Virus record (IMG/VR): IMGVR_UViG_3300021185_001174
Coordinates: 56,811 to 120,810 of that record
DNA: 64,000 bases
From: a virus
Reading direction: 5' to 3' (one strand)
Within the stretch, counting starts at the first letter, position 1; each line of letters opens with the position of its first letter. The notes under the pieces are model-generated. The model was not told where the DNA came from. It worked only from the letters and a program-made list of their open reading frames with translations, and searched no databases. Of this stretch, positions 1 through 64,000 are shown one piece after another. Both the position numbers and the translations under genes were made by a program.

Positions 1-499
1 TGTTTTTCTGTACTGATTTCCACATCTTCTCAACTTCTGGCTCTTTTAACTGTCTTGGTCTATTCTTATTTCTTTGTTGTGCAGTCTCTAAATCTGTATT
101 AACAAATATCATGTGTACTGCATAACCTATATCTCTTAACTGGTCCACACTTGCTTTAATTTTGGCATAGTCTTTACCAGTACCATCTATTACAACACCT
201 AACCTACCTTTTAAAGCAATCTCTAATTGTTTGCCTGTAAGTTTCTTTGCCTTATCTCTAAGAGCCTGGCCCTGGGCAGAATATATATCATCTGGCTCCA
301 TAGTAAGTCCTGCTTTAGTAAGTGCATTTTCATAGTTTGTATCAGAGTTTATAAGTTTAAACCCTAAAGATAATAAAGAAGTCTTACCAACTATAAATGA
401 TTTACCTGAACCAGGCCCACCGGCAAGGAATACTGCCTTAAATATAGATGGGTCATTTACACCTTCATCAATTTTAAAATGTTCTTTAAACCTTATCAT
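1..499 (-). CDS. P-loop kinase / zeta-toxin-like ATPase (partial, 3' end beyond window)
   Basis: About 166 codons are present and the C-terminus runs off the left edge. Residues 26-34 (AGGPGSGKS) are a Walker A loop. VVIDGTG at 102-108 looks like the second acidic motif and QRNKNRPRQ near 141-149 a basic lid, the layout of small P-loop kinases and zeta-toxin-like proteins. The substrate cannot be read from the sequence; polynucleotide, nucleotide and UDP-sugar kinases share this fold. The start gives MIRFKEHFKIDE, close to the N-terminus of the 486-aa protein (MIRFKNSFMTEE) and resembling a T4 capsid-targeting leader. ATG overlaps the stop of the upstream gene (ATGA). It is the last gene of a block led by a late promoter at 6256. 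Confidence 0.7.
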   Translation of the reverse strand, partial: MIRFKEHFKIDEGVNDPSIFKAVFLAGGPGSGKSFIVGKTSLLSLGFKLINSDTNYENALTKAGLTMEPDDIYSAQGQALRDKAKKLTGKQLEIALKGRLGVVIDGTGKDYAKIKASVDQLRDIGYAVHMIFVNTDLETAQQRNKNRPRQLKEPEVEKMWKSVQKN

Positions 500-849
500 T
501 TCTTTAAATCGTACCTAAATGATTTATTTTTATCCTGGCCACTCTTAGTAATACCATACCCAGCAATCTTAGCTAGTTGTTGAAGTACTGGCCAATTCTT
601 TTCGGATTTCTTACTTCTATTATTCTTCAGCATGTCATTTTCTATTTTATTAAATAAAGTTTTAATCATATCCAAGTCATGCATGACCAATGGTGCTTCT
701 TCTAAGTCTTCACTTCGAGCTCTTCTGAAGTCTTGTTTAGTAGGCGCACCTTTTGAACCTGCCTTCCTCATTGGTCGGCCTTCTTTTCTTTTATTATGGA
801 TATTGGCCCAGAGACCATTTCCTTCCATGAAATCCTTAAAGTCGCTCAT
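496..849 (-). CDS. Conserved phage hypothetical protein, 117 aa
   Basis: A basic, lysine-rich protein beginning MSDFKDFMEGNGLWANIH. From memory this N-terminal pattern recurs in T4-like cyanophage hypothetical proteins, but no function is known to me. It has no signal peptide or membrane segment. DLEEAPL near residue 50 fits the (I/L)xE cleavage consensus of the prohead protease, as do sites in its neighbours. It overlaps both neighbours by 4 nt, so it is translated together with the kinase and the 447-aa protein. It is probably a virion or internal-head component by context. Confidence 0.7.
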   Translation of the reverse strand: MSDFKDFMEGNGLWANIHNKRKEGRPMRKAGSKGAPTKQDFRRARSEDLEEAPLVMHDLDMIKTLFNKIENDMLKNNRSKKSEKNWPVLQQLAKIAGYGITKSGQDKNKSFRYDLKK

Positions 850-2189
850 TTCTTTAATAGTCCCTTTGCTTTAATTCTATCATGGTATGTAAACTGATAG
901 TTCTTGCCATTCTTAGTATCTTTAACAATGTAAGTTGTTGGTGTCATCTTAGTAACTTTACCCATATACTTGGCACCATCAGCACGATAGTAATCTACTT
1001 CTGTACCAACTTTAATTGACTTCTTAGTTTCTGCGCCCATTCCGTGTTTTGCAAGAACTCTATAATTTTCTAGGAAGTTACTTACTATTTCTTTTCCCTT
1101 TGCTCTTGTTAGATAATGAGTATCTTCTTTCATATTTTCCTTTTCCCTTTCGTGTTTCTTTTTAAGAGTTTCTACTTCTTTGGCTTGTTTTAATGCAAGT
1201 TGTGCTTTCTCTTCTGGTCCAGGAGCTTCTTCCATGAATGACTTAATGTGCTTGATATCAATTTTCATCTTCTTAGATATCCATTGAGCTGACTTACCAG
1301 AATCAATATAACCTTGAAGTTCTTTTACTTTACCTTCTTCAACATTTTCAACATACCCTTTATCACCAGGCTTTTTATTATGATTAAAAACTTTCTTACC
1401 AAGTGGTGTAAGGTTACCCTTTTTATCATACATTTGGTTTACAAGTTTCTTTTCTGATGATGATAAACTTTGTTCTTTAATTCTGCCTTTGACTATATCT
1501 TCTAAGTCACGAGATAACCAATCAAAAAACTCATCGGGGTCATCACTTTTAATTTCATTGTTGTTCAATGCCCATTGAGTTAGGTCATCTTCCGCTTTCT
1601 TACCAGCAGAAGACATGAATGATAAATCACCAGTTTTGTATGCTTTTGTAAGTTCTCTTTTATGTTTTCTGAAGAGGTCTTTCATCTTTGCTTCTGATAT
1701 AACTTCTTCTTTAATCATCTTATCAACAGTCATGCCGCTTTTAAATTTACCACCTGACATTGCTTTAGGATACATTTTAGCAATTAAGTCATTATAACCT
1801 ACGAGTATGTTTAATATGTCAGATTGGATTTCTTTTGTTGAAATGCCTTTAATTACTTTCTTAACTGCACCGAGGTTGCCTTGAGCAAGTGCACGAGATA
1901 CTGCCTGATAGTCTTTCTGGTCTTGACCTGTTTCTTTCTTGGCAAGTCTTGCTACATTCTTAGTGGCTAGAGTTAGGTCTTGATTATAATCTTCATTAAC
2001 TGATTCATTAGCCTGTTTTAATGCATCTGCAACAATAGGGTCATCCGCAAGACCTCTTTTCATCGCCTCAATCTTTTTATAGGCTCCGGTCATGTTACCA
2101 CCCATATCGATTGCAATTTTAACTGCCGCCGCTACCAGAGAAGCTGGATATTTACTTCTATACTTCTCTCTTAATTGTTTAAATTTCAT
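846..2189 (-). CDS. Putative virion/internal-head protein, 447 aa, with C-terminal SH3-like segment
   Basis: A basic, mostly helical protein that I cannot name. The N-terminus (about 1-65) includes AVKIAIDMGGNMTGAYKKIE, a type of segment I recall from conserved marine T4-like phage proteins. A central part (70-170) is lysine-rich. VISEA near 164-168 and FMEEAP near 318-323 fit the (I/L/M)xE|A consensus of T4 prohead protease. The last 60 residues (VGTEVDYYRADGAKYMGKV onward) look like a small beta-barrel (SH3/KOW-like). It lies in the late block between the 117-aa protein (4-nt overlap) and the nucleotidyltransferase. Internal protease sites would allow processing into pieces; that is inference. 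Confidence 0.65.
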   Translation of the reverse strand: MKFKQLREKYRSKYPASLVAAAVKIAIDMGGNMTGAYKKIEAMKRGLADDPIVADALKQANESVNEDYNQDLTLATKNVARLAKKETGQDQKDYQAVSRALAQGNLGAVKKVIKGISTKEIQSDILNILVGYNDLIAKMYPKAMSGGKFKSGMTVDKMIKEEVISEAKMKDLFRKHKRELTKAYKTGDLSFMSSAGKKAEDDLTQWALNNNEIKSDDPDEFFDWLSRDLEDIVKGRIKEQSLSSSEKKLVNQMYDKKGNLTPLGKKVFNHNKKPGDKGYVENVEEGKVKELQGYIDSGKSAQWISKKMKIDIKHIKSFMEEAPGPEEKAQLALKQAKEVETLKKKHEREKENMKEDTHYLTRAKGKEIVSNFLENYRVLAKHGMGAETKKSIKVGTEVDYYRADGAKYMGKVTKMTPTTYIVKDTKNGKNYQFTYHDRIKAKGLLKK

Positions 2190-2203
2190 TTGTTAGTTTC
2201 CTC

Positions 2204-3466
2204 TTATTTTACTTTAGCGGCTAAGTCTTTATCTGCCTTACCCCATGTTCCTGATGATTTGGTTACAAAAGAATTGACTCTTGCTAACCCCCATTGTGTT
2301 GGATTAGTTCCTGGCCTATGGCCTGTTCTCCAAGCCGCAAATCCTCTATCAAATACTTTTCTTAATATGGCTAATGGCATACCTGACTTATCTGCTTTCT
2401 TTTTAAGAGCATCATCAGCCTTACCTTCATTAACTACATAATCTTCAAAACTTAAATGTTTGGCCATTTCTCCGTACATATCTTTATATTTCTTAGTATG
2501 TTTTGATGGCTTTGTTTTTGCTCTTGCATCTCCAGGAGCTGGTTTATATGCGGCTGGATTATTATCATCCTTTTCAGCACCCTTCTTAAAGTGGGCTTTT
2601 CTTTTGGCTGATGTTGACTTTGCAAGACCAGAGTAATAGTTAGTACCCTCAGCTTGTTCTACTTGTTCCAACCAGACTTTCTTATTACCCTTAGGGAAAG
2701 CTACTGTAAGATAATTCGCACCTTTAGTGATAATCTTACCCTTCTCTTGATTTTCTTTTAGTCTAACTGTATCACCAACATTAAACAAGTCACCTAAAAT
2801 AAACTGTTCTCTTGTTTCTGATACAGTCGGTAGTTCTATATGAGACCTAAAGCTTTTCTCTTCTTTAAGGCCCATCCCTTTTCTCACTGCATTAAATAAC
2901 TCAGCTGAACCAGTATAACCACTTGGAAGACCACTAGAAAATGTTTGTAAATCCCCTTCTGCGGCCGCTGCTCTCATTTTAGAGGCTGACATTCCTGTTA
3001 CACCTTCTGCATCTGGGTCTCTTTGCCCTGCAGAGAGTACTTTAATAGTTCCTTCAAATTGATAGAAGCCATGTCTTGCCTGAACACCATTATATTTGTT
3101 TAGTAAGATTTCAAATTCTTTTACTCTATCTGAACCTGCAACCATTGACATCTTAGTAAAACCTTGGTCATATAACTTAGTTGCGATTTCAATTATAGTA
3201 CGCACGTCGCCGTCTGCCATGATACTTCTGGCATGTCTAGGAAACATTTTTCTTAGGAACTTAATCTTGTCTTTAAATTTAAGAGGATTCTTTTTAGGGT
3301 CTTGGGATTGTGATGCGTATATTCTATATGCACCTCCACGTGATACCTTTTTAAGAGTTTCAAAAAGTTTTTCGTGGCCTGTAGTCGGCGGATTAAATCT
3401 ACCAAATACTACGGTTATTTCTTTTGATGCTTCGACTATATAGTCGCTAAAGTTTTTGACTTTCAT
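2204..3466 (-). CDS. NMNAT/cytidylyltransferase-fold nucleotidyltransferase with DUF5824-like C-terminus
   Basis: Residues 16-165 form a HIGH-type nucleotidyltransferase domain. GRFNPPTTGHEKL at 22-34 carries the (T/H)xGH ATP-binding motif, and GMSASKMR at 158-165 corresponds to the ISSTxxR motif of NMN adenylyltransferase and related enzymes. VAGSDR at 109-114 fits the intermediate nucleotide-contact loop. A small beta-rich segment (VGDTVRLKENQEKGKI) follows around residue 230. The C-terminus, with AAWRTGHRPGTNPTQWGLAR, resembles DUF5824 of cyanophage proteins. The first residues, MKVKNFSDYIVEA, resemble a capsid-targeting leader with an IVE|A cut site. The substrate is unknown; NMN, nicotinamide riboside and CTP-dependent reactions are all possible. 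Confidence 0.8.
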   Translation of the reverse strand: MKVKNFSDYIVEASKEITVVFGRFNPPTTGHEKLFETLKKVSRGGAYRIYASQSQDPKKNPLKFKDKIKFLRKMFPRHARSIMADGDVRTIIEIATKLYDQGFTKMSMVAGSDRVKEFEILLNKYNGVQARHGFYQFEGTIKVLSAGQRDPDAEGVTGMSASKMRAAAAEGDLQTFSSGLPSGYTGSAELFNAVRKGMGLKEEKSFRSHIELPTVSETREQFILGDLFNVGDTVRLKENQEKGKIITKGANYLTVAFPKGNKKVWLEQVEQAEGTNYYSGLAKSTSAKRKAHFKKGAEKDDNNPAAYKPAPGDARAKTKPSKHTKKYKDMYGEMAKHLSFEDYVVNEGKADDALKKKADKSGMPLAILRKVFDRGFAAWRTGHRPGTNPTQWGLARVNSFVTKSSGTWGKADKDLAAKVK

Positions 3467-3483
3467 TTATCCCTGGTTCCCAT

Positions 3484-4728
3484 TTAGTTAGGACTATCCC
3501 AACCTTTAATTATATCTTTACTGAAGTTGTTGTAGGAGAATTCTAACCTATCAACTAACTTAACAGCGCCACCTTCCATTCTATCTATAGCAACAAAACC
3601 TTCTTGGTTGGTTACCTTAAATCCGGATTTAGTCTTGACAAAGGTATTAATTTTATTAAGACTATTAAGTTTATTTATAAGAATTAATTTACTATTTACA
3701 ACAAAATTCTGTAAATCGAAGATTAATTTTAGGTTCTTTATATTACCTTTACTAAAGAATTTAAGTAATGCATCTCGTTTATCTACTTGAGTCTGTTTAC
3801 CTTTATCTGAACTTCTTTTATCAATCTCTTTTTGATACCTATTATTAATCCACATTACTAGTCCAGTGGCATGTTTCTTAGTATCTGTAATTCTTTGGCC
3901 TTCTCTCACCTTGGAATTATTATATACATTTAATAACATATTTAATTCCGAATTGGACTCTAACTCTTTTAATGTAGTAGATGCGATTTGTTTAAATACT
4001 TTACCAGCACCTGAAAGATTTTTATTTAGTTCTTCTGTTTCTGCTTTAGTAAGAGTTGCAGTACCAGAAAGGTCAGGTAATGTTGCATCTTGCATCCATA
4101 TATCTTTTGACTTCTTTAACTTAGGTACTATCTCTTTACCAAACTCTGCTCTCATTGTCTCAAACGTTGCTCCACTATACGTTGTATGCCAAACAATTCC
4201 AATCTTAGCTGCTCCAATCTCCTTAGCGAGAGCACTATCAGTAGGTACTGCGTAAGCGATAGTGTTAGGATGAAACACAATATGACTAACTCCATTAATC
4301 TTCTCCTTTTTAAGGTCTGACTTATCGAACATAAAGTCGCCCTGTATAACCCCTTTGATTCCTATATTCTGTAAAGTATCGAAAGCCATAATAAGTTTTT
4401 TACTTAAGTCGCCTGATGTATCTGCTTTAATATCTTCATGTGACTTATAGATTTTAGGATTCGCATTGAAGATACCTTTTTTAGCAACAAAGAATTCTCC
4501 TGTCTCTGGGTGTTCTCCAGCAAACACGGCGGGGGCTCCGTCCCATTTCACGGTAACATCCACTGGTGCTTTGGTGTTACCTGAAAGCATATCCCTTAGA
4601 CTTCTAAGCGCTAGGATTGCTTGGCGAGCCCCCTTGACCCCACCATCTATAATTAGGTCTTCAATGTGGGTCATATGAGTATTCTTTGTTGCTTCATGCA
4701 ATGGAGTATAGCTAGTTAATCGTTTCAT
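3484..4728 (-). CDS. Ligase-like nucleotidyltransferase (DUF6267-like), 414 aa
   Basis: I read this as a divergent covalent nucleotidyltransferase. K61-WDGAP in VTVKWDGAP matches motif I (KxDG) of DNA/RNA ligases and capping enzymes. VIQGDFMF (127-134) fits motif III, E376-GFVAID fits motif IV and AVK390LVD fits motif V. Motifs I, III, IV and V appear in the correct order. Only the last 25 residues follow motif V, so no OB-fold domain is present and the middle region is unusually long. It differs from the canonical DNA ligase at 6825-8090. The leader MKRLTSYTPLHEA resembles a capsid-targeting sequence. It overlaps the 486-aa gene by 4 nt. DUF6267 assignment is from memory; ligation activity is inference. 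Confidence 0.65.
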   Translation of the reverse strand: MKRLTSYTPLHEATKNTHMTHIEDLIIDGGVKGARQAILALRSLRDMLSGNTKAPVDVTVKWDGAPAVFAGEHPETGEFFVAKKGIFNANPKIYKSHEDIKADTSGDLSKKLIMAFDTLQNIGIKGVIQGDFMFDKSDLKKEKINGVSHIVFHPNTIAYAVPTDSALAKEIGAAKIGIVWHTTYSGATFETMRAEFGKEIVPKLKKSKDIWMQDATLPDLSGTATLTKAETEELNKNLSGAGKVFKQIASTTLKELESNSELNMLLNVYNNSKVREGQRITDTKKHATGLVMWINNRYQKEIDKRSSDKGKQTQVDKRDALLKFFSKGNIKNLKLIFDLQNFVVNSKLILINKLNSLNKINTFVKTKSGFKVTNQEGFVAIDRMEGGAVKLVDRLEFSYNNFSKDIIKGWDSPN

Positions 4729-6185
4729 TTATATAACCTCTTAAAGTCTTCCGTCATCATTGCATTAAAATTAGGTGCACTTGAAAAGTTGCCTTTATAT
4801 CTTAATATAATATTACATACTGCAACTGGGCCAATGAATAAAGTAAACTTTAAATTGGCGGCTCCAGAGCCTGGGTCAAATGCTTGTTTTGCACCTGGAG
4901 TATATTTCATTAATGGTTTGCCTTGAGAAAATAAATCATCTAGTTTACTTGATACTGAATCAATGTCTTTATACTCTCCGCCTTCTACTACAACACCTTT
5001 CTTAGGGCCGTAATCTCCAACGCCTGTAACTAGTGCAAAATCGAAATTAACTTTTTGTAATTCTTTTAAGTCGGACTTAAATATTAATTGAACTAGAATA
5101 TTTGAGAATAAGTCTGACTTGGATAATATTGTTTCACCCATCATTTTAAATAATGTTCTTTTACCTTTTAATACTCTATTAATAAGGTCATTGGGAATTC
5201 TATTAACATACTTTTTCCAGTTCTTAGTATTTACTGGATTCTTGTTAAGGTCATCAAATAAGTCATCAGACATCATATCAGGATATCTTTTTCTTAGTCT
5301 CTGAGCCAGTTTAATTACATGCACATAAAATCTACCTGCATCTAATTCTACATCTTCTTTTAATTTTTTAAGTTTCGGTTCATTAAGTAGCTTTGTAAAT
5401 GATTTATTAATAAGGGTTGGGTCTTCTTCTGTAACCCTTTTCTTTTTCTTTAAAGATACTCCTAGAAATTTATTACCTTTCTTAATAATAAAGTCAGATG
5501 AATTAAAATCTTGCATTCCATATTTTGACATTTGGAATTGTTTTACATCTTTATCCCATGACTGACCAGTAAGATAAACCATATCAGCATTACCATATCC
5601 TGCGTCAATAATAACATTAGCGGCCGATACTGCCTTACATAAATTTGGATAATCTCCTTCAAGAGAATCCACTTGACTCTGTTTATAACCTTTAACTTTC
5701 TTTAATTGAGCTCTTACCAATTGAATCATTGCATCCATTTCATCAGAATTAGTAATTTTATGTTTTGATGGGAAGAGACATAATGCAGCAGTCATAAGCT
5801 CATGAGGGTCATCACCTAAAGAACTACGGCCACCCATTGGTCTAGCATTTACATAGATTGCTTTATCCATATCTTTATGTTTAAAGTAATAATCTTTTTC
5901 TGCTCTGGCACCTGATATCTTAATAAGTTCTAAATTTGGTTCTTTTTCAATAATTTCTCTAGCGAGTGTAGAGAATGTTCTTCTGTTCTTATCTGGCATT
6001 AATTGAGAAATACCAATCTTCTTTGAATTTGATTTACCAGACCTGAGGTCTAATTCAACTTCAGTATCTACAGATGAAATTGCATCATCTATGGCCTGTA
6101 CCAACTTTACTGCATTCAGATTATCGTCAGTAGTTGAAAGAGTATCGAGTTCCTCTGTCATAAAACTGTTTTTAAATCTTATCAT
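4725..6185 (-). CDS. Putative PD-(D/E)XK-like nuclease-fold protein, 486 aa
   Basis: An uncharacterised protein of a type seen in marine T4-like phages. DDPHELMTAALCLF (125-138), then SSDFIIKKGNKFLGVSLKKKK (229-249) give an E129 / D231 / S244-x-K246 pattern. This is compatible with the PD-(D/E)XK nuclease core in which Ser replaces Glu, so the nuclease idea is an inference. The first residues MIRFKNSFMTEE resemble the kinase leader and T4 capsid-targeting leaders. It is the first gene of the late block and is preceded by TATAAATA at 6256-6263 and an early-type promoter at 6214-6242. It overlaps the ligase-like gene by 4 nt. Confidence 0.55.
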   Translation of the reverse strand: MIRFKNSFMTEELDTLSTTDDNLNAVKLVQAIDDAISSVDTEVELDLRSGKSNSKKIGISQLMPDKNRRTFSTLAREIIEKEPNLELIKISGARAEKDYYFKHKDMDKAIYVNARPMGGRSSLGDDPHELMTAALCLFPSKHKITNSDEMDAMIQLVRAQLKKVKGYKQSQVDSLEGDYPNLCKAVSAANVIIDAGYGNADMVYLTGQSWDKDVKQFQMSKYGMQDFNSSDFIIKKGNKFLGVSLKKKKRVTEEDPTLINKSFTKLLNEPKLKKLKEDVELDAGRFYVHVIKLAQRLRKRYPDMMSDDLFDDLNKNPVNTKNWKKYVNRIPNDLINRVLKGKRTLFKMMGETILSKSDLFSNILVQLIFKSDLKELQKVNFDFALVTGVGDYGPKKGVVVEGGEYKDIDSVSSKLDDLFSQGKPLMKYTPGAKQAFDPGSGAANLKFTLFIGPVAVCNIILRYKGNFSSAPNFNAMMTEDFKRLYK

Positions 6186-6213
6186 ATTATCTCCGTTATT
6201 AGTTTATAAAGTT

Positions 6214-6242
6214 AGTATACTACAGAACCATTGGTTTGTAAA
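6214..6242 (-). promoter_or_regulatory. Early-type (sigma70-like) promoter upstream of the 486-aa gene
   Basis: Read on the minus strand, TTTACA (6237-6242) and TATACT (6214-6219) are separated by 17 nt, with GTAG before the -10 as at the other early sites. Together with the late box at 6256 it suggests expression at two times. Confidence 0.65.
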
Positions 6243-6255
6243 GTTTTATTATAAC

Positions 6256-6263
6256 TATTTATA
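6256..6263 (-). promoter_or_regulatory. T4-type late promoter box TATAAATA
   Basis: An exact match on the minus strand to the T4 late consensus, 71 nt before the ATG at 6185. gp55 is encoded in the window, so late transcription by this route is expected. Confidence 0.65.
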
Positions 6264-6275
6264 ATATTTGGAGAC

Positions 6276-6443
6276 CTAGTTATTAGAGCTTCCTGTTGAA
6301 ATATTACCCTCATCGTCCACTTTAATTACTTTTATTTTAAGAAGTTCCTTTAAAGTGCCCTCACATCCATTCTTTACCCCTAGGTTATAAGATGTATAAC
6401 TACATCCCATAAGGCAAAGCATGATTATAATATATTCTAGCAT
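6276..6443 (-). CDS. Small lipoprotein, 55 aa
   Basis: The N-terminus MLEYIIIMLCLMGCSY is a short hydrophobic signal ending in a lipobox-like LMGC, so Cys14 would be lipidated after signal peptidase II cleavage. The mature part is about 42 residues and charged near the end. The start codon lies inside the last codons of the 54-aa gene (7-nt overlap), so the two are probably translationally coupled. It could be a spanin-like or envelope protein, but nothing in the sequence decides this. Confidence 0.55.
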   Translation of the reverse strand: MLEYIIIMLCLMGCSYTSYNLGVKNGCEGTLKELLKIKVIKVDDEGNISTGSSNN

Positions 6444-6601
6444 TCTACAGCCTCTATTGTTGAGTGATAACCTTTATATTTCATATCTTTTTGAAAAAGT
6501 TTAGCTTCTCTTTCATCTGCAAAAATATATTCTGCAACTACTTTGCCCCCGCCCTTTTCTTGGGCGAGAACTTTCCAACTTGTAATCTTGATTGATTCCA
6601 T
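6437..6601 (-). CDS. Hypothetical small protein, 54 aa
   Basis: It begins MESIKITSWKVLAQEKGGGK and continues with AEYIFADEREAKLFQKD, which reads as a small alpha/beta protein without a membrane segment. The start shares one base with the stop of the 75-aa gene (TAATG), supporting it as a real member of the ligase operon. Function is unknown to me. Confidence 0.6.
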   Translation of the reverse strand: MESIKITSWKVLAQEKGGGKVVAEYIFADEREAKLFQKDMKYKGYHSTIEAVEC

Positions 6602-6828
6602 TACACTAGTTCCAAGAAATCATCAAACATGCCTGGGTTATCAGCAACAACTCTTTTAATGTTTTTCTTAATAGTAGCAACATCATCAGTGAAACCTGCC
6701 TGTTCTGCAGTTTCAATTCTTGTCTTTACTGTATCATAATCAAACTTGAAAGGGTCATCATAGATTGTTGGTCTCCATTGGATAGTAGAGTCCTTTTCAA
6801 TTCCTTTATATTTTAATTTACTTTTCAT
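6601..6828 (-). CDS. Hypothetical protein, 75 aa
   Basis: A small, acidic, soluble protein (MKSKLKYKGIEKDSTIQWRP at the start, DNPGMFDDFLELV at the end). It overlaps the DNA ligase stop by 4 nt (ATGA) and is followed by a TAATG junction, so it belongs to the ligase operon. No motif points to a function. Confidence 0.65.
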   Translation of the reverse strand: MKSKLKYKGIEKDSTIQWRPTIYDDPFKFDYDTVKTRIETAEQAGFTDDVATIKKNIKRVVADNPGMFDDFLELV

Positions 6829-8090
6829 AGTTTTTCTCCTGGGGCAAATCCCCTAAATGTTTTAAATCTTGGGAATCTTAATGAATAAGTCCCATCTTGG
6901 TTTTGTGAAATAGAGTCGGCTCTAATTTCCACCAACTGGCCTAATACAGCATCTTGGTCTTTCCAAATACTATCTCTAATCTTATCAGTTAAGCCACCAC
7001 CGACATTGACTTTAATATCAACATCTTCATCGTGTCCTGCACAAACTAGAGCACCTGTTGTTCCTTCGAACTTACCCTGACCTTCTTCAATACTTTCTAC
7101 TGTCAGAGTTACTTCTATAAATGGCTTGATTTTAAACCAAGCATTACTTCTTTTACATTCATATAAACCGTCTATTGGTTTAACCATAATTCCTTCATAG
7201 CCATTTTCTATGGCTTCTTTATTAATTTGCATGAATACATCATGGTCTTGTTCCAAATTAATAATCTCATAATCTACTGCTTTAATACAATCATCAAGAC
7301 CAAAAAGTACTTCATCCATATTAATCTTTCTATCATAACAGCCGTCTACTGAAACACCTGCATTGAATTCATCTATAGTAATCATATCAAAGAGAGCGAG
7401 ATAGGCATCATCTGTCTGTGCACCTTCTTTCCTATGTACTTGTTTCATTAGACTTGTAAAGTTATGACTCATAATCTCGCCATCGAATACCATTCCTTCG
7501 AACTGTGGCTGACTCAAGGCTTTTTCAATATGAGGGAAGTTAGAATAGACTTTACCATTCCTAGAATAGATAGTGGCCTTTCCCTTAAGTACTATGGTTA
7601 TGGCTCTTACACCATCATACTTGTACTCGATAAGGCAATCACCTTTCATGTGTTTATTGTTTTCACCATTCGTGGCCAACATGCAATGAAATCTTGGAAT
7701 CTCAAATCCAATTTTCTCACCTATCTTATTGATGGTCTTCTCTGATACGCCACATTTTAAATCTTTAAGGAGAATCCTACGATACCAGAAGTTCCACTCA
7801 TCCATGGTGGCTTTATCCATTGTTTCTTGTATCTCTTCTTTAGCCGCATTACCTGTCAGACATCTACATTGTAATGATAATGCTAGTTTCCAAAAATCAC
7901 TTGTCTCAAGCCCTGGACCATCCTTCTTAGAAATAGGTATCAATTTAACGCCGAATGTGTCAAAGGGATTGAGAGCAAGTTTTACTCCGTCTTGGAATTC
8001 TTTATTATCAATATATTGAGATACAACATCTTCTTTAAATAGCCTTGAGTTATCAGATTCAAGTTTTTCTATTATGTCCCAAGGTTTCAT
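6825..8090 (-). CDS. 30: ATP-dependent DNA ligase (T4 gp30-like)
   Basis: Seals nicks in DNA during phage replication and repair. Motif I is K157-YDGVR, with K157 the predicted AMP-accepting lysine. VFDGEI (201-206) is motif III, EGIMVK near 295 motif IV and WFKIKPF near 318 motif V, followed by a C-terminal OB-type domain. At 421 aa it is somewhat shorter than T4 gp30 (487 aa). The upstream 69-aa gene overlaps by 4 nt and the downstream 75-aa gene by 4 nt. The operon is probably read from the early promoter at 8471. Confidence 0.95.
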   Translation of the reverse strand: MKPWDIIEKLESDNSRLFKEDVVSQYIDNKEFQDGVKLALNPFDTFGVKLIPISKKDGPGLETSDFWKLALSLQCRCLTGNAAKEEIQETMDKATMDEWNFWYRRILLKDLKCGVSEKTINKIGEKIGFEIPRFHCMLATNGENNKHMKGDCLIEYKYDGVRAITIVLKGKATIYSRNGKVYSNFPHIEKALSQPQFEGMVFDGEIMSHNFTSLMKQVHRKEGAQTDDAYLALFDMITIDEFNAGVSVDGCYDRKINMDEVLFGLDDCIKAVDYEIINLEQDHDVFMQINKEAIENGYEGIMVKPIDGLYECKRSNAWFKIKPFIEVTLTVESIEEGQGKFEGTTGALVCAGHDEDVDIKVNVGGGLTDKIRDSIWKDQDAVLGQLVEIRADSISQNQDGTYSLRFPRFKTFRGFAPGEKL

Positions 8091-8296
8091 GCAGACTCCA
8101 TATATTTTTCTACTGGTTTTAATTCTATGAACTTGCGTCTCGACTTAGAGAACTGTTTCATAGGTGATTTAAATTGTTTATATTGTTTGGTTGATGTACT
8201 TCTAAAGCCAACTAAGTGTCCGTGTTCGTTTAGAATGTAAGTGTGGTTGAGGGTATTATCTTCCCATTTGGTTATTTCTTTAAAGGCTCTTAGCAT
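8087..8296 (-). CDS. Hypothetical basic protein, 69 aa
   Basis: A lysine-rich small protein (KQYKQFKSPMKQFSKSRRKF in the second half) with no recognisable domain. It overlaps the DNA ligase start by 4 nt and starts directly after the stop of the 49-aa gene, so it is co-transcribed with the ligase. The high positive charge would be compatible with nucleic-acid binding, but this is only a suggestion. Confidence 0.6.
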   Translation of the reverse strand: MLRAFKEITKWEDNTLNHTYILNEHGHLVGFRSTSTKQYKQFKSPMKQFSKSRRKFIELKPVEKYMESA

Positions 8297-8446
8297 TTAA
8301 ACTCCGTGGGTCATATGTTCGTAATTGTCTGGACATCCTTCTAGTGGAGCACCACAAGCACAAGTTTCTTCTTCCTCTTTGGTTGGTGCACCCACGAGAG
8401 CCCTTACTTCGGCCTCGGTAGTTGGGAATAGTTCTATCTGTTTCAT
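8297..8446 (-). CDS. Small Cys-containing protein, 49 aa
   Basis: It reads MKQIELFPTTEAEVRALVGA followed by an acidic stretch and CACGAPLEGC. Three cysteines close together could bind a metal or form a zinc-ribbon half, but a fourth ligand is not obvious. An AGGAG sits about 7 nt before the ATG. It is the first gene after the early promoter at 8471-8499 and leads the ligase operon. Confidence 0.6.
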   Translation of the reverse strand: MKQIELFPTTEAEVRALVGAPTKEEEETCACGAPLEGCPDNYEHMTHGV

Positions 8447-8470
8447 AATATATCTCCTTTTAATAAGTTA

Positions 8471-8499
8471 ATTATACTACACTTTAGGTATAAAGTAAA
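8471..8499 (-). promoter_or_regulatory. Early-type promoter of the ligase operon
   Basis: Minus-strand TTTACT (8494-8499) and TATAAT (8471-8476) are 17 nt apart, with GTAG next to the -10. It precedes the 49-aa gene by about 25 nt. Confidence 0.75.
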
Positions 8500-8523
8500 G
8501 TGTTTTGTTAAATTATTTTTCAC

Positions 8524-8868
8524 TTATACAGCCCCTGTCCATCTGATTGTATAATCCTCGAAGATATTACCTCTTGCGAAGTTAGTAGCTGGAGCGGCCC
8601 ATGATTTAGCCATTAAGATATCTCCTTCTTTAAAACCTTTAGTAGGTTTAGCTACAATGAATGAATGAGTTGAATTACCAGTACTGACTTTGATATAGTT
8701 TCTACCAGCCTTATAAGAAAGACTTTCACAAAAATCATCAAACATTTGGTCTTTAACTTTACTACAACCATCTTTGCATCCATCTTGCCATCTGTGATAG
8801 TCAGCTTTAATCTTGGTAAGATAATTACCTAGCTCTTGTACGTTTTGTTCGTGGAATTTGTTTTTCAT
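8524..8868 (-). CDS. Hypothetical protein, 114 aa
   Basis: A soluble protein with two close cysteines (DGCKDGCSK) in the first half and a beta-rich second half (YIKVSTGNSTHSFIVAKP, then GDILMAKSW). I do not recognise the family with certainty. It is a single-gene unit: an early promoter lies at 8906-8934, and the ligase operon has its own promoter downstream. Confidence 0.65.
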   Translation of the reverse strand: MKNKFHEQNVQELGNYLTKIKADYHRWQDGCKDGCSKVKDQMFDDFCESLSYKAGRNYIKVSTGNSTHSFIVAKPTKGFKEGDILMAKSWAAPATNFARGNIFEDYTIRWTGAV

Positions 8869-8905
8869 AATATAGTTTCTCCAATTAATTACTTTCTATA
8901 CTACT

Positions 8906-8934
8906 ATTATACTACGCATAAGAGTGCTTGTAAA
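8906..8934 (-). promoter_or_regulatory. Early-type promoter of the 114-aa gene
   Basis: Minus-strand TTTACA (8929-8934), a 17-nt spacer and TATAAT (8906-8911). Two TGTAACA boxes 11 nt apart lie just upstream. Confidence 0.8.
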
Positions 8935-8953
8935 GTGTTTTGTTAAACTTTTT

Positions 8954-8971
8954 TGTTACAATTGTGTTACA
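8954..8971 (-). repeat. Two TGTAACA boxes at 11-nt spacing upstream of an early promoter
   Basis: On the minus strand TGTAACA occurs at 8965-8971 and 8954-8960, one helical turn apart. It lies 20-40 nt upstream of the -35 of the 114-aa gene promoter. A related set of three lies at 31703-31731. It could be an operator or an AT-rich UP-type element. Confidence 0.35.
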
Positions 8972-8995
8972 TTTTATAACATTTAGTTATAAGAA

Positions 8996-9071
8996 TGGTG
9001 GAGCTGGAGGGAATCGAACCCCCGACCTTCTGGTTGCAAACCAGACGCTCTCCCTACTGCGCTACAGCCCC
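8996..9071 (-). tRNA. tRNA-Ala (UGC)
   Basis: A full cloverleaf folds on the minus strand. The acceptor GGGGCTG pairs with CAGCTCC (one G-U). The anticodon stem TCTGG/CCAGA encloses TTTGCAA, giving anticodon TGC. The T arm has loop TTCGATT. Discriminator A and the CCA end are encoded in the DNA. It follows thyX within a few bases and is probably cut from the same transcript. Confidence 0.93.
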
Positions 9072-9077
9072 ACTCTT

Positions 9078-9734
9078 TTAAACTACATCATCAACTGGGA
9101 AAATTTTATAGATAATATTACCAATTTCTTTTGCTATATCCATATGCTCTTTTTGAGTACCATTGGCACTTCTTAGTTCTATATAATGAATCCAAGAGCG
9201 AAGGGTTCCATTAACGTACATACGAGACTTTGTTAATCCCTCAGGTAGTACAGCCCTGGCTTGTTCTTTGGCAATTCCTGCCTCGATAGCCCAATTATAA
9301 GCTTTTTGACATCTTTCTATAATAACTTCTTGATAAGATTCCCATATATAATTAATGGACTCATCAAGGTTTTCAATAGAATTCTGTCTGTTCTTTTTAT
9401 CTTGCATTCTCGCTTCTCTTGTAACAAAACTTAAATCTTTTGTTGGGTCAGCATATCGCTGTGAGAATTCTTGGAAGGAGAAAGACCTATGGCGAAGTAT
9501 TTGTCTTGCAATGTCCCTAGTTGTATCTATCTCCATACATACACTTACCATCTCTAATGGGCTCCAGTGTTTGTGCTTAATTAAATACTTTACTAGTTTC
9601 TCTGAAGTTTCTTCATTGCTCTGATTACTAGGATTAGATACCCTAGCGCAGTAAGCGACCATCTGCAAGAGGTCGGGACTTAACTCGACCTCCGCAGGTG
9701 GCTGCGAATATGATATAAGTTTCACGTCAAACAT
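9078..9734 (-). CDS. thyX: FAD-dependent thymidylate synthase ThyX
   Basis: Makes dTMP from dUMP with methylene-tetrahydrofolate, FAD and NADPH. The family signature RHRx7S is complete: RHR at 81-83 and S91 in RHRSFSFQEFS, followed by QRY. Length (218 aa) is normal. With the dCMP deaminase at 13405 and the MazG-like gene it forms a dUMP-to-dTMP supply route. The tRNA-Ala follows immediately and the small membrane-protein gene precedes it. Confidence 0.95.
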   Translation of the reverse strand: MFDVKLISYSQPPAEVELSPDLLQMVAYCARVSNPSNQSNEETSEKLVKYLIKHKHWSPLEMVSVCMEIDTTRDIARQILRHRSFSFQEFSQRYADPTKDLSFVTREARMQDKKNRQNSIENLDESINYIWESYQEVIIERCQKAYNWAIEAGIAKEQARAVLPEGLTKSRMYVNGTLRSWIHYIELRSANGTQKEHMDIAKEIGNIIYKIFPVDDVV

Positions 9735-9737
9735 ATT

Positions 9738-9917
9738 TTAGTCACTCTTTACCAGTGTATAAATTCCCCATCCAAGGCCTAACCAAGCAAGTAGCTTAGC
9801 AATACCACCGAATAAAATAACTGAACCACATAGTACAATTAGTCCGATACCATCTAATGAGGTTCTTTCTTTTAGTCTATCTAGTGACCAGTCTTTTAGT
9901 TTAAGTAACATATTCAT
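9738..9917 (-). CDS. Small membrane protein, 59 aa
   Basis: An amphipathic, charged N-terminus (MNMLLKLKDWSLDRLKERTS) is followed by a hydrophobic segment from about residue 22 to 55 (GIGLIVLCGSVILFGGIAKL onward), enough for one long or two short membrane passes. An AGGAG lies 6 nt before the first ATG. It sits between gp41 and thyX. A holin-like or membrane-anchoring role is possible but not shown. Confidence 0.6.
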   Translation of the reverse strand: MNMLLKLKDWSLDRLKERTSLDGIGLIVLCGSVILFGGIAKLLAWLGLGWGIYTLVKSD

Positions 9918-9926
9918 ATATTTCTC

Positions 9927-11318
9927 CTATATTTTAAATTCAGCAAACGTGTCTTTATTCTCTCTATCACCCCACGTTGCAATTGGTTTATCTGGCACAA
10001 CATCTGTGATAATGTCTTGTTGTGCACTTTCTTCTACATCAAATAATTTCATTCGGCTCCTATCAATACCGACTACAAATCTTTTATATTTGGTCGGGTC
10101 ATTATAACGATTTTTCAATTGTTTTACCATGAGTTGGCCTAATTCTTCTAGTTCCTCTGTTGATATAAGAGCAAACATAAGGTCAGCCGTAGCAGGAAGG
10201 CCGAATGATTCTGATGTGTCTTCAAGACCGACATCCGTATTACCAAATCCTGACCTGGTAGTTTGGGTAGCCGATACTATCGGAACATTAAACTCTACAG
10301 CAAGACCACGCAGTTCTTCTGCAATGGCTTTGATGTAAGAGTAACTATTTATACTTCCACCCAGCCCTTTCATACGACTTGATGAACAAATATTCAAGTA
10401 GTCAATGTATATCATATCTGGGTTAAAGTTCTTTTTCATCTTAAGTTCATTAAGAAGAGCCCTAAAGTGACCTGTATGAGCAGCACCTGTAGGGTATTCT
10501 TTGATAATAAGTTTACCGATAGATGCCTGAGCAATCTTTTGTATCTTACTATCGAAAGTTGATTTGTTAATTCTGGCAAGTTGTTCTATTGGTAAGTCCA
10601 TTAGATTAGCATCGATACGTTCAGCAATTCTTTCTTCAGCCATTTCCATGGTGATGTAAAGTACATTCTTGCCTTGTTGTAATACCGATGCCGCACAATG
10701 ACACATGAATAGAGACTTACCCACACCTGTTCCTGCCAAAGCAATGTTCAAGGTTTTATTGGGTAAGCCTCCCTTCGTAATCTTATTAAAGTAATCTAGG
10801 TCAAAGGGTGTTCTATCTTCTTTTGTGTTGTAGAAATCAAATCTTTCATCTGAGTTGTCAATGTAATCATGACCAATTGCCTGGTCGAATGATACACCGA
10901 GAGCATTAGAAAGTATTTCTGGAATAGCACCTTCTGATTGTTCAGCATCTTTGCCATCAATGATACCGATAGAATTCATAATGGCGAGATAGACTGCCCT
11001 ATCCCTACACCACTTTTCGGATTCTTTAATTAGATAATCTGTATCTATTTCTTCATGGACTTGAATAGCCTTTACCAACTGTGATGATGCATTGAGCAAA
11101 TCATCATGAGCACTTGTCTTTCTTAGTTCTAGTTCTAATACACTTGGAGTTGGTAACTTATTATGTTTTCCAACAAAAGCAGTAATTAAACTAAATACTG
11201 TTCTATGCTCACCCTCAAAGTATTCGGGTTTAATATACGGAATAACTCGTCTACAATAACTCTCGTTATTAAGTAAGTTGCTCAGTATGTGTGTCGGTAG
11301 TTGGTGTTTTATATCCAA
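9927..11318 (-). CDS. 41: Replicative DNA helicase (T4 gp41, DnaB family)
   Basis: The hexameric helicase that unwinds DNA ahead of the phage fork. A helical N-terminal domain (1-150) is followed by a RecA-like domain with Walker A AGTGVGKS (195-202), a Walker B-like DMIYIDYLN near 300 and a SATQTTRSGFG sensor-type region near 347. Length (463 aa) matches T4 gp41 (475 aa). It overlaps the upstream 117-aa gene by 50 nt in another frame, which implies coupled translation. The upstream order bS21-uvsX-117 aa-gp41 suggests one transcript from the promoter at 12967. Confidence 0.95.
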   Translation of the reverse strand: MDIKHQLPTHILSNLLNNESYCRRVIPYIKPEYFEGEHRTVFSLITAFVGKHNKLPTPSVLELELRKTSAHDDLLNASSQLVKAIQVHEEIDTDYLIKESEKWCRDRAVYLAIMNSIGIIDGKDAEQSEGAIPEILSNALGVSFDQAIGHDYIDNSDERFDFYNTKEDRTPFDLDYFNKITKGGLPNKTLNIALAGTGVGKSLFMCHCAASVLQQGKNVLYITMEMAEERIAERIDANLMDLPIEQLARINKSTFDSKIQKIAQASIGKLIIKEYPTGAAHTGHFRALLNELKMKKNFNPDMIYIDYLNICSSSRMKGLGGSINSYSYIKAIAEELRGLAVEFNVPIVSATQTTRSGFGNTDVGLEDTSESFGLPATADLMFALISTEELEELGQLMVKQLKNRYNDPTKYKRFVVGIDRSRMKLFDVEESAQQDIITDVVPDKPIATWGDRENKDTFAEFKI

Positions 11319-11622
11319 TCTGGGCCTCTCTTGTTTCTAGTGACTCTGTTACTATATGTTGTAAAAGAGCACCAAGGTAATCATTAAAATCAGGGTCTTT
11401 CTGTAAAGTATCTATATCGTGTTCATCTGGGTCTTGAATGTTATAGGTAAATGAAAGTTTTGCCATATCTTTTACAGTATCTTCTTTAATAGATACTTTT
11501 CCAAATACAAACACAACATCTTTCCATTTACCAGTTTTAATTCTTATCCCATAAAAATCAGATAGTTCACCAGCTTCCTGTTCCACTAAAGTATAATCTT
11601 TATTGGTTATATTATACTCCAT
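11269..11622 (-). CDS. Conserved hypothetical protein between uvsX and gp41, 117 aa
   Basis: A beta-rich acidic protein (FYGIRIKTGKWKDVVFVFGK, then LSFTYNIQDPDEHDIDTLQ). It sits 1 nt after uvsX and overlaps the helicase start by 50 nt. I recall genes in this slot in marine T4-like phages but no function. Position in the replication-recombination operon suggests an accessory role at the fork; that is inference. Confidence 0.7.
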   Translation of the reverse strand: MEYNITNKDYTLVEQEAGELSDFYGIRIKTGKWKDVVFVFGKVSIKEDTVKDMAKLSFTYNIQDPDEHDIDTLQKDPDFNDYLGALLQHIVTESLETREAQIGYKTPTTDTHTEQLT

Positions 11623-11623
11623 T

Positions 11624-12679
11624 TTACTCTTCCTGTAAAGTGGTTTCTAAATCTATTTCTAATAAAGGCTTATGACCAATTTGATAATAAGACTTAATGA
11701 ACTTAGCAAAGTCCGTACCTGTTAAGATAGGGTCCCAGAATTCTTTAGTAAGAGTATCTTTCTGTCTTACTTTAGGCTGTACTATTTCACCTGTTGATTG
11801 GTCTACTCTAGCATACCAACCCATAGTTGGTTTAACCACATAGTTACCAGCCAAGGCAATTTCTAGTAGGCCTGAATACTGTTCGATTCCACCTTCCCAT
11901 GATACTGATACTGGAATCTTTGATTTCTCTTTTACAAATCTTGACTTCTCTACATTAATAATAAAGTCATAACCTGTAACATCAGAACCAGTTTTATTTT
12001 GTCTACGTCCTAGAATCCAAATGTTATCAGCTGAGTAGTAGATACCCGTACCGCCTGATACGATAGCTTTAGGGAAGAGACCAATCTCTTGGTAAGTATG
12101 ATTAACTGCAAGTAGTGGTACATTTTTCATAGTAAGATATGGAGTAACCATTCTGAAAAGTCCTTTCAAAGCCTTAGCCCTGGACATATCAGCAACACCT
12201 TTTTCATTTAAGGCATCTTCTAGTTCTTTCTTAGATGCAAGGTTACCAATAGAATCAATCACAATGATAACTTTATCACCACGTTCGATATTATCTAGCT
12301 GACCTACTAAATCAAACTTAAGTTGTTCCACATCTGTAATTGGTGTATGTAATACTCTATCAGTATCAATACCAAATGCCTCGAAATATGATTGAGGCGA
12401 ACCAAACTCGGAATCATAGAATAACATTACTGCATCATCGTGTTCCTTCATATAGGCACCAGCCATGAGTAGAGCAAAACTTGTCTTAAAGTGTTTACTA
12501 GGGCCAGCCAATACAGTTAGTCCTGATGTAAGACCACCATCAATATCACCCGATAAGGCGACATTTACCATAGGTACTTCTGTTGGTACCATATCTTTTT
12601 CTGTAAAGAAAATCGATTTAGATAAGACTGATGTTGTCTTAATCTTCGAATTCTTTTTTAATTTATCCATTACTGACAT
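11624..12679 (-). CDS. uvsX: UvsX recombinase (RecA-like)
   Basis: Strand-exchange protein for recombination-dependent replication, working with UvsY and gp41. Walker A is GPSKHFKTS (59-67), the UvsX-specific form. VIIVIDSIGNL near 137-147 is Walker B, and LLAVNHTYQEIG near 190 matches the sensor region. Length (351 aa) is close to T4 UvsX (391 aa). The start shares one base with the bS21 stop. Confidence 0.96.
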   Translation of the reverse strand: MSVMDKLKKNSKIKTTSVLSKSIFFTEKDMVPTEVPMVNVALSGDIDGGLTSGLTVLAGPSKHFKTSFALLMAGAYMKEHDDAVMLFYDSEFGSPQSYFEAFGIDTDRVLHTPITDVEQLKFDLVGQLDNIERGDKVIIVIDSIGNLASKKELEDALNEKGVADMSRAKALKGLFRMVTPYLTMKNVPLLAVNHTYQEIGLFPKAIVSGGTGIYYSADNIWILGRRQNKTGSDVTGYDFIINVEKSRFVKEKSKIPVSVSWEGGIEQYSGLLEIALAGNYVVKPTMGWYARVDQSTGEIVQPKVRQKDTLTKEFWDPILTGTDFAKFIKSYYQIGHKPLLEIDLETTLQEE

Positions 12680-12939
12680 TATCTTTTTCTCCTGCCGTGT
12701 TGCGTCTGTTCTTGCATACGCTGTTGTTTTCTTGAACGTGCGATGGCTTCGGCCTTCTTACGCTTTCTCTTTGCAGTTGGTTTCTCATAGAACTCCTTCC
12801 TGCGTACATCCTGCAGAGTACCAGCCCTCTCAACTGCTTTTCTAAACTTTCTTAGAGCAACGTCAAACGGCATTGGTTTCTGTGGTCTTTTATCCTTAGG
12901 ATTTCTTGGTTTCCTAGGGGTTAAATCTATTGATGGCAT
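12679..12939 (-). CDS. rpsU: Ribosomal protein bS21 homologue
   Basis: The core from about residue 23 ([18 protein letters not shown]) through [16 protein letters not shown] is the bS21 sequence pattern; the protein is very basic and 86 aa long. A 22-residue proline- and lysine-rich extension precedes the core. The AGGAG before the first ATG supports the longer form. bS21 sits next to the mRNA-anti-SD helix of the 30S subunit, so the phage copy could replace host bS21 and bias initiation. Phage-encoded bS21 is known from metagenomic and pelagiphage genomes. Here it leads the uvsX-gp41-thyX operon behind an early promoter. Confidence 0.92.
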
Positions 12940-12966
12940 ATATTCTCCTGTTTTAATATTAAGTAT

Positions 12967-12995
12967 ATTATACTACAAATCACTTCGATTGTAAA
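12967..12995 (-). promoter_or_regulatory. Early-type promoter of the bS21-uvsX-gp41 operon
   Basis: Minus-strand TTTACA (12990-12995), 17 nt, TATAAT (12967-12972). The -35 lies within the last codons of the upstream cytidylyltransferase gene. Confidence 0.8.
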
Positions 12996-13408
12996 GTGTT
13001 TTCTTCAACTCTTTTTCTTAAATTAGATGTTGAAAATCTGTGGTCTCTTTTGTTAAAGTAAAAATCTATATCTCTTTGCTTACATAGTTCTCTACCAGTA
13101 AAGTCTTTATCCCTGTATTCTTCGCCCATTATCTTAACATCTATATGATACATTGCAAGGATATCTAGTAGCTCTTCTTCTGTATTATATACTAAAATTT
13201 CATCAACATATTTAATGGCGGCTAGTTGCGCTTGGCGTTCGACAATATTTTGAATGGGTTTGTTTTTCTCTGGTCTATCTACCGATGGGTCATTTTGTAA
13301 TGCACATATTAAATAATCACATGCGGTCTTTGCTTCTCTTAACATTGCAACATGACCACTATGTAATAAGTCAAATGTGCTGCATGTAAATCCTACTCTT
13401 TTCTTCAT
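12980..13408 (-). CDS. Cytidylyltransferase-family protein (TagD/RfaE-like)
   Basis: A 142-aa single-domain HIGH-type nucleotidyltransferase. GFTCSTFDLLHSGHVAML (6-23) contains the HSGH motif, and FSTSNLRKRV near the C-terminus is the ISSTxxR-type motif. This matches glycerol-3-phosphate or sugar-phosphate cytidylyltransferases, which make CDP-activated precursors. It overlaps the dCMP deaminase stop by 4 nt. The substrate cannot be read; a role in surface or nucleotide-sugar chemistry is possible. Confidence 0.85.
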   Translation of the reverse strand: MKKRVGFTCSTFDLLHSGHVAMLREAKTACDYLICALQNDPSVDRPEKNKPIQNIVERQAQLAAIKYVDEILVYNTEEELLDILAMYHIDVKIMGEEYRDKDFTGRELCKQRDIDFYFNKRDHRFSTSNLRKRVEENTLQSK

Positions 13409-13872
13409 ATTTGTTCCAATTCTATTTTACACTTTTCTAAAAAGGGTCTTCCATAACCCACGTTAGCTTTATAATCTTCTTTATAATATACTTTTTTAAT
13501 ACCCGATTGGTGTATTAACTTAGCACAATCTATACAAGGCATGGCAGTACAGAAGATTTCGGCACCCTCTGTAGATTCATTTGACCTTGCAACTTTAGAT
13601 ATAGCATTTGCCTCTGCGTGGAGGACTTCGGGTTTTGTAGTGAGCTCATATACTGGAGTTCTATTTCCATAATCATGGATATCCTTAGTCTCACATACAT
13701 TATCCCAACCAGTAGGCATTCCATTATATCCTATAGATATAATCCTATTATCCTTTACTATAATAGAACCTACTTTTTTTCTTTTGGCATGACTTAAAGC
13801 CGCAAATGTCTCTGCGACTTCCATGAATGCTTTCTTAAATTTATTTTTCAACGTAAATAATGCCTTGCTCAT
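13405..13872 (-). CDS. cd: dCMP deaminase
   Basis: Deaminates dCMP to dUMP, feeding ThyX. HAEANAI carries the zinc-ligand His and catalytic Glu; PCIDCAK carries the two zinc cysteines. I chose the internal ATG at 13872 (MSKALFTLKNKF), giving 155 aa, because alignment to the family begins near KKAFMEVAETFA. The frame stays open up to 13944, but that adds 24 residues overlapping the nuclease gene. The chosen start still overlaps the nuclease by 32 nt, and ATG at 13824 is another option. Confidence 0.88.
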   Translation of the reverse strand: MSKALFTLKNKFKKAFMEVAETFAALSHAKRKKVGSIIVKDNRIISIGYNGMPTGWDNVCETKDIHDYGNRTPVYELTTKPEVLHAEANAISKVARSNESTEGAEIFCTAMPCIDCAKLIHQSGIKKVYYKEDYKANVGYGRPFLEKCKIELEQI

Positions 13873-14260
13873 TGAGAGCTTTACGGTTTGCCATATGGTG
13901 GTTTTCTGTTTCTTCTTTATTGCCACCATAGTATGGGACAGCATGATTGTTATTAATCATGGTTTGATTAACTGAAGTTTCTAATCCATCTATAAAGAGT
14001 TCACCTAAAATTCTACCGAACTTGCCTTTGTCGTGGGATACTAGTTGGATTTTCTTATCTTTTAAGATACTTTCTAAGAAGTATTTAGATTGTTTACCAT
14101 AAAACTTTTCTTCTAAGTCTCTGGTTCTGGATTCTGGTGTATCAATTGCCATCATTCTAACTCTTTGCTTTCTTAGCATAGTGCTGAAACCTAAATCAAT
14201 ATCTACATCGACAGTATCTCCGTCAACTACTCTGGTTATATAAACTCTGTATCTATACAT
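13841..14260 (-). CDS. Staphylococcal-nuclease-like (SNase) endonuclease, 139 aa
   Basis: RVVDGDTVDVDIDLGF (10-25), VRMMAIDTPE (34-43) and GRILGELFIDG near 82-92 are the conserved SNase-fold segments, with the acidic and arginine active-site residues in place. The family cuts DNA or RNA with Ca2+. No signal peptide is seen, so it acts in the cytoplasm or virion. It overlaps the GroES-like gene by 8 nt and the deaminase at its 3' end. Possible roles are host-DNA degradation or nucleotide scavenging. Confidence 0.87.
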   Translation of the reverse strand: MYRYRVYITRVVDGDTVDVDIDLGFSTMLRKQRVRMMAIDTPESRTRDLEEKFYGKQSKYFLESILKDKKIQLVSHDKGKFGRILGELFIDGLETSVNQTMINNNHAVPYYGGNKEETENHHMANRKALNEQGIIYVEK

Positions 14261-14513
14261 TTAGTACCGCCCTAATGAACGACTCATCAATAATAGCACC
14301 ACCTTTACCTTCTACATCAACTGCCATAGCTTTATCCCATTGTAAGAATACTCTATCACCTTTTGCTACATCTGTAACATTAGGGCCGACAGCCAAAACT
14401 AGGCCAGGTTTACTACCCTTTGTAATTGCCTCTGTTAATATAATACCACCTGATGTAGTATTTTCTTTTTCTGTTTCAGTAACTAGTACATTACTGCCAA
14501 TCATTTTAATCAT
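14253..14513 (-). CDS. GroES-like co-chaperonin (functional analogue of T4 gp31)
   Basis: An 86-aa Cpn10-fold protein. TTSGGIILTEAITKGSKPGL is the mobile-loop region, followed by VLAVGPNVTDVAKGDRVFL and a C-terminal DESFIRAVL, as in GroES. It would cap host GroEL to fold phage capsid protein, as T4 gp31 does. It follows the 78-aa gene by 9 nt and overlaps the nuclease start. Confidence 0.9.
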   Translation of the reverse strand: MIKMIGSNVLVTETEKENTTSGGIILTEAITKGSKPGLVLAVGPNVTDVAKGDRVFLQWDKAMAVDVEGKGGAIIDESFIRAVLNV

Positions 14514-14522
14514 TTATTTCTC

Positions 14523-14759
14523 CTAATATCTAAATGAACCCATAAATTTGGGTCCTTTGGTTATAAATTCCATACCAGCTTTGGAGCCGACATATACTTG
14601 ATGTTTTGAATTATATCTTAAATACACTTCAATCTTACCTTCGAATAATATTTTACATAGGTCTTTAGGTTTGAAAAAAGATACATCTGCCTCCATAGTC
14701 TTACCATTATCGGTACAGTCTACTTGACATATTGATTCGTATTGTTCATTAATTTCCAT
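14523..14759 (-). CDS. Hypothetical protein, 78 aa
   Basis: A soluble beta-rich protein with three cysteines (ICQVDCTDNG and DLCKIL). No family is recognised. It sits between the cell-wall hydrolase and the GroES-like gene with short gaps and belongs to the same operon. Confidence 0.65.
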   Translation of the reverse strand: MEINEQYESICQVDCTDNGKTMEADVSFFKPKDLCKILFEGKIEVYLRYNSKHQVYVGSKAGMEFITKGPKFMGSFRY

Positions 14760-14767
14760 GTGTACTC

Positions 14768-15274
14768 CTATTTATAAAATATATGATTGTCAATAGTAAC
14801 AACTTCTGTTAGATATGGTGCCCAGTAAGGTGATACAAAGTCTGCATGATACCATAGAGAGCCACTTGTAATGTCTGGCATTTTTCCAGATATAACTAAG
14901 TCTGCGATATGTAACGATTCCATCCATGTAGTTGAATCTGTAGGTTCATCCGACTTACCATCGCAGTACCAACTGAACTGACATTTATTTCTAATAGGAA
15001 CCATATTACCTTTCCAGTTCTCTCTTAATTTAGCTTGATATACTACATCACATATAGTACTAGGAAACTGTGCATCATTTGACCTATTAACTGCCACATT
15101 GGCAACTGCAACTCTTCCAGCAAATGGTTGATTGGCTGATTCAAAATAAATGTTTTGAGCTAGACAATATCTTTCTCCGTTTTCATCAGAAGCAGCAAGT
15201 GTTGGTACTAATAGAATTAAACATACTATTGCCGCAATCCATAAACTTATATTTCCGTAGTTGGGTGATTTCAT
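14768..15274 (-). CDS. Cell-wall hydrolase (SleB/CwlJ-like), likely endolysin
   Basis: Residues 36-168 match the Hydrolase_2 type: CLAQNIYFESANQPFAGR, VAVNRSNDAQFPSTICDVVYQ and CQFSWYCDG are characteristic. E44 in YFESANQ is the likely catalytic Glu. The N-terminus (about 10-28, SLWIAAIVCLILLVPTLAA) is a signal peptide or signal-anchor, so the protein would reach the periplasm without a holin pore. It probably cuts peptidoglycan at lysis. It overlaps the epimerase gene by 4 nt (ATGA). Confidence 0.85.
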   Translation of the reverse strand: MKSPNYGNISLWIAAIVCLILLVPTLAASDENGERYCLAQNIYFESANQPFAGRVAVANVAVNRSNDAQFPSTICDVVYQAKLRENWKGNMVPIRNKCQFSWYCDGKSDEPTDSTTWMESLHIADLVISGKMPDITSGSLWYHADFVSPYWAPYLTEVVTIDNHIFYK

Positions 15275-16122
15275 AATTTCTCCATTATATATTTTTGTAA
15301 AGTATTCTTTGGTTTCCAGCCTAAGTCAATTACCTTTGCTGTCTTAAGTTCTCCATTTAATCTATTACCTGCTTTCTCTGGTAGCATTTCTGGTTGAACT
15401 TTAAGATATGAAACTAAATCTAGTATTGAATGTTGTTCTGGTGAACCAATACCATAGTTATCTCCACTACCTTTAAATGCGGCAAGTATAATACCCTCTA
15501 CAATATCATCAACGTGTGTAAAGTTTCTTACTTGAACACCTGGTGATGTAACAGGTAAAGTGGTTGCACCATCTTTGACCATCTTAAGGAACTTACCAAC
15601 TACTGTTGCGTATTGTCCTTCATTGATTTCATTATCTCCATAGACATTATAGAAGTAAACTATACTGTAATCTAAGCCGAACCATTCTGAATAGTTCTTT
15701 AGTAATTCAGTATTCTGAGCTTTAGTATATGCGTATGGGGAAGCGGCTGATGTATTAGTGGCAAACTTAGTAGATGAACCAGAATAGATTACTTTGGCAT
15801 CCTGATGTTTGGCAAACTTTAGAACTTCTGGGAAGTGTCTTAGGTTATAATCTATTACTTTATCAAAGTCATTAAACGATTGTTCTACTCTTGCATATTC
15901 GCCAAAGTGAAATATATAATCAAAGGTTTGTTCTTGATGTTGTAATGCACCAAATAAGTCCATCGGAGTACCATAGAGATACCAACATCCATCGTGTCTA
16001 TTTGACATCTGACTTGAGTGTCCGTTATCTATTGATACTACTTGATGACCTTCTGATAATAATCTTTTAATTAGATTAGAACCAATAAATCCTTCTCCGC
16101 CTGTTACTAGTATTTTGCTCAT
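15271..16122 (-). CDS. NAD-dependent sugar epimerase/dehydratase (extended SDR)
   Basis: MSKILVTGGEGFIGSNLIKR is the Rossmann GxxGxxG motif. The catalytic region is SGSSTKF around 115 with YAYTKAQ (YxxxK) near 130, as in UDP-glucose 4-epimerase-like enzymes. At 283 aa it is a little short. It has its own early promoter (16147-16175). It lies beside UDP-glucose dehydrogenase, so it may act on UDP-glucuronate or a related nucleotide sugar. Confidence 0.87.
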   Translation of the reverse strand: MSKILVTGGEGFIGSNLIKRLLSEGHQVVSIDNGHSSQMSNRHDGCWYLYGTPMDLFGALQHQEQTFDYIFHFGEYARVEQSFNDFDKVIDYNLRHFPEVLKFAKHQDAKVIYSGSSTKFATNTSAASPYAYTKAQNTELLKNYSEWFGLDYSIVYFYNVYGDNEINEGQYATVVGKFLKMVKDGATTLPVTSPGVQVRNFTHVDDIVEGIILAAFKGSGDNYGIGSPEQHSILDLVSYLKVQPEMLPEKAGNRLNGELKTAKVIDLGWKPKNTLQKYIMEKL

Positions 16123-16146
16123 AGTTTTACCTTGTTTAATAGATAT

Positions 16147-16175
16147 ATTATACTACACTTTTAAGTGAAAGTAAA
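16147..16175 (-). promoter_or_regulatory. Early-type promoter of the epimerase-hydrolase-GroES operon
   Basis: Minus-strand TTTACT (16170-16175), 17 nt, TATAAT (16147-16152). Confidence 0.78.
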
Positions 16176-16181
16176 GTCTTT

Positions 16182-17369
16182 TTAATTATTATTGTATATA
16201 TCTCTGGTGTATACTTTTGACTCAATGATATCATCAGACATTCTATTGGTCACGATTATGTCAGATAGCTCGTTGAACTTATCTATGTCATTTTCTATAA
16301 CACAACCTAAAAACTTATCATCTTCAATCATAGGCTCATGAATAATAACTTTGACTCCAGCCTTGGTAAGTCTATCAACAACACCTTGTATGGCTGAACA
16401 CCTATAATTATCTGAACCAGATTTCATGGCTAGTCTATAGATTCCTACTACTGATACATTATCTTTCTGTTGTATCATTCTTGCAATCCAATCTTTTCTG
16501 TTCTCATTCGCGTATACAATACCTTGGATAATCTTGGTAGGAATATGATGCTTTCTAAAATTGGCAAGTAGTTGTTTTGTATCTTTAGGAAAACAGTATC
16601 CGCCATAACCAAATGATGGGTTACTATAACCTCTACCGATACGTGAATCTCCAGTAACACCTTCTATAATAGAATAGGCGTTCATATTATTTGCCTCTGC
16701 GTACATATCTAATTCATTAAAAAATGATACTCTCATCGCGAGGTATGTATTGGCAAAGAGTTTAATTGATTCTGCCTCTTTAGTTCCACATAGATTAACT
16801 GGTGGCGATGGGAAGTTTGGTATAATACATTCATTAATAAGTTTGGCAAACGATTCACCATTGTAACCAATATCACCTACTACAATTCTTTCTGGTCGTA
16901 GACAGTCTCTTAACGCTGTGCCTTCTCTTAAGAATTCTGGAGAGAATATAACTGACTTCGTATACTTCTCTTGCATATCATCAATGAATCCTACAGGTAT
17001 AGTTGACTTAACTACTATTGTGGTTGAACTTTTATCCCAGTCAGCATTATATTCTACTGCATCTCTAATACAACCTTCAACAGTATCTGTGTTAAAGTAG
17101 TTTGTTGCTTCATCATAATCAGTTGGTGTTGCGATGACCACCCAGTCAGCATCTGAATATGCAGTCTTCTTATCCATGGTCGCCTTAAGTGATAACTTGC
17201 CTTCAGCTAGTTCATCCGATATATCTTTATCTTCAATGGTTGATACGCCAAGGTTAATTGAAGCTACTCTTAACTTATCAATGTCTAAAATTGTTACATC
17301 ATGTTTCTTGGCAAACATTACTGCGTTAGCCATACCAACGTAACCCGAACCTACTACTGTTATTTTCAT
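16182..17369 (-). CDS. UDP-glucose 6-dehydrogenase-like nucleotide-sugar dehydrogenase
   Basis: ITVVGSGYVGMANAVMFA (3-20) is the NAD-binding site. SPEFLREGTALRDCLRPERI is the substrate-loop signature, and SFGYGGYCFPKDTKQL carries the catalytic cysteine. The three-domain length (395 aa) is normal. It oxidises UDP-glucose (or a similar sugar) to the uronic acid with two NAD. It overlaps the primase-like gene by 4 nt and stands upstream of the epimerase, so both may supply a modified UDP-sugar. Confidence 0.92.
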   Translation of the reverse strand: MKITVVGSGYVGMANAVMFAKKHDVTILDIDKLRVASINLGVSTIEDKDISDELAEGKLSLKATMDKKTAYSDADWVVIATPTDYDEATNYFNTDTVEGCIRDAVEYNADWDKSSTTIVVKSTIPVGFIDDMQEKYTKSVIFSPEFLREGTALRDCLRPERIVVGDIGYNGESFAKLINECIIPNFPSPPVNLCGTKEAESIKLFANTYLAMRVSFFNELDMYAEANNMNAYSIIEGVTGDSRIGRGYSNPSFGYGGYCFPKDTKQLLANFRKHHIPTKIIQGIVYANENRKDWIARMIQQKDNVSVVGIYRLAMKSGSDNYRCSAIQGVVDRLTKAGVKVIIHEPMIEDDKFLGCVIENDIDKFNELSDIIVTNRMSDDIIESKVYTRDIYNNN

Positions 17370-18292
17370 AAACTATTCCTATGTACAAATTCTAAGGCTC
17401 TTTCTGCCTCTTTATCTAATGGTCTTTTATTATACCAATTGCCTGTATCTAAATCTAATTCTCTACATAAGTAGGCGATTTCTTTAGAGGTAATTGGATA
17501 CTTGTTACTTATAGCGTTACCTGCTAGTGCCACCATAATCTGATACATTTTATGATACCAGCCACTGCCTGTAATCGTTCTATATTCTTGTTCTAATTTC
17601 TTTGGAAAAAACGGACAGTCTTTATAACCAGTCCATGATACCTTAGTATTAGTTAGTGAAGATTTCATGTGAGCCATCATGGCCTCTTGCATCTTCTTAG
17701 GTAATTTATCAAAGAATGAATTCCCACTTTTTTCTATATACTCATGGCGAGACATAATATCATGGGGAGATATTGGCTCACCTTGTTTAGTAAAGATAAA
17801 GTTATGCGCATTAGCATACTTGCCAGGGATGTAATACATTCTTGATAAATCTTTGGTCTGGATATCACCCATTTCACCAAGTTCTTTGTTGAGGGCATAC
17901 CAGAAGTGTTTAATATTGTCTTTGTTAACAAACTCTGTAAGGGGAAAGACAAGTCTAAACTTTGGCAAGTCTTTTGTGGATGAAGCAGTAGAGTAACAGA
18001 TATAATGATAATCTTTACATTTCTTGTCCAAGAACTCTTGTAAGTCCTCGGTGCAATCATCTACATCTATGGCACACCAGCCACCCCAACCTTGTACATT
18101 ATCATTCTTTCTTGTAGTACCAGCAGAATAAAAAGCAGGAGACATTAGTTCTGCAGACTTTTTATCTTTTCTGGGTTTCTCGGAAAGTCGATATAGTATT
18201 GTTTCAAAGTCTTTGAATGTGGGTAAATCTATACTCTTGTTAGTCTGAACATCAAAGAGTGATTCAAATAGTGTGCCTGATACTTTATCCAT
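17366..18292 (-). CDS. Archaeo-eukaryotic primase-like (PrimPol-type) protein, 308 aa
   Basis: Residues 65-157 show the AEP primase pattern: AIDVDD (74-79) as the hDhD motif, CYSTASST (99-106) with PKFRLVFPL (110-118) as the second motif, and TKDLSRMYYIPGKY (147-160) as the third. The C-terminus (about 210-308) is helical, like the PriCT-type tails of phage primases. It would lay down RNA or DNA primers. A TOPRIM primase like T4 gp61 is not seen in this window, so this may be a replacement or an extra enzyme. Assignment is by motif reading only. Confidence 0.65.
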   Translation of the reverse strand: MDKVSGTLFESLFDVQTNKSIDLPTFKDFETILYRLSEKPRKDKKSAELMSPAFYSAGTTRKNDNVQGWGGWCAIDVDDCTEDLQEFLDKKCKDYHYICYSTASSTKDLPKFRLVFPLTEFVNKDNIKHFWYALNKELGEMGDIQTKDLSRMYYIPGKYANAHNFIFTKQGEPISPHDIMSRHEYIEKSGNSFFDKLPKKMQEAMMAHMKSSLTNTKVSWTGYKDCPFFPKKLEQEYRTITGSGWYHKMYQIMVALAGNAISNKYPITSKEIAYLCRELDLDTGNWYNKRPLDKEAERALEFVHRNSL

Positions 18293-18301
18293 AATAGGTA
18301 T

Positions 18302-18330
18302 ATTATACTACATTTTAATCTGATTGTAAA
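18302..18330 (-). promoter_or_regulatory. Early-type promoter of the primase-like/UDP-sugar dehydrogenase genes
   Basis: Minus-strand TTTACA (18325-18330), 17 nt, TATAAT (18302-18307). Confidence 0.8.
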
Positions 18331-19226
18331 GGGGTTTTTAAAATTAATTTTAAATTTTTATAGTCGGTGAAAAATCTTCGTTTGTGTTGTAACTTCCAAC
18401 CCTTATGTGAACCTTCTACTAACTCAACAACTCTAAAGTTCTTAGGCCAGACCTTAACAAATCTCTCATAGAGTTTGCGTCTCTTCTCTTTACTTTCCCA
18501 GTGGTTCATATTACCACCTTTTTGAGTCGCAGTACCAGGAGCATCAAATAGGATATGAGAGAAAGAAATTGTACACCACTTGTTTTCTAAGGCTGTGAGT
18601 GTATAATGCCAGTCCTCTACACCTGATAGATTTTCTGGCCAAGTAACATCAGCTTCATTCTTAATGAGAACACAGCTGTATGCGAGTTGGTTTACTTTAA
18701 CTGGATATCTTTTACTAAAAGCAAATGCTGGACTTGTAAGGCCTGATATGGCAACATTAGAGAATAGACCAATTGTCTTTTCTACCACGGCCAAGGCATT
18801 GATACCTTTAACCACAACATTCTTATCATTCATTCTGATTCTAAACTTTTTAATATCATCATCCATTTGCCAGTGATATGTATCACCTTGGGCTTTAGAG
18901 TATTCTTTGATAAAGTTTCTGACATATGAAATGCCTCTATCGTTAGCTTCAATATTAACTAATATATCTTTATCGTGATATTTGGAATACTCTTCATAAT
19001 CTTGAGGTTCAACAAACAACTTATATGGTATATTTTCTTCTAATAATGTTTTAGGAGTAAATGCACAATCTGCTCTTCCCTTACTTGGGACATATATAGG
19101 ATGAGATACATCTGTATAATTTTCATGTTCTGATATAAGGTCAGAAACATATGTTACTATATCAAAGTCAGCTTCATCACTAAATAAAGGATTGTGCTCT
19201 ACTATATATTTGTTTAAGTTTGTCAT
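18315..19226 (-). CDS. TET/JBP-associated-type glycosyltransferase (TAGT-like), copy A
   Basis: HPIYVPSKGRADCAFTPKTL (42-61), FVEPQDYEEY (71-80), GISYVRNFI and WQMDDDIKKF (119-128) follow the pattern I know for the TAGT glycosyltransferase family, a GT-A fold with a DxD-like DDD motif (122-124). Such enzymes are associated with glycosylation of modified DNA bases in phages. The end contains SHKGWKLQHKRRFF, a basic tail. It shares one base with the upstream 119-aa gene and has a paralogue two genes up. The acceptor here is not known. Confidence 0.75.
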   Translation of the reverse strand: MTNLNKYIVEHNPLFSDEADFDIVTYVSDLISEHENYTDVSHPIYVPSKGRADCAFTPKTLLEENIPYKLFVEPQDYEEYSKYHDKDILVNIEANDRGISYVRNFIKEYSKAQGDTYHWQMDDDIKKFRIRMNDKNVVVKGINALAVVEKTIGLFSNVAISGLTSPAFAFSKRYPVKVNQLAYSCVLIKNEADVTWPENLSGVEDWHYTLTALENKWCTISFSHILFDAPGTATQKGGNMNHWESKEKRRKLYERFVKVWPKNFRVVELVEGSHKGWKLQHKRRFFTDYKNLKLILKTPLQSD

Positions 19227-19585
19227 TATTCTACTAGAATATGTCCTTCGTCAATTACTTCGTCAACATCTGGGTTGCCATCAATTTGGTCTTCATGCAT
19301 CCATCTAAGAAGCGAGTTCTTACTTTTGTCTGCAGGTGGATACCAAACACCTTTTGTTTTAGGTGTTACTGTTTGGCCAATAAGTTCTGCAAATGCCAAT
19401 AGGTCTTCTTCATTACGGAATCTTACCTTAATACATTTCCATGCCTCATTCTGCTTCTGGTCAAACTCTGGCATTGAATCCCACTGATGTGGTGTCTCTG
19501 CCTCTTCTTCTCCTGATAATACAAATAGACTTTCACCTTCGTAATTGATTTGTCTATCTTTGGTTGAATTATTTTTACTTGCCAT
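19226..19585 (-). CDS. Conserved hypothetical between two TAGT-like genes, 119 aa
   Basis: The core WKCIKVRFRNEEDLLAFAEL then GQTVTPKTKGVWYPP is a pattern I have seen in phage genes near DNA-modification or ParB-like genes, with no known activity. Both ends share a base with TAGT-like neighbours (TAATG), so the three form one translation unit and probably one pathway. The N-terminus is acidic and disordered in look. Confidence 0.7.
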   Translation of the reverse strand: MASKNNSTKDRQINYEGESLFVLSGEEEAETPHQWDSMPEFDQKQNEAWKCIKVRFRNEEDLLAFAELIGQTVTPKTKGVWYPPADKSKNSLLRWMHEDQIDGNPDVDEVIDEGHILVE

Positions 19586-20484
19586 TATACTGCCTCCTTC
19601 TTTAATCTGACTAGTTTAAGACCTTTATTGTCTGTTACCTTAGGTATATTTAGGTCTGGTTTGAGAGTTGGTTTTTCTTTTTGGAATATAGAGTAATCAA
19701 TGTGGTGATGCCACCTACCCCACTTCCAAGTAACTTTAACACAATCTGGATGTTGTCGTCTTAATGATTCTGCAAACTCTCTTCTGTTATCAAAATCATC
19801 ATTACCTTTACGATTGCCTTGGTCACCTGTTTGGTCAATGTTATATAACTCTTCCGTATTACCACCTTTCATTGTCATAGTAGTAATCTTACCACAATTA
19901 AAGTTGTTAAATAGGAAAGTATGATAACCAGCCTTCATAATTCTTAGAGATAAATCTGTATCTTCATTGAATCGGCCTCTCCACGCAAACTCTGGATAGA
20001 TATCATTCGCCAATAAGATACATGAATATACCCTAGTGTTATGATAATATGGAGGTCGCTTGGTAGTCGCAGGTAGGAAATAACTATAGTTCATACCAGA
20101 CATTTTAACATTTTCATATCGGTCGGTAAACTCTTCACACGCAGTGAAACAAGTACCATCTGTTACCTTAATCTTAGCATTCTTATGGAGTCTATACATA
20201 TGTTGTATATTATCATCAAGAATCCAATGTCTTTCAGCACCAGTAGAACATGCATGTTCCCAAACAAAGTTACGGACTGGTATAGAACCTAGACCTAGAT
20301 TAGTAAATGGAGTAACTAGAATATTGGCTGGGTCAATGACTGCCGCATAATCGTTATACTCTTGAGGTTCAATTACTATAGTATAAGGTGTGCCGTTTGC
20401 TTCTAGTGTCTTAACTGTTAGTCTAGTGTCAGCACGACCCTTTGATATAATATAGATTGGATATTTTGGTTGATTACCTGCCAT
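19585..20484 (-). CDS. TET/JBP-associated-type glycosyltransferase (TAGT-like), copy B
   Basis: YPIYIISKGRADTRLTVKTL (8-27), VIEPQEYNDY (37-46), SIPVRNFVWEHA and WILDDNIQHMYRL (87-99) parallel copy A, including the DDN metal motif. RFNEDTDLSLRIMKAG near 180 looks like the catalytic acidic loop of GT-A enzymes. The two copies are too divergent for a recent duplication and probably have different acceptors or donors. It shares a base with the MazG-like gene stop. Confidence 0.78.
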   Translation of the reverse strand: MAGNQPKYPIYIISKGRADTRLTVKTLEANGTPYTIVIEPQEYNDYAAVIDPANILVTPFTNLGLGSIPVRNFVWEHACSTGAERHWILDDNIQHMYRLHKNAKIKVTDGTCFTACEEFTDRYENVKMSGMNYSYFLPATTKRPPYYHNTRVYSCILLANDIYPEFAWRGRFNEDTDLSLRIMKAGYHTFLFNNFNCGKITTMTMKGGNTEELYNIDQTGDQGNRKGNDDFDNRREFAESLRRQHPDCVKVTWKWGRWHHHIDYSIFQKEKPTLKPDLNIPKVTDNKGLKLVRLKKEAV

Positions 20485-20792
20485 TATTCCTCCTTGATAA
20501 AGATACCATCTACCATTTTACCTTTTCGGTCTTTGATATCATTATACGCCACTTCTAAACATCTATCGATAGTGAGATTATTTCTCATAGCAATATTAAT
20601 TAATACTACCATACAATCTCCAATATCATCTGCGACATCTTTACCCTTACATACATTATCAGAAAGTTCACCGACTTCCTGAATCAGTTTACATACTTGG
20701 TCCTTATCTGTGGCTCCATCAATAAGATTTCTGTCTTGATGCCACTGGCCAATTTTCTGGACCAATTCACCTGTTCGAGCACTTGTATTCAT
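20484..20792 (-). CDS. mazG: MazG-like nucleotide pyrophosphohydrolase, 102 aa
   Basis: The helical MazG-like core has LIQEVGELSDNV (ExxE) and DVADDIGDCMVVL (ExxD-type) metal sites. It hydrolyses NTPs or dNTPs to monophosphates; in marine phages it is proposed to affect (p)ppGpp or to recycle nucleotides. It shares a base with the Sm-like gene and with copy B. It could instead remove an unwanted dNTP if the phage DNA is base-modified; that is inference. Confidence 0.85.
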   Translation of the reverse strand: MNTSARTGELVQKIGQWHQDRNLIDGATDKDQVCKLIQEVGELSDNVCKGKDVADDIGDCMVVLINIAMRNNLTIDRCLEVAYNDIKDRKGKMVDGIFIKEE

Positions 20793-21079
20793 TAGACTAT
20801 GATATCCGTGTTTGGTGTAATTAAAGATGATTTAGGCTTAAGTTGTGCCTGAATCTGTTGTACTAATTCATCTAATGGGTCAGCAATAAACAGTACAAAC
20901 TGCTTGTTGATTTTAAGACCATCTTTAGCATTCTTAGTATATGGCATGAATGGCATAAATGCAATCTTTCCTTCTCCGCCTGGGATTAGGACAAAGCCAT
21001 TTTTAACGATAACAGAGTTATCACTTTCAGTGACATCTCCAATGATTTCTTCTCCTGATGAGATTCTTACTAGTTTCAT
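20792..21079 (-). CDS. Sm-like (LSm-fold) small protein, 95 aa
   Basis: MKLVRISSGEEIIGDVTESD is the beta1-beta2 pattern of Sm-like proteins encoded by T4-like marine phages, followed by KNGFVLIPGGEGKIAFMPFM and an FVLFIADP strand. A related gene is at 35650. The fold might bind RNA like Hfq, but no binding residues can be confirmed. It leads the MazG-TAGT operon behind an early promoter. Confidence 0.6.
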   Translation of the reverse strand: MKLVRISSGEEIIGDVTESDNSVIVKNGFVLIPGGEGKIAFMPFMPYTKNAKDGLKINKQFVLFIADPLDELVQQIQAQLKPKSSLITPNTDIIV

Positions 21080-21108
21080 ATTATTTCCTTAGTGTGTTTA
21101 TATGTTAT

Positions 21109-21137
21109 ATTATACTATACTTTTAACCAAAAGTAAA
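21109..21137 (-). promoter_or_regulatory. Early-type promoter of the Sm-like/MazG/TAGT operon
   Basis: Minus-strand TTTACT (21132-21137), 17 nt, TATAAT (21109-21114). Confidence 0.78.
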
Positions 21138-21142
21138 GTGTT

Positions 21143-23650
21143 TTATCCAAAAAAGTCCTCTAAACTTGAAGTTTCTTCGGTATTCCATCCAATCGCCTTG
21201 AAGATAGGTTCTATAGGGTCAAGGAATGTTTTTTGAAATTGTGTCTCGTAATCTATATAGGAATCCAATTCAAACTCTTTTGGGAGATACTGCATGAAGC
21301 CGATTACATTTTCTTTGATAGGATTGGGTGACTTGAGATATATAAATTTAATCTTCTCGCCATTCTTAATTGGCTGATACTTTTTGGTCAGACTTTTATT
21401 CTTTAACATTCTGTTATGGAGTAGAGCGGCACGAACATGCATTGGACAACCCTTCTTGTAAATGGTCTGCATATTTGAATACTCTGTAACATTACTAACG
21501 CCACGAGGGAATGCAATATCATGGGCTGGTAATGTTTGGAAGTAATCCTTGAATTGTAAGATAGCCTGTTGATTATCTTTCTCGGAACCCTTCATAATTA
21601 CTTTGAACAATTCTTTAAGAGCATCTCGGCAAGGGGCAGGAGTTGAAGATTTAATAGCCTCGATACCCATGATTTTGAGTTTAGGTTCTTTGTATCGAAC
21701 ACCCTCGTTATCATGCACGTTTAGGATATATCTTTTCTTGGCTGTCCATATGGCACGGTCTGCAATGGCCTCTCTTTTCATAACCATACGATTATCGATG
21801 CCACCCATATGGTCAAACAGTTCTTGATATGCCTGACTAAGGACTGGTTCTAGTTTTTCACTAGCAACTTTATCAAGAAAGTCAACCGGATTGGATGGGT
21901 TAACCTGTTCGACCAATGGGCCAAGATTAACATAGAGCGAGTCTGTGTCAATGGCAATGATATAATCGGTATCTGTGTTCATGACTTTATTTAGGTATTT
22001 ATTTAAAGCGACTTCTGCCCAACGGATAGTAAGCTGACCAGATAATGTAATTGCCTCTGCAATACGTTGGTCAAAGAAACGGAAGTACTTGTTACCCATA
22101 GCGCCATAGAGTGAGTTAAGTAGAATTTTAATAGCCATCTGTTGATTTTCTGCCACGGATATTTTACGTTCTATATCATAGAGTTTTTGTTTATCACCAG
22201 GAACTACCTTCTGTAATTCTTTCTGAGCCTCAATCATCTGTTTCTTGATTATGACACGTTCACTATATAAATCATCTACTAGGGTAGGCATCATGCCTTT
22301 CTTATCACTACTAAAGCATTGACCATTACCGCCTACAGCATGACCATCTCGGTCAAAGGTATACCCATCAAGTATCTTATCGATATTGATAGGAAGGACT
22401 TGGCCGTTTAAGATAGTTTCGGGCGACATATTATATTGCATAATGATTGACGGATAGAGAGAGTTAAGGTCAAACGATACCACGTGTTCGTGTAAACCAA
22501 CTACTGGGTCTTTTACATATCCGCCAGGGTAATTAGTCTTAATCTTATTCTCGGAGAATGGCATTGCAATCTTTCGGTCATTGAGATATCTGTAAATAAT
22601 AGTATCCCAGATTGCAGTAACTCCGAACGTGTCCGAATAGTTAACGCCACCTTTATATGCCATAGTCAACATAAGAGTGATAAGGCCCATCTTGTCTTCT
22701 AGTCTGTCAACCAACTCAACATCTTTGATATTATAATCAATAAACTTTTGGTGGTCATTTTTGTATAGACTATGGAGTGAGCCGTATTCTTCATATGACA
22801 GTTTCTTCTCGCCTAGAATAACGTGAGCAATATGATTAAGAGCATAAGATTCTTGGGCTGTGTAAGTATACTTCTGAAATAGTTCCATGTAATCTGCATG
22901 ACCAATACCCTTGATATCAAAGATAGTCTGTTCTCTGTTCATTTTACGAGCAGTTCTTCTGTCTACCATACCCCAAGGAGAAAGCCTTTTAGGAGCATCA
23001 TCACCAAGCATTCTGATAATACGATTTACAATGTATGGTATATCAAAGTACATAGTATTCCAGCCAGTAATAACATCAGGACATTGACTAGGTAGTGACC
23101 AGTGATTAATAAAATTATGTAATAGTGTAAGTTCTGATTCACATTTTACATAGACTACGCGGTGTGATTTCATATAAGATTGGTCTGTATCGAAATCTCC
23201 AAGACCCCACACATAATAAGTATTGTCAATATTGTTCTTCATCGCAATGGATATGATAGGGTGTTCTGCTTGTTCTGGTTCTGGGAAACCATCATCGGAA
23301 GCAACCTCGATATCAATAGAGGTTACGTTGATTAGGTTACGATTAAATTCTATCTCGCCAGGGAACTGGTCGTTGATAAACTGGGATATGTATCTGTCAT
23401 TGCCATAGATTTCTCTACCAGCAGTATGCTTATTGATATCCATCCAGTCTTTAGCCTCACGCATAGAATCGAACTTGATAGGTGCACATGGATTACCATC
23501 GAGCGAAGTCCAATCTCCCTGCGGAGTATTTACGAATAAGGTGGGTTTGTATTTGATGCGCTTTGCAACTTTAGTGCCATTTTCATAGCCACGATAAAGT
23601 AACATATTCGCATATCGAGTTACATTTGTATAAAAATTCATATAGTCCAA
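21143..23650 (-). CDS. 43: DNA polymerase, family B (T4 gp43)
   Basis: The replicative polymerase with proofreading exonuclease. Exo I is SIDIEVAS near residue 113. Polymerase motif A is FDLNSLYPSII near 395, motif B includes KILLNSLYGAMGNK near 510, and motif C is IAIDTDSLYV near 570. The C-terminal residues EDFFG resemble a clamp-binding peptide. Length (835 aa) is slightly below T4 gp43 (898 aa). It is a single-gene unit with its own early promoter (23672-23700), downstream of a strong terminator. Confidence 0.97.
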   Translation of the reverse strand: MDYMNFYTNVTRYANMLLYRGYENGTKVAKRIKYKPTLFVNTPQGDWTSLDGNPCAPIKFDSMREAKDWMDINKHTAGREIYGNDRYISQFINDQFPGEIEFNRNLINVTSIDIEVASDDGFPEPEQAEHPIISIAMKNNIDNTYYVWGLGDFDTDQSYMKSHRVVYVKCESELTLLHNFINHWSLPSQCPDVITGWNTMYFDIPYIVNRIIRMLGDDAPKRLSPWGMVDRRTARKMNREQTIFDIKGIGHADYMELFQKYTYTAQESYALNHIAHVILGEKKLSYEEYGSLHSLYKNDHQKFIDYNIKDVELVDRLEDKMGLITLMLTMAYKGGVNYSDTFGVTAIWDTIIYRYLNDRKIAMPFSENKIKTNYPGGYVKDPVVGLHEHVVSFDLNSLYPSIIMQYNMSPETILNGQVLPINIDKILDGYTFDRDGHAVGGNGQCFSSDKKGMMPTLVDDLYSERVIIKKQMIEAQKELQKVVPGDKQKLYDIERKISVAENQQMAIKILLNSLYGAMGNKYFRFFDQRIAEAITLSGQLTIRWAEVALNKYLNKVMNTDTDYIIAIDTDSLYVNLGPLVEQVNPSNPVDFLDKVASEKLEPVLSQAYQELFDHMGGIDNRMVMKREAIADRAIWTAKKRYILNVHDNEGVRYKEPKLKIMGIEAIKSSTPAPCRDALKELFKVIMKGSEKDNQQAILQFKDYFQTLPAHDIAFPRGVSNVTEYSNMQTIYKKGCPMHVRAALLHNRMLKNKSLTKKYQPIKNGEKIKFIYLKSPNPIKENVIGFMQYLPKEFELDSYIDYETQFQKTFLDPIEPIFKAIGWNTEETSSLEDFFG

Positions 23651-23671
23651 TCCATAATTAAATATAGTACT

Positions 23672-23700
23672 ATTATACTACACTTCACGCATAATGTAAA
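23672..23700 (-). promoter_or_regulatory. Early-type promoter of the DNA polymerase gene
   Basis: Minus-strand TTTACA (23695-23700), 17 nt, TATAAT (23672-23677). Confidence 0.8.
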
Positions 23701-23710
23701 GAGGTTTTTT

Positions 23711-23746
23711 AAAAAAGTTTGGGTGATACCCCGAAGGATACCACCC
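23711..23746 (-). terminator. Rho-independent terminator (nearly symmetrical)
   Basis: The 26-nt inverted repeat at 23721-23746 forms an 11-bp stem (two G-U pairs) with a TTCG-type loop. A run of six T follows on the minus strand (23711-23717). A T5 run lies on the other side at 23750, so it could also stop plus-strand transcripts. It separates the Hsp20 transcript from the polymerase promoter. Confidence 0.85.
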
Positions 23747-23765
23747 TAGTTTTTAGTCAATGACC

Positions 23766-23906
23766 TTAAATCCCTGTCCAGGCTAACCAAATAATACTTG
23801 GGGCAATCATAAATGATACACCAATATATAAGGCTAGTTCTGCCATTTCTTTAAGGGCCAAAGACAAATCATCATGTTTGTGCATGATGTTGAGTAAAGT
23901 TCTCAT
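23766..23906 (-). CDS. Small membrane protein, 46 aa
   Basis: It begins MRTLLNIMHKHDDLSLALKE and then has one hydrophobic segment (about 24-44, ALYIGVSFMIAPSIIWLAW). It lies 60 nt after Hsp20 and ends just before the terminator, so it is probably on the same late transcript. A GGAG motif is upstream. Function unknown. Confidence 0.55.
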   Translation of the reverse strand: MRTLLNIMHKHDDLSLALKEMAELALYIGVSFMIAPSIIWLAWTGI

Positions 23907-23965
23907 TTTGTATCTCCAGTAGAAATTGTTTCAAATATCTACTAGGTTTCGCTGCTCACCGGAAT

Positions 23966-24421
23966 CTATTCTTGAATAAATTCCTTCTTCTTTGATGCCC
24001 CAGCAGACCCTAAGTGAATCTTCCTAGGACGCCTCTCTTCTGGAACTTCAACTCTGGCATTCACCACAAGTATCCCATTCACAAGGTCGGCACCATCTAT
24101 AACGACAAACTCGGAAAGACGGAAGTTCTTTTCGAATTTACGGGATGATATACCCTTATGTGCATATTCACGCTCATCATCTTCAGACTTTACACCTTTC
24201 ACTAAAAGAATCCCGTCCTTTACTTCTACGGAAATATCTTCTTCCGAGAATCCAGCAACTGCAAGTTCAATGATAAAGTGTTCATCATCTACCTTAACAA
24301 CGTTATGGGGTGGATAGTTATCTTGAGCTCTTCCAGCTGAGTGGATTCTTTCAAGTTCATTTAGTATAGGTTCAAATCCTATGAATAGTGAACGAGGCAC
24401 GTTCATTGTATTTCTTACCAT
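23966..24421 (-). CDS. Hsp20 / alpha-crystallin small heat-shock protein
   Basis: An ATP-independent holdase. The alpha-crystallin domain spans about 42-130 (FIIELAVAGFSEEDISVEVK; ILLVKG; FRLSEFV; GILVVNARV), the typical A-x-x-x-n-G-v-L-type ending being NGILVVNA. The C-terminus has PRKIHLG, an IxI-type anchor. AGGAGG lies 7 nt before the ATG. A late box (24484) suggests it helps virion assembly. Such genes are common in marine T4-like phages. Confidence 0.93.
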   Translation of the reverse strand: MVRNTMNVPRSLFIGFEPILNELERIHSAGRAQDNYPPHNVVKVDDEHFIIELAVAGFSEEDISVEVKDGILLVKGVKSEDDEREYAHKGISSRKFEKNFRLSEFVVIDGADLVNGILVVNARVEVPEERRPRKIHLGSAGASKKKEFIQE

Positions 24422-24483
24422 TTTAGTTTCCTCCTATGTATAGCAAGGTTAATATGTGGACCCGATTATTCAGCATCCACTAT

Positions 24484-24491
24484 TATTTATA
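24484..24491 (-). promoter_or_regulatory. T4-type late promoter box TATAAATA (Hsp20)
   Basis: An exact minus-strand match, 63 nt before the Hsp20 ATG. No early-type promoter is present in this gap. Confidence 0.7.
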
Positions 24492-24576
24492 CAGCACAAA
24501 ATGTTAGTTTAAGATATTTCTCCAAACATTTTGTATTCTGTTTTGTTTCAATAATTCGTGTAACTTATTGAAAAAG

Positions 24577-25017
24577 TTATTTTGCGTTATCCTTTGCATT
24601 ACTATTTCCTATATTGTATTTAGGACATAGTTGCCATTCTACCTTTTCTTTATAAGGAATGACTTTGATTTGTCTTAATGGAGCTACGTCCTTACTCTGC
24701 TCAGGATTTAGGACTGTGATAAGTCCCCAATCAGCAAGTAGAGTAGCTATTGTATTTCTTCTGTGCAAGTCATTTTCTATTAAGTTAGATGGTTTACCAT
24801 CCAATAGAAACAACTCTTTAAAGTGAACAATAAAGTATCTGCCTTGTTTATGTAATATATGACAAGACTGATATAGCTTCTGGTCTTTGCGAGATGCTAC
24901 ACCGATACGTGTTAATGTTTCTCTAATCTTTAGAAAATCATCTGGTTCGTTGAGTGAGATTTCCAACATATCTGCTGGAGTCCAATTTTTAACTTCAATA
25001 TTATTTTCGTTTTCCAC
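24577..25017 (-). CDS. regA: RegA translational repressor
   Basis: Binds initiator regions of early phage mRNAs to shut off translation. The match to T4 RegA is strong in blocks: DFLKIRETLTRIGVASRKD, LYQSCHILHKQGRYFIVHFK and LLADWGLITV. It has about 17 extra N-terminal residues (MENENNIEVKNWTPADM) compared with T4; an internal ATG for MLEISLNEP would give the T4 length. It overlaps the gp62 gene by 17 nt. Confidence 0.96.
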   Translation of the reverse strand: MENENNIEVKNWTPADMLEISLNEPDDFLKIRETLTRIGVASRKDQKLYQSCHILHKQGRYFIVHFKELFLLDGKPSNLIENDLHRRNTIATLLADWGLITVLNPEQSKDVAPLRQIKVIPYKEKVEWQLCPKYNIGNSNAKDNAK

Positions 25018-25381
25018 CTTTATACATCCTTTTTTTCAATGTTTCCAACTGTTCATTATTTAGTAAGGATAGTACGGACTTAGCCTTTTCATTACTATAT
25101 CCATAATATTCTTTGATAATTTCCAAATTAGAAACGGATTCTGGTTTGGCCCATTTGGACCACCTTTTCTGCTTCTTAATTATATTTATAAAAAAATCAT
25201 ATTGAAGCCGTGCATCCAGGTGATGGTTTACGTTCATTTCATTGGCATATAAAATGCAGTCTCGGAAGTTACCTAAGCCACGATTGACTATAAAGGAATT
25301 ATACTCCTTCTCGGCGATATCATCTATCATTATGCCTTTCTTGTTATTAGTGATATCGTTTATATAATCAAAGGGATTCAT
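25001..25381 (-). CDS. 62: Clamp-loader small subunit (T4 gp62)
   Basis: Partners gp44 to load the gp45 clamp. The segments FIVNRGLGNFRDCILYANEM, NHHLDARLQYDFFIN and KKQKRWSKW match gp62. At 126 aa it is shorter than T4 gp62 (187 aa), as in other marine relatives. It overlaps the 59-aa gene upstream by 14 nt and regA downstream by 17 nt. Confidence 0.92.
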   Translation of the reverse strand: MNPFDYINDITNNKKGIMIDDIAEKEYNSFIVNRGLGNFRDCILYANEMNVNHHLDARLQYDFFINIIKKQKRWSKWAKPESVSNLEIIKEYYGYSNEKAKSVLSLLNNEQLETLKKRMYKGGKRK

Positions 25382-25547
25382 CTCGAGCCTTCTTTAAAAA
25401 TTGTTTAGCTTGGTCTTCTTTAACAAATGTTTTCTCAAAGATAACCACACTTTTGTCACTATACTTAACAACTCTATACTGCTTTTTAGTTCCAGCATAG
25501 TGTACTTCCACTATCTGCCATTTTGACCATTCATAACTATCTGTCAT
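25368..25547 (-). CDS. Small hypothetical protein between gp44 and gp62, 59 aa
   Basis: It reads MTDSYEWSKWQIVEVHYAGT then KKQYRVVKYSDKSVVIFEKT with a lysine-rich end, suggesting a small beta-barrel. The ATG overlaps the gp44 stop (ATGA) and the 3' end overlaps gp62 by 14 nt. This tight coupling argues it is a real gene. In T4, gp44 and gp62 are adjacent with no insert. Confidence 0.65.
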   Translation of the reverse strand: MTDSYEWSKWQIVEVHYAGTKKQYRVVKYSDKSVVIFEKTFVKEDQAKQFLKKARDESL

Positions 25548-26482
25548 TTGAACGATACTCCAGCCATAATTTCAGTACAACATGCAACCATATTAATTTC
25601 ATGGTCAGCAACGAAACTGTTTTTATATTGATAGTCAGCGAGAATAAGGACAAGCTGTGGGATACTTTGTGGTTCCACATACTCATACATATTGTCATAT
25701 AACTTCCTAAAGAGAGCCGCAGGTTCTTGGTCAATGTTATCTGTAACCCATTGTCGCATCTTCTTAAAGTCTTTAGCTTTGAGTGCGGACATAAGACTAC
25801 TGATAGACACTTCTGATAAAGAAACAAGGATGCCTGTATCTATGTGATTAGAAACAGAATACCTTTGTAACTCATTGAGAACTCTACGCCAGTCTGGCAG
25901 ATATTTCATAATAAGTTCAGCCACTACAGCCTCTTCATATTCAACACCTTCTTGGGTTAAGATAGTACAGCACCTTTCTAGGAACTGCATACATAACTTA
26001 GGAGTGTCTTTCTTTGCAATGTTAAATTCTATAACAGAACAGCGAGAGTGTAGTGGGTCAATGATTCTGTTTTTAAAGTTACAGGTCATTATGAACCTAC
26101 AGTTGTTACTGAATTCTTCAATGAATCCACGTAACGCGGGTTGGGTGGATTGGGGATTTAGATAATCTGCCTCATCTAAAATAACCACCTTGTATCCACC
26201 CTGTAATGATACTGTCGAAGCAAAGTGTTTAATCTTTGTTCTAAGTGTATCAATGTTGCCTTCTTCTGAACCATTAATGACTAGATAATCTAATCCTAGT
26301 GATTTACATAAAGCCTTAGCAACAGTTGTCTTACCGATACCCGCAGTACCAGTAAGAAGTAAATTTGGAATCTCGCCAGTATCAACGATTGTTTGAAATG
26401 TTTTCTTAATCGAAGTTGGTAAGATTGTGTCTTGTATTGTTTGTGGTCGGTATTTCTCTACCCATAGAAACTCATTGTTCAT
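25544..26482 (-). CDS. 44: Clamp-loader ATPase subunit (T4 gp44)
   Basis: AAA+ ATPase that opens and loads the sliding clamp. WVEKYRPQTIQD (7-18) is the family N-terminus. Walker A is GTAGIGKT (45-52), Walker B ILDEADYLN (101-109), and the SRC motif is in LHSRCSVIEF near 140. Length (312 aa) matches T4 (319 aa). It overlaps the upstream 86-aa gene by 4 nt. Confidence 0.97.
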   Translation of the reverse strand: MNNEFLWVEKYRPQTIQDTILPTSIKKTFQTIVDTGEIPNLLLTGTAGIGKTTVAKALCKSLGLDYLVINGSEEGNIDTLRTKIKHFASTVSLQGGYKVVILDEADYLNPQSTQPALRGFIEEFSNNCRFIMTCNFKNRIIDPLHSRCSVIEFNIAKKDTPKLCMQFLERCCTILTQEGVEYEEAVVAELIMKYLPDWRRVLNELQRYSVSNHIDTGILVSLSEVSISSLMSALKAKDFKKMRQWVTDNIDQEPAALFRKLYDNMYEYVEPQSIPQLVLILADYQYKNSFVADHEINMVACCTEIMAGVSFK

Positions 26483-26739
26483 TGCATAATCTCCCAGCCA
26501 GTAACAGTATTAACTCTAAAGGAACGCCATGCTCCCTTGTCGATACACCACACAGCGATGTGGTCCGAATCTGGTGAAACACTTTCCAATATAGTACCGA
26601 CTCCATTCTTACGCAAAATCTCTGGGTTTAGAGATGATTCCATAATTCGAATTTCGTTGGTAATGATTTTCTTAAAAGTGATATTGACTATCCCGTTTTG
26701 TAAGGCTGAGATAAGAGCCGAAACTTCAGTTTTGTTCAT
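26479..26739 (-). CDS. DUF2693/WYL_2-like SH3-fold protein, 86 aa
   Basis: NGIVNITFKKIITNEIRIME then LNPEIL and GAWRSFRVNTVTGWE match the small beta-barrel family (DUF2693) found in T4-like phages. I chose the ATG at 26739 (MNKTEVSALISAL), with AAGGA upstream. The frame runs 51 nt further, but that part covers a terminator hairpin. It is translationally coupled to gp44. The molecular role is unknown. Confidence 0.72.
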   Translation of the reverse strand: MNKTEVSALISALQNGIVNITFKKIITNEIRIMESSLNPEILRKNGVGTILESVSPDSDHIAVWCIDKGAWRSFRVNTVTGWEIMQ

Positions 26740-26753
26740 AATATAATCCTTGT

Positions 26754-26783
26754 AATAATAAAAATATGGGGGAGCCACCCCCA
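26754..26783 (-). terminator. Rho-independent terminator after the 89-aa gene
   Basis: The minus strand reads TGGGGG-TGGCT-CCCCCA, a 6-bp GC-rich stem with a 5-nt loop, followed by ATATTTTTATT. It lies 19 nt after the 89-aa gene stop. Confidence 0.75.
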
Positions 26784-26801
26784 CACTCATGGCTAGTTCG
26801 A

Positions 26802-27071
26802 TTATGCCTCTTCAGCAGTAACCTCTTCAACTGATGGTTCTTCCACAGGAACTTGTCCTTCAGGAACTTCACCATCTTTTGGAGCCGCGGCATTTAGAAA
26901 TGCAACAGTTCTATTTCTAAGACCACCTACGGCCTCTAGCTCTGAACCTTCAAAACCACCTCTTTTAGAACAGATATCAATAATCTGTACGAAAGTTGCG
27001 ATGTCTTGTAGGGACAGTTGTGGAGCCTCTTGGCCCTCTGCACCTTGTGGTGCCATTACTTCTTCAGTCAT
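26802..27071 (-). CDS. Conserved marine T4-like hypothetical, 89 aa, acidic
   Basis: The middle (LSLQDIATFVQIIDICSKRG then FEGSELEAVGGLRNRTVAFL) is helical and looks conserved. Both ends are low-complexity and acidic (VPVEEPSVEEVTAEEA). It is framed by a late box at 27167 and a terminator at 26754, so it is a one-gene late unit. It is probably virion-related, but no function is known to me. Confidence 0.7.
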   Translation of the reverse strand: MTEEVMAPQGAEGQEAPQLSLQDIATFVQIIDICSKRGGFEGSELEAVGGLRNRTVAFLNAAAPKDGEVPEGQVPVEEPSVEEVTAEEA

Positions 27072-27166
27072 TTTTTTCTCCTTTGCAAAGTAGACTAATT
27101 ATGAGAGACCCGCCCAATGCAGCATCTTCTCGTATTATCCTCATAGTATTATGAGAATTCATTAAG

Positions 27167-27174
27167 TATTTATA
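27167..27174 (-). promoter_or_regulatory. T4-type late promoter box TATAAATA (89-aa gene)
   Basis: An exact minus-strand match overlapping the last codons of gp45, 96 nt before the ATG at 27071. Confidence 0.6.
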
Positions 27175-27835
27175 CACCATAAGTACTTGATTTTTCTAAA
27201 GCGATAAAATAATTTACAGGTAAATTAGTATTACGCCATTCGGAAATCAACTTAGATGAAATAAATACGTTATAATCGCCATCAACTAATTTCAGATTTG
27301 AAATGTTCATGACAAAGTTAAAGTTTGAACCAGATGTATTAGCACCTAGGTCAAGTTCATAAGTATTTGCACTAGTATCTTTAGCATCGAATACTTTTAC
27401 AATTACATTTTCACCGCCGACTATAGCCATATCGATATGACCTAGTACGTTAGCAGCCTTCTTAATCTTAGAGATTGTGTCAGCTGTAAAGTGAACTTCT
27501 ACATCGGTTGAAGGCATTGTGATATCCTTCTCTGGAGTAGTAAGAATACTGGATGCGGCAAAGAAGTATTTTACCTTATTGGTATCATCTTTGAACAGTA
27601 CAGCATTATCTTCAAACTGCAAAGTAGGTGAATCAATAAGACCATGAATTGATAAGAATTCATTAAGGTCGTAGATACCCATTTCAGCAGGGAAGTCCTC
27701 GGTGATATTTGCGATAGCCAAAATGTTCTTGGCCTCGGAAATAGTTTTTAGTTGTTGACCAGGTTTCAGAACCATGTTTGCATTGATAGTAGCAAAATTG
27801 GCGAGAAGAGCCTGGGTTTCATTTGATAGTTGCAT
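27170..27835 (-). CDS. 45: Sliding clamp (T4 gp45)
   Basis: The trimeric processivity clamp, also the T4 late-transcription coactivator. The start at 27835 (MQLSNETQALLANFATINAN) aligns with the T4 gp45 start and has GGAG 6 nt upstream. Two earlier in-frame ATGs at 27847 and 27841 overlap that SD. IYDLNEFLSIHGLI and FNFVMNISNLKL match clamp segments. Length is 221 aa (T4 228). It has its own early promoter and is separated from gp44 by a late unit. Confidence 0.95.
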   Translation of the reverse strand: MQLSNETQALLANFATINANMVLKPGQQLKTISEAKNILAIANITEDFPAEMGIYDLNEFLSIHGLIDSPTLQFEDNAVLFKDDTNKVKYFFAASSILTTPEKDITMPSTDVEVHFTADTISKIKKAANVLGHIDMAIVGGENVIVKVFDAKDTSANTYELDLGANTSGSNFNFVMNISNLKLVDGDYNVFISSKLISEWRNTNLPVNYFIALEKSSTYGV

Positions 27836-27863
27836 TTGCATCTCCATTTATTTAATAGTTTAT

Positions 27864-27892
27864 ATTATACTACACTTTGGGGTATTTGTAAA
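27864..27892 (-). promoter_or_regulatory. Early-type promoter of gp45
   Basis: Minus-strand TTTACA (27887-27892), 17 nt, TATAAT (27864-27869). Confidence 0.8.
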
Positions 27893-27905
27893 CCCCTTTA
27901 TGTAA

Positions 27906-28199
27906 TTACTTTGCATTATTTCTATCATGCTCATATAAAGCAAGTAATCCATAATGTAGAACCTTCATCAGGTCTTTGCGCCACTCCTGCGGAGTATCAC
28001 CCTTCTTGCCATAACGTGCATTATACTTATCTACATTTCCTAAGAAGAATCCTAGGCCATGTCCTCGGTCGATGATAACTTCACTTGACTGAAGTCCTCC
28101 TTGACCATAATGTGCATTATAGGTTGAATCTATGTAATCATGGAGCTCTTCAATAAGAGCCCCTTCATTAAATTTGTAATCTGGTTTAGACTGTTTCAT
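27906..28199 (-). CDS. DUF3310-like protein, 97 aa
   Basis: HYGQGGLQSSEVIIDRGHGL, FFLGNVDKYNARYGKKGD and EWRKDLMKVLHYGLLAL follow the DUF3310 pattern (Y-Q...C/V-D...G-F-x-x-GN-x-x-KY-x-x-R) of phage nucleotide-metabolism neighbourhoods. I chose ATG 28199 (MKQSKPDYKF) because GAGG lies 7 nt upstream. The longer frame to 28292 lies inside the ATPase gene. It overlaps that gene by 14 nt. Confidence 0.78.
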   Translation of the reverse strand: MKQSKPDYKFNEGALIEELHDYIDSTYNAHYGQGGLQSSEVIIDRGHGLGFFLGNVDKYNARYGKKGDTPQEWRKDLMKVLHYGLLALYEHDRNNAK

Positions 28200-29319
28200 A
28201 TGTGTCCTCGGTTGTAGTTTCATCTTCGAAGGTAACTCCTGAATCCACTTTAGTGTATAAGTCCAAGAAGGCAGCCTTAGTATCATCATCAAATCTTGCG
28301 ATACATAATTCTATGGCTTTCATCTTGTTATCAAAGATAGAAAAAGTTTGAACTATGTGACAGAGCCTTCTGGTTGAAATTACCTCGTCAACTCCATCAT
28401 CATAGAATGTCTTTCTGATAATGTCAGCCCAAGATACTAGTTTAGTCGCGAACTCTACATCTACTTTGCCGAACTTTTCCATATGTTTAGCAACGATTTT
28501 ATTCTCCACTGATTGACTTGGGAAAGCCTGGTCTATGGCTACTGTGAATCTCTCCAAGAAAGCATCATCAATGATTGAAGCGGCTGTAAATCTGCCATCT
28601 TCTGAGCCTTTACCTTTGGTATTGGCTGTTGCAATGACATTGAAACCTGGACTTGGTTCTACTACTTCACCAGTCTTTTTGACTAGTACTGGTTTTCCTT
28701 CTAGGATACCTTGTAGACACATAATCTTGTTAGTCGCTCTATCGACCTCATCCAGAAGAAGAATAGCTCCTCTCTCCATAGCCTTGAGAACCGGCCCTTT
28801 AGAGAATACTGTTTCTCCATTGATAAGTCTGAATCCACCTAGTAGGTCGTCCTCATCCGTCTCAGGATTAATTTGAACTCTGATGAACTCTCTACCTAGT
28901 TTAGCAGCCGCTTGTTCAACCATGAAAGTCTTACCGTTACCTGATAAACCAGATACATAGACTGGGTAGAACATTTCGGACTTGAGGATTTTAACCACAT
29001 CCGAAAAGGCACCCCATGGGACAAAAGTTGGGTCTTTTTTAGCAAAGTTTGATTCTTCATTTACTATTGATTGCATCTTAACCACGTTTGAGAAACCAGT
29101 AATTGGTTCTTTATTAACTGGGACAATCATAGCTGATAAGTCATAAACACCAGGTTTAACTCTTATCTTTGCATCGATTAAGTCCCAAAAGTCTTTTCTT
29201 GAATAACCCAATGAGTCAGCTGTATCACTGATTTGGGCTCTCTTGAACTCTGTCTGGTCTGGGAACCTCTGAGCCAGGGTTTCAAGGATTATTTGAGTTG
29301 ATTTTTTCATTGTATTCAT
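28186..29319 (-). CDS. cobS: MoxR/CobS-like AAA+ ATPase
   Basis: A helical N-terminus (1-75) precedes the AAA+ core. Walker A is GLSGNGKT (124-131), Walker B AILLLDEVDRA near 188, the GAFT-like sensor region IATANTKGKGSEDGRF near 230, and DDAFLERF near 250 is the arginine-finger part. It is the gene called cobS in marine T4-like phages, after the cobaltochelatase subunit. MoxR-family ATPases also remodel proteins with VWA partners, and a VWA protein is encoded just upstream. It has its own early promoter. Confidence 0.88.
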   Translation of the reverse strand: MNTMKKSTQIILETLAQRFPDQTEFKRAQISDTADSLGYSRKDFWDLIDAKIRVKPGVYDLSAMIVPVNKEPITGFSNVVKMQSIVNEESNFAKKDPTFVPWGAFSDVVKILKSEMFYPVYVSGLSGNGKTFMVEQAAAKLGREFIRVQINPETDEDDLLGGFRLINGETVFSKGPVLKAMERGAILLLDEVDRATNKIMCLQGILEGKPVLVKKTGEVVEPSPGFNVIATANTKGKGSEDGRFTAASIIDDAFLERFTVAIDQAFPSQSVENKIVAKHMEKFGKVDVEFATKLVSWADIIRKTFYDDGVDEVISTRRLCHIVQTFSIFDNKMKAIELCIARFDDDTKAAFLDLYTKVDSGVTFEDETTTEDTYETV

Positions 29320-29355
29320 AATATAGTTTACTCCATTTATTTAATTTACTAGTAT

Positions 29356-29384
29356 ATTATACTACGCATTTATGCGAATGTAAA
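29356..29384 (-). promoter_or_regulatory. Early-type promoter of the MoxR/CobS-like gene
   Basis: Minus-strand TTTACA (29379-29384), 17 nt, TATAAT (29356-29361). Confidence 0.8.
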
Positions 29385-29449
29385 GTGTTTTGTTGAAAAT
29401 AATTCATTTATTTTCATCTTTTTTTGCAAGTGTATCAAATATGTTACAC

Positions 29450-31606
29450 TCAAGCCACTGCCCCTCCGAATTTAGTAAGAAGCACCTTGTTGGTCTTTTT
29501 GGACTTAGAGTACTTTTTAAAAGCATTTCTAATCTGAGCATCTGAGGCTTCTGTTTGAACTTCGAAATCCTCTTCTTCGGTATTAAGGTTTTTACCACCT
29601 TTGACCATGTAGTAAGTATCATATCCGAAAACATTTGATACTTCAACACACTTGTTTTTATTATACTCTTTGTTCTTTTCCTTTCTGTATTCTTCACTAC
29701 CTGTTCTAGCTGATTCTGCCCAGTATGCATTATTGATTCTATACTTCCATTCACTATTATCATCGGCCATGAAGAATCCTAGATTGTTAGTTTTATACTG
29801 TTTCTTAATATTGTTAAGTAGGACAGTTGTTAGACCAGTTGCTGAGGTTAATCCAGATGTGATAGACTTACCTTGAACAATTAATCTTATTTCATTAGTC
29901 TTGTTTCTGTAATCTCTATTACCATGAACTTGGATTCTATTAGCATCTCCATCGGTGAAAGTTAAGAAGTTCATTTTTTCAATGTTGTTCTTAGCTCTGA
30001 ATCTTTTAATGATATCATGCATAACAACTAGAGCTTGATTAAGAGGTGTTGAACCCCAGTTCTCTGAATGAGCTTTAGGTATGTCTCTTTGTTCTGTAGT
30101 CCTTAAGTATAAGAACTGAGTCGCCTTTATAAAGTCAGCTTTCTTCATATCTGAAGATACTAGGAGTGGCATTCTTAGGTCATCCATATCTAGGTCACCT
30201 GTTTGATATTGTCTAGCTTGAGACTCTCCGTACCAACCGCCGGACGTGAATGCGTATACTTCATAAGGGATGTTGACTGCCTTACAGAACATAACAGTAT
30301 GAAGGATTTGGTCCATTACATATTTCATTGACGTTGACATTGACCCAGAATAGTCTACCAACATAACCATGCCGTGTGATTTGGCATTTGGTAACTTAGT
30401 AGCTTTGAGAAAGATATCATCGTTTGTCTTGTAAGACCATAACTTGTTTACGTTGATGTTTCCAGTCTTAGCTTCAGTAGCCCTAGACCATTGTGTCGCC
30501 GCTTTTTTCATTTCGAATTCTCTAACGGCCGGTTGAACATTCTTTTTAAGTTGTTTCATATATGAAGCGTAACCAGTTGAAATAGTTTCTCTCCAAGATT
30601 GATTACCCCATGAACTATCCTTGTAATTTTCTTCCCATCTTTTTATTTCTGTTTCTCTCTCTTTAGAAAGTTCTTTGAAATCTACTATGGATGTTTCGAT
30701 ATTGTCTGCAGAGGTTTGACTGATGATGATAGGCTGATTACCATTTCTATCTGTTTCTATTAGTTCTTTTTCTTTTGACCTATAGATACTATCGGTAATA
30801 GAAACATCAGAACCAGCTGTGTGTACAGGTTCTTTAGCCGTTACTGTTTCAGTGTCGTCTGACTCTTCACCCTCTTCTGATTCCTCAGATGATTGATTAC
30901 CTGACTTACTTTGAGTTGACTCGTCGTCTGACTCTTCTTTCTCATAATCATCATGTCCTGACGGCATATCTTCTTGATTGTTATTCTCTTCTGACTCTTG
31001 GTTTTCTGAATCTTCTGGTTCAGGTTCTGGCTGTTGAATTAGCTCTGGTGTATTGTCTTGAGTAAACTTTAGAATGTCTTTGACTAACTGAACAACTTCA
31101 TCAAATGTTTGAGTAGTTTTAGCTCTAGTTAGGTAAACCATTTCTTCTGAATTGAATGGTACTTCTATAAGTGAACCGAGTTTGGTCTTAAGATTAATCT
31201 TATCAATAAGTTTGACTTGGTCATAATCTACATCGTCAAGTGGTCCGAAGAATTCTCTCTCCAATAACTTCTTGTAACCTTTATTAAAAGAGTTGACAAG
31301 CCCTGGATATCTTGATTGGATTTTTCTCTCAATCCTAGCATCTTCTATCACATTGATATAAGTTCTTGGACATCCTTCTAACTTCTCTGGACTATCATGC
31401 CAACCTTCATATGGGGTTTCTATTGCATGTCCAACCTCATGACCAATTAGAAGGTCATAAACATCTTTGCCCATATCTTTCCACAATGGAAGACCTAGGG
31501 TTCTGTTCTTGATATCAAACCAGGCTGTATTGAAGTTACCATGTCTAATGGTAATGTTCTCTTTAGCCAAGAGTTTTGGTAGGAGGGATTTTTCATAATT
31601 CATCAT
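29450..31606 (-). CDS. Zinc-metallopeptidase-like/VWA protein (CobT-like partner of the MoxR ATPase)
   Basis: The N-terminal domain has HEVGH (56-60) and, 30 residues on, NVIEDARIE (85-93), a gluzincin-like HExxH...E arrangement. A very acidic Ser/Glu/Asp-rich linker covers about 190-255. The C-terminal half contains a VWA domain with MIDAS motif DYSGSMS (418-424), TFTDGD near 525 and SENWGSTPLNQAL near 490. This order resembles CobT-type proteins. With the ATPase downstream it forms a MoxR-VWA pair. Peptidase activity is inference from the motif. Confidence 0.82.
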   Translation of the reverse strand: MMNYEKSLLPKLLAKENITIRHGNFNTAWFDIKNRTLGLPLWKDMGKDVYDLLIGHEVGHAIETPYEGWHDSPEKLEGCPRTYINVIEDARIERKIQSRYPGLVNSFNKGYKKLLEREFFGPLDDVDYDQVKLIDKINLKTKLGSLIEVPFNSEEMVYLTRAKTTQTFDEVVQLVKDILKFTQDNTPELIQQPEPEPEDSENQESEENNNQEDMPSGHDDYEKEESDDESTQSKSGNQSSEESEEGEESDDTETVTAKEPVHTAGSDVSITDSIYRSKEKELIETDRNGNQPIIISQTSADNIETSIVDFKELSKERETEIKRWEENYKDSSWGNQSWRETISTGYASYMKQLKKNVQPAVREFEMKKAATQWSRATEAKTGNINVNKLWSYKTNDDIFLKATKLPNAKSHGMVMLVDYSGSMSTSMKYVMDQILHTVMFCKAVNIPYEVYAFTSGGWYGESQARQYQTGDLDMDDLRMPLLVSSDMKKADFIKATQFLYLRTTEQRDIPKAHSENWGSTPLNQALVVMHDIIKRFRAKNNIEKMNFLTFTDGDANRIQVHGNRDYRNKTNEIRLIVQGKSITSGLTSATGLTTVLLNNIKKQYKTNNLGFFMADDNSEWKYRINNAYWAESARTGSEEYRKEKNKEYNKNKCVEVSNVFGYDTYYMVKGGKNLNTEEEDFEVQTEASDAQIRNAFKKYSKSKKTNKVLLTKFGGAVA

Positions 31607-31637
31607 AATATAGGTTTCTCTTTTAATTTACTAGTAT

Positions 31638-31666
31638 ATTATACTACGCATTATTGAGAATGTAAA
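31638..31666 (-). promoter_or_regulatory. Early-type promoter of the metallopeptidase-VWA gene
   Basis: Minus-strand TTTACA (31661-31666), 17 nt, TATAAT (31638-31643). Confidence 0.8.
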
Positions 31667-31702
31667 GTGTTTTTTTCATTTTTTTTAAAGTTTTTTCTCA
31701 AC

Positions 31703-31731
31703 TGTAACATAAATGTAACACATTTGTAACA
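31703..31731 (+). repeat. Three TGTAACA boxes at exact 11-nt spacing
   Basis: TGTAACA lies at 31703-31709, 31714-31720 and 31725-31731 on the plus strand. They sit 37-65 nt upstream of the -35 of the metallopeptidase-VWA promoter. A two-copy version in the opposite orientation lies at 8954-8971. They could be an operator for a DNA-binding protein on one face of the helix. Confidence 0.4.
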
Positions 31732-31737
31732 AAAGCT

Positions 31738-31947
31738 TTAATCAAACTGTAATTCCATCTGACTAGGGCGAGATGTCCTCTTAAATAATAAACGGCCATC
31801 TGGTAATTCAATCAGAGTAAATACATCGCCTTCTTCAAAGGGAACCTTATCCATAGTCAATTGATAATTAGGTTCCAGAGGACTATCTTTATCAGTAAAC
31901 ATTAGGCCGTTCTCATTCATCTCAATTAAATAATCTACATATAACAT
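31738..31947 (-). CDS. Hypothetical protein, 69 aa
   Basis: A small beta-rich acidic protein (MLYVDYLIEMNENGLMFTDK then FEEGDVFTLIELPDGRLLFK). No family is recognised. It follows tRNA-Arg by 20 nt and both are probably read from the early promoter at 32070. Confidence 0.62.
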   Translation of the reverse strand: MLYVDYLIEMNENGLMFTDKDSPLEPNYQLTMDKVPFEEGDVFTLIELPDGRLLFKRTSRPSQMELQFD

Positions 31948-31967
31948 TGGTATTTCCTTCTTTTGTT

Positions 31968-32044
31968 TGGCCCGCCCTTCAGGACTTGAACCTGAAACCT
32001 ACAGCTTAGAAGGCTGTTGCTCTATCCAGTTGAGCTAAGAGCGG
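31968..32044 (-). tRNA. tRNA-Arg (UCU)
   Basis: A cloverleaf on the minus strand: acceptor CCGCTCT with AGGGCGG (one G-U), D arm GCTC/GAGC, anticodon stem ACAGC/GCTGT around CTTCTAA (anticodon TCT), T arm TCAGG/CCTGA, discriminator G and encoded CCA. It reads AGA codons, expected to be frequent in this AT-rich genome. Confidence 0.92.
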
Positions 32045-32069
32045 ATAATTTTCTAATTTCTAAGAGTAT

Positions 32070-32098
32070 ATTATACTAGGCTTTGCACCTGCTGTAAA
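32070..32098 (-). promoter_or_regulatory. Early-type promoter of tRNA-Arg and the 69-aa gene
   Basis: Minus-strand TTTACA (32093-32098), 17 nt, TATAAT (32070-32075). Confidence 0.78.
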
Positions 32099-32143
32099 CA
32101 ACTAATTTCAGTTTTTTTAGATTATTTTGTTATATGTATATAA

Positions 32144-33859
32144 CTAAGCTATCTTAGAGAAGTTTTTATGCTTGAAGAATTCAATCTTTGACCTAAACTT
32201 ATTTTCTAGGATATCGCCTTTGTGAGATATAATAAACACATTGGTTCCATCTTCTAGCGTTGAAAGGATTTTGGTTAGATTATCTACTCCATCAACATCT
32301 AAGCTACTATCAAAGGTTTCATCTAGGATAAGTAGATTGGTTGCCGCTGAGTTCTTCATCTTAGCTATCTGTCTCCAAGTAAAGAGTAAAGACAAGTCAA
32401 TACGTTGCTTTTCGCCTTCAGAGAATGATGCATAGTTAAATGAATCCCTATGTCTTGACCTGATGGTCTCATTGAAGTTCTCATCAAGATGGAATGCAAC
32501 AAAGAAATCAAGTACTTGCAGATACTGGTTAATAAGTCTATTCATGACAGGCAAATATTGCTTTATCACTTTAGTCTTAATACCAGTATCTTTAAGCATC
32601 TCCCCTATAACTTCGTTATAAGTCCTTTCCTCTACATATTCTAGCTTGTTTTCTAAAGCCTTTGATTTGGCCGCTTTGAGGTCTGACAGTTCTTTCTTAG
32701 CATTACCACTATCACCAGTCAGTTTATTTAGGTTTGAAACTTCTTTCTGAACCTTATTAATCTCTTTCTGTAGTAATGATATCTTTTCATTATTTGAATT
32801 GATTTTACTTTGACGCTGTCTTAGTGTATTAAGATTATTACCTATCTGAATACCTTCTTTCTCTGTAGTATTTACTTCTTTGGCCAGTTTACCTAACTCT
32901 AGCTGAACATCTGCTGCAGTAGACTTAAGACCAGATAGTTTGGTCTCCTTAATTTCTGCTGTAATCTCTTGTTCACAAGTTGGACAATTGTCGTTATCTT
33001 CATAGAAACGAGCCTCTTTGACCAGTGATTTAATCTTACCATTAAGATTTTTATCTAGTGACTTAACTTCACTCATACGCTCCATGAAGTGCTTGTGACT
33101 GCGTTCTTCATCAGCAAGGAGTGAAGTTAGGTTCTTACCTAGCTTTTGTGACTCTTTAAATGTATCATCAATCTGACTCTTATAGGTTTCTATTGAATCC
33201 CTACTCTTATCTATTTGTTCTTGGTTAAGAGCATCTAAGTCTTTGATATATTTTGATTGTGAATCCACTTTAGTATTAATCAAGTCAATTCTATGATTAA
33301 CATCATTTAGATTATCACGCAACTTGGAGTTCTTTTCTTTTAGTAGATTGTTCATCTTGGAGAATATATTAATATCCAATAAGTCTTCAATAATACTTCT
33401 GCGAGACCAACTAGGCAATTGCATAAATGGAATGAATGAACTTGAACCTAGTACTACCACTTGATGGAAAGATTTATGATTCAGTTTAAGTATATTTGTT
33501 TCTAAGAATTTTTGGTAGTCTCTTGCATTAGATGCTTGATTAATTAGATTACCATTCTGCCAGATTTCAAACTTATTAGGTTTGATACCACGAACAATTT
33601 TAAACTCTGAATTGCCTACTGCAAATTCTACTTCTACTAGTGTCCCTTTCTTATTGATTGAATTAACTAATTGGCCTTTACCGATATCTCTATGGGCCTT
33701 ACCAAATAGTCCAAATGATAATGCATCTAGCAATGTAGATTTACCTGCACCATTTTGGCCAACGATAAGTGTTGATGGTGATTTATCTAAGCTAATTGTT
33801 ATCGCATCTGTCCCTGTTGACAGAAAGTTCTGCCATTTACATGATTTAAATTGTATCAT
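32144..33859 (-). CDS. 46: Recombination endonuclease subunit gp46 (Rad50/SbcC-like)
   Basis: SMC-type ATPase that, with gp47, processes DNA ends. Walker A is VGQNGAGKST (33-42). Two coiled-coil arms flank the zinc-hook CPTCE near residue 288. SFSEGEKQRIDLSLLF is the ABC signature and LLILDETFDSSLD the Walker B. Length (571 aa) matches T4 gp46 (560 aa). It overlaps gp47 by 4 nt. Confidence 0.96.
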   Translation of the reverse strand: MIQFKSCKWQNFLSTGTDAITISLDKSPSTLIVGQNGAGKSTLLDALSFGLFGKAHRDIGKGQLVNSINKKGTLVEVEFAVGNSEFKIVRGIKPNKFEIWQNGNLINQASNARDYQKFLETNILKLNHKSFHQVVVLGSSSFIPFMQLPSWSRRSIIEDLLDINIFSKMNNLLKEKNSKLRDNLNDVNHRIDLINTKVDSQSKYIKDLDALNQEQIDKSRDSIETYKSQIDDTFKESQKLGKNLTSLLADEERSHKHFMERMSEVKSLDKNLNGKIKSLVKEARFYEDNDNCPTCEQEITAEIKETKLSGLKSTAADVQLELGKLAKEVNTTEKEGIQIGNNLNTLRQRQSKINSNNEKISLLQKEINKVQKEVSNLNKLTGDSGNAKKELSDLKAAKSKALENKLEYVEERTYNEVIGEMLKDTGIKTKVIKQYLPVMNRLINQYLQVLDFFVAFHLDENFNETIRSRHRDSFNYASFSEGEKQRIDLSLLFTWRQIAKMKNSAATNLLILDETFDSSLDVDGVDNLTKILSTLEDGTNVFIISHKGDILENKFRSKIEFFKHKNFSKIA

Positions 33860-34917
33860 ACTACCTCTAAATTCTGAGCCTCTGTATATAGAGTCCTTAG
33901 TTCAAGTTTTAACTTATCTTTTTCCAAGTCAGTCTCAACGGCTTCAACATAAGAATCCAGAAGGGTCGTAGTATCTTCTAGGGATATTTTCTCGTCCTCG
34001 ACGCTTTCTCCCAAATACTCTTCAAATGATTCTGCAATTTTCAACTCGTAAGTTTCAATAGATTGTAGTCTATCAACAAACTGGTCAAACATATATAAGT
34101 CATTTTTATTTATAACTATTAATTTGATGAACTTTTGTTCAAACTGTTTTACATCTATTTTACTATAGTCAGTTTTGGTATCATCATATATGACCTTCTT
34201 GAACATAGTAATAGGGTTACGGACTGGAGTAATCTCCCTTGTTTCAGTATCTAAAATATGAAAATATTTAGGGTCATCCACATCAGCCCAAGTAAATTCC
34301 ATTTGAGAACCTAGATAGGTAACATTACCCTGGCTTGACCTCGTATGGAAATGACCAGATAATACCATCTCAAACCTAGAGAATACATCAGCATTCATTC
34401 CATGTGGATTGGGTATACCAGCCATCATTTCAAAACCTTTTAGTTCTAAATGAGCACCAAGGATAGGTGCTTTACAATTCATTGCCCATTTAGTGTATTC
34501 TGCATAGTTACCATTGTTAATCCAAGGGATAACTGCAACACCTAAGCCGTCATAATCTAGTACTGTAGGTTTCATAATAATATTAACATTACTTGTAAAG
34601 TAACCTAGAAGCTCTTTAAGTGAGCATAGTTCATTAGTATTCTTAAAGTATACATCATGGTTACCAGGGATTATATCCATAGTAATGCCCATATCTCTCA
34701 TAGGTTCTAGGAAGTGTTTACGATTGGCATTAAGTGCCTTAAAGTTAACAAACTTGCGATGTTCATAATAATCACCAAGGTGCAAGATGTTCTTGATGTT
34801 ATGCTCTTTTAAATAAGGAAAGAATATCTCCTCATAAAATCTTTCTTGATACTTCAGAAAAATATCAGATGAGTTTCTTACCCCACAATGGGTGTCGTTT
34901 AATATTGCTACTTTCAT
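33856..34917 (-). CDS. 47: Recombination nuclease subunit gp47 (Mre11/SbcD-like)
   Basis: A metallophosphoesterase with all core motifs: NDTHCGVRN (7-15), HLGDYYEHRK near 46-55, PGNHDVYF near 84-91 and GHFHTRS near 188-194. These hold two Mn ions for nuclease activity. Length (353 aa) equals the T4 protein's size class (339 aa). The stop is coupled to the gp46 start. Confidence 0.96.
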   Translation of the reverse strand: MKVAILNDTHCGVRNSSDIFLKYQERFYEEIFFPYLKEHNIKNILHLGDYYEHRKFVNFKALNANRKHFLEPMRDMGITMDIIPGNHDVYFKNTNELCSLKELLGYFTSNVNIIMKPTVLDYDGLGVAVIPWINNGNYAEYTKWAMNCKAPILGAHLELKGFEMMAGIPNPHGMNADVFSRFEMVLSGHFHTRSSQGNVTYLGSQMEFTWADVDDPKYFHILDTETREITPVRNPITMFKKVIYDDTKTDYSKIDVKQFEQKFIKLIVINKNDLYMFDQFVDRLQSIETYELKIAESFEEYLGESVEDEKISLEDTTTLLDSYVEAVETDLEKDKLKLELRTLYTEAQNLEVV

Positions 34918-34920
34918 ATA

Positions 34921-35484
34921 TTATAACATAAAGAGTTCTAGTTTCTCTTTAGCCTTCTCCTCTTTTGCGAATTTTTTAACTGCTTTATCTTTCTCTTTTA
35001 CTGTAGAAATACGTTGTCTTAGTGTATCAACATAGTTCATAGTTTCGGCTGCTCCTGCATCGTCCATACCCATAGATACAAAATCATCAATACCCATCTT
35101 TTCAATAAACTTGAATTTAATGTCTTGTTGTTTCTTCTCTTTGGTTATTCTACGGATAAATGCATAGTAACATATCTGAGTAAAGTAAGAGAATGCATTT
35201 GGATTACCAGTTCTTGTTGCTGTCTCTATTCTATAATTTCCTATAGCTCTTAGGCAGTTCTCTACAGCATCCATTACCATTTCTTCTCGGTAAGTATATC
35301 TTACAAAGTTTGGTCTATGAGATAGGCCCTCTGCAATCTTGATAAAACACTTAGCGATATAGTCTGGAACCGTTGGTGCATCGACGCCCTTTTCTTTATG
35401 CATATTACTGTCCTTAACATATTCTACTACAGCTAGTGAGAATTCCTTGTTATTGACATAATGTGGCTTTTGTTTAGGTTTCAT
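34921..35484 (-). CDS. 55: Late-transcription sigma factor gp55
   Basis: The T4-type sigma that recognises TATAAATA promoters with gp45 and gp33. NPNAFSYFTQICYYAFIRRI (104-123) is the sigma2-like segment that binds the -10, and YREEMVMDAVENCLRAIGNY precedes it. Length (187 aa) matches T4 gp55 (185 aa). Its early promoter at 35509 fits timing before late genes. gp33 is not seen in this window. Confidence 0.93.
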   Translation of the reverse strand: MKPKQKPHYVNNKEFSLAVVEYVKDSNMHKEKGVDAPTVPDYIAKCFIKIAEGLSHRPNFVRYTYREEMVMDAVENCLRAIGNYRIETATRTGNPNAFSYFTQICYYAFIRRITKEKKQQDIKFKFIEKMGIDDFVSMGMDDAGAAETMNYVDTLRQRISTVKEKDKAVKKFAKEEKAKEKLELFML

Positions 35485-35508
35485 AATTATTTCTCCAATA
35501 ATAGTATT

Positions 35509-35537
35509 ATTATACTACAAAATCGGTTCAATGTAAA
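35509..35537 (-). promoter_or_regulatory. Early-type promoter of gp55-gp47-gp46
   Basis: Minus-strand TTTACA (35532-35537), 17 nt, TATAAT (35509-35514). Confidence 0.8.
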
Positions 35538-35583
35538 GTGTTTTCTTTAAATAAAATTAATTTCATTTTTTTTCATTTTTCCC

Positions 35584-35612
35584 TTTACAAATGCCGAAAA
35601 GTGTAGTATAAT
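35584..35612 (+). promoter_or_regulatory. Plus-strand early-type promoter, facing against all genes
   Basis: TTTACA (35584-35589), 17 nt, TATAAT (35607-35612), with GTAG before the -10 exactly as at the minus-strand sites. Transcription would start near 35619 and run antisense into the Sm-like gene and uvsW. A small hairpin TCTCC-GGG-GGAGA lies at 35619-35631. No plus-strand gene follows. Confidence 0.7.
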
Positions 35613-35649
35613 ATATTATCTCCGGGGGAGACAGGGGTATACTATAAAT

Positions 35650-36030
35650 TTAATGTATTGTAGGTTCTTTTTCTTCATCTTCATCATCATATACGGGTTC
35701 ATATTCATCCCTCTGAAGGAGGGATTCTTTTAGAGATTCAATTCTTTTTAATACTTCATCCGATGAATAGGGTTGTTCCTCATCCATAATATACTTGATG
35801 TAAGCTTCTTCAAAGTCCTTAGAGATAGGGACGTGCTGGATGCATCTATTTTTATAGAGTTTGAACATATTTTGTTCTGAGAGTGGAAACCAGTGGCTGA
35901 ATACCAAACGGCCGTACATATCATTACCTATGAGTACAGGCCTTTCAATGATATAATGTCCATCATATCTAGTATTCATTACGGCGATTATATCATCACC
36001 ATTCAATAATTTAAACTGTCTTATTTCCAT
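35650..36030 (-). CDS. Sm-like (LSm-fold) protein, 126 aa
   Basis: The first half (MEIRQFKLLNGDDIIAVMNT, then YIIERPVLIGND) resembles the 95-aa Sm-like gene at 20792 in its beta1-beta2 pattern. The second half is acidic and ends in an EEEK-type tail. It starts 3 nt after uvsW. A TATAAATA at 36038 lies only 8 nt before the ATG and may be chance. An antisense promoter starts just past its 3' end. Confidence 0.6.
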   Translation of the reverse strand: MEIRQFKLLNGDDIIAVMNTRYDGHYIIERPVLIGNDMYGRLVFSHWFPLSEQNMFKLYKNRCIQHVPISKDFEEAYIKYIMDEEQPYSSDEVLKRIESLKESLLQRDEYEPVYDDEDEEKEPTIH

Positions 36031-36032
36031 AC

Positions 36033-37538
36033 TTATATATTTATATCGTATATTTTATACTTAAATTTCTCTTTAGCATATATCTTAATGCGCTCTGCCG
36101 CATGAACCAAGGTATAGTTCTTCTTAGATTTCCAATGTAAATCATCTGCTATATCATATACAGTAGTCGGTTTACCATCATCGGTCTTTCTTAATCCTCT
36201 TCCGATACTTTGGAGAACCCTAATCTGAGACTTACTTGGTGATGCAAATATAATATTGTGTAGGTTACGAATATTAACCCCAGTAGAAAAAGTGCCCATA
36301 GAGGCGACAATAATCGCGTCACTGGATTTCTCTGTAATCTCTCGTACTTTCTCCCGCGTATCCACGTCGGTCTCTCCTGATACATAAAATAATCTCCTAG
36401 TGTTTCTTGGTAGTTTATCAAACTTTTCTTGCAGAAGGTTATGTAGAGGTTTTCCGTGTTTGTCGACATATTGGAATAATATGAGTGTGGCACCGACATT
36501 TTTAATTGCAAGATTTGCGATAAAGTTATTTCTAGGACCATATTGTACTATAAAGTCCATCTCTTGTTGATAAGAATTCTTTGATACTTCTCTGCAAAAC
36601 TCTTCTTTATACTTTAATAGAAGTATGTTAATATCAAGATCTGCAAGGTCATTATTATCCATCAACTTTCGGGTAGTAGTTACTTTATGAACTGGCCCGA
36701 ATAATCCCTCTAATACTAACTGATGAGTTTGAGTTCCATCTAATGTTCCTGTAGTACCTATTCTAAATTGAGCCTCGGTACATTTTTCTAATATCGCAGT
36801 GAGAGACTTAGCTTTAAATGCGTGTGCCTCATCACCAATAACCATCCCATATGGCTGGAACCATTCTGCTCTTTCTTTATAGATTGACTGCCATGTAGTG
36901 ATTACTACTCTATGTGATATATTATATTTTTCTTTACCAGCATATATCTTATGGCAATTCTCGCCTACATCCCACTCATCCAACTTAGAATAGTCTTCAA
37001 AGTCTGAATACATTTGTTCAACTAATGAAGTGGTCGGTACTATAAGTAGGACACTATTATCGTAACCATCAAGGAAAGCTCGTATGGCCATGTATATAAT
37101 AAGTGACTTACCACTTGCAGTTGGTGATAGAAGTAATGATTTTTTGTTAGATAGTGCATGATGTAAAGCCTCCAGCTGATAATCTCTAGGTTTAATTTTA
37201 TTTCCACCTGCAGTTAAATTTAACATACCTAGTATATGTTCTAAGTCAACAGGTTCAAGTGAATTAGGTAATCCGTAACTAGATGACTGAACTTCTATAG
37301 TGTATTTTCTAGCATCGGCAAACTCTTGGAGATACTTAAAGAGTCCACAATAAAGTGTTCGCTTTCTCATATCAAGTAATCTAATCTTACCATCCCATAT
37401 TCTATTCTTATATGCCGGCATGAATTTATAACCAGGAACAAAGAAACAGAAGTGCTCTGTTAGTTCCATTAGAATACTTGGGTCAGCATCTATTTGGAGA
37501 AAGCTTTCATTTCTCTTTGTTACTTTAATTTTGTCCAT
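36033..37538 (-). CDS. uvsW: RNA-DNA/DNA helicase UvsW
   Basis: Superfamily-2 helicase that resolves R-loops and branched DNA. LSPTASGKSLI near 137 is motif I, VIGDEAHAFKAKS near 234 motif II (DEAH) and GTTGTLDG motif III-like. VASMGTFSTGVNIRNL and QSIGRGLRK near 435-455 are motifs V and VI. Length (501 aa) equals T4 UvsW (503 aa). Confidence 0.95.
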   Translation of the reverse strand: MDKIKVTKRNESFLQIDADPSILMELTEHFCFFVPGYKFMPAYKNRIWDGKIRLLDMRKRTLYCGLFKYLQEFADARKYTIEVQSSSYGLPNSLEPVDLEHILGMLNLTAGGNKIKPRDYQLEALHHALSNKKSLLLSPTASGKSLIIYMAIRAFLDGYDNSVLLIVPTTSLVEQMYSDFEDYSKLDEWDVGENCHKIYAGKEKYNISHRVVITTWQSIYKERAEWFQPYGMVIGDEAHAFKAKSLTAILEKCTEAQFRIGTTGTLDGTQTHQLVLEGLFGPVHKVTTTRKLMDNNDLADLDINILLLKYKEEFCREVSKNSYQQEMDFIVQYGPRNNFIANLAIKNVGATLILFQYVDKHGKPLHNLLQEKFDKLPRNTRRLFYVSGETDVDTREKVREITEKSSDAIIVASMGTFSTGVNIRNLHNIIFASPSKSQIRVLQSIGRGLRKTDDGKPTTVYDIADDLHWKSKKNYTLVHAAERIKIYAKEKFKYKIYDINI

Positions 37539-37687
37539 TTAACCTTTCCAAAAGCCATTGTATAAGAGTATTTATTAGTCCTTAAAACGATACCATCAAA
37601 GGACTTAACCTTCTCTTTAGTGTTTTCTTCTATCCATTTCTTTAATTGGGTAAGAGAATTCCAAGACTTCTTTTCTATATATTCCAT
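37520..37687 (-). CDS. Small protein upstream of uvsW, 55 aa
   Basis: It reads MEYIEKKSWNSLTQLKKWIE and ends TMAFGKVKWTKLK, a small basic protein. It overlaps uvsW by 19 nt and lies 23 nt after uvsY, so it is on the uvsY-uvsW transcript. No clear SD precedes the ATG. Function unknown. Confidence 0.5.
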   Translation of the reverse strand: MEYIEKKSWNSLTQLKKWIEENTKEKVKSFDGIVLRTNKYSYTMAFGKVKWTKLK

Positions 37688-37710
37688 TGTATACCAGAGT
37701 GTATATTCTA

Positions 37711-38157
37711 TTACATACCAGAAGTGAATTTATGCCAATCAATTGCATTTCTAATAGACTGATGTCTCCACTTAATATTTTCCATAATCTCTTTAAGTGT
37801 ATCTACCATTTCTTGCTGATAGTGTTGTTTGGCTTGGTGGGCTTGAATGAGAGGGTCTGAATCGTACCATTTATCCATATCTCCCTTTAATACTGTAAGA
37901 CCATTAAGTGGGTCATAAGACCAACCTTTATCGTCCATTTCTTCTTGAGTTAGTTTACCATTATAGTGCATAAACTTCTCTTTCAGCAAGACTTTAAAAT
38001 CCAAGTCTAACTTCTTTAGTTTTAGTTTATTTACAGTATATAGTTCTAAGTACTTCGAATGAAGTTTGGCAGATTCACGAGATGCATTACCTAAATCCAT
38101 CTCATCTATAGTGGAATCTTTCTTCCACATTTCTATTATTTGTTCTAAGCTATTCAT
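37711..38157 (-). CDS. uvsY: UvsY recombination mediator
   Basis: Loads UvsX on gp32-covered ssDNA. The all-helical protein has SLEQIIEMWKKDSTIDEMDL at the start and IRNAIDWHKFTSG at the end, the pattern of marine T4-like UvsY. I chose ATG 38157 (MNSLEQ), with GGAG 6 nt upstream; an ATG four codons earlier overlaps that SD. Length is 148 aa (T4 137 aa). Confidence 0.9.
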   Translation of the reverse strand: MNSLEQIIEMWKKDSTIDEMDLGNASRESAKLHSKYLELYTVNKLKLKKLDLDFKVLLKEKFMHYNGKLTQEEMDDKGWSYDPLNGLTVLKGDMDKWYDSDPLIQAHQAKQHYQQEMVDTLKEIMENIKWRHQSIRNAIDWHKFTSGM

Positions 38158-38189
38158 AATATTCTCCAAGTATACTTATAGATTAACTT

Positions 38190-38218
38190 ATTATACTACA
38201 AGTTAACCTAAATGTAAA
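38190..38218 (-). promoter_or_regulatory. Early-type promoter of the uvsY-uvsW operon
   Basis: Minus-strand TTTACA (38213-38218), 17 nt, TATAAT (38190-38195). Confidence 0.78.
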
Positions 38219-38221
38219 CCA

Positions 38222-38680
38222 TTATTTAAATTCAAAGGTTGAGTAAGCAAATGTTACTGTCGCCTGTAGATATTCTACTTCTGTTCCTTGTGTGTCGAAT
38301 GCAAGTTCTGTCATTGCAATAGGGAATACATCCGAAAAATGTATTGTCTTAGTTACATTAGAGTGAGAGTTAAGAACCAATAGTTCTGCATCTTCTGACT
38401 GGTCTTCTTTACTGTTAACTATACGATGCATCCAATTAAACATTTCTAAGTAATTTTCCATATCTTCTGTAATATTAAATGTAATGGATAAGTCACCAAA
38501 GTTTATTCTATCACCAGTAAATGCAATGTTTGCACCTTTATATGGCATAGGACTTTCTGCAATTGCCATATCAGGTAGAGATACACCAGTACAAAAATAT
38601 TCGGAATTAGAAAATTTGTTCTTGTCTATAGAGAATTGAAACCCTATAGGATTTAAAAAGTTTTTATTAGTAGTTGTCAT
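38222..38680 (-). CDS. Tail-tube-fold (gp19/gp54-like) structural protein, 152 aa
   Basis: GVSLPDMAIAESPMPYKGAN, INFGDLSITFNITEDMENYL and FSDVFPIAMTELAFDTQGTE follow the beta-barrel layout of T4 tail-tube proteins (compare PFRGRKLIMAGDRTFEPWTI in the gp19 at 44304). It is a divergent paralogue, perhaps a tube initiator or completion protein. TATAAATA lies only 5 nt before the ATG, so an mRNA from that box would be almost leaderless; no good SD is visible. Confidence 0.65.
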   Translation of the reverse strand: MTTTNKNFLNPIGFQFSIDKNKFSNSEYFCTGVSLPDMAIAESPMPYKGANIAFTGDRINFGDLSITFNITEDMENYLEMFNWMHRIVNSKEDQSEDAELLVLNSHSNVTKTIHFSDVFPIAMTELAFDTQGTEVEYLQATVTFAYSTFEFK

Positions 38681-38685
38681 ATATG

Positions 38686-38693
38686 TATTTATA
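38686..38693 (-). promoter_or_regulatory. TATAAATA box immediately before the 152-aa tube-fold gene
   Basis: An exact match to the late consensus, but its distance to the ATG (5 nt) is far shorter than at other sites (21-96 nt). Either a leaderless late start or chance. Confidence 0.45.
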
Positions 38694-38744
38694 CTCTTTT
38701 AAAAGTTAGAATGCGCCATCCTTGGCCAAAGTGCTCCTATAAAC

Positions 38745-38948
38745 TTACTTAGATTCAGTCTCTTCAACACCAGTCTTATCTGCCACAGTTTTAATTGTAC
38801 CAGATACTACATCCAAAGTGCCAGTGGTAACACCTGCAACATCAGATGCAACTCCACCAACAATAGTCTTAGTGCCGTCAATTACTGAGTCAACTGTACT
38901 ACAACCAGCTAACAAAACTACTGTCATTAATGCAAAAATCTTATGCAT
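38745..38948 (-). CDS. Small lipoprotein, 67 aa
   Basis: MHKIFALMTVVLLAGCSTVD is a signal peptide with lipobox LAGC, so Cys16 would be lipidated. The mature part is Val/Thr/Gly-rich with repeated TxxVVGGVAS-type turns and a charged end. Its late box at 39041 and place between capsid and tube-fold genes indicate late expression. Possible roles are superinfection exclusion at the envelope or a spanin partner. Confidence 0.72.
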   Translation of the reverse strand: MHKIFALMTVVLLAGCSTVDSVIDGTKTIVGGVASDVAGVTTGTLDVVSGTIKTVADKTGVEETESK

Positions 38949-39040
38949 GATAATCTCCTATCTTGTAATTCCGGGGGTGGTTTCCTATCCACTCATGTGC
39001 AGTACGTACCACTTGATACGCAGAACATCTTCCATGTAGT

Positions 39041-39048
39041 TATTTATA
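39041..39048 (-). promoter_or_regulatory. T4-type late promoter box TATAAATA (lipoprotein)
   Basis: An exact minus-strand match, 93 nt before the ATG at 38948, just after the capsid-gene terminator. Confidence 0.68.
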
Positions 39049-39082
39049 TCTATTAAATGCTTAGACTTCAGTTTTTCTACGC

Positions 39083-39111
39083 AAAAAAAGAGAGCCCCGA
39101 AGGACTCTCTT
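39083..39111 (-). terminator. Rho-independent terminator after the major capsid gene
   Basis: The minus strand reads AAGAGAGTCC-TTCG-GGGCTCTCTT followed by T7, a stem of about 10 bp with one G-U and a TTCG loop. It lies 20 nt after the gp23 stop. Confidence 0.9.
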
Positions 39112-39131
39112 AAATACTTTATTACTAAAGA

Positions 39132-40463
39132 TTAGTCAACCATGATGTCGTCTACTCTGAAGATTCTGAAGTATGGGTTAGCTCTGTCAGTACCTGTACC
39201 GTCAGCGCCTACGAATGGATTAGTAACCATACCGTATCTAGTTTTGAACCCGATACGTGGTTGGAAATCACTTTCGCCAATTGCCTTAACCATAGTTAAT
39301 GGTACGTAAGGACAGTAGAACATACCCGCATCATACGGATTTGAACCTCTATAACCTACTAAAGCAAAGTCTTCTGTTGCATATGGGTCTACATATACTT
39401 TTAGTCTTCCGTTAAGAACACCAGCAAAAGTATTACCTGTATCATCTACTTGTAATCCAGTAGATAAAGCAGGAGTATAGTCCATTACACCAGCTGCTGC
39501 TAGAGCAGAAGCAACGTCTGAAGAACAGATAACAAAGTTACCTTTGCCTCTTCTAGTTTGCTTAGCAATGATGTTTGCTTCTCTTTCGAGTTGCATGATA
39601 AGTCCTTTGAACTTCTCAACCATCCAACGTCCGTCTGAGTCTGTACCAACATCAAAAGCACCTTTCAATGCTACTGAAGTTTGTTGTGCACCTAACTTAG
39701 CTTTAGCCATAATAGTTCTAATCATCTCTCTGTTGATTTCCGCAAGGATTTCAGTAGAAAGAATATTAGCTAGTTCAGCTTCTGCATCTAGACCATGAAT
39801 TGCTTTAAGGTCTTGAGCTAGTTCCATTGTGTACTCAGCTTTAAGAGCTCTTGACTTAGCAGTTACTGTTGATTTCTCAATAGTGAAAGCCATTTCTCCG
39901 AACCCGTTACCTGTTAGAGCTTCTGCAGATGCAGTAGCAATACCACTACCAGATGTAATTACTGTATCAGCTAGGTTATCACCTAGGACACCATCAGCAC
40001 CTGAACCGTCAGTTTCGCCTTCAAGACCAGTTGGCCCTGCAGCATGTGTACCAGTACCAGAAAAGTCAGTATCAGCTTCGTTAAAGAAAGCCTCATCACC
40101 TGCCTGTGTACCATACTTAGCTTTCATAGCAAAGATAAGACCAGTTGGACCAGTCATTGGTTGAACACCAGCTACATCATAAGCGATAAGATTTGGCATA
40201 GCTCTTCTTACGAGAGAGATAAGTACCGGATCAAATCCTTTGATGTTACCAGCTGTAGCACCCATACCAGCACCGACTACGTTAGCCGCTTCTGAAATAT
40301 AGTTACCACCCATTTGAGCTGCTTCTTCTGCAAGAGCAACTTCTTGATTTTCTAACAATCGAGCTGTAACAGCTTTCTTGTATTTATCCTGAATAACTGG
40401 TGCACTTTCGTGTTCCAGGACAGGACCCCATTTTTCCATGAGTTGTGAGTCTGCATTAAACAT
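39132..40463 (-). CDS. 23: Major capsid protein (T4 gp23)
   Basis: Forms the hexamers of the head. The N-terminus (MFNADSQLMEKWGPVLEHES) and later FDPVLISLVRRAMPNLIAYD, PTGLIFAMKAKYG and VVAC/ICSSDVASALAA-type segments match marine gp23. YISE58|A59 gives an IxE site where gp21 would remove the N-terminal propeptide. Length (443 aa) is typical of marine gp23 (T4 521 aa). It is followed by a strong terminator. Confidence 0.97.
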   Translation of the reverse strand: MFNADSQLMEKWGPVLEHESAPVIQDKYKKAVTARLLENQEVALAEEAAQMGGNYISEAANVVGAGMGATAGNIKGFDPVLISLVRRAMPNLIAYDVAGVQPMTGPTGLIFAMKAKYGTQAGDEAFFNEADTDFSGTGTHAAGPTGLEGETDGSGADGVLGDNLADTVITSGSGIATASAEALTGNGFGEMAFTIEKSTVTAKSRALKAEYTMELAQDLKAIHGLDAEAELANILSTEILAEINREMIRTIMAKAKLGAQQTSVALKGAFDVGTDSDGRWMVEKFKGLIMQLEREANIIAKQTRRGKGNFVICSSDVASALAAAGVMDYTPALSTGLQVDDTGNTFAGVLNGRLKVYVDPYATEDFALVGYRGSNPYDAGMFYCPYVPLTMVKAIGESDFQPRIGFKTRYGMVTNPFVGADGTGTDRANPYFRIFRVDDIMVD

Positions 40464-40485
40464 TTTTTAGTTCCCCTAATTTGTT

Positions 40486-41619
40486 TTATGAATAGTTTTT
40501 ACTAATAGCTTGTGTGTATCTAGCCATTGAATCTGAGATATCAGCAGTTTCTACTGAGTCATTTCCAATGAGACTTTTTACTTCGTCAGCCTTCTCATTA
40601 ACTTCCTTTGTGAAGTATGATTCTTTAACAGTTTTAACTTTCATTTCAAAAGTTTCTTTGTTATCAAAATCAATATCTTCAACTAAAGATGCTAACTTCT
40701 CAGCTTCAGTTTCAGCTAAACCTAAAGAATTTTCTCTGATTACATTTGCTCTTTCAAGTTCTTGAACGGACTCATGTAGTCTGATATTATCTTCTGTTGA
40801 TTTATTAAGGTTCCCTTCTAGTTCAGCTACTTGCTCTGATAAATCATCAACAAGGTCTACTTTACCTTCTGGAACATCAATGTAATGTTCTGTGAACACT
40901 TTTTGAAGTGAAGTCATGAACTCTTCAGCAATTTCAGTCCTAAGACCATTAACTACTGATACTTCATTTTCTTTCATCCAATTTTCAACAACGTATGAAA
41001 GGTAAGAATCTACCTTCTCTACTAGCTGAGATTGAACTTGAGAAACTTCTTCTTCAAGATTTTGCACGTATTCGGCTTCTAATCTATCAACTTCTTCAGT
41101 CAACTTAGATGTTAATACTGCTTCGAAAATAGCTCCGGCCTTTCCTCTGAATCCTTCAGAAAGGGTTGCTTCTTCTAACACTAGTGCATCTAGGTCTTCA
41201 TCAAAATCAATTGATTCGACTTTTGCTTTAACCTTAGGTTCATCTTTCGTTTTACCTTTGACTGCAGCAATTGCTTTGCCAACGGAGCCATCATCTTCGG
41301 CCTCGTCAACTTTTGCCATTTTAGCGTAAAGTTTTTGTGCATCTTCTTTACGTGCTTTCTTCAACATTTCTACTGCGGCTTGAATAACACCTGCTTTAGT
41401 TTTTGGAACAGAAAGTTCTGGAGCGGCTTCTTTAACCTCTTCTTCTTCTTCCTCTTCTTCTTCTTTTACATCTTCATCTTCCGATTCAGATTTAGCAGCT
41501 GCCTTCTCTTCAAGAGATTCCTCGTCTAAATTCTCATTTTCAACGAGCTCTTCTTCTTGAGTAAGCTCTTCACTAGCAATGTCTTCAACAAGCTCTTCTA
41601 CTTTATTGTCGATTGACAT
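40486..41619 (-). CDS. 22: Prohead core scaffold (T4 gp22)
   Basis: A highly acidic, coiled-coil protein: the first 65 residues are mostly Glu/Asp, and helical repeats such as VEELVEDIASEELTQEE and NLNKSTEDNIRLHESVQELE follow. T4 gp22 is cut to small peptides by gp21; IASEE, LVEN and similar sites are plentiful. Position between gp21 and gp23 is the T4 order. At 377 aa it is longer than T4 gp22 (269 aa). Confidence 0.9.
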   Translation of the reverse strand: MSIDNKVEELVEDIASEELTQEEELVENENLDEESLEEKAAAKSESEDEDVKEEEEEEEEEVKEAAPELSVPKTKAGVIQAAVEMLKKARKEDAQKLYAKMAKVDEAEDDGSVGKAIAAVKGKTKDEPKVKAKVESIDFDEDLDALVLEEATLSEGFRGKAGAIFEAVLTSKLTEEVDRLEAEYVQNLEEEVSQVQSQLVEKVDSYLSYVVENWMKENEVSVVNGLRTEIAEEFMTSLQKVFTEHYIDVPEGKVDLVDDLSEQVAELEGNLNKSTEDNIRLHESVQELERANVIRENSLGLAETEAEKLASLVEDIDFDNKETFEMKVKTVKESYFTKEVNEKADEVKSLIGNDSVETADISDSMARYTQAISKNYS

Positions 41620-41628
41620 AACATTCTC

Positions 41629-42288
41629 CTATATTTTAGAGTTTAGTTTAGAGAGGAAATTCTTAAAAGCTCTGATTTCTACATCCGCAGAATTCATATT
41701 TTTAGCTTCTTTTATTTCAGTCTCAATTTCTTCAATTTCTTGTGCCACAAGGATACCATTATTCCAAACCCAATCTACGCCTTCCATGATGCCATCTACG
41801 AAAGCACCAGGAGCCGAAGGGTCTTGAACAATGTCAACGGTTGCAAGCATAAAATCCTTACCAACATGTTGAGTACCATTCTTCTGTACAAGAGTTCCCA
41901 TACCACGACTTGAAACACCAAGCCTAACACCACCTTCTAATAATCCTTCAACTATTTTTCCCATAGGGGTCTTAAGTATTGATGCTTTTCCCACAACGTC
42001 ATCTCCCTCCCAACGGAGTTCAGTGATTTTGTGTGAAACTTTATCAAGATTGATAGTCGGCCCATCTGGGTGATTTAATTCACCTACCGCTCTACCAGTC
42101 TTTACTTGTTCTGTTATATACTTATTGACAGCGGACTCTAATACCTTCTTGTCATAAGTTCTTTTATTTCTGTTCTGTCTATTGGCCTGCATGAAGACAC
42201 CTTCTATAACGTATCCTTTCGAACCGTCTTTACGTGCTTCTTGAATAACCTCTAGGTCTGTTTCTAAATATTCGGCTATAAGCTTCAT
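41629..42288 (-). CDS. 21: Prohead protease (T4 gp21)
   Basis: A herpes-type serine protease fold that matures the head. VIEGVFMQANRQNRNKRTYD (28-47), GELNHPDG (69-76, catalytic His73) and RLGVSSRGMG (122-131, catalytic Ser126/127) are the key blocks. DIVQDPSAPGAFVD near 152-165 carries another conserved acidic site. Length (219 aa) matches T4 (212 aa). It overlaps the 78-aa gene by 4 nt. Confidence 0.95.
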   Translation of the reverse strand: MKLIAEYLETDLEVIQEARKDGSKGYVIEGVFMQANRQNRNKRTYDKKVLESAVNKYITEQVKTGRAVGELNHPDGPTINLDKVSHKITELRWEGDDVVGKASILKTPMGKIVEGLLEGGVRLGVSSRGMGTLVQKNGTQHVGKDFMLATVDIVQDPSAPGAFVDGIMEGVDWVWNNGILVAQEIEEIETEIKEAKNMNSADVEIRAFKNFLSKLNSKI

Positions 42289-42521
42289 TTTAGCTCTTCT
42301 CCCATCAGCTTAATAAAATCATTAGCTGATTTTTCTGCATCCTTTGCATTTCTAAAGTTGTCATCTAGTTTTTCATTGTCTACATATACTGCAAACTTGT
42401 TACCTTTCTTAGAGATAACTATATCTAGTGATTTTTTCTTGCCACCTTTATAGACCTTTACCTGTTTTTCTCCAGCGCCTAACTTAGTAACTTTTTCTCT
42501 TAGTTCTACAAAAGAAAGCAT
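42285..42521 (-). CDS. Prohead-core-slot protein (gp68 position), 78 aa
   Basis: A lysine-rich protein (MLSFVELREKVTKLGAGEKQ, then VYKGGKKKSLDIVISKKGNK). It lies exactly where T4 has gene 68, between 67 and 21, but at half the length (T4 gp68 141 aa) and without clear similarity that I can verify. It is likely a prohead core component by position. It is coupled to gp21 by a 4-nt overlap. Confidence 0.6.
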   Translation of the reverse strand: MLSFVELREKVTKLGAGEKQVKVYKGGKKKSLDIVISKKGNKFAVYVDNEKLDDNFRNAKDAEKSANDFIKLMGEELK

Positions 42522-42525
42522 TTAT

Positions 42526-42696
42526 TTATTCCTCTTCGGTATTAACTGTAGCTCTATCTTGTAGTGTTGATGCCACTTCGATTTTCTTAGCATCTAATGC
42601 TGCAGTTAACTTGTCTGCCATAATACCATTAAATGCATTATTAGCAGAAACATTATCGCCATTTTTTAAATTATCAATTAAATTTTCAATAGTCAT
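42526..42696 (-). CDS. 67: Prohead core protein gp67-like, 56 aa
   Basis: It reads MTIENLIDNLKNGDNVSANN then AFNGIMADKLTAALDAKKIE and an acidic end. This is the type of small core protein found after gp20 in marine T4-like phages. T4 gp67 is also small and acidic and sits next to gp20. AAGGA is 7 nt before the ATG and a late box is 21 nt upstream, so the leader is very short. Confidence 0.75.
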   Translation of the reverse strand: MTIENLIDNLKNGDNVSANNAFNGIMADKLTAALDAKKIEVASTLQDRATVNTEEE

Positions 42697-42716
42697 TTAT
42701 ATTTTCCTTGTTTATA

Positions 42717-42724
42717 TATTTATA
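42717..42724 (-). promoter_or_regulatory. T4-type late promoter box TATAAATA (head operon)
   Basis: An exact minus-strand match, 21 nt before the gp67-like ATG. It would drive 67-68-21-22-23 up to the terminator at 39083. Confidence 0.7.
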
Positions 42725-42743
42725 AAAAAAAGTATCTCAAGAA

Positions 42744-44231
42744 CTAGAAGTCTTCGTCACTTTTGTGCATACCAGCAGCAACCTCTGCTTTTATCTGGTC
42801 TTCCATTTCTTTCTTCGCTTCATCATCCAGTTTTAGAATATTCTTAGCAGCCCACTCATGTGAGATATACTTACCAATATAATCTTCTACTGAACTTAAC
42901 ATATCAAATCTTTCTTTCCATATCTCAGCTTCTTTCAATTCTGAGAAATAGTTATCTTCGATATAGTTAAACTGTATTTGTTCTTTCCATTGGTCCCAAT
43001 CTTGTTTAGTAATAATGCCTTTTAACAGTAATTGAGTTCTTAGTGTTTGCCTAAATAGGTCACTAAATCTTTTTCTAAGTCTATCAATGAACTTCTTAAA
43101 CTTAACTTCATCCCTAGAAATTTCAGTACTTCTACCTAAAGTAAAGTTAGCTTCTTGTTCTAATCTATTTACTGGTACATTTAATGATTTATATAGTTTC
43201 TTTTGGAAGTATATAATATCATCTATCTGACCAAGATTTTCTCCACCTGGTAATGTAGTAATCTCTGTACCTCTACCGCCTTCTCTTCTTGGTAAGAAGA
43301 AATCTTCCAACATTGACATATGCTTCTTATCATCTTTAATGTTACCAGTCTTAGCATCATAGACCATTTTATTTCTATATTGGCCCATGATATTTTTAAG
43401 ATACTCTTCTGCTTTACCTTTAGGTAAGTTACCAACATCAATATAGAAAATTCTTCTTTCTGGCGCTCTACTTATTCTATAGATTACCAGCGAGTCTTCC
43501 ATCATTCTAAGTTGGTTAACAGGCTTAATTGCTTTCTGTAAGTAACTTAATATTCTTCTTCTACTTGCATCCAATACACCTGATGTGCAATAGATAACTG
43601 AATCTGGGTGAATTTTAATTCCTTGATTAGACTTGCCCATAGCAACATCTTGGAATAGGAAGTATTCACTTTCCTTTTTAATAACATTTGCCCCTGTTTT
43701 AGGGTCTTTCTCTTCTTCAACCTCTTTAATCTTTCTAAGTTTAGTTGGGTCGATATAACGTAATTCTTTGATACCATTCTTTGGATTCTTATCATCAATA
43801 ATAACGTGATAAGGTAATCTGCCATCTACATACCATCTACGGAAGATATCATGTCCGTAACTGTTAAAATTATACATAGAAAGAATATTTGAAAACTCTT
43901 CTTGTATAGTTTCTTTAATCTTATCTGAAGCCTTTACTTCATCTAATACTAATCTTATTGGAGTGTCCGTATGGTCACCCACAATTGCCTCATTCATAAT
44001 ATCTTCAATTGCTGCATCACATTCTGGTTGAGTTGATACATCACGATACTTAAAAATAAGTTCTATTTCATTCTTTGCTTTATCACCATCTAGGTCAAGA
44101 TATGCACCAAAGTGCCCACCTGCCTGAATGACACCTGCGCCGTCTTCATCTGTATTTGGGACAAATGAGGGCCTAACAGGTTCTTGATTCTGTTTCTTTC
44201 TGTTTATTTCAAAGCCGAAAAAATCTGCCAT
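42744..44231 (-). CDS. 20: Portal protein (T4 gp20)
   Basis: The dodecameric DNA gate. YHVIIDDKNPKNGIKELRYI, PVNQLRMMEDSLVIYRISRA and VDVGNLPKGKAEEYLKNIM-type segments match gp20, including the region used as a marine myovirus marker. FTLGRSTEISRDEVKFKKFI also fits. Length (495 aa) is close to T4 (524 aa). A late promoter and a leader hairpin precede it. Confidence 0.96.
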   Translation of the reverse strand: MADFFGFEINRKKQNQEPVRPSFVPNTDEDGAGVIQAGGHFGAYLDLDGDKAKNEIELIFKYRDVSTQPECDAAIEDIMNEAIVGDHTDTPIRLVLDEVKASDKIKETIQEEFSNILSMYNFNSYGHDIFRRWYVDGRLPYHVIIDDKNPKNGIKELRYIDPTKLRKIKEVEEEKDPKTGANVIKKESEYFLFQDVAMGKSNQGIKIHPDSVIYCTSGVLDASRRRILSYLQKAIKPVNQLRMMEDSLVIYRISRAPERRIFYIDVGNLPKGKAEEYLKNIMGQYRNKMVYDAKTGNIKDDKKHMSMLEDFFLPRREGGRGTEITTLPGGENLGQIDDIIYFQKKLYKSLNVPVNRLEQEANFTLGRSTEISRDEVKFKKFIDRLRKRFSDLFRQTLRTQLLLKGIITKQDWDQWKEQIQFNYIEDNYFSELKEAEIWKERFDMLSSVEDYIGKYISHEWAAKNILKLDDEAKKEMEDQIKAEVAAGMHKSDEDF

Positions 44232-44256
44232 TGTTAATCCTCTAATAATAATATAA

Positions 44257-44280
44257 GGAGGGGAGGTTTAATTCCCCTCC
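44257..44280 (-). terminator. Hairpin between gp19 and gp20
   Basis: On the minus strand GGAGGGG pairs with CCCCTCC around a 10-nt loop, followed by TTATATTATTATT. It may terminate tail transcripts after gp19. Because the late box at 44290 is just upstream, the same hairpin would also form near the 5' end of the gp20 mRNA. Confidence 0.55.
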
Positions 44281-44289
44281 GTCTACTAT

Positions 44290-44297
44290 TATTTATA
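44290..44297 (-). promoter_or_regulatory. T4-type late promoter box TATAAATA (gp20)
   Basis: An exact minus-strand match, 59 nt before the portal ATG. Confidence 0.7.
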
Positions 44298-44303
44298 CTA
44301 GTT

Positions 44304-44831
44304 TTAGCTAGTAGTTCCTGACTCCCAGTAATTAACCTGAAGTTCTACTGTAAACTCTTCGATTGTATTCTCATTTTCATAAGAAAGGTCGATAGCTCCA
44401 ATATTCGTTGGGAAAGTTCCTCTAAAGTCATATCTCTTAACAGCTTTACCTTCTTTATCGAGTTGTTCGACAATCATGTCAGCCATATAATCATTAGGGT
44501 TTGCTATTCCAACGTTAGCTTCGTGTTGGTTAATACCGTTAGACCATCTTTCGAATGCATTTCTTACCTTGAAGTCTGTATCATTAATTACAGTTATTGT
44601 CCAAGGTTCAAATGTTCTGTCACCAGCCATTATCAACTTTCTACCCCTAAATGGAATTTCCACTGGAGATAGGATTGAAGCAGGAAGCTGAGCAGCTTTA
44701 CATAAGAAAGAGGTAAGTTCAACATCACCTTCAGCATAGCCAGGGAAGTTAACTGTCGCTTTGAACATGTTAGCCCTTGCACCGCCACCGGTTAGTCTTG
44801 ATTTAAAATCATCAATTCCTAAAATTGCCAT
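44304..44831 (-). CDS. 19: Tail tube protein (T4 gp19)
   Basis: Builds the inner tail tube. RLTGGGARANMFKATVNFPG, VEIPFRGRKLIMAGDRTFEP and VRNAFERWSNGINQHEANVG are typical gp19 segments. Length (175 aa) matches T4 (163 aa). It follows the sheath gene by 12 nt. Confidence 0.95.
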   Translation of the reverse strand: MAILGIDDFKSRLTGGGARANMFKATVNFPGYAEGDVELTSFLCKAAQLPASILSPVEIPFRGRKLIMAGDRTFEPWTITVINDTDFKVRNAFERWSNGINQHEANVGIANPNDYMADMIVEQLDKEGKAVKRYDFRGTFPTNIGAIDLSYENENTIEEFTVELQVNYWESGTTS

Positions 44832-44843
44832 GTCTTTCTCCTA

Positions 44844-46568
44844 TTATTGTCCAGCTACTTCGGAGAATTCAACTCCGGTTCTGGTTGCTACAAAATTCAA
44901 TGTAATGAAGTTAATTGACCTAGTAGGTTTAACGTATATGTCAGCCACAAATCTATTACCATCTACTACTGCAGAATTGTTATTTGTTTCATCACATACT
45001 ACTTTAAAGTCTGTTACGCCTCTTCTTCCTTTTACATCCCTCATAAATGGTTCTACCAAGTTTCTAAACTGAGCTCTAGTAAATTCATCGTTGAATTCAA
45101 ATAGTTGTGCCTTAGCAGCAGTACTAATTGCTTTCTCTAATACGATAAATAATCTTCTTACATTGATTCTATCGAATGCTGAAGCTCTAGAAGCCAAAGT
45201 TTTATCTCCAAATAGTACTGTTCCCTGTCCAGGTAGTGATACTATAGGATTTACTTTACCTACATAAAGTGAATCTCTTTGTGCCGCAGTTGGGTTATAT
45301 GCTAACTTAGTAATACCTCTTAATTGCCCACGATTTACACCAGCTGGTGAGAACCATGCATCTGCAACTTGGTCTGTATTAACTGCAAGACCTGCAACTA
45401 AACCAGAAGCACCAATCCATTCATATTGGTCATGGTATTTATTATAAACATATACTGCTCCACCATCTAGTGTTGCGTATGAAGAGCTAGTTAAACTATC
45501 CTTATATGCTAATACATTAGTTACAGCTGTTGCTGAAGCAATACCCTTGGTATCTGCTACTGGAGGTGAGATGAAAGCCATACAATCTTTTCTGGCTTCA
45601 CAAACACTGATTAGTTTTTCACCAATAACATCTGCACCATTTGCATCTGGAATAGCAAAAAGAAGTGATACATCAACTGTATCCACATCTTGGAATAATC
45701 CAAGACCTGCTGTTACTTGAGCAGCTGCCACAGTTCCATCAACACCACCTGATAGTGAATCTACTAATACTGTTGCAGAAGTTTGATATTTACCAGCTGC
45801 TATTGCAGGGTCTGATGAAATAGGTAAAAGTTTAACCTCAGCAATAGTTTTTCCTGAACGGGTATGTTCAGCCGCTGCAGCACCAAACCATATCCACTGG
45901 GATTCTCTATTAATTACTTCTTTATAGTAGAGTGAAGAACCGTTTACATCTTTTGCATCTAATGCTTGAGATAAGAAACCAAAAGTTTCTAATACAGTAC
46001 CTTGAACACCACTAATTAAACCATCTTTGTCAACTACTACTACGTGCAGTTCATCATTTACACCTGCACCATCTTGACTTACAGCATAGTCTGAAGTAGC
46101 CGGAGCCCCTTCAAATAATCCTTTATAGTCAGCAAAGGTTGAGTTAGTATATGCTGAAGAACTAGATACTACAAGTACTTTTAAGCCATTACCTAAAACA
46201 CCTGGGCATCTTGCGTGCCAGTCGCCGGTTAGTGTTGAACCAAGATAGTCATCTTCGTTTTCTATTAATGTCGCACTACTTTCTGTAGTACATGCGTTTT
46301 TTGCCGATGAATCGACAACTCTAATTACCTTTAATGCGTTTCCATACTTTAAGAATGATGCCGCTGTTAAAAAGTGATTAGCGTTTGCTGGAGTAGGTGT
46401 AGAAAAGATACTGCCCATTTCATCTTCCGAAGAAACTAGTGTTATCTTATTTACAGGACCCCAATTAAATTCTCCCACAAATCCACCAATAGATGATGAA
46501 ACTGCTGGGACAACATTTGTTGCGTCAATTTCTTTGAATTGAACGCCGGGTGAGACTTGAAATGCCAT
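44844..46568 (-). CDS. 18: Tail sheath protein (T4 gp18)
   Basis: The contractile sheath. The N-terminus MAFQVSPGVQFKEIDATNVV with FVGEFNWGPVNKITLVSSED and the C-terminal FVEPFMRDVKGRRGVTDFKV-like block are characteristic. AWFSPAGVNRGQLRGITKL is a conserved sheath motif. Length (574 aa) is a little below T4 (659 aa), the difference falling in the variable middle domains. A late box is 64 nt upstream. Confidence 0.96.
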   Translation of the reverse strand: MAFQVSPGVQFKEIDATNVVPAVSSSIGGFVGEFNWGPVNKITLVSSEDEMGSIFSTPTPANANHFLTAASFLKYGNALKVIRVVDSSAKNACTTESSATLIENEDDYLGSTLTGDWHARCPGVLGNGLKVLVVSSSSAYTNSTFADYKGLFEGAPATSDYAVSQDGAGVNDELHVVVVDKDGLISGVQGTVLETFGFLSQALDAKDVNGSSLYYKEVINRESQWIWFGAAAAEHTRSGKTIAEVKLLPISSDPAIAAGKYQTSATVLVDSLSGGVDGTVAAAQVTAGLGLFQDVDTVDVSLLFAIPDANGADVIGEKLISVCEARKDCMAFISPPVADTKGIASATAVTNVLAYKDSLTSSSYATLDGGAVYVYNKYHDQYEWIGASGLVAGLAVNTDQVADAWFSPAGVNRGQLRGITKLAYNPTAAQRDSLYVGKVNPIVSLPGQGTVLFGDKTLASRASAFDRINVRRLFIVLEKAISTAAKAQLFEFNDEFTRAQFRNLVEPFMRDVKGRRGVTDFKVVCDETNNNSAVVDGNRFVADIYVKPTRSINFITLNFVATRTGVEFSEVAGQ

Positions 46569-46631
46569 CGCTTTATCCTCTCAATTTGAGTTAGTTAATA
46601 AGTTGTTCATAATAAGAATTTTCACTACTAT

Positions 46632-46639
46632 TATTTATA
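46632..46639 (-). promoter_or_regulatory. T4-type late promoter box TATAAATA (gp18-gp19)
   Basis: An exact minus-strand match, 64 nt before the sheath ATG. Confidence 0.7.
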
Positions 46640-46651
46640 AATAACATTATC

Positions 46652-48094
46652 CTAGTGGTCATTCTTATCATTAGGTGCCGTAACTTCACTCAACATGAAT
46701 TGTCTATTAGGATTAACTGCCACCTTAAACTTAGTAAGTAATATTCTATTTACTAACATTTCGGATGCAGTATCTTTAAGAGTTAGTCCTAATTCTACTT
46801 TATATTTTTTATTATTAAAGATTAGATTGTGTTCAATAATTGGTCTTACATCAAAGAGTTTTCTAGCTCTCCTTGCTTCGGAAACACCTATTACTTCACT
46901 TCTAAACTTCTTCCCATTCTTAACCCATTCTACAAAATCACCATCAGCTTCAAGTTTATCAACATGAAACATAGTTGCCGATGCAGAGTTACCTGTATCA
47001 AATTTTGCCCTGATTGGGTCTTTTTCTAAACCTTCTAATATGACTGTTTCAATAAATCCAGCCTCTTGTCTCATAATAGGTCTTCTATTTAAATCACTTG
47101 AGAAGAAATCTATAATTAAACCTACCATATCTTTATCTGTTTTCTTACCCAATGATGAACCACTATTAGGGTCATATGCATTAAAGTGTGACCTAATGCC
47201 AGGTGAACCATTTACTTCTAATAAGTAGTAATCATCTTTTACCTTACAATGGTCAACTCCACAATACCAAGCCCCTGTCGACCTAGCCGCGGCTACTACT
47301 AATTCTTTTTCTTCATTAGATAATGTATATGGTCTTGTCTTTGCACCTAAGTGGACGTTATTTCTAAACTCGCCGTTATCTTCTTCTCTTATTCTCTCTG
47401 CGGCACCTATAATATTACCACCCACAACAAGAGTTCTAATATCTGATTTAATATCTAAGAATTGTTGTAAGAGTAAGTCTGCATCATATTTCCATAAAGA
47501 TTGAGCTACGGATACTAGTGATGCCATATCATTTACCTTAGATACTCCAACACCTTGTGTTCCCGTTAAAGTTTTTATGATTACTGGAAACTTACCACCA
47601 ACTCTTTTATGAGCATCTTCTATAGACTTTATATTATTTAAAATAGAAGTTTTGGGGGTGGGTAAATTATTTCTTTCTAATAGTAATGTATTGGCCATCT
47701 TATTATCACAAGCCAACATTGACTCTAAATCATTTACTAAAAAGAAACCAATACTTTGTAATGAAGATACAATTGCTTGAGCAGATAAACTTTCTAGTGC
47801 TCCAGCCCTAACAAAGATAATAGTATTATGTGTTTCTAGTTCTATGGAATTATCTTTACCGTCAGCATTCTGAATAGTTACACTACCAATCTCTACATCA
47901 TTTTGAGATATCCATGCTTCATCAACATAGATTTGGTCGAATGCTATTTTCTTGGCATTACATATCTCTTCGGCAATCTCTGCAAAAGTTCCTTCTCCAG
48001 ATTCCTTCTTACCTAAAACGGCAACGTGTAGATTATCCTGCTTTATTGGCTCTTCAAATTCTTCTACTACAAAATAATCGTTAAAATTTTTCAT
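46652..48094 (-). CDS. RimK-like ATP-grasp ligase fused to RimB/DUF785-like retropepsin domain, 480 aa
   Basis: Residues 20-340 form an ATP-grasp ligase of the RimK glutamate-ligase type: NKMANTLLLERNNLPTPKT (131-149), PVIIKTLTGTQGVGV (170-184) and LLEVNGSPGIRSH (291-303). Residues 345-470 resemble the RimB/DUF785 aspartic-peptidase-like family: RAKFDTGNSASATMF (362-376, DTG motif), SEARRARKLFDVRP and a C-terminal NRILLTKF. In bacteria, separate RimK and RimB add and trim glutamates on ribosomal protein S6. I chose the ATG at 48094, which forms TAATG with the gp17 stop. It starts MKNFNDYFVVEEFEE, like a capsid-targeting leader. It lies between terminase and sheath. Confidence 0.8.
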   Translation of the reverse strand: MKNFNDYFVVEEFEEPIKQDNLHVAVLGKKESGEGTFAEIAEEICNAKKIAFDQIYVDEAWISQNDVEIGSVTIQNADGKDNSIELETHNTIIFVRAGALESLSAQAIVSSLQSIGFFLVNDLESMLACDNKMANTLLLERNNLPTPKTSILNNIKSIEDAHKRVGGKFPVIIKTLTGTQGVGVSKVNDMASLVSVAQSLWKYDADLLLQQFLDIKSDIRTLVVGGNIIGAAERIREEDNGEFRNNVHLGAKTRPYTLSNEEKELVVAAARSTGAWYCGVDHCKVKDDYYLLEVNGSPGIRSHFNAYDPNSGSSLGKKTDKDMVGLIIDFFSSDLNRRPIMRQEAGFIETVILEGLEKDPIRAKFDTGNSASATMFHVDKLEADGDFVEWVKNGKKFRSEVIGVSEARRARKLFDVRPIIEHNLIFNNKKYKVELGLTLKDTASEMLVNRILLTKFKVAVNPNRQFMLSEVTAPNDKNDH

Positions 48095-49704
48095 TAGTAT
48101 TGTTGCCCCTTCCATTTTTGTTCAAACCATACGTTACCATCACCATCACCGACACCTGCTGGAGTATCTTCTCCATCGTCAATGAATCCAAACGGAACCA
48201 TATCGTCCTGTATTTCTGCTAATCTTTCTTTATATAGCATGTTCTTTATATCTATATCAGTTATACCATTAAACACATCGGTTGATGTGAACCATGCGAA
48301 CATAACCAAATTCATCATTAAGTCATCATGGTTAGGAGCTATTGCTTGATAACTACTACCCTTAGAAACAAATGTACTCATTTCTATAATTGTCTGTGCG
48401 TCATATATAATCAACTTCTTCTGTTCTATTAAATCTTTTACTGTAGAACACCCAATACGTTTTACTCTTCTGGTCATTGTAGCACCAATTGCATTTGCCT
48501 TTAAAGAGGATTCAACAAACATATGTTCGTATTCTAAGTCATAATATAATCCATTACATACAACCGCACCTTGGTCATTACTTTCTATAACAACATAAGC
48601 TTCATTATATAAATTTGCATACTTATATATCATATCAGGCATTAACATTGGAGATATATTATTATCTCTGAATATTGCAACCTGTTCAAATACTGGAGTA
48701 GATACATCTATAATTGTAAAGGTAGAATAATCTTGTCCTCTCCCTTTACAAACATCTACTGTCATGATATAATTATGAGTAGGTATTGGGTCCTTATAGA
48801 TAAATATATTCTCTTTATATTTAATAGGGTCTATGGCTACTTGAGATAATAAATGATTCGCATCTATTAAAGTATTACCACGACCATGAAACGTATTACC
48901 GAACTCTTGCTCAAACTGTAGAGCAGAAGTATTTGAAATAGTTTCATCTTTCCACTTCTGGTCTCTCCCTGGTACGTCCCACCAATCTACTCTAAAGGGT
49001 TTATACTCATTTGTTCCTTGAGATGCCCCTTCCCATATCTTGTGATATATATTACCAATACCATTAGCTGTAGAGGTAATAATAACCTTCGTATCTTTAC
49101 CAGAAGATACCACTGGATAAGTTGATGTATAGAACTGTGCATCATTCTCTACAAAAGCAAACTCATCTAAGAACAATAAGTTAATAGAAAGACCACGAAT
49201 GGATGAACCACTAGTTGCCGCTGCCATTATCTTAGAGTTATTACTAAACTCAATGGAGCCTTTATTCAAAGCCTTACAGCCAGGTTGTAAGAAAAAGGGT
49301 AAGTTCTCTAACATTAGAGTCACCCTTGCTAACATTTCCCTTGCTGTTGCACCCTTATTTGCAAGTACTGCAATAGTTTTCTCTGGATGAAAACACGCAT
49401 ACCATAGTAAATAAGCAACAGATGAAATAGATTTACCACTCTGTCTACATGCCAATACTATATTAAACCTATTCTTATTAAAATGGTTAAACATCTTTTC
49501 TTGGTAATCATATAAATCAAATGGAACAAGTCCCTCATCAAGGGATATAACTTTTAAGTATTTACGAGCAAAGTAAGCAGGTTCTGCCATACACTTGGCA
49601 TACTCTAATACTTCATCTTTAGTAAACTGAGTTTCTACACCATCACGTTTTACTGAAGGGTTACCTAGATAACCAAATTCGTTATTCTTTATTCTCTGCA
49701 TCAA
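48094..49704 (-). CDS. 17: Large terminase / packaging ATPase-nuclease (T4 gp17)
   Basis: Pumps DNA into the head and cuts concatemers. Walker A is ACRQSGKS (85-92), Walker B LLFLDEFAFV near 175, and the coupling motif ITSTANG near 206. The RNase H-like nuclease begins at TVDVCKGRGQDYSTF near 315 with the conserved Asp, and a late Asp lies in NHDDLMMNLV near 465. Length (536 aa) is slightly below T4 (610 aa). It overlaps gp16 by 23 nt. Confidence 0.97.
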   Translation of the reverse strand: MMQRIKNNEFGYLGNPSVKRDGVETQFTKDEVLEYAKCMAEPAYFARKYLKVISLDEGLVPFDLYDYQEKMFNHFNKNRFNIVLACRQSGKSISSVAYLLWYACFHPEKTIAVLANKGATAREMLARVTLMLENLPFFLQPGCKALNKGSIEFSNNSKIMAAATSGSSIRGLSINLLFLDEFAFVENDAQFYTSTYPVVSSGKDTKVIITSTANGIGNIYHKIWEGASQGTNEYKPFRVDWWDVPGRDQKWKDETISNTSALQFEQEFGNTFHGRGNTLIDANHLLSQVAIDPIKYKENIFIYKDPIPTHNYIMTVDVCKGRGQDYSTFTIIDVSTPVFEQVAIFRDNNISPMLMPDMIYKYANLYNEAYVVIESNDQGAVVCNGLYYDLEYEHMFVESSLKANAIGATMTRRVKRIGCSTVKDLIEQKKLIIYDAQTIIEMSTFVSKGSSYQAIAPNHDDLMMNLVMFAWFTSTDVFNGITDIDIKNMLYKERLAEIQDDMVPFGFIDDGEDTPAGVGDGDGNVWFEQKWKGQQY

Positions 49705-50104
49705 TCACCCTGTCTCTATCAAGTAACATTTTTTGTAAATCTGTAGTACTACCTACGAATACATTATTGTTTGTTACTTTTCTAGCTTCATCATCTTTCT
49801 TTTCATCATTTAAATCTTTTTTGGCCTTCTGTAAAGACATTAATTTTTCGGTAGTATCACTTATATCTTTAATAGATTTGGATAGTACTTCAAATGCCCT
49901 GGGGTGTTCGGACTCTCTCGCAAGTTCTGCAAGGATATCTAAAGACCTAGTACCAGTCGCAATTAAGTCTCTATAAGTATCACGAGAAAACTCGTAATCA
50001 TCCTTAATATCTTTTTCTTCTTTCGGAATCGCTGGAACATTTACCTTTGTCTTAGTAGGTAAATTTTTCTCCAGAGATGCATTTAGCTTATCTCTTTTTT
50101 CCAT
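49682..50104 (-). CDS. 16: Small terminase subunit (T4 gp16)
   Basis: A helical protein of 140 aa (T4 164 aa). DYEFSRDTYRDLIATGTRSL and HPRAFEVLSKSIKDISDTTE match marine gp16. It regulates packaging initiation. It overlaps the gp17 start by 23 nt and follows gp15 by 2 nt. Confidence 0.92.
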   Translation of the reverse strand: MEKRDKLNASLEKNLPTKTKVNVPAIPKEEKDIKDDYEFSRDTYRDLIATGTRSLDILAELARESEHPRAFEVLSKSIKDISDTTEKLMSLQKAKKDLNDEKKDDEARKVTNNNVFVGSTTDLQKMLLDRDRVIDAENKE

Positions 50105-50106
50105 AT

Positions 50107-50874
50107 TTAATCTTGTGCTGGGGTCTCATCTATGGTAGTAGTTACAGTAAAGTTATCTTCTGTATCTGTATTACCTATAGTGAAGTCCATCTCCTCAAAT
50201 CTATCTGTGTCATTGTTTGAACCAAGTTTTTCAAAGTCTATATTTACTTCTCTAATAATATTTGCATTATCATTAGTAGGTCCGTAAAATTTCATCTTCA
50301 TAGTAAAATCTAATTGATATACAAGAACTCTACGAGTAAGGAAATCACCTTCGTATTCATCTTGGATATCTGCATTAGTAAGTACTACTGGAACATCTTG
50401 TTTAAAATCAAACCCATCAACAGGTTTTATTGTTACTGTATAATCTGGTTGGAAGTATGGAAGTATTTGTTCCATAATCTGTAGGCCATCATCTTGATTC
50501 TTTGCTAAAATATAGAGTGACATTCCTATATTATAATTTGTATAAAAAGCAATCTTCTTTTTCTTAGTTACATCACTACCATGTGATTCTACTATACTGC
50601 TTAACTTGTTTAATTTAGAAGCAGTATCTTGGGCCAAAGATGTAATTTCAAAAGCCATTCTAGGTAACTTTAATGCAACTGATGCATCGATATTAGTTGA
50701 CTGGTCAAGCCTTGATAGAAATTTTTGTTTAGGTCCGTAAGCCAATGGAACTTTCTGTTGACTTAGAATACCACCAGAACCATCTTTACGGACTACCGAT
50801 ATATTATTAAAGAGGGTACCAAAAACTGCAACTGATTTTCTTAGAGTTGCATGATAAAAATGATTACCAAACAT
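50107..50874 (-). CDS. 15: Tail sheath stabiliser / terminator (T4 gp15)
   Basis: MFGNHFYHATLRKSVAVFGT then FNNISVVRKDG is the gp15 N-terminus, with MGMSLYILAKNQDDGLQIME-type central segments. It caps the tail and joins it to the neck. Length (255 aa) matches T4 (272 aa). It shares a base with the gp14 stop. Confidence 0.93.
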   Translation of the reverse strand: MFGNHFYHATLRKSVAVFGTLFNNISVVRKDGSGGILSQQKVPLAYGPKQKFLSRLDQSTNIDASVALKLPRMAFEITSLAQDTASKLNKLSSIVESHGSDVTKKKKIAFYTNYNIGMSLYILAKNQDDGLQIMEQILPYFQPDYTVTIKPVDGFDFKQDVPVVLTNADIQDEYEGDFLTRRVLVYQLDFTMKMKFYGPTNDNANIIREVNIDFEKLGSNNDTDRFEEMDFTIGNTDTEDNFTVTTTIDETPAQD

Positions 50875-51815
50875 TAAAAAGTCTCCGATGGGTCGCCGAA
50901 TGGATTAGATTCGGTAAAGTCTATAAAATTATCACCAATTGTTTCGAATGCTACATTCTGAGATGCACCATCATTCGCAAATACATTAGTTGTATCATTG
51001 TCTCCAATATCATAAACCTTAGTAATAATGCAGGTACTACCACTAGTACTTCCAATTAGCGGTTTACTAGCGGACGCTACGAACTGTCTATACGATTCTG
51101 AGCCAGAGACACCTATACCTGATACTGATATACTTCCAGCAATGTCTGATGTTTTAGTAAGAGTCTGTACTTCACCAAAGATTTTTATCGCAGGAGTATC
51201 ACCATCTGCTGCAACTAATTCTTGTGTTACTATCTCTGATTGTGTAAAGTGATTACCATCTGTAACTGTTAAGTCTATTGCAATCTGATAAGCTTCTGCA
51301 CCAGTAGTATCATCTATTACACCAACTCCTGTTTCAAATTCTTCATCAGAATACTCAAAGAGAGCACATGTAAGTTTATAAACAGGTAGGTTAGATAACT
51401 GGTAAAATGGTTTATCATCTTCTACATGAGATATTTCAAAGAATGAATTAGTCATAGGTAAGAAGAGTAAGTCACCTTCTTGTGGCTTTAACTGAGCTTC
51501 ATTTAATCCTACTGAATGATTCCAAGACTTTCTTGAAATAACAAAGGATGCCTCGTCACGAATTTCTAGTCCAAACTTAGAGTATAAGTCTCCTGTACCT
51601 TCGAAGCCTTCTACATTCTCAATGTAGGCTTCTACTAAATAAGCATCATCAAACTTTGATGAAGGGTCTTCATTTAAAATATCATCGCGATTAACTAAGG
51701 TTCTAGGTATATAATATACATCTTGACCAAAGATTTTTAGTGATTCAATCACCAAATCTTCATACAAGTTTTGCTCTGAACGAACTGCTTGACTAAAATA
51801 TACGTTACGTGGCAT
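50874..51815 (-). CDS. 14: Neck protein (T4 gp14)
   Basis: MPRNVYFSQAVRSEQNLYED then LKIFGQDVYYIPRTLVNRDD are conserved gp14 features, with WNHSVGLNEAQLKPQEGDLL in the core. A Gly/Ser-rich insert (IGSTSGSTCIITKVYDIGD) near 262-280 resembles the GxxSGxTA repeats in gp13. Length is 313 aa (T4 256 aa), the extra part being this C-terminal region. Confidence 0.94.
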   Translation of the reverse strand: MPRNVYFSQAVRSEQNLYEDLVIESLKIFGQDVYYIPRTLVNRDDILNEDPSSKFDDAYLVEAYIENVEGFEGTGDLYSKFGLEIRDEASFVISRKSWNHSVGLNEAQLKPQEGDLLFLPMTNSFFEISHVEDDKPFYQLSNLPVYKLTCALFEYSDEEFETGVGVIDDTTGAEAYQIAIDLTVTDGNHFTQSEIVTQELVAADGDTPAIKIFGEVQTLTKTSDIAGSISVSGIGVSGSESYRQFVASASKPLIGSTSGSTCIITKVYDIGDNDTTNVFANDGASQNVAFETIGDNFIDFTESNPFGDPSETF

Positions 51816-51818
51816 TTA

Positions 51819-52790
51819 TTATCCCATATAGAAATCGATTGGTTGTTCCCAATTCAATCGGACTTCTTCTTCTAGTTTTTCTATCTCTGTTAAAGCATCA
51901 TCAAATAATTGTCGACCATTAAACTGTACACCCCCAGGCATTTGCATACCTTCGAATTTAAGTAAGTTAGAACCCCATTGTCTTTTAATTATAGCAGTAA
52001 GATACTTTTTAAGGTAATGGTCATTATAGATATCTGTAAATGTTTCTGGGTCTATAATACGATATGCCTCTACAACTAGGTAATTATCTATGACTACTTC
52101 TTCACCCCATTTCATATCAATTCTAAGTTGATTTCTATGTCTGTCAAAACTAGTAAATTTATTATCTGAATCAATAACTAGGTCTAGTGTTGAAAGATAT
52201 TGTTGGGCCATTGAGTATTCCAATAAAGAACCCATATAGCCTAAACTAAACATATCATTTAAATGCATCTGATATTTAATATCAAATAAGTTATTACTTG
52301 TAAATGCATCGTTAATAGGGAATAACCTAATTACATCAGTTACTGCATCAGGGATAGGTATATATTCATTTTCCATATCTCCCTTTACAATAGTAGATAT
52401 AACAGCAGTATGACCACTATTAGTACCTGTTATAGTTTCACCTGCCTGAAAGGGTATCTCATCATCGTGGGTTAGTATTGTATATAATACATAATTAGCA
52501 GTAGTATCTTCGTGTACTAATGCTGTTGCACCCGAAACACTTCCTGTAATAATTTCACCTTGTTGAAAACTCGCACCTACTGCTGCAGTTAAGTTTAATT
52601 TACTGCCAGTAATTTTGTGTTTTAAGAATACTTTTTCAATTGCATCTGTATGATAGTGTTGATAAAACTGTAAAGCCTCATCTACTCTATCTTCTAGTTG
52701 GTCTTCATCTACGTTTATTTCAATTACAGGAGCGCCCAACGAGCGTAAACAATAATCTTTTAAAGTTTCTCTACTGTTAGGAACTGCCAT
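51819..52790 (-). CDS. 13: Neck protein (T4 gp13)
   Basis: Start MAVPNSRETLKDYCLRSLGA and the core YIPIPDAVTDVIRLFPINDA, SMAQQYLSTLDLVIDSDNKF and MQMPGGVQFNGRQLFDDAL match gp13. Residues 60-137 carry an inserted pair of beta repeats, QGEIITGSVSGATALV (77-92) and AGETITGTNSGHTAVI (116-131). Length is 323 aa (T4 309 aa). Confidence 0.95.
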   Translation of the reverse strand: MAVPNSRETLKDYCLRSLGAPVIEINVDEDQLEDRVDEALQFYQHYHTDAIEKVFLKHKITGSKLNLTAAVGASFQQGEIITGSVSGATALVHEDTTANYVLYTILTHDDEIPFQAGETITGTNSGHTAVISTIVKGDMENEYIPIPDAVTDVIRLFPINDAFTSNNLFDIKYQMHLNDMFSLGYMGSLLEYSMAQQYLSTLDLVIDSDNKFTSFDRHRNQLRIDMKWGEEVVIDNYLVVEAYRIIDPETFTDIYNDHYLKKYLTAIIKRQWGSNLLKFEGMQMPGGVQFNGRQLFDDALTEIEKLEEEVRLNWEQPIDFYMG

Positions 52791-52792
52791 TT

Positions 52793-53053
52793 TTAACTCC
52801 AGATAGCCGTAGCTATTGTTTGTATTAAAGTATTTTCACCACTTACATCAGTTGCATCACCATCATCTTCTACAAATTTAGATAAAGTGTATGTTCTTGC
52901 AGGTAAAGTACTAACATCTCCATTATCATCATATGTATCAAAATATGATACTATAATTACAGGATGCTTTGCATTAGTAGTATCTTCTGCACTACTATTT
53001 TTTGCAGGTGTTACCACTACTTCGCTTAATTCACTTGTTTTTGTAATTGCCAT
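52793..53053 (-). CDS. Hypothetical structural protein, 86 aa
   Basis: A Thr/Asp-rich small protein (MAITKTSELSEVVVTPAKNS, then HPVIIVSYFDTYDDNGDVST). It sits between the long fibre gene (1-nt gap) and gp13. A TATAAATA 49 nt upstream may drive the neck operon. Probably a virion component by context. Confidence 0.6.
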   Translation of the reverse strand: MAITKTSELSEVVVTPAKNSSAEDTTNAKHPVIIVSYFDTYDDNGDVSTLPARTYTLSKFVEDDGDATDVSGENTLIQTIATAIWS

Positions 53054-53054
53054 T

Positions 53055-56000
53055 CTATTTCTCCGATTTACTTTCGAGGGTTTTTATTCTTTCCTCTAAT
53101 CTATTTATAAGGGCTTGTTGCTCTTTCACAGCTTCTACTAATAAAGCTGTTATATTACCATAGTCTACCCCTAGTGACTCTGATTTTAAAACCCCGTCTT
53201 CTTCTATTCTATTATTATGTACTATCTCTGGTACTACTTCTTGAACTTCTTGAGCAATGAAACCAATACTTTCTTTATCATTTCTTTTCCATTGGAAACT
53301 TACACCATTTAGATTTTGTACTTTTTCTAATGCTCCTTCAAGGGGTTTTATATTTTTCTTTAATTTTCTATCTGAAGATGTTGTAGTTGAATATGCAATT
53401 ACGTTTCCATCTGCATGAAAATCTCCACTAGACATATTAAGATGGAATTCTCCAGTATTACTACCTGATGAACCTTGACCAAAGGTAAGATAATCATAAC
53501 CAGAAGAGGCCTCTACGGCTTTAATCATTCTATAACCGCCACAATATAGTTCCCAAGTGTCGGCTGCAGAAAATGATGTATATGTATCAGTATCACCTTT
53601 ATGAATAACTTTATTAGATACCGATAAATCACCACCAGTACTAATACCCCAACTATCTGCCGTTACATTATTACCTCTAAAGCGAATCGTGTCACCTGAA
53701 GTATTACCAAGGTATGTATTTGAAGCATAGATGTAACAGTTACCTACATCAGATTTAATATAGAAATCACCACCTGTATAGGCTGTACGAGTACCAGAGT
53801 CATTGTAAAAATAACCTGTACTTCTATCTACTGCAAAATATGTACGAGCGGCCCCTATATATCCGTCAGTAGTAATAGTAAATCTTTTAGTACCATTACC
53901 ACTTCCACTTGTAAATTGTAAATTACCTGCAGTATTTGTTTGCGCGTCTGCTGACTCATAAATTTGCCATAGGTTTCCGCCGTTCCATGCTAGTCCTTCA
54001 CTTGCACCTGGGTCATTAAATGTTATTTTATTTGCACCAGTAATGGTACCATTTGTCATTGCAATTGTTTGGCCATTCATTGTTAACTGGCCAGACATTG
54101 TTCCACCAGATTTTTGTAGAGCACCATTGGCAGTAGTAGTAGTACTAGTTAAGACAGCATTTCGTGCTGCGATATCTACTCCATCTACTGTTCCTGCAAC
54201 AGTAACATTACCATTTGATCCACTTACACTAAACTTAGCTCCACTAGAGCCAACTTGAAAGTTTCCATCGGTTCTTAATACTCCAGCACCACAATATATA
54301 CCACTAGTAAAATCAACGTCAGGATTTAATCTTAGCCATGAGTCATTAAATCTGACTATTTCTTTCCCATCACCTTCTATTTTACTACCATTGAACTTTC
54401 CATCACCTCTAACATGGATATTTCCCGCAGAATCCCAACGAAGTGAGTACTGATTACTGCTTATGTTTGTAGCAAGTTCTCCACCTTGATGTCCCTGAAG
54501 TCTTGGTCCATCAACAGTTGACCCAGAATAACCTGTACTCACTTTTACAAGATGATGATTAGTGTCACCAAGACTAAGCATTTGTCCTGATGATAATGCC
54601 AGTCTGCTTGTATGAGTTTTAACCCCTGACATTGACTGGTCGCCTGTAGTTCGAATTACAGTAGAATCAACCGCAATGTCATTGGCATTTGCTGTGATGC
54701 CTGAACCACCAATTACGTTGAGTGTTACTCCCCCTGAAGTACCTCCACCAGTTAAACCAGTACCTGCACCAACTGATGTAATATCACCAGCTGTCGGAGT
54801 ATTTGTAAAATTATTATAATCTAAATAGTATGAACCTTCTTGATTATCTAACTTATCAGCATCTAATCCTGAACCAGCACCATCCGAAGTAGAAGTCCAT
54901 ATCTCTCTCCAGCCCGGACTATAACTAGCACCCTGATTGTTATATACGAACATCTTGCCAGCAGAGCCGCCAGTATTTGGAGCAATAACTAATCCTGTAA
55001 TATTGCCTTGAACATTATCAGTTGAATTATCAGTCCACCATAACCATGATGTTCCAGCAAGTTCCGTAAGCCTACCCGCATCTGTTAAGTTACCATTACC
55101 AGCATATGACCAACTTGTTTTATGAGCAGTTAACTTAGAATCAAATGCGTCCTTGCCTAGTGCTTCTGTAAGTAGTGCAGATGTTGTTGTGCTTGTATAG
55201 TTTGATTCGCCAGTATGTCTAAAGTGGTCTAATGATGTCTTGGCATTTAAAGCACTTTGTAATCCGTCAACATTTGAGACTACATGATTATGTGAGTCAT
55301 CGGCAACTGCTGCTGTAAGTGTAAAGTTAGCCGAACCATCAAAAGAAACACTTCCACTTAAATCTCCACTTAATGTCAATGTTCTTGCTGTAGTCCACTT
55401 ATCAGCATTTGGGTGGTAGGCTTCTGTAAATAATCTATGACTAAATGCATATCCTATATTAGTCGAAGAATCAAGCTCCAGTGCGTACGGAGTCTCCCAA
55501 CCACCAGAATCATCTCTATCTGGAAGAATATAAAATCTATTACCGTTTACGTGAAGCCAAAAATCATCGCCATTAGTATCATTAAACTTCATCTGCGGCG
55601 ATGTACCAGAGATAGTTAACTGTCCAGTCATTGTTCCACCAGCTAGTGGTAGTTTATTAGTAATACTTGAGTCTGAAGCAGTTATAAATCCATAACTGTT
55701 ATTCCAGTTTGTATTACCATCTGTAATATAACCTGCACTTGCATGATTACCCCAACCGTATGCGGTATTCCAGTTAGTAGAGTTACCACCAGATGCAGTA
55801 ATGGTTGACGGAGTGTCTAATGCACCCGTCTCCATATTTATATTAAATTTAGTTGCGCCAGCCCATTTGTAAAGTATTTTGTCAGGATTGCCTTCATCAT
55901 AAAAAATACCATAGTTAGGATACTGGTCTCTGCTAATACCCCAGATAGTAGCATCAGGCGCACCAGTTGTGGCTCCATATACATTACCGCTGAAAGAAGT

Positions 56001-59000
56001 AGCAGATATATTTGCAGATGTAGTTGCACCTCTGCCCGTAACTGAACTTAATGTATCTGTTTCAGTGTAAGACGTTAAATACCCAGCACTCGCATGGTTA
56101 CCCCAACCATAAGCTGTGTTCCAGTTAGTAGAGTTACCGCCACTTGCATTAACTGTTCCTGATGCAGTAACTGACCCTGCCACTGATAGGCCTCCAGTAC
56201 CCCATGTATTTAATACATAACTGTTTGAACTATTATAAATTCTTAAATTTAATACCTTATTTGTAGAACCAGAAGCTGAACCGATATGCCAATAAACATT
56301 TGTACCATCGTGAGTATTTGAATATGCATGTCCTGGAAAATAAGTTGATGAACCAGTCAAATTAGCATTTTGAATAGCATTACTATTCATGTTTAGTGTG
56401 CCGGTCATTGTTCCACCAGCTTTTGGTAGAGCAGCATTAGCAGTAGTATATGCAGTATTCCAGTTAGTAGAGTTACCTCCAGTGGCCGTTACTGTTCCAT
56501 TAACTGATATACCAGCCGAACTTGTGTTTAGTTTATTAGAACCTTGATAAGCGAGATACACTGAATTAGAGTCATAATACATTTGTCTTCGCCAAGCACC
56601 TACATCAGCTCCATCGGCTATGCTACTTGCTGAAATATTAAACTCTCTCCAACCAGAACTTTGTGACCACTCGTCATGGAAAACATATCCAGTTTCAGTA
56701 GATACTTCATTCGTATTTGAATCGGATTTATGTCCAACTCTAATATTAAAGTTTCCTTCTCCATCATTCCATGTAATCCAATGTTTTCCTGATTCGAAAG
56801 AAAGAGAATCTGCATTATTTAATGCTAATGTACCGGTCATGGTTCCACCAGACTTAGGTAATACTGTACTAAAGAAAGTATTATTATCATCAACTGCAGC
56901 TGCTAACTCGTTTAGAGTGTTTAATGTTCCTGGAGCTCCATCAATTAAATTATCAATCTGTGTTCCTACATATGTTTCAGTTGCATATCCTGAGAGTGAT
57001 GGAATTGTTGTAGAGTTAAAAGCATTTGAACCAAGTTCTCTTGTTCCAATAATTCCGCTTCCATCTATCATTACGGCGGTTGCTTCCGAGCTTTGGCCTG
57101 ATAGATTTTGTAATGTTAAATTATTCGCAGTTATTCTTCCATTTACATCTAAAAGAGAATTTGGTGTGAATAATCCACTACCAATACCAACATTACCATT
57201 TGCTCTAATAAACATTTTAGTTGAAGGCGCCGCTTGACCTGATGTTGATGTTTTAAATTCTAATCTACCATTGTAGTTTCCATCATCTGTAGAAGTAATT
57301 TGTGTTGTATTCCATATATTAGTATTATTAGGATGGCCACTTCTAAATGTTAATTTTGCTGAACCTAAGTTATATTGTGATGCAATTGTAATACCTGTAT
57401 TTCCAGAATTAGGGTCGCCTACTTGTAATTGTGTAACAGCACTATCAGTACCTATAGCTACATTACCTTGATAGTCAACTCTCATTCTTTCTACTAAAGA
57501 AGTTCCTGCTGCTCCAGAAACAGTGTTAGCGTTGTTTGTGTATACAACAAATGCTCCACTTCCTTCCTTCACTTGGCTATCAGCATTACTATTTTGACCA
57601 ACCTCTGCTCCAATTCTTACTTGAGGAGTTTCGTTTGTATTGTCATCTTCAAAGCTAAAATCAATAAAAGACTTCTGCTGTGCAATATCTGCACCAGTAT
57701 CATGGTGAAGTGTTAATAACGTAGCATCTCCAGTGTTTACCACTGTACTTGTTATAGCACCACTAGAGATAGTTCCAATATTTACAAGATTTCGTGATGA
57801 ATCTATTACTGCAGTTGTATTTACATAATATCCACCATTTACATAAAGACCGCTAGAATATAATCTTGACCTCCATGTGCTTCCTAGTCTTGTCTCAAAT
57901 CTATCTGAATATCCTAATATTGAAGTTGTAGGAATTCCTCCAGTACCTGTAGCACTAAATGCGATTACTGAAACATTATTTGCTGGATTAAATAATCTTA
58001 TATTTTCGTTGTAGTTATTGTAATTTGTTCCATCATTAATCCAAACCGACCCATTTTGTATTGTTCCTGCAAAGGTAGCGTTACCTGAAGAGTTAATTTC
58101 AAGAACTGGCGTACCACCACTGGGTTGTACTCTAAATGTTGAACCTGATGCTGAAAGTTCTACATTACCACTTGAGTCTTGTAGTTTAATTCCTGCTATA
58201 CCATCTGTTGATTGAAATGTAGCGGCAATATTAGCTGTGCCACTATTGACACTCAAAACACCACTAGAGATAGTTCCTACGCTGGTAAAGTTAGCACTAT
58301 TAAATGTAATGTCTCCAGTAGATGAATTTATACTTAACTGACCTGTATCATCTGTTATACCATTCCTTACTCTTACTATTCCATCAAAATATGCACCTTG
58401 ACTAGAATTAACATATAGGTAATTGTCACTTACTAAAACAACACCATCATTTCTAACTCTAAATAGGTCTGAATTAGAACTATCTTTTACAGTTAATGCG
58501 TCTGCTGTATTATCAGATGTACTTCCAGTTGATGTAATAGCACCACTAGAGATAGTTCCTACGTTAGTAGCTGGGTTATTTTTAAAATCTACTGCACTTC
58601 CAGTTAACGCAAACTCTACGCCGCCACTTGCACCATGAGTATAAAAATTTAAAACATTTGCATTAGCAGCAATTAAAGGTTTATTAGAACCATATCCACC
58701 AGCCCATTGTATATCCGCACCATCATTTAGTTGTAATTTGCCTGAAGAGGTTATAGTGCCACTAGAGATAGTTCCTGCAAAGGTAGCGTTACCTGAATTG
58801 TCTATATTAAAAGTTTCAGTTGTACTTCCTGCACTATTATCAAAAAATTGAAACTGCAATTTGTCGCCACTAGTTCCTCTTATCAAATAAATATCATTTG
58901 AATCTGAAAAAGAGTTTGAGTCTGTAAAACCTAAAGTTGGTCTTGTTGAGTTTATGTATATACTTGCACTTCCTGAATTAGAGGTAGAAGTAATATTACT

Positions 59001-60959
59001 TGCAGTTATAGCACCACTAGAGATAGTTCCTGCAAAAGTACCATTACCACTATTATCTACTCTGAACCTTGTAGTGGTAATTGGATTAGTAGAGCTTGAT
59101 GCTATTGCTCCAGTCTCATTGTCCCAAACTCCATAAAACAAACCTCCATCTGCAACAACTAATGTTCCATGACCTCCTGTTGAGTTTCCTCCAGCTTTAA
59201 GGTAAATATAATCTGATGTTGCTGAAGTCCATCCCCAATAAAGTAGGTCATGTTGTGGAACATTACTAAATGCAGTATCGGCGTGCAACAAAGTACCCAT
59301 ACCGGTATATATAAGTTTTCCACTACCGCCACTAAGAGTTACATCACCTGCAAAATTACCACTTCCTATATTTAATAAATTCCTAGAATTATCAATAACA
59401 GTAGATGCTCCAACCTTATAAGAAGAAGATGTAACTACGCCAAAAGTAGATGTTCCTGTACTTGTAATAGCACCACTAGAGATAGTTCCTATGTTGGTTA
59501 GATTACGAGAAGAATCTATAACTGTGTCTGCACCAATTTTAAGATTACCATTATAAATGCTTACATCTGTGGTGCTACCATCTCTTCCAAACCATACAGT
59601 TGATGCTTCATCGGCAGGAAATATATTTAATCCATCATTCCATGAATAAAATCTCCAATCATCTCCTGCATCATCTGTTCTCTTTAGTATTAGTTGATTC
59701 GTGTTACTTGTAGCAGTTATAGTACCACTATTAATAGTTCCTGCAAATGTAGCATTTTGACTTGAGTTTAATGTAAGAGCTACTGTTGTACCATTTGTAG
59801 CAAGTTTTAGTTGGCCATCGTTTGTTCCATATAATTGTGATTTTTGTGCATTAGAACTATTGTAGAATTGTACGCCACCAATATTTTCTGTAGCACCAGT
59901 TCTACTTGTTTTTATATCAAGCTTACTAAATGAACTACCTTGATTAATAGTAATAGTACCACTAAAATCACCAGTACTACTATATACTCCATTCCATCTA
60001 TGTACTGTATTACCTAGTGTTGCATTATTGGATACAGTTGTGCTATGTGGAATGAAACCTTCTGTCGCATAAAAATGTACATTATTACTATTACCACTTT
60101 TATAGAAATAAGTATTACCAAATCTTAATTTTTCACTTGCAGTAAATTTTAAATCTTTATTAAGAGTCATTTGAGCATTTGTATTATCCCAAATAAACTC
60201 TGCATTGGCACCTGATATTTTAAATCCACCACCATCGTTTGTTGCTGCAGTTCCACCAACACCAGCAGTAATTACTTTATCTGATACATCAAGTGTTGTT
60301 GTATTAACTGTATTTAAATCGCCAGTAATACTTAAATCACCAACAATATCTACACCCGTTGTGGTAACTGTTAGTTTAGTAGTACCCGCTCTTTGAATTT
60401 GTAAATCTTCATCATAAGAGCCAATAAGACCAGTGTCAACTGTAATTCCTTTATTAAAGTAATATCGTGCTCTATCTGTTTCAAAATGAGACCAACTAGT
60501 ATTCATGGCCCCTACTTCTGTTTGGCCATAATTGGTTTTTATTCTTAATGAGTTTCCACTACCTGAAGATAGTTGGGTATTTGAATCATCTAAATCGATT
60601 CTACCTGTTACATCTATGCCTGTTGAGGTTGTAGCAATTTTGTCGGAATTGTTATGGTATAAAGTTACTGCACCATTTTCACTAGCATTAATCATAAGTT
60701 CGCTATTTGCAGCGTTCATTAGATTAAAAGAACTTGTACGTACTTTTAAGTTACCTGTACCATTATCATGTATATAACTATTACTACCATCATGATAGAT
60801 TTTTAAATCGCCACTATTACCAAATTTGGCTTCAACATTATCTAAATAATGTATATGGGATGATGCTGTGACAGCTACGAGCTGTCCTGATGAATTGACT
60901 ATTAATGAGCCGCCTACTTCTAGGCCGTTCTTTATTCGAAAGTTATGGTCAGTTGCCAT
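53055..60959 (-). CDS. Giant tail-fibre protein with C-terminal S74-type intramolecular chaperone, 2634 aa
   Basis: A fibrous host-recognition protein. The shaft is made of many short beta repeats (variants of FAGTISSGAITS, VIDSSRNLTNIG, NWNTAYGWGNHASAGY and LPKAGGTMTGTL). The last 110 residues are an S74 peptidase-type chaperone: SSDRKLKKNIKPLEGALEKV, FQWKRNDKESIGFIAQEVQE, then a coiled coil (LLVEAVKEQQALINRLEERI). In that family the chaperone trimerises the shaft and cuts itself off before the SDRK Ser. DNA-level repeats lie in 54100-59500. A late box is 49 nt upstream. Confidence 0.93.
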   Translation of the reverse strand: MATDHNFRIKNGLEVGGSLIVNSSGQLVAVTASSHIHYLDNVEAKFGNSGDLKIYHDGSNSYIHDNGTGNLKVRTSSFNLMNAANSELMINASENGAVTLYHNNSDKIATTSTGIDVTGRIDLDDSNTQLSSGSGNSLRIKTNYGQTEVGAMNTSWSHFETDRARYYFNKGITVDTGLIGSYDEDLQIQRAGTTKLTVTTTGVDIVGDLSITGDLNTVNTTTLDVSDKVITAGVGGTAATNDGGGFKISGANAEFIWDNTNAQMTLNKDLKFTASEKLRFGNTYFYKSGNSNNVHFYATEGFIPHSTTVSNNATLGNTVHRWNGVYSSTGDFSGTITINQGSSFSKLDIKTSRTGATENIGGVQFYNSSNAQKSQLYGTNDGQLKLATNGTTVALTLNSSQNATFAGTINSGTITATSNTNQLILKRTDDAGDDWRFYSWNDGLNIFPADEASTVWFGRDGSTTDVSIYNGNLKIGADTVIDSSRNLTNIGTISSGAITSTGTSTFGVVTSSSYKVGASTVIDNSRNLLNIGSGNFAGDVTLSGGSGKLIYTGMGTLLHADTAFSNVPQHDLLYWGWTSATSDYIYLKAGGNSTGGHGTLVVADGGLFYGVWDNETGAIASSSTNPITTTRFRVDNSGNGTFAGTISSGAITASNITSTSNSGSASIYINSTRPTLGFTDSNSFSDSNDIYLIRGTSGDKLQFQFFDNSAGSTTETFNIDNSGNATFAGTISSGTITSSGKLQLNDGADIQWAGGYGSNKPLIAANANVLNFYTHGASGGVEFALTGSAVDFKNNPATNVGTISSGAITSTGSTSDNTADALTVKDSSNSDLFRVRNDGVVLVSDNYLYVNSSQGAYFDGIVRVRNGITDDTGQLSINSSTGDITFNSANFTSVGTISSGVLSVNSGTANIAATFQSTDGIAGIKLQDSSGNVELSASGSTFRVQPSGGTPVLEINSSGNATFAGTIQNGSVWINDGTNYNNYNENIRLFNPANNVSVIAFSATGTGGIPTTSILGYSDRFETRLGSTWRSRLYSSGLYVNGGYYVNTTAVIDSSRNLVNIGTISSGAITSTVVNTGDATLLTLHHDTGADIAQQKSFIDFSFEDDNTNETPQVRIGAEVGQNSNADSQVKEGSGAFVVYTNNANTVSGAAGTSLVERMRVDYQGNVAIGTDSAVTQLQVGDPNSGNTGITIASQYNLGSAKLTFRSGHPNNTNIWNTTQITSTDDGNYNGRLEFKTSTSGQAAPSTKMFIRANGNVGIGSGLFTPNSLLDVNGRITANNLTLQNLSGQSSEATAVMIDGSGIIGTRELGSNAFNSTTIPSLSGYATETYVGTQIDNLIDGAPGTLNTLNELAAAVDDNNTFFSTVLPKSGGTMTGTLALNNADSLSFESGKHWITWNDGEGNFNIRVGHKSDSNTNEVSTETGYVFHDEWSQSSGWREFNISASSIADGADVGAWRRQMYYDSNSVYLAYQGSNKLNTSSAGISVNGTVTATGGNSTNWNTAYTTANAALPKAGGTMTGTLNMNSNAIQNANLTGSSTYFPGHAYSNTHDGTNVYWHIGSASGSTNKVLNLRIYNSSNSYVLNTWGTGGLSVAGSVTASGTVNASGGNSTNWNTAYGWGNHASAGYLTSYTETDTLSSVTGRGATTSANISATSFSGNVYGATTGAPDATIWGISRDQYPNYGIFYDEGNPDKILYKWAGATKFNINMETGALDTPSTITASGGNSTNWNTAYGWGNHASAGYITDGNTNWNNSYGFITASDSSITNKLPLAGGTMTGQLTISGTSPQMKFNDTNGDDFWLHVNGNRFYILPDRDDSGGWETPYALELDSSTNIGYAFSHRLFTEAYHPNADKWTTARTLTLSGDLSGSVSFDGSANFTLTAAVADDSHNHVVSNVDGLQSALNAKTSLDHFRHTGESNYTSTTTSALLTEALGKDAFDSKLTAHKTSWSYAGNGNLTDAGRLTELAGTSWLWWTDNSTDNVQGNITGLVIAPNTGGSAGKMFVYNNQGASYSPGWREIWTSTSDGAGSGLDADKLDNQEGSYYLDYNNFTNTPTAGDITSVGAGTGLTGGGTSGGVTLNVIGGSGITANANDIAVDSTVIRTTGDQSMSGVKTHTSRLALSSGQMLSLGDTNHHLVKVSTGYSGSTVDGPRLQGHQGGELATNISSNQYSLRWDSAGNIHVRGDGKFNGSKIEGDGKEIVRFNDSWLRLNPDVDFTSGIYCGAGVLRTDGNFQVGSSGAKFSVSGSNGNVTVAGTVDGVDIAARNAVLTSTTTTANGALQKSGGTMSGQLTMNGQTIAMTNGTITGANKITFNDPGASEGLAWNGGNLWQIYESADAQTNTAGNLQFTSGSGNGTKRFTITTDGYIGAARTYFAVDRSTGYFYNDSGTRTAYTGGDFYIKSDVGNCYIYASNTYLGNTSGDTIRFRGNNVTADSWGISTGGDLSVSNKVIHKGDTDTYTSFSAADTWELYCGGYRMIKAVEASSGYDYLTFGQGSSGSNTGEFHLNMSSGDFHADGNVIAYSTTTSSDRKLKKNIKPLEGALEKVQNLNGVSFQWKRNDKESIGFIAQEVQEVVPEIVHNNRIEEDGVLKSESLGVDYGNITALLVEAVKEQQALINRLEERIKTLESKSEK
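53102..53109 (-). promoter_or_regulatory. Possible late promoter box TATAAATA (neck operon)
   Basis: An exact minus-strand match inside the last codons of the fibre gene, 49 nt before the 86-aa gene. Lower confidence because the bases also encode the fibre's coiled coil. Confidence 0.45.
54050..57000 (-). repeat. DNA-level repeats in the fibre shaft (GGTMTGTL and NWNTAYGW units)
   Basis: The plus strand shows near-identical units. Four copies of cattgttccaccag-type sequence lie near 54100, 55630, 56410 and 56840. Three copies of ttccagttagtagagttacc lie near 55770, 56115 and 56460, two of them preceded by gattaccccaaccrta. These are long enough to support homologous exchange within the gene. 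Confidence 0.8.
57758..59489 (-). repeat. Six copies of a 17-19 bp repeat in the fibre shaft
   Basis: caccactagagatagttcc (encoding GTISSGAI) occurs at 57758, 58259, 58541, 59012 and 59471. A 17-bp version lies at 58759. Spacing is about 220-500 bp. Synonymous positions are kept, so the repeats were recently exchanged or duplicated and not just conserved in protein. Confidence 0.85.
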
Positions 60960-61007
60960 TTATATGTTCTCCGTTTCACTTTCCACGGTGATGTTATTAT
61001 GTATTAC

Positions 61008-61015
61008 TATTTATA
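61008..61015 (-). promoter_or_regulatory. T4-type late promoter box TATAAATA (giant fibre)
   Basis: An exact minus-strand match, 49 nt before the fibre ATG at 60959. Confidence 0.68.
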
Positions 61016-61019
61016 CAAT

Positions 61020-64000
61020 CTAAACAGTCAAACTATGACAAACAACTTTAAATGTCATACTATTTATTGATGTTGGTGTAGCCAATAACCTAAAGTTACT
61101 AGAACTAATATCCGCATCGAATGTAGCCTCTACCGAACTACCAGTATGAACTTCTCCAAACTCTGTAATGTTTGCTGTAGTACCATCATGGATTGCTAAT
61201 ATCTCTGTTGAGTGATAAGTACTATCTGTAGTATTAGTAATCTGAATTGTAAACCTAGCACTTCTAAAGTCAGCAATTGGAAATGTATGAATCGCCACTT
61301 GAGTCGTTGCTGAAGTAGATGAAGTTGTTGTATCAATACCATATTCTTCTACTTGAAGTTTTGCCTTAACAGTAGTTTTACCAATTCCAACCCGGCCTGT
61401 GGAATCAAATGTAATTAAATTAGCTTCAACACCACTAGCTCCAGGCCTAAATAACAATCTTCCACTAATATCTCCATTAATCCAATACTTGTTACTACCA
61501 GCTTCACTAAATCTTATATATTGGCCATAACCAGTATCACTATCAATAAATAATGAGGAATGGCTAGTATCTGATTCGATTTTTACTCCTGAATCACCAC
61601 TAAATTTAACGTGTAAAGGTTGAGCTGGAGAAGATGTTCCAATACCAACTTTTTCTGAACTATCTAATGTAATTCCTCTATTACCTACAACTCCTCCGCC
61701 ACCATTTTGAATTTGTAATTTATTAGAAGAGTTATCCAATATTATTTGAGCATAATTATCATCATCTGTATCACCCAAAGCCAATTGAACATAGGCTGTA
61801 TTTGGTGATGTAATAGCTACAGCAGTATTGCCTGTCCCATTAACTTGCAATTTTCTTGTTGGAGAAGTTGTTCCGATACCAACATCACCTAAATGATTTA
61901 TTATCATTCTGTCGGTAGATGTTGTTTGGAATTTAAAAGCACCACCAGATGAGGATGCATTTAATATAATCCCCGCGCCAACTAAACTATTACTTTCAAA
62001 TGTTTTTACAGCCAAATACCTTGAAGCATGTCCACCGCTTATTCTTACAGCATCTGATGTATCACTGCCATTTGCAACATGAAATTTTGTAGCGGGAGCA
62101 GTTGTTCCAATACCAACTTTACCATCGTTTTTAATGCGCATGGCCTCTATGGCGGCGCTACCATTATAAACACCAAACTCAATACCACCGTCACCGTGAA
62201 GTCTTGCTGATGTACCAGTTTTATAGAGCCTTACATTACTATTATTAACCCAAACAGTAGTTGGCATAACTATAGCATCACTGTTTGTTTCTATGATTGG
62301 ACCATAACTAACAGCATATCCAGATTTTTCTCCAACCTTAAAGGATTTTCCATTATCATGTACTTCAAATTTCTTGGATGGCGAACTAGTTCCGATTCCA
62401 ACATTGCCTGATGAGTCTATTCTCATGCGTTCAGAACTATTAGTATCAAAAATTAAAGGATGATTACTATAAGTTCCAATATTTGCTGTGGAGTTCTGAG
62501 CGTAAGCCAGAAGATTACAATTATTAGTAGTGTCTTTTAAATCAAGAGTAGGTGATGAATCACCATGAGCTTTAATATTATTTGAAAGGTGAAGGTCTTT
62601 CCATTGGTAACTAGCATTTCCTAAATCTTTAGTTCCGTTTACATTAGCACCAGAGTAATCAGTAGGAACTATAGCTTGTGAAGTTGTACCTATACCAACA
62701 CCACCATTACTTGCACTTCTTGGGTCAAGAACCATATAAGAAACTGCACTAGCTCTACTACCAATAGAGCCAACTGTTGCTGAGTCCTTTCTTAACTCTA
62801 ATAAAGTGCCATCGCTAGTTTTTCTATTAAGCAATAAAGGCAAATCACCATCTCTAACAATGGAAACAAAATCATTAGTGCCGTCTATTCTTATTCCGTT
62901 TGTTGTATTGTCTGCAACAGTTTTACCAAATAAAGCAATACCTCCTGAGGTAATACGCATTCTTTCGTTTGAGCCCATGTTTATGACAAAAGGCATACTA
63001 CCACCTGATGACCAAGTTTGATGAATACCAAATGCTCTATTTGCTTCAGTTGCATCATCAGTCATAAATAATTTAACTCTTGAATTTCTTGAGCCATCCT
63101 GTACACCTAAGTGATACCCTACTGTTTGACCTGCAGTATTAGATGTTACTGCCATAAATCTATCAGTATTACCACCAATGTTCGTCGATGATTGCGCAGT
63201 ATATGATGTATGCCCAAGAATAAAATTATTTCCATCATTTAGTTTAAGCATAGGAGTTGTACCACCGGAGTTATAAAAATTTAAATCTCCTGCTGCATCT
63301 ACGCCTATCTGATAACTTTCAGTCCCACTATTTTCTTCTATATGAAATGCCTGATGGGAAGTATTTGATTTAACCATAAGTGGGAAAGAAGATGTGGTTT
63401 CTTTACCACCCACTACTAAATTTTTATTAAAGTTCCACTCGTCATTAGCTGATGTATATGTAAGTGATGGATTAGTTCCACCCGTATCAACTACAATACC
63501 AGCACCATTTGCATTAGCTGCACTTCCAGCATTATTAGCTACTGTAATTGTTTTATCTGTAACATCAAGATTTGTAACCGATGTACTATTGATATCACCT
63601 ACGATATTTAAATTACCTGATACTGCAAGGTCGCCTGTTATACCCAACTGTGTTGAAGACAAGAACATCTTCTGTGTTCCAGCAATATCAAATCTTATAA
63701 TATCTTCATCAGCAGTTTCTTCTACTTGAATTTTTGTATCACCATCATTATCTTCAATAGATGAACCGCCACCACCACCAGATGCATTTCCCCAAATTAA
63801 TGAAGTGCCTGATGTAGGAACTTTGAGAACTTGACCTGCTGAACCAATAGTAGTTGGGAATGTGTATGCAGCATTAAATGTAATTTCACCAGTATCATCT
63901 ACTTGAAGTCTTGTATTTTGTGTTCCGCCTTCACTGGCTGCTTCTGCCAACTGGAATCTTCCACTAGAATCTATAGATTGTACCCAAACTTGACCTGTAC
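61020..64000 (-). CDS. Long tail-fibre-type structural protein (partial, 5' end beyond window)
   Basis: The frame is open to the right edge, so the real start is outside; about 993 codons are present. The sequence is built from fibre-type beta units such as DSSGNVGIGTSSPSKKFEVH, with the NVGIGTxxP motif repeated about every 60-100 residues (for example GKVGIGTTAP, GDVGIGTTSP and EKVGIGTSSP). It ends in a compact beta domain (TTQVAIHTFPIADFRSARFT onward) without an S74 chaperone. The next gene follows after a late promoter. It is probably a second fibre or a shaft segment. Confidence 0.85.
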   Translation of the reverse strand, partial: TGQVWVQSIDSSGRFQLAEAASEGGTQNTRLQVDDTGEITFNAAYTFPTTIGSAGQVLKVPTSGTSLIWGNASGGGGGSSIEDNDGDTKIQVEETADEDIIRFDIAGTQKMFLSSTQLGITGDLAVSGNLNIVGDINSTSVTNLDVTDKTITVANNAGSAANANGAGIVVDTGGTNPSLTYTSANDEWNFNKNLVVGGKETTSSFPLMVKSNTSHQAFHIEENSGTESYQIGVDAAGDLNFYNSGGTTPMLKLNDGNNFILGHTSYTAQSSTNIGGNTDRFMAVTSNTAGQTVGYHLGVQDGSRNSRVKLFMTDDATEANRAFGIHQTWSSGGSMPFVINMGSNERMRITSGGIALFGKTVADNTTNGIRIDGTNDFVSIVRDGDLPLLLNRKTSDGTLLELRKDSATVGSIGSRASAVSYMVLDPRSASNGGVGIGTTSQAIVPTDYSGANVNGTKDLGNASYQWKDLHLSNNIKAHGDSSPTLDLKDTTNNCNLLAYAQNSTANIGTYSNHPLIFDTNSSERMRIDSSGNVGIGTSSPSKKFEVHDNGKSFKVGEKSGYAVSYGPIIETNSDAIVMPTTVWVNNSNVRLYKTGTSARLHGDGGIEFGVYNGSAAIEAMRIKNDGKVGIGTTAPATKFHVANGSDTSDAVRISGGHASRYLAVKTFESNSLVGAGIILNASSSGGAFKFQTTSTDRMIINHLGDVGIGTTSPTRKLQVNGTGNTAVAITSPNTAYVQLALGDTDDDNYAQIILDNSSNKLQIQNGGGGVVGNRGITLDSSEKVGIGTSSPAQPLHVKFSGDSGVKIESDTSHSSLFIDSDTGYGQYIRFSEAGSNKYWINGDISGRLLFRPGASGVEANLITFDSTGRVGIGKTTVKAKLQVEEYGIDTTTSSTSATTQVAIHTFPIADFRSARFTIQITNTTDSTYHSTEILAIHDGTTANITEFGEVHTGSSVEATFDADISSSNFRLLATPTSINSMTFKVVCHSLTV

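Follow-up and report, generated by a model that had tools for sequence, protein, structure and literature searches.

A candidate DNA hypermodification locus with two TAGT glycosyltransferases and a predicted partner domain in a marine T4-like phage

What might two related glycosyltransferases that enclose a gene for a 119-aa protein do in the replication region of a marine T4-like phage? The window that we analyzed is a 64,000-nucleotide stretch (64 kb) of the 120,810-base virus record of this phage. The features of the locus and its landmarks, in window coordinates, are the following.

21143..23650, minus strand: DNA polymerase at the T4 gene 43 position, named from position and sequence, with the gene order of T4/T6 beside the clamp-loader and clamp genes
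20484..20792, minus strand: MazG-like NTP pyrophosphohydrolase (phrog_715, E 1e-34; Pfam MazG below cut-off, E 0.0028)
19585..20484, minus strand: TAGT-A, 299 aa, the first glycosyltransferase (PF20691, Pfam E 2.4e-43)
19226..19585, minus strand: putative 119-aa TAGT partner domain ("N domain"), free-standing (alignments; TAGT adjacency)
18315..19226, minus strand: TAGT-B, 303 aa, in the variable second-transferase slot (PF20691, Pfam E 4.2e-24; GT-A fold model)
18302..18330, minus strand: promoter-like site TTTACA-17-TATAAT (consensus match only)
17366..18292, minus strand: primase-like protein, 308 aa (phrog_9765 DNA primase, E 1.3e-48)
16182..17369, minus strand: UDP-glucose 6-dehydrogenase, UGDH (Pfam UDPG_MGDP_dh N, central and C; PDB 3phl UGDH, E 2.7e-123)
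15271..16122, minus strand: NAD-dependent nucleotide-sugar epimerase (Pfam Epimerase, E 5.1e-35; nearest PDB entries are 4-epimerases)
13405..13944, minus strand: dCMP deaminase (phrog_174, E 3.4e-51)
11624..12679, minus strand: UvsX recombinase, the downstream landmark (Pfam T4_UVSX_C, E 1.1e-12)
9927..11318, minus strand: gp41-type replicative helicase, a further landmark (Pfam DnaB_C, E 2.3e-18)
9078..9734, minus strand: ThyX thymidylate synthase (Pfam Thy1, E 1.7e-45)

In the order of transcription, the gene 43 DNA polymerase is followed by a 95-aa ORF, MazG, TAGT-A, the 119-aa protein and TAGT-B. At the MazG/TAGT-A, TAGT-A/119-aa and 119-aa/TAGT-B junctions (AATAATGGCA, TATAATGGCA and AATAATGACA), the TAA stop overlaps the following ATG, and MazG overlaps TAGT-A by one base. 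An earlier note on this DNA had described a three-gene operon with one-base TAATG junctions, preceded by MazG, and both descriptions are accurate. Behind TAGT-B and the promoter-like site, which likely marks the start of the next operon as judged from its consensus match, lie the primase-like gene, UGDH and the epimerase. UGDH and the epimerase are thus both present in the next operon, where the note had placed them, but it did not mention the primase-like gene that intervenes. A cell-wall hydrolase gene (window positions 14768-15274; Hydrolase_2, E 1.5e-23) overlaps the epimerase stop, within the replication region. Elsewhere in the same genome (G000:C1, about 29712-36163; L004:10713-17164), reading by eye revealed a 614-aa ORF resembling an adenylate cyclase, with repeat-rich curlin-like and CsgG-like ORFs behind it, similar ORFs being known from pelagiphages (PMC9599517).

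Both flanking proteins matched the TAGT family in a Pfam profile search, with PF20691 bit scores of 148.9 (TAGT-A) and 86.1 (TAGT-B) against a curated cut-off of 27.5 bits, and a search of the whole 120,810-base record (150 and 87.2 bits) found no other TAGT. Both also matched phrog_842, "beta-glucosyl-HMC-alpha-glucosyltransferase." With PF20691 scores far above the cut-off and the phrog_842 matches, the TAGT likeness is not due to chance. The TET/JBP-associated-type motif pattern previously read in the two sequences, IY(I/V)xSKGRAD...EPQ(D/E)Y...DD(D/N), is present in both proteins (YIISKGRADTR and YVPSKGRADCA, EPQEY and EPQDY, LDDN and MDDD) and near-invariant among their relatives. The catalytic motifs are complete in both; those of TAGT-B are MDDD, ED and GGN, with the invariant residues D122, D123, D205, G237 and G238, and the DxD-like, ED and GG positions of TAGT-A were placed by alignment alone. 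The structure model of TAGT-B (pLDDT 89.9, pTM 0.88) has a GT-A fold, and in searches with this model (Foldseek/VIA) the PDB neighbors were GT-A transferases and TAGT models ranked first in the viral library. PDB sequence profile searches with the TAGTs and the 119-aa protein gave no credible match. Profile matches, fold and a gene order shared with T6 ggt all support assigning both proteins to the TAGTs. TAGT-A and TAGT-B share 34% identity and have a separate profile each, thus representing two subfamilies. The nearest relatives of TAGT-A are partner-TAGT fusions encoded by phages of Aeromonas, Vibrio, Tenacibaculum and Pectobacterium, and its identity to the proteins of Aeh1, 65, PTm1, POP12 and Kuja is 36-43%. 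TAGTs reportedly received their name in a 2013 computational paper, and we know of no TAGT of the partner-bearing group that has been assayed.

The 119-aa gene had no good Pfam or PHROG match. Its product carries the motif W..MPEF...F...eD...Fa.l..Q..T.kTKsiWyP, and tblastn found weak relatives directly before the TAGTs of Aeromonas, Pectobacterium and Vibrio phages; the annotated genes at these sites encode single fusion proteins, whose N-terminal ~100 residues align with the 119-aa protein. We scanned 2.9 million viral contigs with the partner domain and with TAGT-A. Among the best 80 loci listed for the partner domain, a TAGT lay within 1 kb in all 74 with room to judge, and among the best 80 listed for TAGT-A, the partner domain was present at 73 of 77 (3 fused, 70 adjacent). 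In longer versions, a ParB-like domain precedes the partner (L054, L064, L100, L224 and L254, by eye); Pfam called ParB_N in L254 and L152 and not in L064 or L224. This adjacency, together with the fusions to TAGT and ParB, indicates that the 119-aa gene encodes a dedicated TAGT partner domain. The gene had rightly been called conserved, and it is more informative than was claimed, its role as TAGT partner having been missed. The structure model of the 119-aa protein (pLDDT 71.9, pTM 0.39), with a lone helix at 59-69 and zero strands, was too weak to assign a fold. The domain may have been noticed before.

The position of the locus bears on its target. The gene order in T6 is 43 - imm - 42 (dCMP hydroxymethylase) - ggt (TAGT) - uvsX - 40 - 41, and in T4, beta-gt occupies the place of ggt between gene 43 and uvsX. 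The TAGT locus described here also sits between gene 43 and uvsX/41, without gene 42. T6 ggt scored above the PF20691 cut-off (E 1e-8), and the T6 beta-glucosyl-HMC-alpha-glucosyltransferase puts a second glucose on glucosyl-hmC (PMC13216743). In a single contig (L256:6173-9361), a 1062-aa ORF joins TAGT-A, a UDG-superfamily domain and a DNA polymerase of family A that includes an exonuclease, with the partner gene at 5908-6189; a GTG in the linker might serve as a start codon, so that a stop codon may have been lost. The T4-like loci L115-L118, which are without UGDH and epimerase, carry a Mom-family gene (PF25680, E 3.8e-52; e.g., L116:2183-2983) around TAGT-A and TAGT-B, as well as a weakly methylase-like gene near the two. 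In pelagiphages, a TAGT lies beside hypermodification genes near the DNA polymerase (PMC9599517). A TAGT-A scan of 84,980 bacterial and archaeal species genomes returned 53 loci, of which 43 had the partner and 21 a terminase or portal neighbor, compared to at least 600 stretches in the viral TAGT/partner scan (590 relatives among the matches listed), indicating a mostly viral gene pair rather than a cell-surface glycan gene. The proposal of a DNA hypermodification locus is thus strengthened by its context, that is, by the gene 43-uvsX slot, the fusions to ParB and DNA polymerase and the Mom and methylase-like neighbors in sister loci, and it is from this context that we infer DNA to be the likely target.

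If DNA is modified, an acceptor base has to be considered. A TS-family enzyme (PF00303; gene 42) was found neither in the 120.8-kb record, which may miss some kilobases, nor, with one exception, in 25 other virus records that carry the partner or a TAGT, of which some span 100-178 kb, while the same profile found gp42 in the controls T4 (E 3.9e-17) and T6 (E 1.7e-16). The record also gave no match to alpha-GT and beta-GT (PF11440, PF09198), for which the T6/T4 controls were positive, nor to 2OG-FeII_Oxy_3; the Tet_JBP profile had no match in the record or in 12 relatives and was silent in the control genomes too. As the record and 24 of these 25 others gave no TS-family match, we see no route to an acceptor. 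This extends to the whole record what had been reported for the window, namely, that no oxygenase or hydroxymethylase is seen. Searching the rest of the genome for such genes, as had been advised, thus yielded a controlled negative for PF00303 and, for Tet_JBP, an empty result to be read with its silent controls. ThyX was the only thymidylate-forming enzyme found in the record, and there was no evidence for it as a hidden hydroxymethylase. A C5-methyltransferase was ruled out as the general acceptor maker, being present in 2 of 31 records. The TS-family gene of phage Kuja has the uracil-type Asn in place of the Asp of gp42 and would encode a thymidylate synthase or an hmdUMP synthase. Krischvirus SAP has glucosylated methyl-deoxycytidine without a recognizable hydroxymethylase or transferase gene (PMC13390438).

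The missing acceptor-base enzyme would also suit TAGTs that glycosylate virion proteins of the capsid or tail, with the partner recognizing the protein substrate. Many phages and prophages outside the T4 group have partner and TAGT next to their terminase, portal and head genes, a position compatible with a target other than DNA, and the nearest solved folds of TAGT-B include the peptide/glycan GT-A transferases SunS, GalNAc-T2 and COLGALT1. However, likeness in GT-A fold does not reveal the acceptor, and T6 ggt, which belongs to PF20691, has DNA as its substrate. As the gene 43/uvsX slot, the partner-ParB fusion, the one TAGT-DNA polymerase fusion and Mom beside TAGT pairs also argue against a virion-protein target, we regard it as quite improbable. 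Partner and TAGT were also seen beside terminase in cultured Erwinia, Pantoea, Chryseobacterium and Acidobacteriaceae KBS 96, at what are probable prophages (L274, L275, L303, L304 and L305).

Given DNA as the likely target, the presence of two different transferases had suggested either a two-step sugar or two base targets. TAGT-A and TAGT-B form a single head-to-tail chain in three contigs (L378-L380), partner-TAGT-A fusions occur in Aeh1, POP12, PTm1, 65 and 1.076.O, and partner-TAGT-B fusions occur in L128 and L129, so that each pairing of the three components exists as one chain somewhere. In L152, TAGT-B, ParB_N and the partner domain form a single chain adjoining TAGT-A.

The second transferase was also found to be exchangeable among close relatives. 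In comparison with L014/L015, identity is 84-99% for the polymerase, MazG, TAGT-A, partner, primase and UGDH (UGDH, 94-96%) but only 52% for TAGT-B; compared to L016/L110, TAGT-B is 50% and UGDH 56-57% identical, whereas the remaining genes except the epimerase are 85-93% identical. These two patterns show that TAGT-B and UGDH alleles move independently, thus ruling out that the two are swapped as a unit. L082 and L091 share 98% DNA identity over the 9,073 and 2,526 bases flanking one differing stretch; there, one phage has TAGT-B with a small ORF, whereas the other has a GT4-family transferase. From these comparisons, we read swapping in the TAGT-B slot as a probable diversification of the outer sugar, with the inner step kept fixed.

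Fusion of TAGT-A to TAGT-B, a core that stays constant and a second transferase that can be exchanged favor two steps on one target, and we favor, on sequence grounds, TAGT-A and TAGT-B as two TRANSFERASES of a single system. Action in parallel on two bases or positions, instead of one after the other on a single decoration, retains a small chance: the two belong to distinct subfamilies, each with complete catalytic motifs, and some loci carry TAGT-A without TAGT-B. Parallel action accords less well with the A-B fusions, with the one partner gene that the two share, with a GT4 enzyme that replaces TAGT-B alone while TAGT-A and partner stay, and with the T2/T6 TAGT, which adds the outer sugar (PMC13216743). 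Some loci hold further candidate enzymes. In L255 (2902-4563), TAGT-A has a C-terminal extension that reads, by eye, like a SAM methyltransferase (DLGCGMGYTT) and is followed by an epimerase, and in L218 (9106-10499), the TAGT is followed by two more candidate transferases, with weak matches to GT29 and GT8.

Two sugar steps raise the question of the donor. UGDH is complete, with three domains and an intact catalytic Cys motif, GGYCFPKD, of the form GGxCxPKD. The epimerase is a short SDR with the active-site motifs SGSST and YAYTK, and its nearest relatives in the PDB are 4-epimerases. UDP-xylose synthases (UXS) have an active-site Glu after the TS motif; at the aligned place, the epimerase has SGSSTKFA, apparently without the Glu expected of UXS. 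UGDH and epimerase were both present in 18 of the 21 dereplicated T4-like TAGT-A loci with enough downstream sequence, in varying gene orders, such as TAGT-A > epimerase > TAGT-B > dehydrogenase (L017, L131 and L142). Among annotated phages, the epimerase of Kuja is the closest and its UGDH nearly the closest to ours; epimerase homologues were found in 245 phage records, and the top-ranking one, Kuja, is also among the 24 TAGT records and has UGDH adjacent. This association makes it rather unlikely that UGDH and epimerase stand outside the system, serving a host surface polysaccharide or the nucleotide-sugar pool while the TAGTs use host UDP-glucose, even though the two genes form a separate predicted operon behind the primase-like gene, many phages with homologues of either show no TAGT match, and most non-T4 partner and TAGT loci are without them nearby. 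Other sugar genes were seen at single loci. In L252 (7900-9497), partner and TAGT-A are closely followed by a KdsA-like protein of the DAHP synthase family and a CMP-sugar-type cytidylyltransferase, and the donor there could be a CMP-ketosugar. An RGP-family (UDP-arabinopyranose mutase-like) protein follows the TAGT in L168 (8369-9897). In L020 (535-1746), a 403-aa epimerase, tested with the Epimerase profile, directly precedes TAGT-B; its N-terminus, we presume, resembles UDP-sulfoquinovose synthases.

Taken together, the reading that we consider reasonably probable is that of a phage DNA hypermodification locus, in which TAGT-A and its partner add a first sugar after replication and TAGT-B a second one, probably derived from UDP-glucuronate. 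TAGT-A with the 119-aa partner would attach its sugar to a modified or reactive base of the phage DNA, and TAGT-B would then add the outer sugar. UGDH would convert host UDP-glucose to UDP-glucuronate, which the epimerase would reshape, 4-epimerization being more likely than decarboxylation, and the unusual donor that results would most likely be used by TAGT-B. Thus decorated, the phage DNA would be shielded from host nucleases, and exchange of the outer transferase and of UGDH among close relatives could serve to outpace enzymes that recognize one sugar. In this scheme, we infer the DNA substrate, the order of steps, the sugar used by each enzyme and the protection.

A broader idea, which we put forward with considerable doubt, is that partner and TAGT-A, with or without ParB, might suffice by themselves to glycosylate DNA in hundreds of phages and prophages. 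The acceptor might lie outside the known hydroxymethyl routes, made by an unrecognized oxidizing enzyme or offered directly by an ordinary base, e.g., through an exocyclic amine, and the decoration might then be extended by an outer transferase that is interchangeable and by sugars that the phage makes. Among 753 glycosyltransferase-bearing phage genomes, 288 have a TAGT without alpha- or beta-GT and hence potentially novel transferases, according to a 2026 paper (PMC13216743). The partner domain, the ParB and A-B fusions, the donor-sugar genes, the natural swap of the outer transferase and the culturable phages and prophages provide a handle on such TAGT-only phages. The absence of a known acceptor-making enzyme in most of them points to a base modification route not yet described, as does the chemistry of Krischvirus SAP (PMC13390438). 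The TAGT/partner system would also bear on the escape of phages from restriction and DNA-glycosylase defenses.

Known systems share parts of this locus. Bacillus phage SP-15 encodes UGDH, and its DNA base bears phosphoglucuronate and glucose (PMC5977210); in contrast to the locus described here, it has a dihydroxypentyl-uracil acceptor, an hmdUMP synthase and a teichoic-acid-like cluster, with no TAGT or partner shown there. The RB69-type arabinosyl-cytosine systems are likewise T4-like, with genes for sugar nucleotides and a pair of transferases that are presumed to work sequentially (PMC13390438), but they use a TS-family 5-hydroxy-dCMP synthase, whereas no TS-family gene was found here. Vibrio phage Kuja (Ackermannviridae) has two tandem TAGTs with N-terminal partner-like extensions and UGDH and epimerase genes adjacent to each other; unlike here, these lie ~60 kb from the TAGTs, both TAGTs are of type A, and a TS-family gene is present. 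The fused proteins of Aeh1, 65, phiAS5, PTm1, POP12 and 1.076.O contain the same two domains, with 36-44% identity in the TAGT part, in one chain, while here the genes are separate, the partner lies downstream of TAGT-A, and there is a second TAGT. T6 combines a single TAGT with gene 42 and alpha-GT, whereas the present locus has two TAGTs, a partner and UGDH/epimerase, without gene 42 or alpha/beta-GT. T2/T6 ggt nevertheless resembles our TAGTs in that it is likewise a PF20691 member, lies between gene 43 and uvsX, and has the E..Y, DDD, ED and GG positions by profile alignment.

What the first reader, a model, noticed from the sequence alone, without database searches (positions are those of the whole stretch)
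46652..48094. RimK-like ATP-grasp ligase fused to a RimB-like retropepsin domain, between terminase and tail sheath
One protein carries both a glutamate-ligase-type ATP-grasp domain and a DTG aspartic-peptidase-like domain. In bacteria the two activities add and trim poly-glutamate on ribosomal protein S6. Here the gene is inside the late structural operon, starts on the gp17 stop codon, and has a leader like a capsid-targeting sequence (MKNFNDYFVVEE). It may modify a virion protein or be delivered to modify host ribosomes, which would pair with the phage bS21.
Basis: partly seen in the sequence, partly recalled or inferred. Interest (0 to 1): 0.8.

Follow-up and report, generated by a model that had tools for sequence, protein, structure and literature searches.

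The report
Phage glutamate ligase-protease with packaging tag
A marine T4-like virus of bacteria carries one protein that looks able both to add glutamates to proteins and to cut them off again, and its front end looks like the tag by which T4 loads enzymes into its head, so it may be injected into the next host cell together with the viral DNA.

Summary
Window 46652-48094(-) is one 480-aa protein with a RimK-type ATP-grasp glutamate-ligase domain (Pfam RimK 5.8e-36; catalytic residues kept) and a C-terminal RimB/RloA-type retropepsin domain with invariant DTG (profile match to solved RloA2 5.8e-7; Foldseek 5.7e-6). It is the last gene of the late gp13-gp17 operon. The architecture is not new: Monier et al. 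2008 reported phage RimK with C-terminal DUF785, with gp17/gp18 on such contigs, and a bacterial RimB-RimK hybrid of opposite order was assayed in 2025. What I add is the leader. Across the family the first 10-12 residues read M-x(2,4)-F-x-x-[FY]-[LI]-x-E, the register of the T4 capsid-targeting sequence and its gp21 cleavage site: 41 of 67 relatives against 8 of 689 other ORFs (p 9e-42). The window's own copy keeps the two aiming aromatics but has V-V-E in place of L/I-x-E. The phage carries the gp21 protease. A distant homologue of the same architecture was found in phage YerA41 virions by mass spectrometry. Best reading: an internal head protein, packaged and ejected like T4 Alt. Its substrate (host S6 or a phage protein) is not shown. 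New variant of a known kind.

The parts
46652..48094 (-). RimK-RimB-like fusion protein ('RimKB'), 480 aa
   Evidence: single full-length hit in own record
48062..48094 (-). Leader MKNFNDYFVVE: capsid-targeting-sequence-like, F4 and Y7 in T4 register; V-V-E where relatives have L/I-x-E; low-confidence (probably disordered) in the model
47189..47707 (-). RimK-like ATP-grasp domain aa 130-302; K132, K174, R234, D281, E293, N295 equal E. coli RimK K100, K141, R203, D248, E260, N262
46694..47059 (-). RimB/RloA-type retropepsin-like domain aa 346-467
46991..46999 (-). DTG catalytic motif (aa 366-368), invariant in 63 relatives
48094..49704 (-). gp17 terminase large subunit; its stop codon overlaps the RimKB start
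44844..46568 (-). gp18 tail sheath, next gene downstream
41629..42288 (-). gp21 head maturation protease, the enzyme expected to cut the leader
   Evidence: 1.9e-77
40486..41619 (-). gp22 head scaffolding protein with a run of 9 glutamates (possible substrate, weak lead)
53102..53109 (-). TATAAATA, T4-late-promoter-like, upstream of the gp13-gp17-RimKB unit
   Evidence: 17 of 18 sites in the window on the coding strand
46632..46639 (-). TATAAATA between RimKB and gp18: the next late unit begins here
2204..3466 (-). Cytidyltransferase with the same kind of leader (MKVKNFSDYIVE|A); a putative cytidylyltransferase of cyanophage S-SM1 is a virion protein by mass spectrometry
12733..12873 (-). Phage-encoded ribosomal protein bS21 (PF01165)

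Best explanation
A packaged, ejected protein-glutamylation enzyme. Late in infection the gene is transcribed as the last gene of the gp13-gp17 unit. The N-terminal leader recruits the protein to the prohead core as the T4 capsid-targeting sequence does, and the phage's gp21 protease removes the leader after a (L/I/V)-x-E site near residue 11. The mature two-domain enzyme stays in the head and enters the next cell with the DNA. There the ATP-grasp domain ligates L-glutamate to protein carboxyl ends and the retropepsin domain trims or edits the tails and may stimulate the ligase, as free RimB does. The likeliest target is the host translation apparatus, bS6 first. Shown here: fusion, conserved catalytic residues, folds, leader conservation, operon, presence of gp21. 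Shown elsewhere: a homologue in YerA41 virions. Inferred: cleavage of this copy, ejection, activity, target (S6 about 0.35).
For: Leader M-x(2,4)-[FY]xx[FYW][LI]xE in 41/67 relatives against 8/689 other ORFs of the same contigs, p 8.8e-42, and in 21 of 41 clusters at 90% identity and 6 of 10 at 70%; after shuffling of the leader residues 0.08% match, against 77% observed among leaders with the aromatic pair. T4 IpI, an internal head protein, starts MKTFKEF; in T4 the first 10 residues suffice, residues 4 and 7 aim, 8 and 10 govern cutting, and gp21 cuts after L/I-x-E (PMC9026906). Mosig MQVQPFKNYLEE|A and the RimK-only Melnitz protein FSQFITE|E carry it too. gp21 is present. Some relatives that left the gp17-gp18 site lie among other MKTF../CTS-like genes and cytidyltransferase or DUF6267-type genes. 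Positive control: the window cytidyltransferase has this leader, and a putative cytidylyltransferase is a virion protein of S-SM1 (PMC3037559). YerA41 g112 'ribosomal protein modification protein', RimK then RimB like here over 94% of the query, is marked as found in particles by LC-MS/MS (PMC7354516). Catalytic residues. Folds.
Against: The window's own copy fails the strict pattern (F-V-V-E), although near relatives read FIVE|D and FIPE|E. YerA41's homologue lacks the leader, so its virion presence may have another cause, and that particle list also holds many replication enzymes that could be carry-over. A deep branch and Mosig keep the gene beside regA, clamp-loader and DNA polymerase genes, i.e. 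not in a late unit. Neither domain reaches the equivalog cut-offs for S6 ligase or RimB. Close relatives lack the gene at this site, so it is dispensable.
Confidence: 0.62

Rival explanations
1. Same packaging into the prohead, but the substrate is a phage head protein: the ligase or the protease acts on the acidic scaffold gp22 or another core protein during head maturation, and nothing functional needs to be ejected.
For: gp22 here has nine consecutive glutamates, the only glutamate run of 5 or more in the phage record. Runs of 6 or more occur in 14 of 27 relatives with a RimK gene between gp17 and gp18 and in 0 of 18 without. RimB cuts internal poly-glutamate (PMC11957791).
Against: The gene's presence changes only 2 or 3 times on the gp20 tree, so the association is not independent of kinship; half of the carriers have no long run; RimK-only variants at the same site also have runs. 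T4 matures its scaffold with gp21 alone.
Confidence: 0.15
2. An ordinary auxiliary gene acting only in the cell in which it is made: an intracellular glutamate ligase/peptidase that alters the host ribosome or makes poly-glutamate, the leader being an unrelated conserved N-terminal helix.
For: In Mosig and the deep branch the gene sits among replication genes beside regA. Cyanophage S-RIM8 RimK has no such leader. Monier et al. proposed translation control (PMC2530865).
Against: The leader matches T4 capsid-targeting register and cut site in six of ten 70%-identity clusters; here the gene is in a late unit, too late for early takeover.
Confidence: 0.2
3. A degenerate or non-catalytic fusion retained as a structural part of the virion.
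For: Homologue listed as 'structural protein' in YerA41 and GN1. In the retropepsin domain the usual Gly of the hydrophobic-Gly motif is Asn (LVNR).
Against: ATP-grasp lysines, Mg-binding D/E/N triad and DTG are invariant in 63 diverse relatives; no structural role is known to me for ATP-grasp enzymes.
Confidence: 0.05

Closest known systems
Marine phage RimK + C-terminal DUF785 in GOS contigs (Monier et al. 2008, PMC2530865)
   Same: Same domain order, same neighbours (gp17, gp18; regA on others), phage-specific clade
   Different: That report did not recognise the retropepsin nature of DUF785, the capsid-targeting leader, or virion association
RimBK hybrid of Desulfotalea psychrophila (PMC11957791)
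   Same: One chain with ligase and retropepsin; the hybrid's protease part cuts polyglutamylated RpsF
   Different: Opposite order (RimB at the N-terminus), cellular; the fusions are probably independent
RimK (E. coli / Pseudomonas), S6-L-glutamate ligase
   Same: Best solved-structure match (5zct 2.1e-20; 5zk6 RimK-RpsF); catalytic residues conserved
   Different: About 22% identity in the structural match, far below the equivalog cut-off; extra C-terminal domain and leader
RloA/RloA2/RimB retropepsins (PMC12239564, PMC11957791)
   Same: DTG, fold, full-domain alignment
   Different: RloA proteins are secreted/periplasmic; phage domain is fused to a ligase, has LVNR for the L-L-G-R motif and sits below all family cut-offs
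T4 internal head proteins IpI-IpIII and Alt
   Same: N-terminal capsid-targeting register and gp21 site; Alt is a packaged, ejected host-modifying enzyme
   Different: No sequence kinship beyond the leader; chemistry is glutamylation, not ADP-ribosylation; packaging not yet shown here

Membership tests
RimK-type ATP-grasp alpha-L-glutamate ligases | RimK ATP-grasp domain above curated score | tested here: met
   PF08443 124.3 bits against cut-off 21; TIGR00768 143.3 against 143.4, a hair below
RimK-type ATP-grasp alpha-L-glutamate ligases | ATP-binding lysines and Mg-binding D/E/N triad | tested here: met
   K132, K174, D281, E293, N295 align with K100, K141, D248, E260, N262 and are invariant
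S6--L-glutamate ligase (RimK sensu stricto) | Equivalog score | tested here: not met
   NF007764 86.5 bits against 331
S6--L-glutamate ligase (RimK sensu stricto) | Glutamylates bS6 C-terminus | not testable with these tools
   needs assay; host and its bS6 unknown
RimB/RloA retropepsin superfamily (DUF785) | DTG and domain-wide homology | tested here: met
   DTG invariant; 9g59 5.8e-7; Foldseek 9g58 5.7e-6; PF05618 in 47/63 relatives
RimB (equivalog) | NF052261 score | tested here: not met
   20.3 bits against 200
RimBK hybrid | RimB domain N-terminal to RimK | tested here: not met
   order reversed
T4-type internal head proteins with a capsid-targeting sequence | Aromatic residues at positions 4 and 7 of the leader | tested here: met
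   F4, Y7 in window; 54/67 relatives have the pair in this spacing
T4-type internal head proteins with a capsid-targeting sequence | gp21 site L/I-x-E ending the leader | tested here: inconclusive
   met in 41/67 relatives; window copy has V-V-E
T4-type internal head proteins with a capsid-targeting sequence | Found inside virions and ejected | not testable with these tools
   only a distant homologue, YerA41 g112, reported in particles

The most novel reading that the evidence does not exclude
T4-like marine phages carry in their heads a glutamate ligase-retropepsin that is injected with the genome and reversibly glutamylates host ribosomal or other translation proteins before any phage gene is expressed: a virion-borne ribosome-modifying enzyme, the translational counterpart of T4 Alt.
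Probability: 0.35. Interest if true: 0.8.

Novelty: new variant of a known kind. Interest (0 to 1): 0.62.

Why it matters
Hundreds of marine phage contigs carry this gene (over 400 matching stretches in IMG/VR) and its function has been open since 2008. The leader turns a vague 'may affect translation' into a testable claim: look in virions. If right, phages deliver a protein-modifying enzyme of a chemistry that I know of in no ejected phage enzyme, and the leader pattern gives a simple way to list other packaged enzymes in marine T4-like phages.

Tried and rejected
Upstream start at 48115 (MEGATILMK..) rejected: not conserved, and the extension lies inside gp17. Close cellular origin: a scan of 84,980 species genomes gave only two archaeal MAG contigs (7.5 and 5.8 kb, possibly misbinned viral contigs; L114 even starts MKALNFREFISEE) and one remote stand-alone retropepsin. 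The pattern scan reaches rather close relatives only. Pairing with bS21: same genome, about 34 kb apart, no further link. Poly-Glu scaffold as substrate: enriched in carriers but not independent of kinship. Foldseek of the whole model lists only ATP-grasp proteins in its first 50 rows, so the C-terminus was modelled alone. My first leader test misfiled 14 relatives as controls; corrected with an HMM. Host bS6 C-terminus could not be examined: host unknown (nearest isolates Phage C48C1 and Melnitz, about 60% in gp20 and gp23). Literature searches for RimK as a virion or ejected protein, or for phage-induced S6 glutamylation, found nothing beyond the papers cited.

Full report
What is there. The ORF at 46652-48094(-) is real and intact: 480 aa, found once in its own 120,810-base viral record. 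Its ATG shares one base with the gp17 stop codon. TATAAATA late-promoter-like sites lie at 53102-53109 and 46632-46639, and 17 of the 18 sites in the window are on the coding strand (the total is only mildly above chance). This makes the gene the last of a gp13-gp17 late unit, with gp18 starting the next. PHROG profiles confirm gp16, gp17, gp18, gp19, gp20, gp21, gp22 and gp23 around it.

Ligase half. Pfam RimK covers aa 130-302 at 5.8e-36. Solved RimK structures are the best sequence and fold matches (1.8e-22; 1.1e-34 with the family profile; Foldseek 2.1e-20). K132, K174, R234, D281, E293 and N295 align with K100, K141, R203, D248, E260 and N262 of E. coli RimK and are invariant over 63 relatives down to about 45% identity. 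It just misses the RimK subfamily cut-off (143.3 against 143.4) and is far below the S6-ligase equivalog (86.5 against 331), with MptN scoring better. It is a RimK-family glutamate ligase whose acceptor cannot be named from sequence.

Protease half. The single sequence is marginal (PF05618 26.1 bits, cut-off 27), so I tested it as a family. 47 of 63 relatives match PF05618. A profile of 50 C-termini finds only three solved chains, all retropepsin-like DUF785 proteins: 9g59 RloA2 5.8e-7, 2pma 7.7e-6, 9g58 RloA 5.4e-5. An AF2 model of the domain alone (pLDDT 82) matches the same three best and then Ddi1 and HIV/SIV proteases. DTG at 366-368 is invariant. The usual L-L-G-R near the end reads LVNR here. 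It is closer to RloA2 than to RimB and below all equivalog cut-offs.

Known before. Monier et al. 2008 found phage RimK homologues in marine contigs, some with DUF785 on the C-terminal side, on contigs with gp17, gp18 or regA (PMC2530865). Little et al. 2025 showed that RimB is a retropepsin that trims polyglutamylated RpsF, cuts internal poly-Glu and stimulates RimK, and that a bacterial RimBK hybrid of opposite order has protease activity (PMC11957791). The fusion itself is therefore not a discovery.

Distribution. Over 400 stretches in IMG/VR encode relatives. Where both neighbours are on the contig, the gene lies between gp17 and gp18 in 61 of 62 loci. Relatives with gp17 mostly 74-84% identical to the window have gp17 and gp18 directly adjacent with gaps of about 96-133 bases, and no copy elsewhere in the part of the record held; the site is an accessory slot. 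A few phages carry a RimK-only protein of about 356 aa in the same slot. A more distant branch and Mosig carry the fusion beside regA, clamp-loader and polymerase genes.

The leader. In T4 the first ten residues suffice for packaging, residues 4 and 7 aim, 8 and 10 govern processing, and gp21 cuts after L/I-x-E (PMC9026906); IpI starts MKTFKEF. Among the relatives the leader consensus is F-[NKT]-x-[FY]-[LI]-x-E, for example MEKFNEFLIEK, MENFKSFITEE, MKVPKFNEFIAEA. A strict pattern is met by 41 of 67 relatives and 8 of 689 other ORFs on the same contigs (p 8.8e-42; relatives are not independent, hence the cluster counts: 21 of 41 clusters at 90% and 6 of 10 at 70% identity hold it). Several of the eight others look like plausible head proteins. 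Shuffled leaders meet it in 0.08% of trials. The structure model leaves residues 1-16 at very low confidence, as expected of a removable leader. Several clades without the strict form have a variant ending in I-x-E or L-x-E (MKFKDYIDPPIVE|A, MKSISEYRTAILEEE). The window's own copy keeps F4 and Y7 but has V-V-E, so cutting of this copy is uncertain; in T4 targeting survives loss of processing.

Support that such leaders mean virion proteins. In the window a cytidyltransferase gene starts MKVKNFSDYIVE|A; a putative cytidylyltransferase was found in virions of cyanophage S-SM1 (PMC3037559; orthology to the window gene is by annotation, not tested). Where the fusion has moved from gp17-gp18, contigs L022, L023 and L048 show it among MKTF../MLNF.. 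genes and, in L048, a cytidyltransferase-like gene. In YerA41 the homologue (94% coverage, same domain order) corresponds by gene order to g112, 'ribosomal protein modification protein', marked as detected in particles by LC-MS/MS. It has no such leader and the particle list is broad, so this supports virion association in general, not the leader mechanism.

Mechanism. I hold that the enzyme is made late, brought into the prohead core, processed by gp21 and ejected with the DNA, and then edits glutamate tails on host proteins. Packaging about 0.65; ejection slightly lower; S6 as main target about 0.35. The rival that it acts on the phage scaffold gains some support from the Glu9 run in gp22 and the enrichment of such runs in carriers (14/27 against 0/18), but the tree shows only 2-3 changes of state, so this is a lead only.

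Noticed in passing
window 2204-6185(-): Three adjacent ORFs (cytidyltransferase + DUF5824, DUF6267, unknown) start with leaders resembling capsid-targeting sequences (..IVE|A, ..LHE|A, ..FMTE|E); likely a set of packaged head proteins.
   Followed up: partly
window 40486-41619(-): gp22 scaffold has nine consecutive glutamates; runs of 6 or more in 14/27 relatives with a RimK gene in the gp17-gp18 slot and 0/18 without, confounded by kinship.
   Followed up: yes
L130, L132, L183, L185, L193, L195: RimK-only variant (about 356 aa, no retropepsin domain) at the same gp17-gp18 slot, with a different leader (MKRKLV..).
   Followed up: partly
L022 2191-3183 and 5733-6230; L048 3115-4996: Small uncharacterised genes starting MKTFKQF, MKTFTAFLAE, MKTFRDFLE near RimKB: candidate internal head proteins.
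   Followed up: no
L113, L114: Archaeal MAG contigs (Pacearchaeota, Woesearchaeota) with phage-type RimKB, possibly misbinned viral contigs.
   Followed up: no
window 15271-19226(-): Sugar-nucleotide epimerase, UDP-glucose dehydrogenase and a TET-associated glycosyltransferase: possible DNA base glycosylation genes.
   Followed up: no
window, 18 sites: TATAAATA occurs 17 times on the coding strand and once on the other; a late-promoter map of this phage.
   Followed up: partly
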